Part shown: piece by piece, positions 1-38,780 of the stretch
Layout: every line of letters starts with the position of its first letter
Numbering within the stretch: the first letter of the stretch is position 1
Translations under genes and position numbers: made by a program
Notes under the pieces: generated by a model
Seen by the model: only the letters and a program-made list of their open reading frames with translations
Told to the model about the DNA's origin: nothing
The model's database searches: none
Source of the DNA: a virus
Direction: 5' to 3' (one strand)
Virus record (IMG/VR): IMGVR_UViG_3300046369_000281
Span: 1-38,780 of that record
DNA: 38,780 nt

Positions 1-31
1 ACCTTAGGGATTATATAATAAACTTAAAGAT

Positions 32-1267
32 ATGGAATTTAGAGAATATCAAAAAAAAATAATAAAAGATGCTAGCAATGTTATTAGTTTACACAGGTTT
101 GTGTATCTTGCGATGGAAGTTAGGACTGGTAAGACGCTTACTAGTTTGGGTATCGCAGAAGAGTTAGGTGTAGACAATGTTCTATTTCTAACAAAGAAGA
201 AGGCGATATCGTCTATAACATCGGACTATGAATTGATGTGCCCTAACTCGTTTTCACTTTTTACTATAAATTACGAGAGCATACACAAGGCTCCTAATAT
301 AAAGTGGGACATGATAATACTGGACGAGGCTCATGGATTGGGTGCGTTTCCTAAGCCTAGCAAGAGAGCTAAGCAGGTATCAGAATTAATTAGAAAGAAT
401 AATCCATTTGTTTGTTTGTTGTCTGGGACACCAACACCTGAGAGTTACAGTCAGATGTATCATCAGGTGTATGGTATCCCTAATAATCCATTCAAGGAGT
501 ACAAGAACTTTTACAGGTTCTGTGATGACCATGTAAACAAGACTCAGAAGAGGATAAACGGATTCATGATAAACAATTATTCAGATGGCAGGCAGAGTAT
601 AAATGACCTCATGAAGCCATACATGATATCGTACACGCAACAGCAGGCAGGATTCAGCTCCGAGATAGAGGAGGAGATTCTTACCGTGAGAGTGAACACT
701 AACGAGATGTGCAATCAGTTAAAGAAAGACCTTGTTATCGAGATGGATGATGAGGCTATACTTGCTGATACAGGAGTTAAGCTCATGTCTAAACTGCATC
801 AGATGTATAGTGGGACAGTTAAGTTTGAGTCTGGTAAAAGTGTGGTCCTAGATACTAGCAAGGCAGACTTTATTAAGTGGAAGTTTGAAGGTAAGAAGCT
901 AGGTGTATTTTACAAGTTTAAGGCTGAGTTAGATGCGCTGAAGCAGGTCTTTGGCGATGATATATGTACTGACCTAGAGACATTTAATAGTACGGACAAG
1001 CATATAGCATTACAGATTGTCAGTGGTCGTGAGGGTATATCATTAAGGAATGCAGACTTCATTGTGTTCTATAATATAGACTTCAGTGCCACAAGTTATT
1101 GGCAGGCTAGGGATAGGATGACCACCAAGGACAGGAACTATAACAAGGTATATTGGTTGTTTTCTGAGGGTGGCATAGAGAAAAAAGTATACAGGACTGT
1201 TATACAGAAAAAAGACTACACGCTAAGGCATTTTAAAAAAGATGCTTCTCGTGTGGGAAGATTATAA
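32..1267 (+). CDS. SNF2/DEAD-like superfamily 2 helicase
   Basis: This 411-residue protein has the landmarks of a superfamily 2 helicase or translocase. Residues 1-10 resemble a Q-motif region (FREYQ). Motif I is RTGKT with GKT at residues 33-35, motif II is DEAH at 98-101, motif III is SGTPTPES at 131-138, and a motif VI-like QARDR lies at 358-362 after a motif V-like GREGISL. The compact two-lobed layout resembles phage SNF2-type helicases, which often sit beside VRR-NUC nucleases, as here. It probably acts in phage DNA replication, recombination or repair. The ATG follows an A-rich leader with no Shine-Dalgarno sequence. It is the first gene in view, so the operon may begin further left. 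Helicase fold: sure. Exact role: not known. Confidence 0.88.
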   Translation: MEFREYQKKIIKDASNVISLHRFVYLAMEVRTGKTLTSLGIAEELGVDNVLFLTKKKAISSITSDYELMCPNSFSLFTINYESIHKAPNIKWDMIILDEAHGLGAFPKPSKRAKQVSELIRKNNPFVCLLSGTPTPESYSQMYHQVYGIPNNPFKEYKNFYRFCDDHVNKTQKRINGFMINNYSDGRQSINDLMKPYMISYTQQQAGFSSEIEEEILTVRVNTNEMCNQLKKDLVIEMDDEAILADTGVKLMSKLHQMYSGTVKFESGKSVVLDTSKADFIKWKFEGKKLGVFYKFKAELDALKQVFGDDICTDLETFNSTDKHIALQIVSGREGISLRNADFIVFYNIDFSATSYWQARDRMTTKDRNYNKVYWLFSEGGIEKKVYRTVIQKKDYTLRHFKKDASRVGRL

Positions 1268-1288
1268 ATAATTTAATACATTTACAAC

Positions 1289-1465
1289 ATGGATATATTT
1301 AATTTTGATTTTGCAGAAGAAAACGATAAATTTCCAAACTTAGATTCTTGGTTTGCTTTTATGAATGATCAGCTACATGATTTAGAGGAGTCTAGACACA
1401 ACAACACATTAAGATCTATATTGGAGGATAATAATATTTCATTTCATGAAGATAAAACTAAATAA
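1289..1465 (+). CDS. Small acidic hypothetical protein
   Basis: A 58-residue reading frame starting ATG, with N-terminus MDIFNFDFAEEN, rich in Asp, Glu and Asn. It fills the gap after the helicase, and its last 20 bases overlap the start of the next gene, a spacing typical of this cluster. I do not recognise a family. There is no signal peptide or membrane segment. The leader has no Shine-Dalgarno sequence. It is supported mainly by position and by filling an otherwise empty gap. Confidence 0.55.
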   Translation: MDIFNFDFAEENDKFPNLDSWFAFMNDQLHDLEESRHNNTLRSILEDNNISFHEDKTK

Positions 1466-1958
1466 GGGTATAACTAAATATCAGGAAAAGCAGTGTGAAT
1501 TGTTTTCCAATTACAGTGTATCCTCTTCTTTATCTGAGTACAAAAAAAGAAATCAGTTAGATAAGGACAAGATAATAAGTGATATTTACAATGGAAAGAT
1601 TGCTGAGTTTTTAGTATATAACTTTTTAATCAGTAAGGGTAAGATATTAAATTCTCCAGACCTAAACATATATAGTGGTTATAAGAAATCTTTTGACGCT
1701 GATTTAGTTTTGGATAACGTTAATATTCATGTGAAGAGTCATATTATAAATGGTATTTTCCCTGTTTCATGGGTGTTTCAAAGGACAGATCCTTTAGTAA
1801 AATCACCAAGCGACAAGGATTTCTTGGCTTTGGTTGTTCTTGATGACAGAGGTAGTTATATGTACCTAAAAAAAACATCACAAGTATTGTTTAAGGATCC
1901 TGTAAAGGATGTTTTAAAAAGAACAAAGGTTTGTGTATACGAGACAGATATTAATTAA
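1446..1958 (+). CDS. Putative PD-(D/E)XK-type nuclease
   Basis: A 170-residue protein with a pattern that fits the restriction-endonuclease fold. A helix carries Glu54 (GKIAEFLVYNFL), then a strand with FDADLVLD gives Asp84 and Asp86, then a second strand has IHVKS with Lys97. In the family's usual (D/E)-x-K the first position would be acidic; here it is His95, so the assignment is by pattern and the enzyme may be atypical or inactive. A WVFQR segment follows, reminiscent of the family's conserved Gln. The neighbours are a helicase and a second small nuclease, so a role in phage DNA processing or host DNA degradation is plausible. It could instead be a structural relative without activity. 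Confidence 0.5.
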   Translation: MKIKLNKGITKYQEKQCELFSNYSVSSSLSEYKKRNQLDKDKIISDIYNGKIAEFLVYNFLISKGKILNSPDLNIYSGYKKSFDADLVLDNVNIHVKSHIINGIFPVSWVFQRTDPLVKSPSDKDFLALVVLDDRGSYMYLKKTSQVLFKDPVKDVLKRTKVCVYETDIN

Positions 1959-1968
1959 AACATAAATT

Positions 1969-2061
1969 ATGAAAGAAACAATAGATTTTTTAAATTCAAG
2001 AATAAAAGCATTGGAGATAGAGAATAATAGACTAAAAAAATTATTAGAAGATGATAACTAG
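1969..2061 (+). CDS. 30-residue coiled-coil mini-protein
   Basis: A very short frame, MKETIDFLNSRIKALEIENN and so on, ending in LLEDDN. Hydrophobic residues spaced three to four apart (Ile, Leu, Ile, Leu, Ile, Leu, Leu) predict one amphipathic helix of leucine-zipper type. It starts 10 bases after the nuclease gene, and its last 11 bases overlap the next mini-gene. It may be a real small regulator or partner protein, or a chance frame; length alone cannot decide. Confidence 0.4.
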   Translation: MKETIDFLNSRIKALEIENNRLKKLLEDDN

Positions 2062-2140
2062 AAACACAAAGTTTAACAGAATAGTATTCTTGATAGTGAT
2101 GATAGTAGCTATTTTATGGGCTGTAATAGAAATTAATTAA
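2051..2140 (+). CDS. 29-residue single-pass membrane mini-protein
   Basis: The frame encodes MITRNTKFNRIVFLIVMIVA and then ILWAVIEIN. A short basic N-terminus is followed by about 18 hydrophobic residues, so one transmembrane helix with the N-terminus inside is likely. It starts inside the previous mini-gene and its stop overlaps the ATG of the VRR-NUC gene by one base (TAATG), which is typical translational coupling. Small holin-like or membrane-modifying phage proteins look like this, but no function can be assigned. Confidence 0.45.
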   Translation: MITRNTKFNRIVFLIVMIVAILWAVIEIN

Positions 2141-2382
2141 TGACAGAGCAGCAAATACAAAAGAAACGTATTGATCAGTTAGAAGCTGAGGGATACTATG
2201 TACTTAAACTAATTAAAACCAATAAGAATGGAATACCAGATATTGTGGCTATACCTCCGAATACACCAGTTATTTTCTCGGAAGTCAAGACTCCCAAAGG
2301 TAAGACTTCAAAGATTCAGGAATATAGACTAAAGGAGTTAGAGAAGTATGGATTCAAGACTGAGGTGTATAGAGGTTGTTAA
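2140..2382 (+). CDS. Stand-alone VRR-NUC domain nuclease
   Basis: An 80-residue protein that is almost exactly one VRR-NUC domain. The signature is visible: GIPD at residues 31-34, SEVK with Glu48 and Lys50, then Lys53, Lys55 and Gln60 in the KGKTSKIQ segment. VRR-NUC proteins are metal-dependent PD-(D/E)XK nucleases; single-domain viral forms cut branched DNA such as Holliday junctions. The phage SNF2-like helicase lies about 0.9 kb upstream in the same operon, the classic partner of this family. It probably resolves recombination or replication intermediates before packaging. Confidence 0.85.
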   Translation: MTEQQIQKKRIDQLEAEGYYVLKLIKTNKNGIPDIVAIPPNTPVIFSEVKTPKGKTSKIQEYRLKELEKYGFKTEVYRGC

Positions 2383-2429
2383 TAACTTTTAATAATAAGT
2401 ATTACATTTTTGTATATTTTTATGATGTT

Positions 2430-2609
2430 ATGAATAATGAACAGCAAAGAATTAAATTTATAAACACTACCATGAAGATGGTTAATGATCTTTGCGACGA
2501 CCTTTACGAGTCTTTATTTGACGAGGATTTTAGTGCTGTGGAAGAGATCTCGATTAATATAAATGAAATACTAAGAGATCTAACAGAAACTTTTAAAAAT
2601 GAAATCTAA
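2430..2609 (+). CDS. Small acidic hypothetical protein
   Basis: A 59-residue acidic, helical protein beginning MNNEQQRIKFINTTMKMVND. The frame is open further upstream to 2376, but the extra 18 residues are a Phe/Tyr-rich translation of an AT-rich intergenic sequence, so I prefer the ATG at 2430. The 47 bases upstream contain TTACATTTTTG, a weak resemblance to a Bacteroidetes -7 box. The end overlaps the next gene by 11 bases. No family recognised. Confidence 0.6.
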   Translation: MNNEQQRIKFINTTMKMVNDLCDDLYESLFDEDFSAVEEISININEILRDLTETFKNEI

Positions 2610-3324
2610 AAAAGACTACAGACCTAGGCTAAAAGGAAACATACGCAAGGCTTATGATAGGATTACTAAGGTAGAGAACAGGGTTCTTTGTATTGGTGAC
2701 CTGCATGAGCCTTTTTGTTTGGATGGATATTTAGACTTTTGTAAAAAAACCTATGCAGAGAATAACTGTAACAGGGTTGTTTTTATAGGAGATATAATTG
2801 ACAACCATTACTCTAGTTATCACGAGTCATCAGCAGATGGTATGGGTGGTAAGTATGAGCTTGAGAAGGCTATAGATAAGTTAGCTAAATGGTACAAAGC
2901 ATTTCCAGATGCAGATGTGACACTAGGAAACCATGACAGGATAATAATAAGAAAGGCTCAGACATCTAACATACCTAGTATGTGGATTAAGGAGTTTGGC
3001 GAGGTATTGAATACACCTAAATGGCGTTTTGTTACTGACGTATACATAGATGGCGTTAGATACGTTCATGGAGACAAGAGTGGTAAACCAAGGACAGCTG
3101 TAAAGAGGGATATGGTCTCTACTGTCTCTGGACACTATCATACGGATATGTATTGCGAGTGGATGTTCGGTAAGACCAGGGCTATATTTGCATTGGCTGT
3201 AGGTTGTGGTATAGATAGTTCTTCTTATGCTATGGGATATATGCAGGGCGGAAAGAAAGAGGCTATAGGTGTTGGTGTGATTATTGGAGGTCATACAGCG
3301 TTTAATGTAAAAATGAAATTATAA
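2599..3324 (+). CDS. Calcineurin-like metallophosphoesterase
   Basis: A 241-residue protein with the full metallophosphoesterase motif set: GDLH at 33-36, GDIIDNH at 64-70, GNHD at 110-113, VHGD at 156-159 and GHYH at 178-181. These ligate the di-metal centre. Family members include nucleases of the SbcD/Mre11 type, nucleotide phosphodiesterases and protein phosphatases. The protein is about the size of a bare catalytic domain and has no Mre11-type accessory domain, so the substrate is open. It overlaps the upstream gene by 11 bases, and its stop overlaps the next ATG by one base. Its place between nuclease and nucleotide-hydrolase genes suggests DNA or nucleotide metabolism. Confidence 0.85.
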   Translation: MKSKKDYRPRLKGNIRKAYDRITKVENRVLCIGDLHEPFCLDGYLDFCKKTYAENNCNRVVFIGDIIDNHYSSYHESSADGMGGKYELEKAIDKLAKWYKAFPDADVTLGNHDRIIIRKAQTSNIPSMWIKEFGEVLNTPKWRFVTDVYIDGVRYVHGDKSGKPRTAVKRDMVSTVSGHYHTDMYCEWMFGKTRAIFALAVGCGIDSSSYAMGYMQGGKKEAIGVGVIIGGHTAFNVKMKL

Positions 3325-3632
3325 TGATTTGGGAAACAACAAGTACTAATAGTGTAAACAAAAGAAAGGATATACCTGTATATACGGGTGTTCTTAAATA
3401 CTTTCCTAAGGCATTAAAATATGTATCAAGGGTAAGTAAGTTAGGTAATGACCAGCATCATCCTGATAAGCCCTTGCACTGGGATAGAGAGAAGAGCTTC
3501 GATCACGAAGATGCATTGGTCAGACACCTAATTGATCACTCTCATCATCCATTGGACGATGACGGAATGCTACACTTAGGTAAGGTTGCATGGAGAGCAT
3601 TGGCTGCTCTAGAAATATATTTAGATGATTAA
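3324..3632 (+). CDS. dATP/dGTP diphosphohydrolase-like (MazG-related) protein
   Basis: A 102-residue protein with the pattern I associate with the dATP/dGTP diphosphohydrolase N-terminal family (formerly DUF5664), an all-alpha NTP pyrophosphatase related to MazG. Visible features are a helix with PKALKYVSRVSKLGND, a His/Asp-rich loop with HWDREKSFDHEDALVRHL, then DDDGMLHLGKVAWRALAALE. The acidic and His residues would bind metal. Such enzymes convert dATP or dGTP to the monophosphate and are known from phages with 2-aminoadenine (Z) DNA, but also from phages without it. No PurZ or HD-type dATPase is seen in this window, so a general nucleotide-pool role is the safer reading. Translationally coupled to the gene before it. 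Confidence 0.65.
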   Translation: MIWETTSTNSVNKRKDIPVYTGVLKYFPKALKYVSRVSKLGNDQHHPDKPLHWDREKSFDHEDALVRHLIDHSHHPLDDDGMLHLGKVAWRALAALEIYLDD

Positions 3633-3756
3633 AAAAATATTAGAAGAAAAGTTAAAGGATAATCCTAACTATAATTTAATAAGAAAACTACAACAAAAAT
3701 TAGATGAAGAGCAGGAAACAAAGTCGAGTAGACGCACTAGAGATAAAGGTAAGTAG
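3625..3756 (+). CDS. Small basic hypothetical protein
   Basis: A 43-residue, highly charged frame (MIKKILEEKLKDN to SSRRTRDKGK) with a predicted helix followed by a basic tail. It starts inside the end of the previous gene (8-base overlap), and the next mini-gene starts inside it in another frame. The basic tail would suit nucleic-acid binding, but nothing else supports this. No family recognised. Confidence 0.45.
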   Translation: MIKKILEEKLKDNPNYNLIRKLQQKLDEEQETKSSRRTRDKGK

Positions 3757-3856
3757 GTTAACAACTATGATCATAGGTATGATGGAAACAATCAAAAGGA
3801 TGCCTGACTACGAAGAAGCTATAGAAAAACTTAAGCAAGATGAAGGAATTTCTTAA
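3704..3856 (+). CDS. Small hypothetical protein, coiled-coil-like
   Basis: A 50-residue frame beginning MKSRKQSRVDALEIKVSRLT. The heptad-like spacing of Leu, Ile, Val, Leu, Met and Ile predicts an amphipathic helix. It overlaps the previous mini-gene by 53 bases and the next gene by 17 bases. An internal ATG at 3767 would give a 29-residue form with a weaker helix. No recognised family; function unknown. Confidence 0.45.
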   Translation: MKSRKQSRVDALEIKVSRLTTMIIGMMETIKRMPDYEEAIEKLKQDEGIS

Positions 3857-4106
3857 GGATCTTGTAAGGAAAAAGAAACTAACACCAACCGAAAGACTCT
3901 CCTCACGTATTGGATACATGGGGAGTGGTCTTTTAATTGCTGCACAGTGGACTATAGAGCCAGTGTTCTATATAATCGGTTTCTTGTGTGTTATCGTTCA
4001 GGTATCTACAAGGAAGCAATGGAACTTAGTCCTGCTTAATATAAATGGTCTGATCGCATGGATTACACATCTATTTTTTGCGGTATTCCTTATTGTAAAT
4101 ACTTAA
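3840..4106 (+). CDS. Small multi-pass membrane protein
   Basis: An 88-residue protein with a basic, cytoplasmic-looking N-terminus (about residues 1-22, KDLVRKKK) followed by three hydrophobic segments at roughly 24-40, 41-57 and 64-86. The layout resembles small phage-encoded inner-membrane proteins in marine phages. No catalytic motif is seen. It is the last gene of the + strand cluster, and its last 36 bases overlap the end of the giant late gene on the opposite strand. It may alter the host membrane or be lysis-related, but no holin function can be shown. Confidence 0.65.
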   Translation: MKEFLKDLVRKKKLTPTERLSSRIGYMGSGLLIAAQWTIEPVFYIIGFLCVIVQVSTRKQWNLVLLNINGLIAWITHLFFAVFLIVNT

Positions 4107-7100
4107 TGCCTTCTTATTTAGATTTCTTCTGGCTGATCTTATAGCATTTTTAAGTTCTTCCTTCTCATCAGCATCTAGAGCATCTCCATATCTTGAAAAT
4201 ATCTTATAAGCTTGAACCTCTGGAGTATCCTCGTAGATTAAATCTAATATAGATCTATCTATGTTTGCGTTTTTTGCGTATGTTGAGAATTTTCTTCCAT
4301 ACTTTTTCCAATCTTTTTTATCAAAATTTTCCTTTACAATATCCCTCAAGAAACCATTATCTATATCTTGCTTATTCTTTCTCTTTTCTTTTATAGCATT
4401 ATATACCTTCTGCTCTTTAATGTATATTTCAGTTTCCATCTCAGCCTCAACCTTTTTAACCTCATCCATCTTTTTGTATTCCTGTAGCTTTGAGTTGGTT
4501 GATCTTTTTATCTTACCGCTGAATGATTTTAATACACCATTCATTGTCTCCTTCATCTCCTCACCCACAGTTGTTTCCTTTGAAAACACACCGTTATAAC
4601 CACCGTACATTACTCCTACCAATGGGTTTGTTCTTTCGTTAGTTATGACCTTCTCAACCATTACCTGAGTTCTTTTAGGTGACATTCCAAGCGCAGGAGC
4701 TATGTCCTTATATATCTGCTCTACCTTATTATCTAAAATACCCTCTGCCTCTGGAAGTATTTTCTTTCCTCTAGGTCCTCTAAAAATATCCTCTCCTGTA
4801 AATGTATCTTTATTGTATACATAACTAAGTACACCAGATATTACAGGGTTTCTCGAACCAATGTCTGTTATACCTATAGGAGATGTCTTATCTAATGCCT
4901 TAGATACGCTTTCTGTATTAAATTCATAGTCCACACCTTTTGATTTTAAGTACGTACTTATTATAGACTCCTCAACAACTGTAGACAGTGACCCTACAAC
5001 AGGTAGTTTTTTAAACCTATAGTATTCATACTCCCCATCCTCATCAACATCACCTGTAAATATTATGTGGTATGCTGATTTTTCGTAATCACTAACACTA
5101 CCCCATGCGTCTTTCATCTTCTTAGCCTTCTCCTCTTCATCATCCTCATCATCGAATGCTGATGATAACATATATAGAGAGCTAGCCAGAAGACCTCCAG
5201 ACATAACAGCATACTGAATCATACTAGATGCAAAACCACCTGGATTTTTTGAAGCGTAATCAACAGCCCTTCTAGCACCTTGTACTGATGCATTTAGGTA
5301 TGGTAGTACATAGTCTGCTGATTTAACAAGATCTCCTCCTTGACTAAAATCAATGGTCTCCCTAGATTCCCTAGCTGATTCATAAAGTATATCCTCAAGA
5401 TCCTGACCTGTAGGTTCTTTCTTATTATCTTTTTTATATTGGTTTATTAGTTTTGACCTTGTTTTCTCATATACAGCCAACCTAAAAGCCATCTCAGATG
5501 TCTCCCCAAGGTAGGATAATCCTTCACCCCACTTTACCATTCCTTTTTGAAGTAAAGTCTTCGGCTTGTTAAACCTACTGATACCTTTAATTGCCTTTAT
5601 ACCATCCACAGATAGAAAATCCATACCACCACCATACGTCATAAACTCCTCATAGGTTTTTTGGTAACTACCAGTGTTAAACATTTTCTTCAAAGAATTG
5701 TTTACAAAATCAAAACCAAGCTCAACACCTCCAACTAACTTAAATTTAGAATAGGTATCTCCAAGGAATAGTATATTCTGAAAATCAACCGCAGTGTTAC
5801 CTACTATGAATAATGGATTTCCTGATGTAGCAAAGAACCTTAGAACATTACCAAAAGTAAATTTCCTAAGAGCCTTCAATGTCTTATCGTCAACTTTGAT
5901 ATCCAACAACTGTCTAGCATACTCTTCCCTCATCACCATTTTGTGTTCAACACCATCCTTAAAGAATGATACTGTTCTATATCCTACAGGAACTTTAGCG
6001 TCATCATACTTAAATTTAGGTGCTCCTGATTCTTTATTTCCAATAATTGGGTTGTCAAGAATGTTGTCACCTATAGCTGCTAAACCATCTGCATCTGCTG
6101 ATTCTATTGCATCATAAAACAAATTTAATACTTCATTTGTGGCAGCTCTATTTTCAACAGCACTTATATTCATCATAAGAAGCCAGCGTGAGTCAGTAAT
6201 TAAATCATTAATATTCTCGTCACTAAGTGCCATTATATCTTTTTGACTGACACCAATTGAGTTAGCTAGATTATTCATTTCTGAAGTGCTGTGATTGTCT
6301 CCTATAATATACTTGATAGTTTTTATAGGTGAATATTCTATGTCCCTTAGGCTTATATATACATCTTCTGATATTCTACCTGAGTCACGTAACCTCTTTA
6401 GGTTTTGATTAAATACTTCAAAATACTTATCAGCTCTTTTGGATAGCTTGTCATTAGAAAATGCCTCAACCTCTGACTTAGCTTTATCATAATTATATCC
6501 ACCTGCTCCTATATATTCCTTTTCATCTCTTTTCTTTCTATTTTCATTTATAGCGACTATCCTTCTTGCATATATAAGAGCGTCAAGTTGTTTTTTTTCT
6601 TTTTCAGATAGCTTGCTATATATTTCTTTTTCTGCCTTTGTAAATCTATAGTTAGCGAAACCTTTAGCACCAGCCTTTGTGACTAACCTATTGTGAGCTC
6701 TTACTGATTTTTTATTTCCAACACCCTTAAGGACGTCTTTTATATATGTCTGTCTGTCAAAAATTTTCTTTCTAAGATACCTCATAGTACCTTTAAAATC
6801 TTTTTTCTTCAACCTATCTCTTATAGCCTTCTCAGATCTTTCAACTATTTCTTCCGAAGACGGAATATTCATAGCGGCAGTTATCTCTGCATCTGTATAC
6901 CCTACTCCCTTTGCGAACTGTCTTATGGCAGCGTCAGATATCATATTCTCTTTACCCTTTCTAAATATCTCACCGATACTTGGTCTCCCTGGTGCTTGCT
7001 TACGAATAGAAGGTGCGTCTGGGTCGAATGTAGTATTACTACCATCGGCTAGTTTAGATTGATTAGATTCAAAAGTAATATAAGAGTCTGTAAATTTTTG

Positions 7101-10100
7101 TTCACCTGTAAACAAATCAAAATCAGAATGAGTTTTAGGAGAGTTTACTGTAGATATAAACCCACCTGCATCTAACAACTCCTTGATTCTATTGTTATCT
7201 TGAGAGGTTAACTCTGTGCCTTTATTATTTTCAATAACATACACATTACCTTGATTAGAACTAAATGTTATAAAAGGTTTAGATTCACTTTCACTTTGTA
7301 AAACTACATCGCCAACAAATACATTACCATTATTTCTTACATAAATTTTTGAAGATTGTTCGTCAATTATATAACTCATTTTAGAGTCTTGAGAATCAAA
7401 AGCATTTTCATAGACCAACCCATCATACCCCTCGTTTTCTAACACACTTATTAAAGCATCACTTTGTTTGGTGACTAAAGCATTAGAATCATAATATTCA
7501 TCTTCTGTTAGGTTTTCTTCTATATCATAAAATAAATCTTCTAAAGTTTCAAATTGTTCATCATTTATGATGTCATTCTTTATTAATTGTTGTATTAAAA
7601 TAGGTGGGTCAAACCTATGGCTATCTTCAACACGAAGAGGATTTCTTATATTTAAAAAAACATTTATTTCTCTTTCAAATTGTTCACCTTTGGCTATAGC
7701 TAAATCCTCTTTTATAGATGGTTCTCCAAAATGAAAACCTGTTTCCTTGTACTTAAATACATCAAAATAATTGTTTGTAAAATGTGATAATGGTAATGGT
7801 TCTCCGTTCTCATCGACAACCTTACTAGCATTTTCAGGGTCATTTTCCCAGTCACCAAACCAATTCTTAAATTTAGGTGTACGTACTATATCGTACTGCT
7901 CTTGATTTAGATTACTAGGCTTTCCATTTGGAGCTAAGTTAACCTGCTTACGAGATCTAGTGGTTGGTTCTTCTGTAAAGAATATTTGATCCTCTCTAGC
8001 AACATTTTCTGTCTCCTGTAGTGTAGTCTTCCTACGTTGTTCAGGAGTCATGTCTCTTCTTTTTTGAACATTACGAGCCTCTACTTCTCCTGCTAATCTT
8101 TTATATCTTTTAGGTATATCTAAGTATTCATTAAATAATTCCCTGTATGAGTTTTCCTGCTCAGATTTAGCTTCGTAAAGTCCATCTATTCCATCACCAT
8201 CATATTTATCCTTATATGATTCATATATATTGACAGCCTCTTTATTTACATCCTTTTTGATAATATCAGTAACGGCATCTAATATTTCAGATGATTCACT
8301 TGTAAAAGGTTCTATACCCTTTTCTGATTCAAGATAACTTTCTACATCTAATAACATCCTTACCTCATCTAACATCGATAAACGTTTTTCTACATCTTCA
8401 TAAGAATACTTATTTTTATCGACTACAGTATCTAAGTTACCTCCATTTTGCCAACCCTCTCTTGATTGTATGTAGTGCTGCACCTCATGTAGTAGTGTCT
8501 CAGAAATCTGTTCATTAGTAGAACTTCCTGGCTGTATATTAATAGTTATAGTTTTAAATGTTTGATCATATTCACCAAGTACTTCTGTACCTCCTCTAGC
8601 TTCTCTAAAGTATACTTTAATGTCAGATATAGGTGGGAAATCATCATATTTTATAGCACCCTCCCATACAGATCCATCGTCGTTATACATAGGCATCTCT
8701 CTTTTAAACCTAGTGCTGTAAGATTTGAAAAGTTTTTGATTATCAATAACATCACTCAGCTTACCTAAATACATTCCAGATGGTATTCTTTTTAAGTTCT
8801 TGTATGAAAAATCATCTTTTATTAATACATCATCAATCTCGTATCTAAACTTACCATCAGCACCTTTCTCCCATCCTGTTGCTATACGGATAGTTTTAGC
8901 AGACTCTCCAGCCTTTTCCATTTGTCTCGCAACACTAAGATTTTCTCTAACATTGTCAGACAACTCAGCATTCTCTCCTATGATCTGCTTACGAGATCTA
9001 GTGGTTGGTTTCCTTCTTATTTGTTCAGTCCTCTTAATAGGAACATCAATAAAATTACCTCCGTCTTCTCCTATAGAAACAAGTTTTGATATTGTTTCGG
9101 TTTCAGCAGCTAAAGATTTTCTTCTTTCAGCTTTGGTCATTGTTCTTCTGTTCTGAACATTCCTTGCCTCAACCTCACCAGATAGAGCTTCATATAACTT
9201 CATGTCGTAAACACTATGTATACCTGTGAGTAGTTTAGCTTCAGCTTCTGTAATATTAAACTTTTCTGATAGTTTTTTTCTAGCGTCAATAATGTTGTTA
9301 GATTTTCTTATAGTTTGAATAACATCTTCAACATTTTTATTTGTATAATCAGAAAGCATATCTCTCAAAGAACCCTCGTTGTTTTTATAAACTTCAATAA
9401 GTTCCTTTCTATCTCCATCAGTTATCGTAAGCTCTGGTCTTATCCCTGTTAACTCTTCAACCTTAGTTTGAATAGAGTTTATAGCTTTGTTACTCAAGTT
9501 ACGAACAGCCTTCTCAACCTCTTTTCTAATAGCAGCTGGGTTACCACCTCCTGTAAATCCTTCTTCAATCTGAATAACGTGCTGTATCTCATGAAGAAGA
9601 GTACCTAAATGATCTCCATTACCCTTTTCATCTATCAACCTAGAATTTAGTCTTATGTTTTCTCCATCGTATAATCCAGCGCTTTTAAATCCATCATTAA
9701 AATATACAGGGATATTAGAAATAAATGGATACGCTTTAAATAGTTTAGGAAAATCAAGAACCTTATTAACTATAGATTTACCAAATGAATTATCCAGACC
9801 TGGACCAATCTCTTTTGCTTTTGATGTATCAAGCTCTAATCTTAACTTTCCATCAGTGCCAACCTCAAAACCTGTATCTTGCTTAACCTTAGTAGGATCC
9901 ACTCCTTTTTTGATCATATCTTCAGCCTTCTTCTTGTCTGATTTTTGATCGGCAGTTAGTTTCGCCTTAACTCCTATAAATTGCTTACGCTTTCTAGTGG
10001 TTGGTTTTATATCTGTATTAAATGACCCTGACATTATTGAAACATTACCTACTTTATAAACTTTACCAGTAGAGGTCTTTAGTACTTCGGATCCGTTCTG

Positions 10101-13100
10101 TCTATTTTTAGGTAATATAAGTTTTGGTTTTGAACCATCCTTTAATCTAACATGAAATGGATAGCTAGGATGAGAGTCTTCAACAACCTCAACTTCACTA
10201 TTAACCTCTATTATACCATATACATCTCCAACAGATAAACCTTTAGTTAATTGTTCTGCTGCAACACCAGCGACTAAATCACCTAGTGATTGAGCTATCT
10301 TTGTTTTACCTTTACCTAGTTTCTTATTAGTATCACCACCTAGAAGCTCTATTATTTTTGTAGAATTTTCCTTAACACTCTTTGATTGAGCTATTCTACC
10401 TATAATATCTTTAACTACAGTACCTCTTTTTTCAAAAGTAGTGGTAGTTGGATCTGAAAAATATTCATTTATATCTGACTTTAACTGTTTAGAACTACCA
10501 CTTAGACTTATAATGCCTCCAGCAGCTTTTACTGCTCCAGATACAGCTGACCTAAAATCAGACGGACTTATAAGACCTTTATCTAACATAACATCAAGTA
10601 TAGCTAAACTTGAATTAACTCCTGATACACTACTTATTAGTTTTTGGTCAGCACCTTTAGTTAAGACTAATAGTCCTTTACCTTCATTACTCTTAAAAGA
10701 GTCATTAATCATTTTAGCTAAAGTATTTGCAGTACCTTTTTTTCCAGAAGCCCAAACATCACCATATTTTGTTACAAAAAATATACCTCCACCACCTTCA
10801 AATATTTGTTTTCCATCTATAGATATAGTACCAGCAAGCATATCATCAGGAGATGTTATAGCTACTTGATTTCCTGAAAAACCACTAACATCATTTACTT
10901 CTACTAAAAGATTTTTATCTTTTAATTCTTGTATTTTATTTGCTTCAGTATACTGAACATCAAATCCACCTACAGACTTTCTTTCTATAAGTTTTATTGG
11001 ATTAGAAACTACCTTACCTCCTTTTAAAACACTAACATCCTGATCAGTAATAGCCTCCCCTTTAGAAACCTTTTTAGCTATAGTGTTAAGCACATCAATA
11101 ACCTCACTATCTGTGAATGGCTTCATACCAAACATCTTAGCAAGCCTATCCAGGAATCTTTTTATAACATTCTTAGTTGGCTTTGGTAATGAGTCGTACT
11201 CAGTGGCAAGGTATCCTATAAGCTCTGCAAGCTTCTCTTCATTCTGTACAGCTGAGTCATAGTTATTGCTTCCGTCAGCATTCTTTGATTCAGCAAAGTT
11301 ATCTATAAGCTTTTTTAGTTCGGCAGGTGCAGACTTGTATACAGCCTTTATCATAGCAGCAGAAAGCCTCTGAGCCTCTGCATCCGTCTTCACCATGTTA
11401 AGGAATATAGCGTGGAATGACTCGTGAGCTACAGTCCTTGCGTTAGCCTTTTCAGGGTTTATGTGGATGACCTTCTTAACCTTTCCGTCAACTACAGTCT
11501 CGTCATATGTACCTGCTGTCTTTTGTTTACGACCTGTCTCTCCTGTTGCTTCAGCATACGCTTGTTCACTCTCATGCAGTATCACCTCAACATCTGGTGC
11601 TATCTTAGACAGTGCGTTCAATGCATTATCAACCTGATTTCTTTGGCTAGGTGCTTTGAACATGTCTCTCAATTGCTGAACTTCACCTTCTACTTTCGCA
11701 GATTCAGGTGAGAAATTTTTAGCAAGTTCGTAGGCTTGTTCATAATCTTCAATACGTTGACCCTCTCCTTTTTTTGCTTTATATCCAGGATCGTAAACAA
11801 AGAATACATTGTCTGGACGATTCTTTAAATTTGTTTTTTCCCATCCTTTAGGAGCAAACTCAGGGTTGAATGTCATACGAGCAATAGGTCTGAATCCATT
11901 TTTTATATATATGTCTTCAAGGTTTGTTCCTTTACCACTCTCTACATTAACACCAAATGCGTCAAAGAACTTACCTCCAGCTTCTATTCGTGCATCTTGA
12001 AGTACTTTTGCAGCCTGTGTTCTATCTGCTCCTGGTTGTTTAAATAAACCACCCATGTAACCGTCTTTCTTGACGTAGGCTCCAGCCTTACCGTCTTCGG
12101 TCATGAATAATTTACCTCCCTCATCCACAATATCTTGTGCGTCTTCTTGTGTTACAGGTGTAACTTGTAGTTTATCCTCAACACGCTGAGCTATAGCCTC
12201 TTGTTGTGAGGCTGCAAATGCTGCCGTATCGGTGGTTTCCTTTACTTCTTCTGGTTTGTAAGCACGTTCATCTACTTCCGCTCCTTCTGTAGTAGTCTGC
12301 TCAGTACCTTGATCTGTTTTGCCTTGGGAAGCTGCTTCAGCTTGTCTAAGTTCGTTTTGGAATTCTTCATCTTGCTCTAATAATTCGTTAATTCTTTGTT
12401 CTTTCTCTGGAGATTGAGCCTCCTTCAGTAGTATTTGATATGCAGCGTCTTCTGCGTTTGCACCTCTTAGTGTTCTTGTTACAGATCCGTCAGGGCTTTG
12501 TAACACAACCCTAGATATGTTACCTCTCTTATCTCTCTTTATCCCTTTTTTATTTGGTAACAGTGTGTCTTCACCAACAATTAAGTTACCTTGACTATCA
12601 GTCTTAACATCACTCTCTTGGGGTACAATACCCATATCCTCTAAGGTACTATCAGATATCTCATCAACGTTTCCAATCTCAGTTATATTACCATCAGCAT
12701 CCTCAACAACTACCCGCTGTCCATCAACATACATATCACCCTCAATAGGTGTATCTAATTTGCTTCCACCAAGATCAGTTAAGGTAATTGGTCTGTTTAG
12801 TGCGTCACTTATCTTTTCCTTTTTCTTTTCTGTGACAAAAGGCTCCCGTACTTCTGCTTCCACTTCCTGTACACCTTCGGCTGGTTCAGCATCAGTTTTT
12901 TGCTCTTGAATGGAATCTTCATCTGTTTTAGTTTTGTTAATAATATCTTCGGCTTCCTGCTTATCTTTTTTGTAAAGCGCATCTAACTGTGCGTCTACAT
13001 CAGCTATCTTATTATCTATATTTTGTTTACCAGGACCTTCTAATCCTTCCTTTTGATTAATTAATTTTTGTCTTTGAATTAATAAGTCCGAAGCAGTCTC

Positions 13101-15605
13101 CATGTTTTCAGAAACAAGTATAGTTCCCTTGGTTAGGTTTTCTGCTGTTTGCATGCTGTATATCTCTGTGTAAGCATTAGAAGCTTCTTTTTTAGTAAGT
13201 GAACCTTCTTTTACTAAAGCGTCTAAAGTTCCCTGTAGGTCGCCTATATCTGCTGCTATTGTTCTAACTAAATCAGCCCTCTTATTTCCTGATAATAACT
13301 TTCTACTACCTAAGATGCTTGTGGCTCCTAAAGTCATTACAGCAGTCTCTATTATGTTTTCTTTTGTTATTTTAGAATCTAATACATTTTGACCTATACT
13401 TTTGTTTACTAGATAGTTTATTCCTTTTTCAGAAAATAACACAGGAAGTTCTTCTACAAACAATTCCTTTCCATTTTCTTTTATCAACTCGGAAAATTTT
13501 CTTTTAAACTCTTTAGTAGTAAAGTCTTTCCCTTTAGTAATCGCTAGGTTTTTTATTTGATTTTTAATCCCTGTTAATCCTGTTAAAAGCTTTTCGTTGC
13601 TTCCTGCTAATCCTGAGAATATACCATCTAGAGTGGATATTGCTTGACCTGCATTAACAGCTATATCCATAGCTTCTTTTTCACTCATCCCAGTGGCGAT
13701 TAATTGAGACCTAATATCATCAACATTATCTACAACCCCACTAGTAAAAGAAGTAATACCCATTCCAATAGAGCCTGCTCTCTTTCCTTTTAATCCTAAT
13801 GTATTTTTTACTTTACCACCTGTTCTTATTAATCCAAATAAATTAACTAATGTACTTGTGAGCCCTGTAGCAACAGAACCTCCTGTCCACATGGTTTCTT
13901 CTTCAGGAACATCCTTAGATCTTTTTTGTATTTCTTTTACATCAGACAAAGGAATAATTCCATCCATTAATATATTTGTTTCCGTGTCATAAACCTTTCC
14001 GTTCTTATCGACAAAGTATTGTTGACCTCTATATGTAACAGGTTTACCCGACATAAACCCTGACCTTTTTACAGCACCATATTCCAAATCAACATGTTCA
14101 GCTGAGTCGGTAAACATATCACTCAATCCTGCAAGAAATCCTTTCTTATCATGTCCAATAGTCGCTAATCTTTGGTCTATAAAAGCTGGTATACCTCCCA
14201 AAAAATTCATAGAAAAATCTGAAATAGCTGCTCCTCCTGCTCTTAACAACTCTATCGTTCCTTGACTAGTTTCATTTAAACCGCCTTCTTTTACAGCAGA
14301 ATAAAGTCTTTTTCTTTTTTCTAAATCTTTATCTACAGTCTTTTCTTTGAACTTAGGAAACAAGTCTATTGCCCTACTCATTACCTGAACTTTACTGTAA
14401 AACTCTTTTTGAAGGTTTTTTTCTTCTTTTTTTAATACCTTAATTTTTTCAGGATTTGAAGTTAGTTTTTGTTTTGCTTGGTTTTTCTCCAAGTCATTAG
14501 TTATACCATTTAATTGCGTTGCTTGGTATGCTTGAAGTTTTTCGTATTGTCTTTGTTCTTTTTCAAATTCATCACCCTCTTCACTTGTAAGAAGTCTTTT
14601 CATAAATTTAAACACAGAACCTTCTTGTCTTGTGTTTACTTTATCCCATTTTAAATAATCTTCTTGATTAATTCCTAATGAATCTAGTTTACTTGCATCA
14701 GGCACATCGTCTCTGTCAAAATCTTCGACATCCACCTGAACGTCTGTGTAGTTTTTTTTATATGAATCATCTCTTGAAGTTTCATATATTTTTATAGCCT
14801 CTATTATCTCAGGTTTTATTTGAGATTCTTTTTTATACTGAATTTCACCAGTCTCAGGGTTTTTAAGTCTATATGATTTTTCTCTACTTTCTAGTCGCTC
14901 TTTATCAAAATCAGAAATCCCCTCTAACCCTAAAGACCTAAAGTCTTCGTTTGCTTCAATATATCCTACTGAATCTAAGAGTTGTATGTTTTTATTTGCA
15001 TCGTATATAGGTTTCCAAGAACCTTTTCCATAGGCTATTGCAGATTCTTTATCATCTCCAAAATCTATAACCTCACCTCTGTTTTGAGCTACTTCATAAA
15101 CAGAACTCCAATCTTGTTCTGCTTGATTAGACATATCCACAAAAGAACCATCTTTGTTTTGAAATACTGTAGGGAATGAAAACCAATTACCTTGACCATC
15201 AGTTTCTGTTCTCATTTTGTGTGTAGAAACACTTCCATCTTCATTTGATAAAACACCTTCTCTATAAGGAGCATCAGGAATGTATAATTCAAACTCTTCT
15301 TCTTCCTCTAAAGTAGGTATATCAACTGTTACGTCTGAAGACTCCAATGATGTAGGAGTTTTTTCTTCCTTGGTAGTGGATTCCGTAACGCCCTCTTGAG
15401 AAGTAGAAACGACAGAATCGTCTTTTTTTTTTACAAGAGAAACGAAATCATCATATGACCCAAATACAGACTCTCCTTTAGAATCGTAAACATCCTTTAT
15501 ATAACTGTCGTCAGATGTTATTAATGAATAATAATCATTGTAATTACCAAATACAGATTCTCCTCCAAGATTGTCGTATATGTCTTTTATATATTTATCG
15601 TCCAT
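4071..15605 (-). CDS. Giant polyvalent internal virion protein (3 zincin motifs, ART-like, LPD38-like)
   Basis: A 3844-residue protein, nearly a third of the window. In order: two YIKD-x-YD repeats (4-59); a phage module with NEDGSVSTHKM and WFSFPTVFQN (about 110-200); helical and membrane-like stretches (about 420-800); an acidic linker (about 880-1150); an acetyltransferase-like segment (about 1170-1270); zincin 1 with AHESFH, His1394-Glu1395-His1398; zincin 2 LLHEIQH, His2005-His2009; zincin 3 LLHEVQH, His2373-His2377; an ART-like segment starting FGDWENDPENASKVVDENG (about 2560-2760); a helical region (2870-3300); and an LPD38-like region around residue 3530 (FKKLPVVG). Polyvalent proteins of this kind are packaged and injected with phage DNA, and their enzyme domains act on host defences or host proteins. 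Last late gene, one base after its neighbour. No RNA polymerase DxDGD motif seen. Confidence 0.85.
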   Translation of the reverse strand: MDDKYIKDIYDNLGGESVFGNYNDYYSLITSDDSYIKDVYDSKGESVFGSYDDFVSLVKKKDDSVVSTSQEGVTESTTKEEKTPTSLESSDVTVDIPTLEEEEEFELYIPDAPYREGVLSNEDGSVSTHKMRTETDGQGNWFSFPTVFQNKDGSFVDMSNQAEQDWSSVYEVAQNRGEVIDFGDDKESAIAYGKGSWKPIYDANKNIQLLDSVGYIEANEDFRSLGLEGISDFDKERLESREKSYRLKNPETGEIQYKKESQIKPEIIEAIKIYETSRDDSYKKNYTDVQVDVEDFDRDDVPDASKLDSLGINQEDYLKWDKVNTRQEGSVFKFMKRLLTSEEGDEFEKEQRQYEKLQAYQATQLNGITNDLEKNQAKQKLTSNPEKIKVLKKEEKNLQKEFYSKVQVMSRAIDLFPKFKEKTVDKDLEKRKRLYSAVKEGGLNETSQGTIELLRAGGAAISDFSMNFLGGIPAFIDQRLATIGHDKKGFLAGLSDMFTDSAEHVDLEYGAVKRSGFMSGKPVTYRGQQYFVDKNGKVYDTETNILMDGIIPLSDVKEIQKRSKDVPEEETMWTGGSVATGLTSTLVNLFGLIRTGGKVKNTLGLKGKRAGSIGMGITSFTSGVVDNVDDIRSQLIATGMSEKEAMDIAVNAGQAISTLDGIFSGLAGSNEKLLTGLTGIKNQIKNLAITKGKDFTTKEFKRKFSELIKENGKELFVEELPVLFSEKGINYLVNKSIGQNVLDSKITKENIIETAVMTLGATSILGSRKLLSGNKRADLVRTIAADIGDLQGTLDALVKEGSLTKKEASNAYTEIYSMQTAENLTKGTILVSENMETASDLLIQRQKLINQKEGLEGPGKQNIDNKIADVDAQLDALYKKDKQEAEDIINKTKTDEDSIQEQKTDAEPAEGVQEVEAEVREPFVTEKKKEKISDALNRPITLTDLGGSKLDTPIEGDMYVDGQRVVVEDADGNITEIGNVDEISDSTLEDMGIVPQESDVKTDSQGNLIVGEDTLLPNKKGIKRDKRGNISRVVLQSPDGSVTRTLRGANAEDAAYQILLKEAQSPEKEQRINELLEQDEEFQNELRQAEAASQGKTDQGTEQTTTEGAEVDERAYKPEEVKETTDTAAFAASQQEAIAQRVEDKLQVTPVTQEDAQDIVDEGGKLFMTEDGKAGAYVKKDGYMGGLFKQPGADRTQAAKVLQDARIEAGGKFFDAFGVNVESGKGTNLEDIYIKNGFRPIARMTFNPEFAPKGWEKTNLKNRPDNVFFVYDPGYKAKKGEGQRIEDYEQAYELAKNFSPESAKVEGEVQQLRDMFKAPSQRNQVDNALNALSKIAPDVEVILHESEQAYAEATGETGRKQKTAGTYDETVVDGKVKKVIHINPEKANARTVAHESFHAIFLNMVKTDAEAQRLSAAMIKAVYKSAPAELKKLIDNFAESKNADGSNNYDSAVQNEEKLAELIGYLATEYDSLPKPTKNVIKRFLDRLAKMFGMKPFTDSEVIDVLNTIAKKVSKGEAITDQDVSVLKGGKVVSNPIKLIERKSVGGFDVQYTEANKIQELKDKNLLVEVNDVSGFSGNQVAITSPDDMLAGTISIDGKQIFEGGGGIFFVTKYGDVWASGKKGTANTLAKMINDSFKSNEGKGLLVLTKGADQKLISSVSGVNSSLAILDVMLDKGLISPSDFRSAVSGAVKAAGGIISLSGSSKQLKSDINEYFSDPTTTTFEKRGTVVKDIIGRIAQSKSVKENSTKIIELLGGDTNKKLGKGKTKIAQSLGDLVAGVAAEQLTKGLSVGDVYGIIEVNSEVEVVEDSHPSYPFHVRLKDGSKPKLILPKNRQNGSEVLKTSTGKVYKVGNVSIMSGSFNTDIKPTTRKRKQFIGVKAKLTADQKSDKKKAEDMIKKGVDPTKVKQDTGFEVGTDGKLRLELDTSKAKEIGPGLDNSFGKSIVNKVLDFPKLFKAYPFISNIPVYFNDGFKSAGLYDGENIRLNSRLIDEKGNGDHLGTLLHEIQHVIQIEEGFTGGGNPAAIRKEVEKAVRNLSNKAINSIQTKVEELTGIRPELTITDGDRKELIEVYKNNEGSLRDMLSDYTNKNVEDVIQTIRKSNNIIDARKKLSEKFNITEAEAKLLTGIHSVYDMKLYEALSGEVEARNVQNRRTMTKAERRKSLAAETETISKLVSIGEDGGNFIDVPIKRTEQIRRKPTTRSRKQIIGENAELSDNVRENLSVARQMEKAGESAKTIRIATGWEKGADGKFRYEIDDVLIKDDFSYKNLKRIPSGMYLGKLSDVIDNQKLFKSYSTRFKREMPMYNDDGSVWEGAIKYDDFPPISDIKVYFREARGGTEVLGEYDQTFKTITINIQPGSSTNEQISETLLHEVQHYIQSREGWQNGGNLDTVVDKNKYSYEDVEKRLSMLDEVRMLLDVESYLESEKGIEPFTSESSEILDAVTDIIKKDVNKEAVNIYESYKDKYDGDGIDGLYEAKSEQENSYRELFNEYLDIPKRYKRLAGEVEARNVQKRRDMTPEQRRKTTLQETENVAREDQIFFTEEPTTRSRKQVNLAPNGKPSNLNQEQYDIVRTPKFKNWFGDWENDPENASKVVDENGEPLPLSHFTNNYFDVFKYKETGFHFGEPSIKEDLAIAKGEQFEREINVFLNIRNPLRVEDSHRFDPPILIQQLIKNDIINDEQFETLEDLFYDIEENLTEDEYYDSNALVTKQSDALISVLENEGYDGLVYENAFDSQDSKMSYIIDEQSSKIYVRNNGNVFVGDVVLQSESESKPFITFSSNQGNVYVIENNKGTELTSQDNNRIKELLDAGGFISTVNSPKTHSDFDLFTGEQKFTDSYITFESNQSKLADGSNTTFDPDAPSIRKQAPGRPSIGEIFRKGKENMISDAAIRQFAKGVGYTDAEITAAMNIPSSEEIVERSEKAIRDRLKKKDFKGTMRYLRKKIFDRQTYIKDVLKGVGNKKSVRAHNRLVTKAGAKGFANYRFTKAEKEIYSKLSEKEKKQLDALIYARRIVAINENRKKRDEKEYIGAGGYNYDKAKSEVEAFSNDKLSKRADKYFEVFNQNLKRLRDSGRISEDVYISLRDIEYSPIKTIKYIIGDNHSTSEMNNLANSIGVSQKDIMALSDENINDLITDSRWLLMMNISAVENRAATNEVLNLFYDAIESADADGLAAIGDNILDNPIIGNKESGAPKFKYDDAKVPVGYRTVSFFKDGVEHKMVMREEYARQLLDIKVDDKTLKALRKFTFGNVLRFFATSGNPLFIVGNTAVDFQNILFLGDTYSKFKLVGGVELGFDFVNNSLKKMFNTGSYQKTYEEFMTYGGGMDFLSVDGIKAIKGISRFNKPKTLLQKGMVKWGEGLSYLGETSEMAFRLAVYEKTRSKLINQYKKDNKKEPTGQDLEDILYESARESRETIDFSQGGDLVKSADYVLPYLNASVQGARRAVDYASKNPGGFASSMIQYAVMSGGLLASSLYMLSSAFDDEDDEEEKAKKMKDAWGSVSDYEKSAYHIIFTGDVDEDGEYEYYRFKKLPVVGSLSTVVEESIISTYLKSKGVDYEFNTESVSKALDKTSPIGITDIGSRNPVISGVLSYVYNKDTFTGEDIFRGPRGKKILPEAEGILDNKVEQIYKDIAPALGMSPKRTQVMVEKVITNERTNPLVGVMYGGYNGVFSKETTVGEEMKETMNGVLKSFSGKIKRSTNSKLQEYKKMDEVKKVEAEMETEIYIKEQKVYNAIKEKRKNKQDIDNGFLRDIVKENFDKKDWKKYGRKFSTYAKNANIDRSILDLIYEDTPEVQAYKIFSRYGDALDADEKEELKNAIRSARRNLNKKALSIYNKEYRKK
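7944..7969 (-). repeat. 26-base direct repeat, copy C (PTTRSRKQ linker)
   Basis: This 26-base stretch inside the giant gene is identical to the one at 8985-9010. It encodes the linker PTTRSRKQ at about residue 2546, immediately before the ART-like segment. Perfect DNA identity in a region whose flanks have diverged suggests recent duplication or recombination at the seam. Confidence 0.85.
8985..9010 (-). repeat. 26-base direct repeat, copy B (PTTRSRKQ linker)
   Basis: Identical over 26 bases to 7944-7969, about 1.04 kb away. It encodes PTTRSRKQ at about residue 2199, directly before the third-zincin module. A diverged third copy (PTTRKRKQ) lies at about 9981-10006 before the second-zincin module. 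Confidence 0.85.
9981..10006 (-). repeat. Diverged linker repeat, copy A (PTTRKRKQ)
   Basis: A diverged version of the linker repeats at 8985-9010 and 7944-7969, with matching ends (GCTTACG and CTAGTGGTTGGTT on the + strand) and changes in the middle. It encodes PTTRKRKQ at about residue 1867 and opens the second-zincin module. Spacing to the next copy is about 1.0 kb, the length of one module. Confidence 0.75.
15429..15596 (-). repeat. Two tandem 26-residue N-terminal repeats
   Basis: Residues 4-29 and 34-59 of the giant protein are copies of one unit: YIKDIYDNLGGESVFGNYND and YIKDVYDSKG-ESVFGSYDD. The units read as small helical or capping repeats and probably form the extreme N-terminal docking element of the protein. 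Confidence 0.75.
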
Positions 15606-15606
15606 C

Positions 15607-17196
15607 TTATTGTTTTCTATTTGATGCGTTTAAAGGATTTTCTCCTTGAGTTTTATTTAAGTTATCAACAGCATTAAGTACAAGACTTAGATTATCTACA
15701 CCTCCCTGTATATCTTTGCCGTTAACAGTAATATTGTTAGTCCCTGGTACAAAACTTATATTAGCAGCTCCACCAACTAAGTTCTGTATTCTATTTGCTA
15801 TCTCTTGACCCTTTTCATTACCTGATAATGTATTCCCCATAGAATCTTCTAATTTTTTAGTTATATTGGTTCTATTGGTTTGAGTATCAAATTTAGTTGA
15901 AGCTGTTACAAACACATTATACTTACTACTATTTGTTGGATCAAGTACTGATGTATTAAGACTTCCTTTTACACCTCTATCTTTAAAGAATTTACCTACT
16001 CCTACATGACCTGCTATTTCTTCACCGACCTGCTGTGCATTTCTATCTTTAGTATTTACTTTATACTCATTACCACTAGCATCTATTAATCTAAGAACAC
16101 CATCTTTATCAGGAGCTTTAGATCCTACAAATCCTTTTTCAGATAAAGCAGATTGTAGTGATGAAAAATCACCCCTAGAAACAAAGTTCTCAATTAAAGA
16201 GGCTACGTTTTTATCTGCTTTATCCCCAGCAGGAGGTCGTGGTCCTACAGGTCTTGATCTCTCTTGTTCTGTTCTACCTATAGCTGCGTCTATCTGATTA
16301 TAAAGACCCTCCTCTACAGTTTCTCTAATACCTTCAACGTCGAATACTATCTTACCTCCCTTATTCTTAGCCAATATATATTGTCCAGGATTTTCCTTAG
16401 CAAGCTTCTCGTCATAGGTTACATCCATGTTCATCATGTCGGCAGCAGCCTCTAATATTTTCTTATCACTATTAAGTATAGACTTAACTTTTGATTTTAG
16501 AGTATCCTTGTAAAAATCCTCACCCCTCTGTCTAAAGTCAGACACACTCTTGTATCCACCTTTACTTGTTAAAGTCCAATTAGATATACCCTTAACAACG
16601 TTAACAACCTCATTAGTTGTATTAAACCTATCGTACTGTTCATTTAGAATGGTATTTATTGATGTCGCAGGGACAACAATCTCATTACCACTCTCATCTC
16701 TAGTGACAAAACTACCACGACCCATGTCATCAATAATCAACTCAGACTTAGATATGTCTAAAGCACCTGCTACTTTCTTAGCTATAAAATCATTTAGAGA
16801 TCCACCAGTTTCTATAAACGCACCTATTTTTTCATTATAAACTTTTGTTACGTCATTGATGGCTTTAAATGTATCCGAAGCACCTTGTTTCTTTATTTTT
16901 GTATCATTAACCGATATCAGACCATTCTTCATTAAATTATGACTAGTCATAAGATAATTTTTATAGTTTTGAGCGTACTTTATCATAGCCTGATTCATAG
17001 TAGGGTCTAGACCCTTAGCATAATCATCTATTGCATTCAGCTTTTCAACCTGATCCTCTTCTATCTTTAGCTTAAGGTCGTCCCTTCTGCTCTTCTCTTT
17101 CATCAGGTTGTCAGAGATATTTTTAGTTATCCCAGACCAGTCTATCATAGACTTGCTTATGTCGTCTCTCTCTTTGTACTTGTAGAATGTAGCCAT
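15607..17196 (-). CDS. Putative internal virion protein
   Basis: A 529-residue protein starting MATFYKYKERDDISKSMIDW. The N-terminal third is helical and charged (about residues 20-140), and the C-terminal part is richer in Asn, Gly and Val and probably more beta-structured. There are no membrane segments or recognised enzymatic motifs. It lies between a small Ala/Gln-rich protein and the giant polyvalent protein, a position used for cargo or ejection proteins in podoviruses, so an internal virion role is inferred from context. The start codon is 13 bases after the upstream gene, and it ends one base before the giant gene. I do not recognise a named family. Confidence 0.7.
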   Translation of the reverse strand: MATFYKYKERDDISKSMIDWSGITKNISDNLMKEKSRRDDLKLKIEEDQVEKLNAIDDYAKGLDPTMNQAMIKYAQNYKNYLMTSHNLMKNGLISVNDTKIKKQGASDTFKAINDVTKVYNEKIGAFIETGGSLNDFIAKKVAGALDISKSELIIDDMGRGSFVTRDESGNEIVVPATSINTILNEQYDRFNTTNEVVNVVKGISNWTLTSKGGYKSVSDFRQRGEDFYKDTLKSKVKSILNSDKKILEAAADMMNMDVTYDEKLAKENPGQYILAKNKGGKIVFDVEGIRETVEEGLYNQIDAAIGRTEQERSRPVGPRPPAGDKADKNVASLIENFVSRGDFSSLQSALSEKGFVGSKAPDKDGVLRLIDASGNEYKVNTKDRNAQQVGEEIAGHVGVGKFFKDRGVKGSLNTSVLDPTNSSKYNVFVTASTKFDTQTNRTNITKKLEDSMGNTLSGNEKGQEIANRIQNLVGGAANISFVPGTNNITVNGKDIQGGVDNLSLVLNAVDNLNKTQGENPLNASNRKQ

Positions 17197-17209
17197 TTAT
17201 TGTAGTGCG

Positions 17210-18076
17210 TTAATTTATAGGTATTATAGGCTGTATAGGCGTTATAGGTGCTATAGGTGTCTGAGAAATATTCCTATAAGCAGGTGTAGGTACTGTAGGC
17301 ATTATAGGTTGTATATTCATTGCAGGTGCTATAGGTGTCTGAGCAACACTCCTACCACCAGCTGTCAGTCCAGAGGCTAGGTTATTAAAACCTTGTTGAG
17401 TAATACCACTATCTATCATAGCTCTTCTAGCTTGTCTTGCATTCATATCTCCATACATACCTGTCTGTTGTTGGTACGCTGAAGCAGCGTCTAACTCTGC
17501 TTGTCTGCCACTACCATATAATGATTGACCCTCGTAAAATGTTTGAGCTGCACCACCTAATCCTGTTAATGCACCAGATAAAGCCTGTGCTGCCATCTGT
17601 TCTCTTTGGGCTGCTGCCATCTGAGCACCTTCCGCCTCTTGTAAGTTTATTGTCGCTAAAGATCTATCTATTGTAGCCTGCTCATCAGCAATCATCTTAT
17701 CTCTTTGGTATATAGCGTCAGCCATCTGTTGCCTTGTCTTCTCCGTTGCCATAGCTCCAACAGCCCCTAACTTACCTACACCAGCGGCTAATGTTCTAGC
17801 GTCAGCCTCACGTAACCCTTCTAAGGATTGCATCTGTTGTGCAGTTATCTCTCTTCCAGCCTGTTCATAAGCATCTAAAGGCACTTGTAAGCCTTCCATT
17901 CTATTAACCTCTATCTTACTCTTTGCTTGAGCCAAAGACTCTGCTGCTGCTCTCTCTGCGTCTCTCTGTTTCTTCTTTGCGTCTATAGATTGAGCTATAT
18001 CTAAACCCATACCCAATACTTGTAATCCTACACCTACAAAAGGTACTGCTGCTCCTAGTCCTGCTCCTGCTGCCAT
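17210..18076 (-). CDS. Putative internal/ejection protein, Ala/Gln-rich
   Basis: A 288-residue protein. The N-terminus (MAAGAGLGAAVPFVGVGLQV) is glycine- and alanine-rich and hydrophobic, compatible with a membrane-inserting segment. Residues about 33-190 form a long Ala/Gln/Glu-rich helix, probably a coiled coil, and the tail (about 240-288) is a Pro/Ile-rich repeat (QTPIAP, IQPI). This layout resembles small ejection proteins of podoviruses, which are released first and form part of the channel through the cell envelope. A candidate promoter (TATATTTGC) lies 22 bases upstream of the ATG, so this gene may open a transcript that includes the two genes after it. Function inferred from composition and context. 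Confidence 0.65.
   Translation of the reverse strand: MAAGAGLGAAVPFVGVGLQVLGMGLDIAQSIDAKKKQRDAERAAAESLAQAKSKIEVNRMEGLQVPLDAYEQAGREITAQQMQSLEGLREADARTLAAGVGKLGAVGAMATEKTRQQMADAIYQRDKMIADEQATIDRSLATINLQEAEGAQMAAAQREQMAAQALSGALTGLGGAAQTFYEGQSLYGSGRQAELDAASAYQQQTGMYGDMNARQARRAMIDSGITQQGFNNLASGLTAGGRSVAQTPIAPAMNIQPIMPTVPTPAYRNISQTPIAPITPIQPIIPIN
17246..17265 (-). repeat. 20-base direct repeat, copy 1
   Basis: Identical to 17324-17343, 78 bases away. Both copies encode QTPIAP in the Pro/Ile-rich tail of the 288-residue internal protein. The whole stretch 17215-17345 is a degenerate repeat of TATAGG-type units. Confidence 0.8.
17324..17343 (-). repeat. 20-base direct repeat, copy 2
   Basis: Identical to 17246-17265; encodes the first QTPIAP of the Pro/Ile-rich tail. 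The spacing of 78 bases is a whole number of codons, so unit gain or loss would keep the frame. Confidence 0.8.
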
Positions 18077-18098
18077 ATATTATTGTTTTTTATTAATG

Positions 18099-18106
18099 CA
18101 AATATA
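18099..18106 (-). promoter_or_regulatory. Candidate Bacteroidetes-type -7 box (TATATTTG)
   Basis: TATATTTGCA on the - strand fits the TAnnTTTG box of the Bacteroidetes primary sigma factor and lies 22 bases before the ATG of the 288-residue internal protein, in one of the few intergenic gaps. No clear -33 TTTG is seen at 19-21 bases. Confidence 0.55.
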
Positions 18107-18114
18107 CTATTTTT

Positions 18115-18871
18115 TTATGGATAACTCTTAAATAAAGATGATCCTACACCAAATATCTCGGTAAATGTGTTAGATAAATTAACAGGTAGCTCTAAATGGT
18201 ATTCTAGATAATATCCTGTAGTTCCGTAAGACTCAGCTACATTGTTCTTCACATACATCAAATACTCTCCAACAGTAGGTACAGAACCACCAGTAACCGT
18301 AGTGTCTACAGTTATGGTAATTACCATCAACAGAGGTTATGTCACCAATAAATATTGTATCTGTAAGTGTAGCCATACGCATCCTATCACCGACAGATAT
18401 CATACTGTCTAGTCTAAACCCAAACGTTATCAATACAGCTGAAGTGTCAGATGAATCTACATCCGTACTAGAACCAATACCTTGAAGAGATCTCATCTCA
18501 AAAACTCCGTCAGCATCATTTCTTCTAATGTGTCCATAGTAATCACCCTCCTTTAGACTAAACCAAGTATTATCTATAAAGCCAGAACCTAAATCACTTG
18601 TGACCGTGCAGTTAAATGGCTTAGTACTCTCTAAAGATATAGTCTTAAATGTCTTAACTGTAGATGGTTCTTCATTTATGACACCAGTTATAGTAGACAC
18701 ATACTGAGTTCCATAAAAATTATTCCTAGTATTATTGGTATTATGACGGTAAAGCTTACCACCCTTAAATGAATAAAAGTAGTTATTCATCCCTATCATC
18801 ATATCTGGCTCAAAGGAATAGAACGAAGTCCATCCCTTAGCTGACTCACTGTATGTTAATGTTTTATCCAT
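18115..18871 (-). pseudogene. Tail protein gene split by a one-base frameshift
   Basis: Two overlapping frames belong to one protein. The upstream frame (18871 to about 18322) starts MDKTLTYSESAKGWTSFYSF, with SFKGGKLYRHN and FYGTQYVSTITGVINEEPST, a pattern I associate with C-terminal parts of podoviral tail or stabilization proteins. It loses sense after TSVDGN, ending in a Cys/Trp-rich tail to 18233. The other frame resumes at once with TITVDTTVTGGSVPT and ends in EIFGVGSSLFKSYP, the expected terminus. Removing one T in the AATTACC stretch joins them into a 251-residue protein (757 bases minus one is 252 codons). It could be a real mutation, a sequencing or assembly indel, or a programmed +1 shift. 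It lies 5 bases after the stabilization gene and is probably its partner. Confidence 0.75.
18314..18327. repeat. 14-bp perfect palindrome at the frameshift
   Basis: ATGGTAATTACCAT is its own reverse complement and sits exactly where the reading frame of the tail gene changes. It may have promoted an indel, confused base calling or assembly, or (least likely) serve as a recoding signal. Confidence 0.8.
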
Positions 18872-18876
18872 CTATT

Positions 18877-21800
18877 TTAGCATTGAATAATGTTAGTTAT
18901 AACTCCACTAGTACCTATAACAATTATATAGTCTGATACTGTTATACTTGATAATACATAGTTCTGTCCATCTGTAAGACCGCTAGATAGTCTATACGTT
19001 CCAGAAGAAAGAAGTACTATATCTCCTCCACTAGTCTGGTACAAGTTTTGACCAACTATTATTGCATCAGTCTCATCTACACTTACAATACTAGTAGCAA
19101 CTCCATCAGCATCATTACAATCATCCACAGCTACAACGCTATCGTATGTCACACCATTATCCGACCATTGTGATGTAAACGTAGTGTCTGAAGTTATAGT
19201 TGTTGGAAGTGTCGGAGACCATCCTGTAAATGTCCAACCAAATCTAGTTGGTGTGCCTGGGCTTGTTACAGATAACGGAGACAGTCCAAACTGACTAGAA
19301 TACCTTTCATTCCCTAAGCTATTATCAAACGTAGCTGTAACAGTTGTACCTGAAACCTGATCTATATAATCCCATACCAAATACAGATACTGATTATTAG
19401 AAGTGTTAGTGTATGTAAATGAAGCCTCATACACATCTGTCTCTGGACTTAATATAGGCGTAGCCTCTGTTAGTAAAGGTATAAGTGTAGCTATGTCTCC
19501 TTCCTGATAAAGAACATCAGAGACTAGGTACTTGAACTTGTCAATATCCCATTCAGCCAAATCACCTTCCAGCTTCTTATATCTCATAGTGACAGTTGCA
19601 CCCTCAGATGGTGATCCACCTTGAGACTCAAGGTTAGTAGATGTCTCGTATAAAGATACAGGACCTTCACCAAAAGTAAGAGAATCAGTCACAACCTTAC
19701 TAGAATATCCATTATCCTCCCATAGGTATTCGTGATGAATACTAAGGTCTTCCATTTCATCTGTATTATTAACTATCCTTACAATAGTAAGCTGCTGTGC
19801 CTGAACACATCCAAAGTTTATTTCATATGTAGCATTTGTTGGTGTCAGTACTAGCACGCACTCGTTTACATTAAGTTCATCCTTTGAGAATGTTAATGTA
19901 CCTGTTCCAGTTAACACCTGGTCTAGTACATCTGTACCGTCATACGTTACAAGTATATCTAAACTACCAGCTGCAATGTCGTAATCAATATCAACATCTC
20001 CTGTAAAATCATCTAGGTTAATATTATATGTAGCTACAGTGCTTGATGACTGTTGTGCTAAACTGAATCCACAATCTCTAGTATCTTCCTGTACATCTAT
20101 TAAGTTATCAGTAAATGATAAAACATACTCATTCATGTAAGGATCATACTCACCTAAATGCATTTTATTAGTGTTCTCTATAAACCTATCTCTAAACCAA
20201 GAACGCATTCCTAATGAAGAAATAACATTAAGCTGGTCACCTGTACCACCAGCACCTCTTAAGTTTATTACAGCACCTCTCTTTGAGTCTGTGAAGAATA
20301 TATCGAAACCATAGTTAGAAAAACTTTCAGGATTATTACTTATACCATACTCCTCAATCCTTGGTACTTGTTGTCCAAGTACGTCAGGTGTGGATAGTAT
20401 AGCTCCTCCTGCCTGTGCATCTGAAAATAAATTCTTACCATTAGCAAGTACATAAGATATCTTATCCTCTTGAAGGGTGAGTATATCACTCATCCTTGCA
20501 TGAAGTACCTCTATAGGTCCAAAGTTTTGTTCTAGCGTCTTGAAGTTTACTAAACCTAGATTGAACTCGTTTAGCTTGTTAAGGTTTGTCTCCTGATTGT
20601 ACACACCACTATAAGTAATGTCTGCATACCTATGAGCCTCCTTGTAATCTTGCTCAGACACAGCGGTCACCCTAGCACCAAGATTAAACCCTGGTTGAGC
20701 TAAACCATCCTCTATCTTAAAACTTTCAACACCGTTACCAAAGGCGAAGCAGTTATACATGTCTAGATTAACAATACACGAATCACTATTTGTTTGGTCT
20801 TGTACATCACCAGTATGATGTCTGTCCTCTGTTATTGGGTAACTCTTAAAACTCTCGTAGTATATCTCGTTAGTGTTTTCCTCTGGTATAGTTTCAAAAA
20901 CTAAAAGTTCTCCTGCATTAAATACCTGAATATGAACAGTAAGCCAATAGTTTCTTCCATTACACTTACCACCAGCTTGAGTGAATGTCAAGAAAGAACT
21001 GTAATTAGAAGTCCCTGGTGTATTATTTCTAACAAACTGAATACCCGTTACACCTTCACCAGCATCATAACCACCAGATAATATATTATAAGAAGGGAGA
21101 AGAACCGCTGCTGTCCCAATACTTTCATCAAAATCTGCGCTAGGAGTAGTGTCGTCAGAACTCTCAGGTCCTGGGTTATTTGTAGGGTTATTAAAGTCTA
21201 CGTTCTCGCTTATTATAAAGTCGTAAAGACTATCGTAATCTCTGGTAGCTATAAACGTTCTATCGAACTTAAAATACCTAGATCCACAACCACTTCCTGA
21301 ACCATATCTGTGGTTATTGAAAAATATCCTAACCTCACTTCCAGACGTTATTGAATAGTCTATAAAAGTCCCTGGATTATCTGGGTCTTCTATATATGTA
21401 GGGTACGCTTGACCAACACCATTTTTTTTAGTCAAACTATCAAAATCTATGTCCTCTACCTCGGACTCAGCGATAGTAAAATTACTAGGTCTGATCTTCA
21501 TATACACCCCACTACTAGGAGGGACCTCATTAGTATCGTCTATAAAATGTTTTTCCTTTGTCTCTAAATCTAACACCTTGGTCTTTATAACATCTGTTGT
21601 AGGTCCATCTGATGCTTTCTTTACTATTAAACTGTCACCGTTCTTAAACTTTGTCTGATTATCACCCTCAAGCTTTAACCACCAAGCACCTTCACTAGTG
21701 TCAAAATAATAGTTCTGCACATAAACAGTCTCGTAATTACCCTTACTCGGCTTCATTACAAGCCTATATCTCTTTGCCCAGCTTGGAGCTAAACTATTTA

Positions 21801-23586
21801 TTGTTGTTGTAATTGAGTTCTTATTTATAGAGTACTGAGGCTCTACATACACTGTATTGTAATTACTAACAAGAGCAGTTGAAGCTCTGTTATACTCGTC
21901 AAGATAAACAATACCTACCTCATAATCCCTATTACTATGCAGACTCTGTCTATTACCTTGTTCAGTTATGGAGGCAGTTGTAGAGCTGTTAGAGAAATAT
22001 TCGTATGCATAAGTTCCAGGGTTTGTACTATCCTCAAACTCTACTGCTGGTATCTGTATACTTAGTGTATTTCCAGAGTGAGATACTATAAATCCTTGGT
22101 CTGAAGATGTAATACCTCCATCAGAAATACCCCAGTTACCACTAGCGTGGTCTACTATATTTGAAAAAAACAAGTCACTCAGGCTATATCCATCATCCTC
22201 AGTACCTGGGAATCCTGCAGGGTCTGTTAACTCTATAGAGGCTAAAAAATCAGTATCTGTAGCAAGATCCTGTGCATCTGAATAATCTCTAGGGAATATA
22301 AATTCAAACGTTTCCTGGTAATTATTCTCTACCTCACTTCCATCTACAAAAGAAGCATCTCCACCAAATGAATCATGAACAATATTAAAATCTATATTAA
22401 GACTACCTCCCTCTAACATATCAATATCAGTAAGGTCTATATCTAGCCTTGAGTTTGTTATAGTTACATTAGGTGTTTCTAATGTGTAATCAGTTCCATC
22501 ATCCCTAGATTCTACTAAAGGATTGAATCCTACATCCTCAGTATTAAGTTCAATACTGTAATCAATAATGGTGTCTACATTATGTCCATCATAATAGTTA
22601 CCATACATAATCCTATTACCTATAGTTGTCTGTGCCTTAGCCTTCTTAGGAACGTTATCATATAACCTTAGTAACTCACTCTCTGGTAGCGTGGTATATA
22701 TCTTTTGGTTAGTGAACTCTACAGATACATTATCATTGTCACCCCATCCCATCTCTGACTTATCGTACTTCTCTATAACATTAATTATATTTGTGTTAGA
22801 TAGTTTGAAACACAAGTCAATACCAATAACGTCAGATGGTCCAGTAAAAAAATCAACATTAACAGAGTTAATATTATTTCTCATACCAATCATATCATAG
22901 CTACCGTAGTCAAATCTAAACTGTCCTGGAGTAAATGCTAAATCTGAAAACTCAGAAAGGGCAGAATACTCTCCGTCCTTGTACTTATATCTATAAGAAA
23001 ATCGGATAAACTTCTCCTCCATATAGTTATCCTTTTTAGCTTTCTTTGATAGTGTTAAAACAGGAGCATCTACAGGTGGCTTAACTATAACCGATATGTC
23101 ATCCTCTGTAATCTGATCAACACCTCCAATTGGTTCAGGGTATGACGACAGAACGTTTATACGTCTCGGTTGATTATAATTGTCTGTAAAGAATAATAGG
23201 TCATCTATAAGATTGATACCATTGATAAGATACCTCTCATCGAAGTTTAATACAGTCTCTGATACAACATGATATGTTATTGAATCTAACTTGGTATTGT
23301 ATGATAATATCATATCTACAAAATCAGACGTTAAAAACCAGTATATTTTTTCATTTTCTCCATCCTCATACGCACCGATACATACAGCATCCGCCACATC
23401 TTTTTCATTATACCTAGGTGTTGCTAACAACTCATTACCTTTTGTGTTTTCAGCACTTAATGCTTCACCATCCTCAGAAGATGATACACGTATGTTTAAC
23501 GCATCTGTATAATCACCAGCAGGTATTAATCTTTCGTCTAGACTTTTATTCATTCTAGACCCTATAAAATTCTTGTTTATAATCAT
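18877..23586 (-). CDS. Tail stabilization protein (crAss-like), very large
   Basis: A 1569-residue, Asp/Asn/Ser/Thr-rich, beta-structured protein. Its start, MIINKNFIGSRMNKSLDERL followed by IPAGDYTDALNIRVSSSEDG, is the typical beginning of the tail stabilization protein of crAss-like and related podoviruses. Residues about 1415-1475 match a Listeria/Bacteroides (InlB B-type, Flg_new) repeat, with PGTPTRFGWTFTGWSPTLP and TFTSQWS. The rest shows long runs of strands and turns, suiting a large tail-hub or nozzle protein. It is two bases downstream of the ring-protein gene and just upstream of the split tail gene. The family's usual role is to close or stabilize the portal-tail junction. Family call from start, context and size; the C-terminal addition may be specific to this phage. 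Confidence 0.8.
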   Translation of the reverse strand: MIINKNFIGSRMNKSLDERLIPAGDYTDALNIRVSSSEDGEALSAENTKGNELLATPRYNEKDVADAVCIGAYEDGENEKIYWFLTSDFVDMILSYNTKLDSITYHVVSETVLNFDERYLINGINLIDDLLFFTDNYNQPRRINVLSSYPEPIGGVDQITEDDISVIVKPPVDAPVLTLSKKAKKDNYMEEKFIRFSYRYKYKDGEYSALSEFSDLAFTPGQFRFDYGSYDMIGMRNNINSVNVDFFTGPSDVIGIDLCFKLSNTNIINVIEKYDKSEMGWGDNDNVSVEFTNQKIYTTLPESELLRLYDNVPKKAKAQTTIGNRIMYGNYYDGHNVDTIIDYSIELNTEDVGFNPLVESRDDGTDYTLETPNVTITNSRLDIDLTDIDMLEGGSLNIDFNIVHDSFGGDASFVDGSEVENNYQETFEFIFPRDYSDAQDLATDTDFLASIELTDPAGFPGTEDDGYSLSDLFFSNIVDHASGNWGISDGGITSSDQGFIVSHSGNTLSIQIPAVEFEDSTNPGTYAYEYFSNSSTTASITEQGNRQSLHSNRDYEVGIVYLDEYNRASTALVSNYNTVYVEPQYSINKNSITTTINSLAPSWAKRYRLVMKPSKGNYETVYVQNYYFDTSEGAWWLKLEGDNQTKFKNGDSLIVKKASDGPTTDVIKTKVLDLETKEKHFIDDTNEVPPSSGVYMKIRPSNFTIAESEVEDIDFDSLTKKNGVGQAYPTYIEDPDNPGTFIDYSITSGSEVRIFFNNHRYGSGSGCGSRYFKFDRTFIATRDYDSLYDFIISENVDFNNPTNNPGPESSDDTTPSADFDESIGTAAVLLPSYNILSGGYDAGEGVTGIQFVRNNTPGTSNYSSFLTFTQAGGKCNGRNYWLTVHIQVFNAGELLVFETIPEENTNEIYYESFKSYPITEDRHHTGDVQDQTNSDSCIVNLDMYNCFAFGNGVESFKIEDGLAQPGFNLGARVTAVSEQDYKEAHRYADITYSGVYNQETNLNKLNEFNLGLVNFKTLEQNFGPIEVLHARMSDILTLQEDKISYVLANGKNLFSDAQAGGAILSTPDVLGQQVPRIEEYGISNNPESFSNYGFDIFFTDSKRGAVINLRGAGGTGDQLNVISSLGMRSWFRDRFIENTNKMHLGEYDPYMNEYVLSFTDNLIDVQEDTRDCGFSLAQQSSSTVATYNINLDDFTGDVDIDYDIAAGSLDILVTYDGTDVLDQVLTGTGTLTFSKDELNVNECVLVLTPTNATYEINFGCVQAQQLTIVRIVNNTDEMEDLSIHHEYLWEDNGYSSKVVTDSLTFGEGPVSLYETSTNLESQGGSPSEGATVTMRYKKLEGDLAEWDIDKFKYLVSDVLYQEGDIATLIPLLTEATPILSPETDVYEASFTYTNTSNNQYLYLVWDYIDQVSGTTVTATFDNSLGNERYSSQFGLSPLSVTSPGTPTRFGWTFTGWSPTLPTTITSDTTFTSQWSDNGVTYDSVVAVDDCNDADGVATSIVSVDETDAIIVGQNLYQTSGGDIVLLSSGTYRLSSGLTDGQNYVLSSITVSDYIIVIGTSGVITNIIQC

Positions 23587-23587
23587 T

Positions 23588-24505
23588 CTATTTTAACCAT
23601 TTTTGAGCACCCCTCATATTCATAAGTAGGCGACCAGGATGAATGTTACTAAGTCTTATCTTGGCATTTCTTAAAAGAGCAGATTTATCTTTCTGAGCTC
23701 TCCTAACTACATACTCCTGAACAGCAAACTTAGAATTAAGTATAGCGTACTTCATGTATGCATATATGTAATCTTCAAATAACTTATTTAGACTTACCTT
23801 TGCATCATCTCCGCCTTCCATACCATCAGACACATACTCTATAACTACAATCTGATCAGCCATAGCTGAACTGAAGCTTATAACTCCACTAGATTTATTT
23901 ATTTTAAATGTTGGATTTGCATTAGCGGTTTCAGTATTTAAGCCATACCTACCTCCTACAGAGTAATCAAACACCCATTTTCCTTCTATCTGATACCCAA
24001 GAGAACCATTCATTCTTCCCTCTCCTAAGTATTGTGTTTTTTGAACACCATCAATTCTATCTAGGTCTAGTATACCACTTCCTATAAGAACATCTCCATC
24101 CTGATCAAATAATACACGAGCATCATTGTCTTGTAGGTAACTCTTTGAAAAGTTAGTATTAACATTCTCTGTTAAAGGCATTAAGACTCCATCCTTATAT
24201 AAAGATATTCTAACCCAGTTTACATAGTCTGGAGGAAGAACAACTGTTGCATTGTCAGATACAGATAGCTCAACTATCTTTGTCTCCTTCATCGCATCGT
24301 AATTCAATTCCTGTATACCTCTCTTTGCATGGAATAATACATTATACCTCTCAACATTGTTTACCAACTTATCATTACCGACATACATCAACATAAAGTT
24401 GTTTACAATATCATCCAATGATATGTACTGATATGATCCCCAATTATTATCCTCTGGGTTAGACCCTGCATTCTCGTAATATTGATATCCTGTTAAATAT
24501 GCCAT
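23588..24505 (-). CDS. Tail ring / neck protein
   Basis: A 305-residue protein (MAYLTGYQYYENAGSNPEDN). Segments such as YISLDDIVNNFMLMYVGNDK, FHAKRGIQELNYD and VVLPPDYVNWVRISLY are typical of tail tubular or gp4/gp11-like head-to-tail connector proteins of podoviruses. The C-terminal part is helical with a basic end (RRAQKDKSALLRNAKIRLSN), often the portal-facing end. Its ATG overlaps the end of the previous gene by one base. In crAss-like phages this position holds ring proteins between portal and tail; here no IHF-like gene intervenes before the stabilization gene. Confidence 0.75.
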   Translation of the reverse strand: MAYLTGYQYYENAGSNPEDNNWGSYQYISLDDIVNNFMLMYVGNDKLVNNVERYNVLFHAKRGIQELNYDAMKETKIVELSVSDNATVVLPPDYVNWVRISLYKDGVLMPLTENVNTNFSKSYLQDNDARVLFDQDGDVLIGSGILDLDRIDGVQKTQYLGEGRMNGSLGYQIEGKWVFDYSVGGRYGLNTETANANPTFKINKSSGVISFSSAMADQIVVIEYVSDGMEGGDDAKVSLNKLFEDYIYAYMKYAILNSKFAVQEYVVRRAQKDKSALLRNAKIRLSNIHPGRLLMNMRGAQKWLK

Positions 24506-25479
24506 TATCCTTGTTTTTGTGCTTCTTTAATTTCTTCGTTACTTGCTGTCTGATATACGTCAGCCTCTCTTATAGATATACCTGCATACTTTAGTATCTT
24601 ATTCACTAAGTTAGGTTCATCAGTAATAGGTAGTTCAAAATCCTGATAGTCAGTTGAACTCTGATCAAAAGCTGGCTCTCCTCCAGATAGACTTGTATAT
24701 GTCCACTTAGGGTCTCTTGGCTTCCTAATATATTGAGCAGTAACCTGACCCACTGCATCTACGCTATTAGGAAATACAGATATAGTTAACTCGCTCTGAG
24801 TGTATGCTGGAGTGTTTAACTTAGGAGCTGTAAGGTTTGATGAGTTTAGCATTGTTATCTTTGAATGAGAAACTCTCTCTACTTCTTTCTGAATAGTATT
24901 AGCCTCATATACAGAATAAACACTTGAAGAGCTAGATATATTTGTGTTAGATACAACCAAAGTATCTGTACCTGTAATACTATTTATTCTCTCGAAAAAA
25001 ATTCTATCACCTACCTGTATAGCAACATAGTCACCTACAGATACTCCTAAACTTACAAAATCTTTGCTTGTGTCAACAACACCATTATTTCCTACAGTAA
25101 CACCAGTAGTAGTTCCCTCTGTTAAAATATTTTTATATACCAATACCTTATTTAAAAGGTAATACGTATCATCGTTATTTGTCTCGTTAGGCATATTATA
25201 TAAGTTAGAAATACCACTCGGTGGATTAACCCTATATAAAGAGTCCTGAACAGAAAACAAGTCAATAACCTCTTCTAAATTTTTTACTATATCAGCATAG
25301 CCACTACCTGAAACTCTAGAGTTCTGTTTGACCATCCATTCATTATATCTATAGAAATAATCCTCAAAAATATCTAACTGTGCCTGCTTTGCATAAAGAT
25401 TAAAGTCAGCAGGACTTATATATCCGAAGTTTTGCTTGTTAGCTACAGCCAACACAGTATTTCTTACACTGTTTATCAT
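24505..25479 (-). CDS. Tail tubular / ring protein (crAss-like)
   Basis: A 324-residue protein when started at the ATG at 25479 (MINSVRNTVLAVANKQNFGY, then ISPADFNLYAKQAQLDIFED). This N-terminus is characteristic of ring or tail tubular proteins of crAss-like phages. The frame is open to 25527, but those 16 extra codons would cover a promoter box and lie next to a terminator, so I reject the longer start. A middle beta-rich part (about 115-200) has TTTGVTVGNN and VSVGDYVAIQ, and the C-terminus is helical. It forms part of the neck between portal and tail. It overlaps the next gene by one base. Confidence 0.78.
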   Translation of the reverse strand: MINSVRNTVLAVANKQNFGYISPADFNLYAKQAQLDIFEDYFYRYNEWMVKQNSRVSGSGYADIVKNLEEVIDLFSVQDSLYRVNPPSGISNLYNMPNETNNDDTYYLLNKVLVYKNILTEGTTTGVTVGNNGVVDTSKDFVSLGVSVGDYVAIQVGDRIFFERINSITGTDTLVVSNTNISSSSSVYSVYEANTIQKEVERVSHSKITMLNSSNLTAPKLNTPAYTQSELTISVFPNSVDAVGQVTAQYIRKPRDPKWTYTSLSGGEPAFDQSSTDYQDFELPITDEPNLVNKILKYAGISIREADVYQTASNEEIKEAQKQG

Positions 25480-25495
25480 CTTGTAAAAGTTTATG

Positions 25496-25503
25496 CAAAG
25501 ATA
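25496..25503 (-). promoter_or_regulatory. Candidate -7 box (TATCTTTG) before the ring-protein gene
   Basis: TATCTTTGCA on the - strand fits TAnnTTTG and lies 16 bases before the preferred ATG. It directly follows a strong terminator, so transcription of the tail genes probably restarts here. Confidence 0.6.
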
Positions 25504-25539
25504 GTAAAAATAAATAAACCCCTTCATTTCTGAAAGGGT
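25504..25539 (-). terminator. Rho-independent terminator
   Basis: On the - strand a perfect 9-base-pair stem (ACCCTTTCA with TGAAGGGGT, one G-T pair) with a GAAA tetraloop spans 25518-25539 and is followed by a T-rich run. It lies 28 bases after the 247-residue protein's stop codon and just before a candidate promoter. Confidence 0.8.
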
Positions 25540-25567
25540 CTAGATAATATGTGTTATATGGTAAGTT

Positions 25568-26311
25568 TTAGTCCTCTAACTTGTTCTCAAGCATAGACAT
25601 AAGTTCAATGCCATCATCCGTCTGGAAGAACATAGCCAAAGCCTGTATAGCAGTATCACCGAAAGGTATACTCAATAACTTCTTCTTGTTCTGAGGTAGG
25701 TTAAAGTAAACATCCTTACCCTTATTTCTTATTGATAATAATCCTTGACTCATACAATCAGAAGCTAACTTCTGGATCTTTAACATTGGATCATTAAGTG
25801 TGTCCAAGAAATCTTCTGGACTGTTTCTTGCATATAGACGAACATCTCTCTTTAGTTCAGATGTAGACATCTTATCCACATTCAATCCAAGAGCTATTCT
25901 ACCTATAGTTTCTAACATATCTATATCAAGATTCTTTGCAGCTACCTGAGCATCAATCTGAGCATCTAAAATCTCAACCTCTACTGTAGCATCTTTCTCA
26001 TTGTCTACCTCTTCAAATATAGTTCCATTCCCTGGGTGAAGTGATAAAAATTCCTGAAGTACAGGATTTGTTTTAGGTACAAATAACATACCATCCTCAA
26101 AAACAACAGGTTCAATAATAGCATTATCATCCTGATCATCCTGAAATGGTGATGATTGGTTTGATGAATACCTTAAAGCACGGTTTTGTTTTCCGTCAAA
26201 ATGTAGTAATGGTTTTCTACGTGAGTTACGTGAATTTAGAATAAAGACAATAGAAGCTGTCTTTCCTTTTAACCGATAGGTTCTGTCCTTTAGGACTACT
26301 TGTTTTTTCAT
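25568..26311 (-). CDS. Conserved capsid-proximal protein
   Basis: A 247-residue protein. The N-terminus is basic (MKKQVVLKDRTYRLKGKTAS), followed by LLHFDGKQNRALRYSSNQSS and PVVFEDGMLFVPKTNPVLQE, a pattern I associate with conserved proteins next to the capsid gene in marine tailed phages and crAss-like phages. The middle (about 105-140) is acidic and helical; the C-terminal half is helical with an acidic end (MLENKLED). It sits directly after the major capsid gene, flanked by terminators on both sides, so it is expressed with the head genes or alone. A head-completion or capsid-associated role is inferred, not shown. Confidence 0.65.
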   Translation of the reverse strand: MKKQVVLKDRTYRLKGKTASIVFILNSRNSRRKPLLHFDGKQNRALRYSSNQSSPFQDDQDDNAIIEPVVFEDGMLFVPKTNPVLQEFLSLHPGNGTIFEEVDNEKDATVEVEILDAQIDAQVAAKNLDIDMLETIGRIALGLNVDKMSTSELKRDVRLYARNSPEDFLDTLNDPMLKIQKLASDCMSQGLLSIRNKGKDVYFNLPQNKKKLLSIPFGDTAIQALAMFFQTDDGIELMSMLENKLED

Positions 26312-26345
26312 TTGATTTTAATTTAAAGTTTATAAAAGTAATAAT

Positions 26346-26370
26346 TACCCCCGTCAATACAACGAGGGTA
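26346..26370 (-). terminator. Terminator-like hairpin after the major capsid gene
   Basis: A 9-base-pair stem (TACCCTCGT with ACGGGGGTA, 7-base loop) 20 bases after the capsid stop codon. The following T-tract is only moderate, so this may be a partial terminator or an mRNA-stabilizing hairpin that keeps capsid messages abundant. Confidence 0.6.
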
Positions 26371-26390
26371 AAAATTACATATTTTAATTC

Positions 26391-27791
26391 TTATTTAAAT
26401 AAGAAGAAATTGTTTGCACCTAATGTACATAAAGCTCTCTCTGATAAGAAGTGAACCTCCATAGCATCTAAATCGCTATTTGAAGCACCTCCAGCAGAAC
26501 CTACGATCCAAGACTTCATCTTACGATCTTCAGTTTCAGAAGCTCTATATCTTACGTGTAAGAATGGACGCTTAGCGTTTTTACCCATGATTTGGTCATA
26601 AACGTTAGTAGATCCAGCAGGAACTAATACTCCGTCTACAGCACCACCAACGATACCACCTCTCATAGTTGCATCATTTAAGTACTTCCAGTCAGACTTA
26701 TAGAAGTCATATCCTCTACGGAATCCGTTGAATCCTAAGTTTAAAGCCATATCTTGATCGTTATCAAACAATCCAAAAGAAGCACCTGAAGAACCGAAGT
26801 TATTCTGTGCAGCTAATACATTGTCAATCTCGAAAGAAAGTGCACGGTTAACGAAAAGAACGTTCTCTTCGATAGCACCTTGCTTATCTAAACGAGTAAC
26901 AACAGCATCGATATCATCTAAACTAGCTAAAGAACCTGTAGTAGTGTTACCACCATTTTCTATAGCGTAGAATAAACCTTCAGAACCTTTATTTCCTAAG
27001 TCTCCACTAGCAGCAATTGCTCCAGAGTTAGCCTCAGCAGGAACAGCCTCGATCATTGCAGTCTCTAAATAATCTTCAAAACGCTGACGAGTTTCGTGCT
27101 CAGACTTTAAGTACCATAGGTATCCTGAACCATTCTCCCCTTCAACTTCGATCCATCCGATCTGAGCCATGTCAGAACCTGATACTGAATACTTGTCCTT
27201 GATGATGATTGGGTTATTCTCCTTGATATCCTCTTCAGCCTCTAAAGCACCATCCATTCCGTTTGATCCTTTTTTAAATTCAGAACCATAAACAAATAAG
27301 TCTAAGTCAGTAGCAGAGTTATCACCTGCTGATAATCCAGCAACAGCAGGAAGACCAGCTGCGTCATAGATAGCTACAGTTACAGTGTCAGTAGCAGTAG
27401 CAGTGATGATACCTTTGAAAGAAGCAGTAGCTGATGTAGATCCATCAGATACCATTACAGTCTGTCCTTTTCTAAGTGCGTGACCTGTAATGTTAAGTAC
27501 AACGTCATCCTGACCAGCTACTTCAGCATCGTCAAGAGTAACACCCTCATATTTAATGTGTAAACGTCCTTGCTCAGACCACTTGATTAAGTCAGAAGTA
27601 CAAGGCATTTCAGCTCCAACCATTCTTAAGAAAGAGCTAACTGATCTGTTACCATAACGCTCGAATTCTTTTTCGTAAGTGTCTGGTAAGTACTGATTCA
27701 AAAAGTTGAAGTCAGTAATGTAATTTCCAGGTAATGTTACCTGGCTTGGAGCTGGAGTTAAACTCACAGATCCTCCTAATGTAAAAGCCAT
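26391..27791 (-). CDS. Major capsid protein
   Basis: A 466-residue protein in the position expected for the capsid gene, after the scaffold-like gene. Its start (MAFTLGGSVSLTPAPSQVTL) and segments such as NFLNQYLPDTYEKEFERYGN and VGAEMPCTSDLIKWSEQGRL match my recollection of crAss-like capsid proteins. Residues about 75-175 form a Gly/Ala/Thr-rich insertion (QTVMVSDGSTSATASFKG). No protease site can be recognised. Codon usage looks richer in preferred codons (GAAGCA, GCT, GGT) than neighbours, as expected for the most abundant virion protein. It is followed by a hairpin. HK97-type fold is known for the family, not visible here. Confidence 0.82.
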   Translation of the reverse strand: MAFTLGGSVSLTPAPSQVTLPGNYITDFNFLNQYLPDTYEKEFERYGNRSVSSFLRMVGAEMPCTSDLIKWSEQGRLHIKYEGVTLDDAEVAGQDDVVLNITGHALRKGQTVMVSDGSTSATASFKGIITATATDTVTVAIYDAAGLPAVAGLSAGDNSATDLDLFVYGSEFKKGSNGMDGALEAEEDIKENNPIIIKDKYSVSGSDMAQIGWIEVEGENGSGYLWYLKSEHETRQRFEDYLETAMIEAVPAEANSGAIAASGDLGNKGSEGLFYAIENGGNTTTGSLASLDDIDAVVTRLDKQGAIEENVLFVNRALSFEIDNVLAAQNNFGSSGASFGLFDNDQDMALNLGFNGFRRGYDFYKSDWKYLNDATMRGGIVGGAVDGVLVPAGSTNVYDQIMGKNAKRPFLHVRYRASETEDRKMKSWIVGSAGGASNSDLDAMEVHFLSERALCTLGANNFFLFK

Positions 27792-27815
27792 AATTTAATG
27801 TTTTTTTTGTTATTT

Positions 27816-28883
27816 TTATCTTTTTTTAATCTTTAGACCACGACTAGAATTAGACTCTACAGCTCTTATTTTAAACCCTTCATTAGTTGTCATCTGTTGA
27901 GGTGTAGAACGAACATCCATATCGATGTTTTTTATCGTCTTACCTACATTATCAACAGCGTCAGACTTACCCTTCTCATAGAAGTATGTGGCAAGTTTAT
28001 CTGGATTTAAAGCAGCACTTAAAGCCTTATGGTATCCAACATGGTCATTCACCATACCTGAATCATCTAAAAATTTAGAGATAAAGTTATTTACGTCTGA
28101 CTGAACCTTCTTTACCTCCTTAACGTCACCTGGATTAAATATAACCTTCTGATCACCGACTGCGAATTCAAAACCTTTGAAATCATCGTTGAAAAGATCG
28201 TTAGTCTTTTGGGTGAAGTATTCGGAACGCTTCTGATTCTGTTCTTGGATACTTTCTGATTGTGATATATATTCCTTGTAAGCCTTGTAGGACTCCATTT
28301 CATCTTCGTTGACAGGTGAACCCGTCGACTCGACAGGGACCTTATACGCCTCCTTTAGATCATTGAAATGCTTCTTAGCTTTTGCAAGTTCTCTTTTCTT
28401 TGCGATCTGCTTATTCTTAATTTCCGACTCATCATCCAAATCTTCATCATAAGAAAATTTCTCACTCATAAGGTAATTAATATCCTCAGAGTCTAAATCA
28501 TTTTCGGTTTCAGCATAATAGTCACGCAATACTTGGTCTGGGTTTAGTTCATCATAGTCAACCTGTAACTTCATGAAGTCATTAATACCCCGACCTGTTT
28601 CCTTCTTATACTTCAAGAAGGATGATACATCCTCTGGTAGTTCATCATTCTGCTCACGCTGAGAGAACAACTCGTCTATAGAGTTTATATCTTTTTCATA
28701 TCTATTCTTAATAAATGAAAGAACGTCTTCCTCACCAAACTGAGGAGTGTTATCTTCTACAGTCTTTTCATCTGTAGTATTATCGACCTCTACTTGTTCG
28801 GTCTGTTGATCAATTAATTTTTCCTCGACCTCTTGGATCGATTTCTGTCCAGGACCATCGACCTCTTTTATTTTTATTTCCAT
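27816..28883 (-). CDS. Scaffold-like head protein (gene 77-like)
   Basis: A 355-residue, strongly acidic, helical protein with many Glu, Asp, Lys and Gln (FGEEDVLSFIKNRYEKD, LDDESEIKNKQIAKKRELAK) and a basic tail (RGLKIKKR). It lies between portal and capsid genes, where crAss-like phages have a conserved head protein (gene 77 of the prototype), and acidic helical proteins with basic C-termini between portal and capsid are typical scaffolds. No protease motif is seen. A TAATTTTGC box lies 20 bases before the ATG. Scaffold function is inferred. Confidence 0.65.
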   Translation of the reverse strand: MEIKIKEVDGPGQKSIQEVEEKLIDQQTEQVEVDNTTDEKTVEDNTPQFGEEDVLSFIKNRYEKDINSIDELFSQREQNDELPEDVSSFLKYKKETGRGINDFMKLQVDYDELNPDQVLRDYYAETENDLDSEDINYLMSEKFSYDEDLDDESEIKNKQIAKKRELAKAKKHFNDLKEAYKVPVESTGSPVNEDEMESYKAYKEYISQSESIQEQNQKRSEYFTQKTNDLFNDDFKGFEFAVGDQKVIFNPGDVKEVKKVQSDVNNFISKFLDDSGMVNDHVGYHKALSAALNPDKLATYFYEKGKSDAVDNVGKTIKNIDMDVRSTPQQMTTNEGFKIRAVESNSSRGLKIKKR

Positions 28884-28903
28884 ATTAAATTAAATTTATT
28901 GTG

Positions 28904-28911
28904 CAAAATTA
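28904..28911 (-). promoter_or_regulatory. Candidate -7 box (TAATTTTG) before the scaffold-like gene
   Basis: TAATTTTGCA on the - strand, 20 bases before the ATG in a 46-base gap, fits TAnnTTTG. No -33 TTTG at the usual distance. Would drive the scaffold-like and capsid genes. Confidence 0.5.
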
Positions 28912-28929
28912 CACATTATTATATTATAT

Positions 28930-31350
28930 TTATCTAGGCTCAAACTCAGACAGATCAAATCCATCTAGAGTGTCCTCATTAGACTCAAAGTTTATAGGAG
29001 GTAAGTCTTTCTTACGCTGCTCAATCAGTCTTGACTGTTGCGTGTTCTGTTTACTTATCCTATCACCCTTAGCCTTTTCTTTACTGTCCTCCCTGCTGTT
29101 TATCATATCAGCCTCGACACCCCTTAACTGCATGTTTAATTGGAATTCAAGTTGCATCAATTGAGTCTTTAACTCAGCCTCACCTCTAAGCTTCTCTAAT
29201 GAGAAACCTGCTTCAGCTTGAGAAATCTGCATCTTAGCCTGAGCTTCCATCTGTATCTTCTGAGCAGCAGCCTGAGCAGCCATCTGTTGAGACTGCATCT
29301 GTCCTTGCTGTTGTTGCTGAACCTTCTGCATCTCGTAAGCACGTCTGTCTTTTTCTTTTCTTTTTCTTTTAACCTTTAATAGCTGATTAGCTAGCTTTAC
29401 ATTTCTAACCTCACGTATATCAATGGCATCATCCAAATCAATAGCGTCACGAGAGAGAGCCACCTGAATATTTTGTTCTAGCTGTTGCTTCTGCTCATCG
29501 TCAGGAGCCATCTCTATAAATATTCCAAAGTCATATATGTGTAAGTCCTTAATATCATTAAGTAGGTTTACATTATACTTGCCTATCTGCATTATAAATT
29601 CATCCTTGTATGGATGATATTCTAAAGCATCAGATACTCTACATGAAAGTGCTACAGCTAGGTCTCTAGTTATATCCAAAGTACCGTCTAATATATGTCT
29701 AGTTGCTGTATTACTATTTAATGCTGCAAGCTTCTGTAACCCTACTAATGAGTTTGGATCAGGCATTGAACCATCACGAGCCTCATTAAGTCCAGTTACA
29801 TCTCTAAGCATCTGTAGGTAATGATTATAACTACCTATAAGGCTTCCTATCTTACCCTGACCACTATTCTTAGAAAGTTCCTGTATTGGAACTCTTGCAT
29901 TATTAAACTCTCCATCCTGAGTATAACTTCTACCAACAACAGAACCTGTCTGAAAGTATAGCCTAAGTGCATCTTCAGGGCTGTATGCTGCTCCATTACC
30001 AAGGTCAACCTCATTAATACCATCAGCATCAATAAATACACCATCTGGAACAACCTTCTGTATTACCTGTTGTAGTTTAAGGTGAGTCATCTGTATAAGA
30101 TCCGCAAAAGGAACCATACGTCTAAGTAATGACTCTATATTACCCTTATACATCCTTGGAGCACAAGCAACATAATTAGAACTTGAGTTTTGAGATGCAG
30201 ACTTAGGTCTTACCATATTCTTAGCTAACTCCCATCTAAGTATGATGTTTGTACCCATAACCATAACACCCTCATACCATACCTCTATCTTCTTCTCAAT
30301 CTTATCAAACCCTCTTTCATCCATCATCTCTTGTGGTGGATTAAACTCATCATCCTTCTCAATAACTTTTTCACCCTTCTTCTTATAGACCATCTTCTTT
30401 GTGGTCTTATAGTTGAAATATAAAAGTGTTACGCTGTCATTACTAAATATAGAATTATCATAATACTGTGTAGAATGAGAGTACTGATGCCATGCCTGAC
30501 TGTATTTTCCAATAGCCTCTAAATCTTCGTTACTTATACTAGGGTCTATCTTTACAACCTCAGTTATAGGTACTGTCTTAACCTCACCCCAATAAAAACA
30601 ATCATTAAAGTTAGGGTCTTCAGTATAGCTATATACAACATTAGCTGGGTCTACATACTTAGCAACAATACCTGCTCCAGGTAAGAACTCGTGCTTTGCA
30701 ACACCTATACCTAGTGTGGTTATGTCATACACAATTCTTTTTCTAGTATCCTCATACTTGTTCTCAGAAAGTATAGTATTTATAGCCGCCTCTTCAGCTA
30801 ACTCTATAGACGACTTATAGTTAAGTTGCATATGCAACTGTAACTCATCATCTGTCTCTGGTAACTCTTCTGGTGATGTATTAAATGCATCAACACCAAA
30901 GTCATTTTTTATTTGCGTCAATAAGTCCTTAGAGACCATATCAGCCTCTATATTGTCTTGATAACTGTTTCTCTTTTCTGCGGACATTGCATCCTGAGCA
31001 TAAGCCTTAATGTCAAACATTCTGTCTGCCATTCCATTCACAACTATATCTATGAACTTAGGAATTATTGGGACAGGTGTCCAGTCTAAGTTCATGTATG
31101 ACAAGTCTCCGTCTACAGATAGTTCGTTCTTATATTTAGCTACAGATTGTTCTGCTCTAGCGTATAGCCTTAGTTTATGGAAGGCATCCCATTGGTTGTA
31201 AAATTTTGAACCTCCATTATCTCTCTTGAACCACTCATACTGAATGGCTTGACCTATCTGTAGACCAAACTCTTTTGTATTCTTCTTAGAGTCAGGTACA
31301 TACTGGCTGGGAAATGAAGACGAGTTTACAGATATATTTATCTCTTTCAT
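28930..31350 (-). CDS. Portal protein
   Basis: An 806-residue protein directly after the large terminase and overlapping it by four bases. Portal-like segments are FIDIVVNGMADRMFDIKAYA (clip/wing region, about 95-115), VVYSYTEDPNFNDCFYWGEV and the conserved DVTGLNEARDGSMPDPNSLV stretch (about 515-535). Residues about 660-760 are Gln/Ala/Met-rich and helical, a probable C-terminal barrel or coiled coil. The length matches portal proteins of crAss-like phages, which are larger than most. The dodecameric ring is the vertex for packaging and tail attachment. A candidate -7 box lies inside the end of the terminase gene, so it may also have its own transcript. Confidence 0.83.
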   Translation of the reverse strand: MKEINISVNSSSFPSQYVPDSKKNTKEFGLQIGQAIQYEWFKRDNGGSKFYNQWDAFHKLRLYARAEQSVAKYKNELSVDGDLSYMNLDWTPVPIIPKFIDIVVNGMADRMFDIKAYAQDAMSAEKRNSYQDNIEADMVSKDLLTQIKNDFGVDAFNTSPEELPETDDELQLHMQLNYKSSIELAEEAAINTILSENKYEDTRKRIVYDITTLGIGVAKHEFLPGAGIVAKYVDPANVVYSYTEDPNFNDCFYWGEVKTVPITEVVKIDPSISNEDLEAIGKYSQAWHQYSHSTQYYDNSIFSNDSVTLLYFNYKTTKKMVYKKKGEKVIEKDDEFNPPQEMMDERGFDKIEKKIEVWYEGVMVMGTNIILRWELAKNMVRPKSASQNSSSNYVACAPRMYKGNIESLLRRMVPFADLIQMTHLKLQQVIQKVVPDGVFIDADGINEVDLGNGAAYSPEDALRLYFQTGSVVGRSYTQDGEFNNARVPIQELSKNSGQGKIGSLIGSYNHYLQMLRDVTGLNEARDGSMPDPNSLVGLQKLAALNSNTATRHILDGTLDITRDLAVALSCRVSDALEYHPYKDEFIMQIGKYNVNLLNDIKDLHIYDFGIFIEMAPDDEQKQQLEQNIQVALSRDAIDLDDAIDIREVRNVKLANQLLKVKRKRKEKDRRAYEMQKVQQQQQGQMQSQQMAAQAAAQKIQMEAQAKMQISQAEAGFSLEKLRGEAELKTQLMQLEFQLNMQLRGVEADMINSREDSKEKAKGDRISKQNTQQSRLIEQRKKDLPPINFESNEDTLDGFDLSEFEPR

Positions 31351-33590
31351 CTAATTATTTCACTAAATCGTCCTTGGTTATTATATCTTGCAAAGTTAAT
31401 GCTTATTTTTGACTGTTTTTTAATGTCGTTAAATGTATGTTTTTGATTAGCCATGATAGCTAAACCAGAGCTAATAGATGCATCAAACTTAGTTCTATTA
31501 TTAATATCAAACCTAGCCCAATCCTGTAGCGTCCTAGAGAAGTACATAGAACCCATCTCGTCAGAAGACCTATAGTTGCCCTCAATATCTAAGCCAACAT
31601 ACTTCTCTATGTATGTCTCTATAGCTGATGCGTGTGCTTGTTTTACTGCCTCAGATGAGTTAGGTATACCCCCAAGCTCTAACTCTGTCTTAGAAAGGTT
31701 CCTGGTAGGCTTATCAGGTCTGTTTAATGAATACTTTCTATAACCTCTGTTTTTAAAGTGATATAGTAGCCTTGGTTTATTGTTTTCTACAAGTATAGGC
31801 ATACCATAAAATACACAAGCCATTAAAACATCCTCAAAGAATATTTCTGCTGTCTGAGGTCTTGCCACATACTCCAAAAAAAACTCGTTTACAGGAGCGT
31901 CATCCATATGAAATCTAGTAAGTCCATGAAGAGCACCATTAGATCCACCACCACCAACAGTTCCTGATATATCATAACTATCACAACCAAAGGAACCTAT
32001 ATGAGCGTTGCCAGGTGACTTAGATCCGTTTACTATATCTATCCTGTTCTGTAATTTTTGATTTGGAATCCAAGATATTAAAAACCTACCCCTGTTATCA
32101 GGAGTCCAGAAAACCTCTGTATCTTTCTTTCCATCCTTCCAATGGAATGACCCCTTAACCAAAACCTTATCACGTATAAGATTATCATTGTAATCCATCT
32201 GCTGATATATCTTAGTCAGGCTAAATATAGAGCTCTTGCTTTCATCTCTAAATGCATGAGACTCTGTCCTTGGAAACTGTCTATAATACTCATTAAGAGC
32301 ATCTGGATCGTTCTTAAGAGAATCAACCTCATTGTTCCAATACTCTACAGCACCCTGCTTTATTTTATCACCATTGATACCTATAACAGGCTTTTTTGGA
32401 TTGTCTAAGACTGGCATACCATACCTATCTATAAAACCTTCCATATTCCATTCCATAGGTATGAATATGTTATACATACCACTCTTTGTTTGTCCGTTAG
32501 AGTTCCTGTTGTTAGGATCAGAATCGTAGTATAACTTCTTGAAGTTATTACCACCCTTCTCTAGTGCATTTGATGTAGAACCCATTAGACACTTACCAAT
32601 GATCCTACTACCTAGCCTTAGACAGGTTTTTGTTACACGCCAATTGTTTAATATATTATTTGGTTTAATCCACTTACCAGATTCATCATGAACCAGTAGT
32701 AAAAGTTTTTCCCCATCATAAGAGTTATCGTCAGTATTCTTCCAATCAATAGTAGTGTCCAACCCATCTATATCCTCCTCAGAGTCATACATATTTTTCT
32801 TTGTTATCTTAGATGCAGGAACCCTGTACGCAAGCTCTGTTTTAGGTTTATCCATACCATCCTGTACAGGCTTAAAGAAGAAAGGATAGTTACTAGATAT
32901 TGGTACAACCTTATCCGTAAACATCTTCTTAGCATCAGAACCTGTCTTAGATAATATACCCACCCTAGAATCTTTTGCTAGTGTTGCTGTGTTAACACAC
33001 TCAGCTGAAGACATAAATGAAAATCCAGAACGACGTATCTTTAAATAAACCATCCCGAAACACCTATCATCAGCCTTGCAAGCCTCCCAATATAAAAAGA
33101 ATATTCTATTTGCTTCACGAAAGTCAGGATGACCGACATCAATCTTAGTCCATTGCAAGTACATGTAGTGTGTACCTGTTATGTAGGTAGGATTACCATT
33201 ATTGTAGAACCAATAACCGTCATCCCTTCTGTCAAACTCCTGCTCAATATAATCTACCCAACTAGACTTGAAATCCTTAGGAGACTCGTTCCATTGGAAT
33301 ATAGATTTTATTTTTTGTAGTTGTTTTGGATATTCAGATACCTCCCAATACTGTTCAGACCTCTTAGTGCTCCTCTTGTGTACTTTCTTTGGTGTAGATG
33401 GTAAGGCTATCTTTAAACCGTTTATATTAATAATATCACCAACAGTACCATCCTTAGATATGACAACAATGTCATACTTTTCATCATAACCATACTTAAA
33501 TGATTTAGCCTTGTTCTTTGACTTTAATGCCTTATCTGTAACAGGATAGACTTTAGTGTAAAGGTCTTTATTTTGCTCTTCTTTCTGCAA
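31347..33590 (-). CDS. Terminase large subunit (TerL)
   Basis: A 747-residue packaging ATPase-nuclease. The ATPase has a deviant Walker A region with KIRRSGFSFMSS (Lys184, Arg186-Arg187, Gly189), no classic GKT, and a clear Walker B LLLLVHDES with Asp302-Glu303. A SKTGSDAKKMFTDKVVPIS segment and KTELAY are typical of large terminases of crAss-like phages. The nuclease domain shows FGCDSYD (Asp537), PILVENNK with a Glu, and TKFDASISSGLA with an Asp, the usual acidic triad. It threads DNA into the capsid through the portal and cuts the concatemer. The start overlaps the previous small gene by 23 bases. Confidence 0.85.
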   Translation of the reverse strand: MQKEEQNKDLYTKVYPVTDKALKSKNKAKSFKYGYDEKYDIVVISKDGTVGDIININGLKIALPSTPKKVHKRSTKRSEQYWEVSEYPKQLQKIKSIFQWNESPKDFKSSWVDYIEQEFDRRDDGYWFYNNGNPTYITGTHYMYLQWTKIDVGHPDFREANRIFFLYWEACKADDRCFGMVYLKIRRSGFSFMSSAECVNTATLAKDSRVGILSKTGSDAKKMFTDKVVPISSNYPFFFKPVQDGMDKPKTELAYRVPASKITKKNMYDSEEDIDGLDTTIDWKNTDDNSYDGEKLLLLVHDESGKWIKPNNILNNWRVTKTCLRLGSRIIGKCLMGSTSNALEKGGNNFKKLYYDSDPNNRNSNGQTKSGMYNIFIPMEWNMEGFIDRYGMPVLDNPKKPVIGINGDKIKQGAVEYWNNEVDSLKNDPDALNEYYRQFPRTESHAFRDESKSSIFSLTKIYQQMDYNDNLIRDKVLVKGSFHWKDGKKDTEVFWTPDNRGRFLISWIPNQKLQNRIDIVNGSKSPGNAHIGSFGCDSYDISGTVGGGGSNGALHGLTRFHMDDAPVNEFFLEYVARPQTAEIFFEDVLMACVFYGMPILVENNKPRLLYHFKNRGYRKYSLNRPDKPTRNLSKTELELGGIPNSSEAVKQAHASAIETYIEKYVGLDIEGNYRSSDEMGSMYFSRTLQDWARFDINNRTKFDASISSGLAIMANQKHTFNDIKKQSKISINFARYNNQGRFSEIIR
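31391..31398 (-). promoter_or_regulatory. Candidate -7 box (TAACTTTG) inside the end of terL
   Basis: TAACTTTGCA on the - strand, 40 bases before the portal ATG, fits TAnnTTTG with the same GCA extension as the other candidates. It lies in coding sequence, so this is weaker evidence than for the intergenic boxes. Confidence 0.4.
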
Positions 33591-33849
33591 AGCTGTTCAT
33601 GTTTTTTGTGTCAGAACCAGAGCTCTCTATAAGTTCCTTCTCTGACTCTATTCTAGACAGTATCTCAAACGCATCAAATATAGCAAGCTTCTTAGATGCA
33701 GCAGCATTCTTTAACCTATCGGCAGCAATCTCTGGAGATAGATCATCAAGATCCTTCTTAATAATATCCTCCTTAGCTACCTTTATAAGCTCCTGAACAG
33801 CCTTCTCAGCTGCCCTTATTATCTCTATCTTTATTTTTCTTGAGTCCAT
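33568..33849 (-). CDS. Small TerL-adjacent protein (possible small terminase)
   Basis: A 93-residue, charged, fully helical protein (MDSRKIKIEIIRAAEKAVQE). It overlaps both its neighbours, by 19 bases with the upstream gene and by 23 bases with terL, which is translational coupling. Small terminase subunits are often helical proteins directly before terL, so this is a candidate, but no helix-turn-helix can be seen with certainty and family membership is unproven. Confidence 0.55.
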   Translation of the reverse strand: MDSRKIKIEIIRAAEKAVQELIKVAKEDIIKKDLDDLSPEIAADRLKNAAASKKLAIFDAFEILSRIESEKELIESSGSDTKNMNSFAERRAK

Positions 33850-34400
33850 GTTATCCAGTCAGTCCTTACTCTATATAGTTTTTCACCATTTATATTAAAC
33901 TCATATTCCGAGTCTGGTCTAAAGGATACAACATCTCCTACATCTAATCCGTAAGAAAGTAGAATGTTATTTGTGTATACAATCTCACCCATCAATGGTT
34001 GTTCCACACCAGGACTGTATATATAAATCTGTTCCTTAGGTATCGGTCTTATAAAACAAAACTCATCCTTAGACTTCCAAACATCATTACGCTTATACAT
34101 ATAATACTGAAAGTCATCAACCAAGAATAAGTCGTCCTTAATAAAACTTCTTCCACTTTTTTGACGACCCTTCATGTCGTAGTAGTACTTAAAAACATTA
34201 TGATGCACAATAAGCGTGTCACCTGGCTCTATATCACCTGAGTAATTAATAGGTGTAGACACCACAGTTGCATATCGGTTAGATGTTGTATGATCTTCCT
34301 GTGATGTGCTAGTTATTAAATCTATTCCACCAACATTCTTTATATTATCATACCTCCTTCCATTATGCGGACGCACAATAAAGTTAAAAGGTGACCTCAT
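33831..34400 (-). CDS. GroES-like-fold candidate protein
   Basis: A 189-residue protein whose ends resemble a co-chaperonin. An early part reads NRYATVVSTPINYSGDIEPG then DTLIVHHNVF (41-70), like the GKVVAVG and vGDxVI strand pair of GroES. The end reads LDVGDVVSFRPDSEYEFNIN then GEKLYRVRTDWITW (152-185), like the GroES pattern of a GD turn followed by a V-D-G-E loop and an I-L strand. The middle (70-140) is an insertion rich in Tyr, Lys and Asp. Phage co-chaperonins (T4 gp31) help fold the capsid protein with host GroEL. Residual doubt: this could be another beta-barrel. It lies in the terminase cluster. Confidence 0.5.
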   Translation of the reverse strand: MRSPFNFIVRPHNGRRYDNIKNVGGIDLITSTSQEDHTTSNRYATVVSTPINYSGDIEPGDTLIVHHNVFKYYYDMKGRQKSGRSFIKDDLFLVDDFQYYMYKRNDVWKSKDEFCFIRPIPKEQIYIYSPGVEQPLMGEIVYTNNILLSYGLDVGDVVSFRPDSEYEFNINGEKLYRVRTDWITWTQEK

Positions 34401-34624
34401 TAAAAGTTTATATTAAATTCTATAGATATAGGCATATTCCTATTAAACTTTTTCCAAAGTAAAATTTCACCATCCCTCTCTATCCATATTTTATAAGATT
34501 CAGATTCCTCATCATACTGTATCAGATGTATATAGTATTGGTTATTTAAAACCCCTTGACCATATATATAATGCATAGAACTAGACTTATAGTCAGCTCC
34601 TATAGATATCTTTCTAATCTCCAT
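34400..34624 (-). CDS. Small conserved hypothetical protein
   Basis: A 74-residue protein, MEIRKISIGADYKSSSMHYI and so on, mixed beta, with IWIERDGEILLWKKFN near the end. It overlaps the upstream coiled-coil gene by 11 bases and the downstream gene by one base. The pattern looks familiar from Bacteroidetes and marine phage genomes near the terminase, but I cannot name a function. Confidence 0.65.
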   Translation of the reverse strand: MEIRKISIGADYKSSSMHYIYGQGVLNNQYYIHLIQYDEESESYKIWIERDGEILLWKKFNRNMPISIEFNINF

Positions 34625-34844
34625 TATCTTCAGATAAAGTTCCGTCCTGAAGGTTTATAGATACCTTTCCATATTCCTGCTCAAGTTCTTTTTGGTAAGA
34701 ATTTAACTCACCCTGTATATCTGACACTTGATGAAGTAGTTGGTGCTTTTGAAACTCTAATCCACCTACCTGTGCTTGAATATTATTTATACTACCTACC
34801 AACTCTTGAAGTTTTTTTAGTTGATCTTCCTTAATTTTACTCAT
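34614..34844 (-). CDS. Small coiled-coil protein
   Basis: A 76-residue protein (MSKIKEDQLKKLQELVGSIN). Residues about 4-62 have regular heptads of Leu, Ile, Val and Leu and predict a long coiled coil. It is the first gene of the packaging cluster, after a 41-base gap that contains a candidate promoter. Its role is unknown; a scaffold or regulatory partner in packaging is possible. Confidence 0.65.
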   Translation of the reverse strand: MSKIKEDQLKKLQELVGSINNIQAQVGGLEFQKHQLLHQVSDIQGELNSYQKELEQEYGKVSINLQDGTLSEDNGD

Positions 34845-34865
34845 TATTATTTAATTTTATTATAG

Positions 34866-34873
34866 CAAATATA
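34866..34873 (-). promoter_or_regulatory. Candidate -7 box (TATATTTG) before the packaging cluster
   Basis: TATATTTGCT on the - strand lies 21 bases before the coiled-coil protein's ATG in a 41-base intergenic gap. It fits TAnnTTTG. The -33 position is not clear. It would start a transcript through the terminase genes. Confidence 0.6.
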
Positions 34874-34885
34874 AGTAATTTTAAT

Positions 34886-35212
34886 TTAATCCTCTATATG
34901 CATTGTGATAGACGTAGGGTTTTCTTTCTCTGATATTTGATCAGCAATTGTTTTCTCAATAACAGTTATGGTTTCATCACCTAATGACGCTTTTGTCCAA
35001 TCAACGACTTGCTCGTTTGTTAAATCAGAAAAAGGTATAAAATCTGTTATATTAGACGTGTCTAATATTTTAGTTCCTATATGATCCGCTATAATAGCTG
35101 TTTCACTATCTTCACCAGCTACCCTGTAGTGTACGTTGTATACTACATCTGCGTTACCTCCTTCTGTTGGATATACATCTACTGTTCTGCAATTCCATGT
35201 GTAATTTATCAT
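34886..35212 (-). CDS. Hypothetical virion-associated protein (marine phage family)
   Basis: A 108-residue protein beginning MINYTWNCRTVDVYPTEGGN. The pattern WN, then a hydrophobic strand, then VHYRV, a DFIPFSDLTNEQVVDW segment and a C-terminal helix with ADQISEKENP is familiar to me from many phages, where it usually sits near tail-fibre genes (a DUF7936-type protein, from memory). It lies between a fibre-associated gene and the packaging cluster. Function is unknown; a tail or host-recognition accessory role is inferred from place only. Confidence 0.6.
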   Translation of the reverse strand: MINYTWNCRTVDVYPTEGGNADVVYNVHYRVAGEDSETAIIADHIGTKILDTSNITDFIPFSDLTNEQVVDWTKASLGDETITVIEKTIADQISEKENPTSITMHIED

Positions 35213-35224
35213 AATGTTTATTTT

Positions 35225-35653
35225 TTAAATTAGTTCTTTTAATAACGTACTACTGTTGATGTATCTCCAAATTCCATTAGCTTGAAACCTTAAAACTATC
35301 TTATCATTAGCGTTGAATGTAGCTGTTTCTGAAAAATCAAATGAAATAACTTCACCAGCGTTGTTACCATAAGATAGTGTTCTTGATTGAGACAATTCTC
35401 CATTAACATAAACATGTAGGGTAGCAGAACTACCTGCAGGACCCTGGTTGTATGAGCTATAAGGGTTGTCTACTATATTAACTTTACTAACACAACCTTT
35501 AAACGGTGGTATTATTGTACTGTATGCGTACGGAAAAGCAGTGCTCATACCTGTGTCATAAAGAGTGTTCACAGATGTATTACTGTGGTAGTGCCTCCAA
35601 TTTAAAAACATTGTTTGACCGTGAAACGAGTCAGATTGTATTATTTTTGCCAT
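35225..35653 (-). CDS. Beta-rich virion/tail accessory protein
   Basis: A 142-residue protein, predicted mostly beta (VSKVNIVDNPYSSY, SATLHVYVNGELSQSRTLSY, NDKIVLRFQANGIWRYINSS). It has the look of a small jelly-roll domain found in tail or fibre accessory proteins. It starts one base after the next fibre gene's end and is probably expressed with it. No family named; function inferred from context. Confidence 0.6.
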   Translation of the reverse strand: MAKIIQSDSFHGQTMFLNWRHYHSNTSVNTLYDTGMSTAFPYAYSTIIPPFKGCVSKVNIVDNPYSSYNQGPAGSSATLHVYVNGELSQSRTLSYGNNAGEVISFDFSETATFNANDKIVLRFQANGIWRYINSSTLLKELI

Positions 35654-35654
35654 A

Positions 35655-37205
35655 TTACCAAGTGTTTTGTACTATGTTTACCCAAGCATATGTTGATGCT
35701 GCAGTTTGCATACACATATCTACATAACTATTATTTCCTGACGTTCTATATCTTAACGTACCTACTTTGCTGGCAGATGCCGCATCTGTGTCGTCAGCCA
35801 TCTGAATACCTCCGTCAACTTGTAGTTTGGAGTCTGGAGTAGTAGTACCAATACCTACGTTACCATTATATTCTAAATGCATTATAGTCCCACCAGTTGC
35901 AGAATTAAATTGAAAGTCACTCGCAGTGTGTCCTATTTCCCACCAATACGAAGCAGCTCTACCAAATCTCATGAAAGGAGCAGAAGCATCATTTATTTCT
36001 AGCTGTGCTGCTGGACTTGTAGTTCCTATACCTACGTTACCGTCATTTGTTACTCTTAATCTTTCATGTCCACTAGCTCCACTAGAATTTGGGGATGTTA
36101 GTATTGCAAAACCTGTTTTATTGGAAGCACCATCTTCTGCCACCGCCGCAAGCCTTACTTCTTTAGTGTATTCTGCAGCATAACCGTTGCTTAAGCTTAT
36201 GTAAGCATAATCACCAACTGTTACAGCTCCTCCTTTAAACATAGCTTGATGAGATTCACCAGTAGTATAGTTTTGAACGTGTAGTTTTTCTTGAGGACTA
36301 GTAGTTCCAATACCTACATTACCGTTACTGAAATAATGATTACCAGTACTAGAAGCTTTAATTACTCCTCCAGAAATTACGATATCATTTTGATAACCTC
36401 CAATACCTCCACCTAAAACTATATCATTACCCGAGGAAGCATGTATATAAGCGTCATTACTAAACCTAGAATAACTGACACCACTAGTATTAAATGCAGT
36501 GGCTTCAATATTTCCATTAACTTCTAACTTTTGACTAGGACTAGTTGTACCTATACCCATACGACCATTAGTCTCATCTAGGTGCACAACCGTAGATTCT
36601 GTAGTATTTCCATCACCAACCCATATCTTACCAGTTGTAAGGTTAGGGACGTCGTTTGATCTAAGTATTGAAGATACAACAAAAGTACCATTACTAGACG
36701 TACTACTAACACCAACCTTACCCATGTTTTGTATAAGATTAGCACTACCCGTAGGTTTTGTTGTTGTAAGACCTCCGCCAGCTTTTACATACACCACGTC
36801 ACCATCATTGGTGGTAGCACCATCTATTGGAGATGTTATAAGGTTTCTAAGCTTACCGCTGATAACACAAAACCCTTCTGCATTCACAGCTAGGTCCTGC
36901 TTTAACAAACCTAATGCTGGCATTGACCCAGCAACACTTGCGTCTGCTGGTTTTACTTCTAATCTACCAGAAGATCCTACAGATCCAAATATGTAAACAG
37001 GTGTACCTTTTAGTATAGTCGCTGTGTGAACATTTTTAACAGGTACCTCAACCACTTCTGCTGATTCTGCTGCTATAGTGCCTTGGTCTACAAAACTAAG
37101 CTGACCTGCGCCATCTGTTGTTATTACCTGATCAGCAGTACCATCTGCGTTAGGCAGAGTATACTCATCGTTTATTTTTATATTATTTAAAAACCGATTA
37201 GCCAT
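35655..37205 (-). CDS. Tail fibre protein with GNVGIGTTSP repeats
   Basis: A 516-residue fibre. The N-terminus MANRFLNNIKINDEYTLPN resembles that of the next fibre (MAIPFLNNI), a probable tail-attachment peptide. A module of about 50-205 (VKNVHTATILKGTPVYIFGS, GLLKQDLAVNAEGFCVISGK) is common in marine phage fibres. Four repeats of (G/R)(N/M)xGIGTT(S/T)P follow at about 215, 295, 395 and 450. The C-terminus ends in a short domain with RYRTSGNNSYVDMCMQTAAS, where host binding is expected. No chaperone domain (S74 peptidase) is visible. Trimeric fibre, probably for host recognition. Confidence 0.78.
   Translation of the reverse strand: MANRFLNNIKINDEYTLPNADGTADQVITTDGAGQLSFVDQGTIAAESAEVVEVPVKNVHTATILKGTPVYIFGSVGSSGRLEVKPADASVAGSMPALGLLKQDLAVNAEGFCVISGKLRNLITSPIDGATTNDGDVVYVKAGGGLTTTKPTGSANLIQNMGKVGVSSTSSNGTFVVSSILRSNDVPNLTTGKIWVGDGNTTESTVVHLDETNGRMGIGTTSPSQKLEVNGNIEATAFNTSGVSYSRFSNDAYIHASSGNDIVLGGGIGGYQNDIVISGGVIKASSTGNHYFSNGNVGIGTTSPQEKLHVQNYTTGESHQAMFKGGAVTVGDYAYISLSNGYAAEYTKEVRLAAVAEDGASNKTGFAILTSPNSSGASGHERLRVTNDGNVGIGTTSPAAQLEINDASAPFMRFGRAASYWWEIGHTASDFQFNSATGGTIMHLEYNGNVGIGTTTPDSKLQVDGGIQMADDTDAASASKVGTLRYRTSGNNSYVDMCMQTAASTYAWVNIVQNTW
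35818..36570 (-). repeat. Four GIGTTSP-type coding repeats in the fibre gene
   Basis: Copies lie near 36525-36570, 36280-36327, 36000-36045 and 35818-35868. Each encodes GIGTT(S/T)P followed by a short hydrophobic segment (KLEVNG, KLHVQN, QLEIND, KLQVDG). Spacing is irregular, about 180-280 bases. Confidence 0.85.
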
Positions 37206-37215
37206 AAATTAAATT

Positions 37216-38478
37216 TTATCCTATTTTTTGTACCAACACTCTAATTGAGTTAGTTGGAGTTGTAGCAAAAGTAATTGTTGCTTGACTTACTGATATACGA
37301 TCTACATCAGCATATACCGTTTCAAATGTTACATTGTCATATAGTTGAATAATTACGTCTCTACCTAAACTATGCGTTACAGTTGCTGTGTCCGTTATTG
37401 TAAAAGCTTTTGAAGTTAAACCGTTTAATTCCGTTGCAAGATAATCAATAGCAATTTTTCGGTTGATGCCGTTAGCATCATCATAAAAAGGTACATAATT
37501 GTCTCCTGGATCACTGATAGTAGAGATAGCACCTAATCCATCTATATCTAATCCAACAAAGGCAGTACCTCCTGCATTGTAAGTTACATTTATGCCAAGA
37601 AGTTCATCTTCAGTTGATGAGGCTACATTTCCAATACCTATCTGCGATGCACTTGCTAAATCAATATTATTTTGTACAGTTGTCCAGTCAGATAATGCAG
37701 TTGGAGAGTTTACTTCTGATATTAATACGTCACCAACTCTAACTTGTTCCGTAAAGAAACTACCGTCAGCAGTCACTGTATACGTCCAACCCTTTTCAAT
37801 AGATGAGCTTGGTGAAGAATCTAGATCAGGTGTGTTTGTAGCAGCGTTATATCCGCCTTGGTAAACTAAACCTCCAGCTACAGAGCTATCGACGTATGCT
37901 TTAGAAGCTGCATCGGTAGAAGCAGACGGTGTTGTTGGTATTGTTACTTGACCAGCAAAACTAGATTGACCTGTTCCACTAACGGTTAGTGTACCTGCTA
38001 AATCTATATTGTCATCTAGATTAACAGTCACAGTATCGACTAAACCTACAACCGTACTAATGTTAGTGCCTCCAGCTATACTTAAAGTGTCACCGCTATT
38101 TACGGTTTGATCAGTTCCAGTGTCTGCTGTTACGTCGAACGTGTAAGTTCCAGGTATAGATGTTATTGGCTCCCACGCGTTATCACCTCTCAAGTACTTA
38201 GTCGCATCAGGTGTTCCTGTTGCAGATAAATCCGCTGTTATTATAGGTTTAGCTGTAGTGCCTGTTGTTGATAGGTTTACAAATGTTCCACTACCAAAGC
38301 TGTATTCTTTTAAAGATATCCAAGTGTCTACCCCGTTAGAATAGTATTTAGCTAAGTTGTCATCGCTATCAAAATATATCTGACCAGCAGCTGTAAGAGC
38401 TGATCCAGTTATATGAAGCTTTGCATTTTGTAACTCGTTATTATCGAGGTCAATGTTATTTAAGAATGGTATTGCCAT
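37216..38478 (-). CDS. Tail fibre / collar-type protein
   Basis: A 420-residue fibre protein. It starts MAIPFLNNIDLDNNELQNAK, sharing its N-terminal motif with the next fibre. The middle has TPSASTDAASKAYVDSSVAG (an often-seen collar-type sequence) and GWTYTVTADGSFFTEQVRVG. The C-terminus has TATVTHSLGRDVIIQLYDNV followed by ETVYADVDRISVSQATITFA, a beta-sandwich that caps many podoviral and siphoviral fibres. Host-binding adhesin function is inferred from the family. It lies two bases after the partial fibre upstream. Confidence 0.78.
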   Translation of the reverse strand: MAIPFLNNIDLDNNELQNAKLHITGSALTAAGQIYFDSDDNLAKYYSNGVDTWISLKEYSFGSGTFVNLSTTGTTAKPIITADLSATGTPDATKYLRGDNAWEPITSIPGTYTFDVTADTGTDQTVNSGDTLSIAGGTNISTVVGLVDTVTVNLDDNIDLAGTLTVSGTGQSSFAGQVTIPTTPSASTDAASKAYVDSSVAGGLVYQGGYNAATNTPDLDSSPSSSIEKGWTYTVTADGSFFTEQVRVGDVLISEVNSPTALSDWTTVQNNIDLASASQIGIGNVASSTEDELLGINVTYNAGGTAFVGLDIDGLGAISTISDPGDNYVPFYDDANGINRKIAIDYLATELNGLTSKAFTITDTATVTHSLGRDVIIQLYDNVTFETVYADVDRISVSQATITFATTPTNSIRVLVQKIG

Positions 38479-38480
38479 AG

Positions 38481-38780
38481 TTAGTTCATGTATGCTTTAC
38501 CAGATTCTGCGCTGGCAAATGTTATTGTTAAATTGTTTTCGTCTATATATGTAACATCTGCATAACCTTTTTGTCCCGTTGAAAGAACAGCTGTTACAGA
38601 TGGAAACTTATTAAGGTTATGACTAATACTCCATGTTGATCCAGCAACTGATTGATTATGAGTGTAATGCTTGTCAGTATCTGACAAGTTATCAAACTGA
38701 AGCAAAGATAAGAAATAAAACTCATCCTCCTCTATAGAACCATTCCCATCAATGTATGATAATGATGTGTTGTAGAACTC
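38481..38780 (-). CDS. Tail fibre C-terminal part (cut by window edge)
   Basis: The frame is open from 38780 to the stop at 38481, 99 codons, so the start lies outside the window; the TTG at 38705 is not a start. The visible C-terminus, WSISHNLNKFPSVTAVLSTG then VTYIDENNLTITFASAESGK, is a common phage fibre C-terminal beta-sandwich, similar to the end of the next fibre. The part upstream has NTSLSYIDGNGSIEEDEFYF. It is the first gene of the late series in view. Confidence 0.7.
   Translation of the reverse strand, partial: EFYNTSLSYIDGNGSIEEDEFYFLSLLQFDNLSDTDKHYTHNQSVAGSTWSISHNLNKFPSVTAVLSTGQKGYADVTYIDENNLTITFASAESGKAYMN

Follow-up and report, generated by a model that had tools for sequence, protein, structure and literature searches.

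A one-base frame break, very probably not programmed, in a crAssphage-type tail muzzle gene (C-terminal part) on a metagenomic phage contig

Introduction

Programmed ribosomal frameshifting is known from the phage tail assembly chaperones of the gpG/gpGT type, and a programmed +1 site is marked by a stop or slow codon together with a shift-prone sequence at the site. Quasipalindrome mutation, first noted in yeast CYC1 and in rIIB of phage T4, is described as rendering an inverted repeat more perfect (PMC7202029). The muzzle of phicrAss001 is described as a large hexamer that sits at the end of the tail and likely gates ejection (PMC10172136).

Here we consider an interrupted tail gene for which each of these systems offers a point of comparison. 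The window, by which we mean the whole stretch of DNA that was analysed, is a 38,780-base IMG/VR virus record with phage genes such as those for the terminase large subunit and the portal, and its virion structural genes lie on the minus strand. An initial annotation had reported a tail gene split by exactly one base at a perfect palindrome, and had left a choice among error, loss of function and programmed +1 recoding.

Results

The interrupted gene occupies 18115–18871 on the minus strand. Its 757 bases equal 252 codons (251 residues plus a stop) and one base, as the initial annotation had counted, and in the nearest relatives the gene is unbroken with exactly 251 residues and a stop. The 0-frame ORF (18233–18871, minus strand) starts at an ATG and encodes 212 residues, of which 1–183 are homologous to the relatives and the remainder is an out-of-frame tail; in the ORF translation, SVDG is followed by the nonsense stretch GNYHNCRHYGYWWFCTYCW.... 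The frame ending at 18115 carries the homologous protein on (TITVDTTVTGGSVPTVGEYLMYVKNNVAESYG...SLFKSYP), bearing out the claim that the two frames join into a sensible protein. Counted from its in-frame ATG at 18327, this shifted-frame remainder (18115–18327, minus strand) has 70 residues, and of the 30 columns that are invariant in the family alignment, 7 lie in the part of the protein beyond the break. At the break the 0 frame reads GGT AAT TAC CAT, containing no stop, and by eye it terminates only at 18233–18235. The lesion itself lies at 18319–18320 (minus strand), where two window bases stand against one different base in the three nearest relatives, a net gain of one base. These relatives, L001–L003, share 96–98% DNA identity with the window over the region and have one base fewer exactly at the lesion (window ggtaattaccataa, relatives ggtaa-aaccataa in the alignment). 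The 14-bp perfect palindrome at the break, ATGGTAATTACCAT at 18314–18327, is indeed there and nowhere else in the window; its counterpart in the three nearest relatives is ATGGTAAAACCAT.

The annotation's description of a tail gene was correct and can be sharpened. Against PF25729 (crAss_MUZ_C, curated cut-off 27), the 251-residue protein of the nearest relative, L001, scored 48.9 bits and the 0-frame ORF of the window 50.1 bits; both also matched the last 35 positions of PF25731 (crAss_MUZ), below its cut-off. An AlphaFold2 model of L001, built on an input alignment of 34 sequences including L001, had a mean pLDDT of 75 and a pTM of 0.58. The top solved match of this model in Foldseek was the phicrAss001 muzzle, 7qok_A, with E 1.6e-3 and probability 0.99, read alongside a TM of 0.23 and the model pLDDT of 75. 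Searching the sequences of solved structures with the family profile returned one insignificant match only, a nucleotide search of annotated phages gave no match, and the closest PHROGs of the small gene, phrog_38031 and phrog_18548, are of unknown function. From the above-cut-off likeness to the C-terminal domain of the crAssphage muzzle (PF25729; phicrAss001 gp44, PDB 7qok/7qol), we conclude that the gene encodes the C-terminal portion of a tail muzzle of the crAssphage type.

Immediately upstream in the transcript is an intact gene of 1569 residues (18877–23586, minus strand) for the N-terminal part of a muzzle-type protein (phrog_14478). Its best stretch matches positions 2–697 of phrog_14478, and the small gene matches positions 1123–1286; because the adjacent genes match separate parts of the same family, the muzzle-type protein is here shared between two genes. 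Cellulophaga phage phi38:1, by contrast, has the domain within one gene of 1324 residues, and the solved phicrAss001 muzzle chain has 1361 residues, unlike the separate C-terminal gene of the window. Variants of the arrangement were seen among relatives. MW202828 carries a putative glycosidase gene between the two muzzle genes. In four others (L036:1381–3789, L053:1255–3792, L060:2005–3786 and L019:2233–3792) the muzzle C-terminal domain ends a longer frame of 520–846 residues; the first part of that frame gave no above-cut-off Pfam match and may represent an additional module fused to the domain.

The initial annotation had itself proposed, as a test of recoding, to ask whether homologues conserve the two frames. 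A scan of viral contigs yielded 239 relatives. The best 80 of these were examined in their matching frames, and in all 80 a single frame runs across the site; the expected C-terminus was reached in 79, while L041 leaves its contig past the site. The site was likewise uninterrupted in six of six relatives on bacterial genome contigs and in three of three named phage loci examined, leaving no instance of the two-frame layout in these three sets. Among annotated phage records, a single locus spanned 80% or more of the protein in 86 of 89. When the 70-residue C-terminal piece was used as a separate scan query it found three loci, on the contigs of L001–L003. Since no examined relative has the extra base, a sequencing error or a chance mutation is most likely. 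Two of the options raised by the initial annotation, error and mutation, thus stand, and the third, recoding, is ruled against because the examined homologues do not conserve two frames.

In the AlphaFold2 model the break falls in a predicted turn between strands 171–182 and 185–189, and the six later strands would be lost. Ordinary translation would yield the 212-residue product without the conserved C-terminal strands, and if the base is real the protein is probably defective, because these strands would be missing.

We compared the rest of the window with the contigs of L001 and L003, hereafter G001 and G003. In alignments at 93% identity or more, which covered about 27 kb in pieces for G003 and about 22 kb for G001, the lesion was the only net frame-breaking coding indel. 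The paired indels at 35081/35088 and 20254/20258 either cancel or add up to three; around 15606–15624 the gaps are at the end of a gene that stays in frame, and those at 27794–27807 are intergenic. Of 27 window ORFs queried by tblastn, 25 matched G003 and 16 matched G001, and the interrupted ORF alone needed two frames (residues 1–183 in one, 186–212 in another). A generally error-rich contig was rejected on this ground, no other gene matching two frames of a near relative.

Elsewhere the comparison touched on exchange between lineages. At 17217–17512 the DNA match to G001 is broken, with flanks at about 97–98%, a sign of mosaic exchange in the 17210–18076 gene. In the 3844-residue gene at 4071–15605, the first 1067 residues match G001 at 99% identity and G003 at only about 33%, and the C-terminal part (2805–3844) is 94% identical to G003, which by sequence comparison is a domain-level exchange.

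The lesion sits in a 121-bp divergent patch (18293–18413) with 14 substitutions and one insertion relative to G001. The patch adjoins 482 bp (18414–18895) with zero differences from G001, and on its other side 18115–18292 has three; G003 shows the same differences as G001 over 18115 to 18413. By eye, the patch has ten differing codons, of which seven change the amino acid, and the codons that differ ahead of the lesion are in frame. Of the four codons that differ downstream of the lesion, three encode the same amino acid when read in the relatives' frame (by eye), a small number, which suits either a frame selected until very recently or an unreal break. The nearest relatives have the codon AAA at the site, not AAT, and therefore the window's own unbroken ancestor has never been seen. 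Two exact-pattern scans for the local haplotype of the window, one of them with or without the extra base, found none, although records very near the window may be omitted from such scans. Either import from a divergent strain or a short chimera made in assembly may account for the patch. Adenine-directed retroelement mutagenesis was set aside as its cause, as the changes are not confined to one base. The patch falls in a loop that is of variable length in the family.

Perfect palindromes of this size are not rare in the window: nine maximal ones of at least 14 bp occur, compared with 3.6 ± 1.9 in 100 first-order Markov simulations, and one such palindrome is accordingly unremarkable. Of the other eight, six had an alignment to G003, and five of these six had one to G001 as well; five were unchanged wherever aligned, and the sixth, at 30824–30839, differs in both. 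A role for the palindrome at the break as a conserved regulatory or binding site was rejected, given its absence from the three nearest relatives and the nine of this size in the window. What does go beyond chance is that the lesion itself makes the palindrome. Starting from the relatives' sequence, a palindrome of at least 14 bp arises from none of the 43 distinct single insertions and from 4 of 1492 variants that combine an insertion with a substitution; if AAT is assumed as the ancestral codon, 2 of 43 single insertions suffice. Plain random error accounts poorly for the coincidence of a lesion placed exactly in the palindrome. Separately, an 18-bp perfect palindrome, TTCTTATTTAAATAAGAA, lies at 26388–26405, at the end of the 26391–27791 gene, and is the same in G001 and G003.

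Discussion

We are confident that the interruption is an isolated, non-programmed one-base frame break in the muzzle C-terminal gene, peculiar to this one metagenomic contig. As to where the base came from, a local error of consensus or assembly has about an even chance, and a genuine recent mutation is somewhat less probable.

If the break is an artefact, a short stretch of the consensus would rest on a few reads that came from a divergent strain. The dimensions of the patch are what one might expect of such an event: its 121 bp with 15 differences are about one short read long, between flanks nearly or fully identical to G001. That the lesion is the sole frame-breaking coding indel relative to near relatives points in the same direction, and we infer that loss of a virion gene is unlikely to dominate a lytic phage population. 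On the other hand, the patch bases outside the lesion read as normal in-frame protein variation, and because of this the patch itself looks like real DNA. Under an error, moreover, the perfect 14-bp palindrome would be a coincidence, shared by between 2 of 43 and 4 of 1492 of the possible variants.

Nearly as plausible is that the change is real and recent, in which case it plausibly arose by quasipalindrome template switching. In the imperfect hairpin ATGGT-AAA-ACCAT, a polymerase would copy one arm as the template for the other, and such templated copying would at once perfect the palindrome and add a base, explaining both substitution and insertion by one event. The imperfect inverted repeat of the relatives, ATGGTAAAACCAT with arms of 5 bp, does stand in the window as the perfect ATGGTAATTACCAT; because the change perfects an imperfect hairpin present in the relatives, quasipalindrome misreplication is a good candidate. 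The likeness to the known template-switch mutations (PMC7202029) is that an imperfect repeat is made perfect and the reading frame is lost; unlike those cases, the window lesion is known from a single metagenomic contig. The hairpin arms are short, however, and had the ancestor carried AAT, a plain one-base duplication would have been enough. A real lesion should also impair a virion protein. The palindrome pattern thus fits quasipalindrome template switching, as one case without a parent sequence and not as proof.

Should the base be real and the phage viable, the two-gene muzzle might be made as three polypeptides, the last from the palindrome-framed ATG, or be restored by recoding; we consider this combination very unlikely. 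Its more specific form, in which the 212-residue ORF and a 70-residue piece begun at the ATG at 18327 are each expressed and come together, has a slim chance at best. Without the extra base that ATG would be out of frame with the C-terminal piece, and the muzzle of this lineage is already two genes, both of which would suit a further division. However, the break is predicted to fall in a hairpin turn inside beta-structure and not between domains, no strong ribosome-binding sequence precedes the ATG (by eye), and the layout is found in no examined relative.

Least probable of all is that ribosomes shift at the site to make a fused protein: its only point is that the two frames join sensibly, whereas the layout recurs in no examined relative, the three nearest relatives differ in sequence at the site, and inspection by eye revealed neither a stop nor an obvious stall codon there, the 0 frame running on to 18233–18235. 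The resemblance to gpG/gpGT-type chaperones lies in the two overlapping frames of a phage tail gene; unlike in those, the gene is of another kind, the layout is not conserved and no slippery signal was identified.

Returning to the non-programmed frame break, we draw attention to its implications. A true recoding site would have made this a novel type of regulated virion gene, and the comparison with relatives removes that reading. As a general caution, a single-base split in a metagenomic phage contig should be checked against relatives or reads before it is called recoding. The locus is also a possible natural example of a frameshift that perfects a palindrome.
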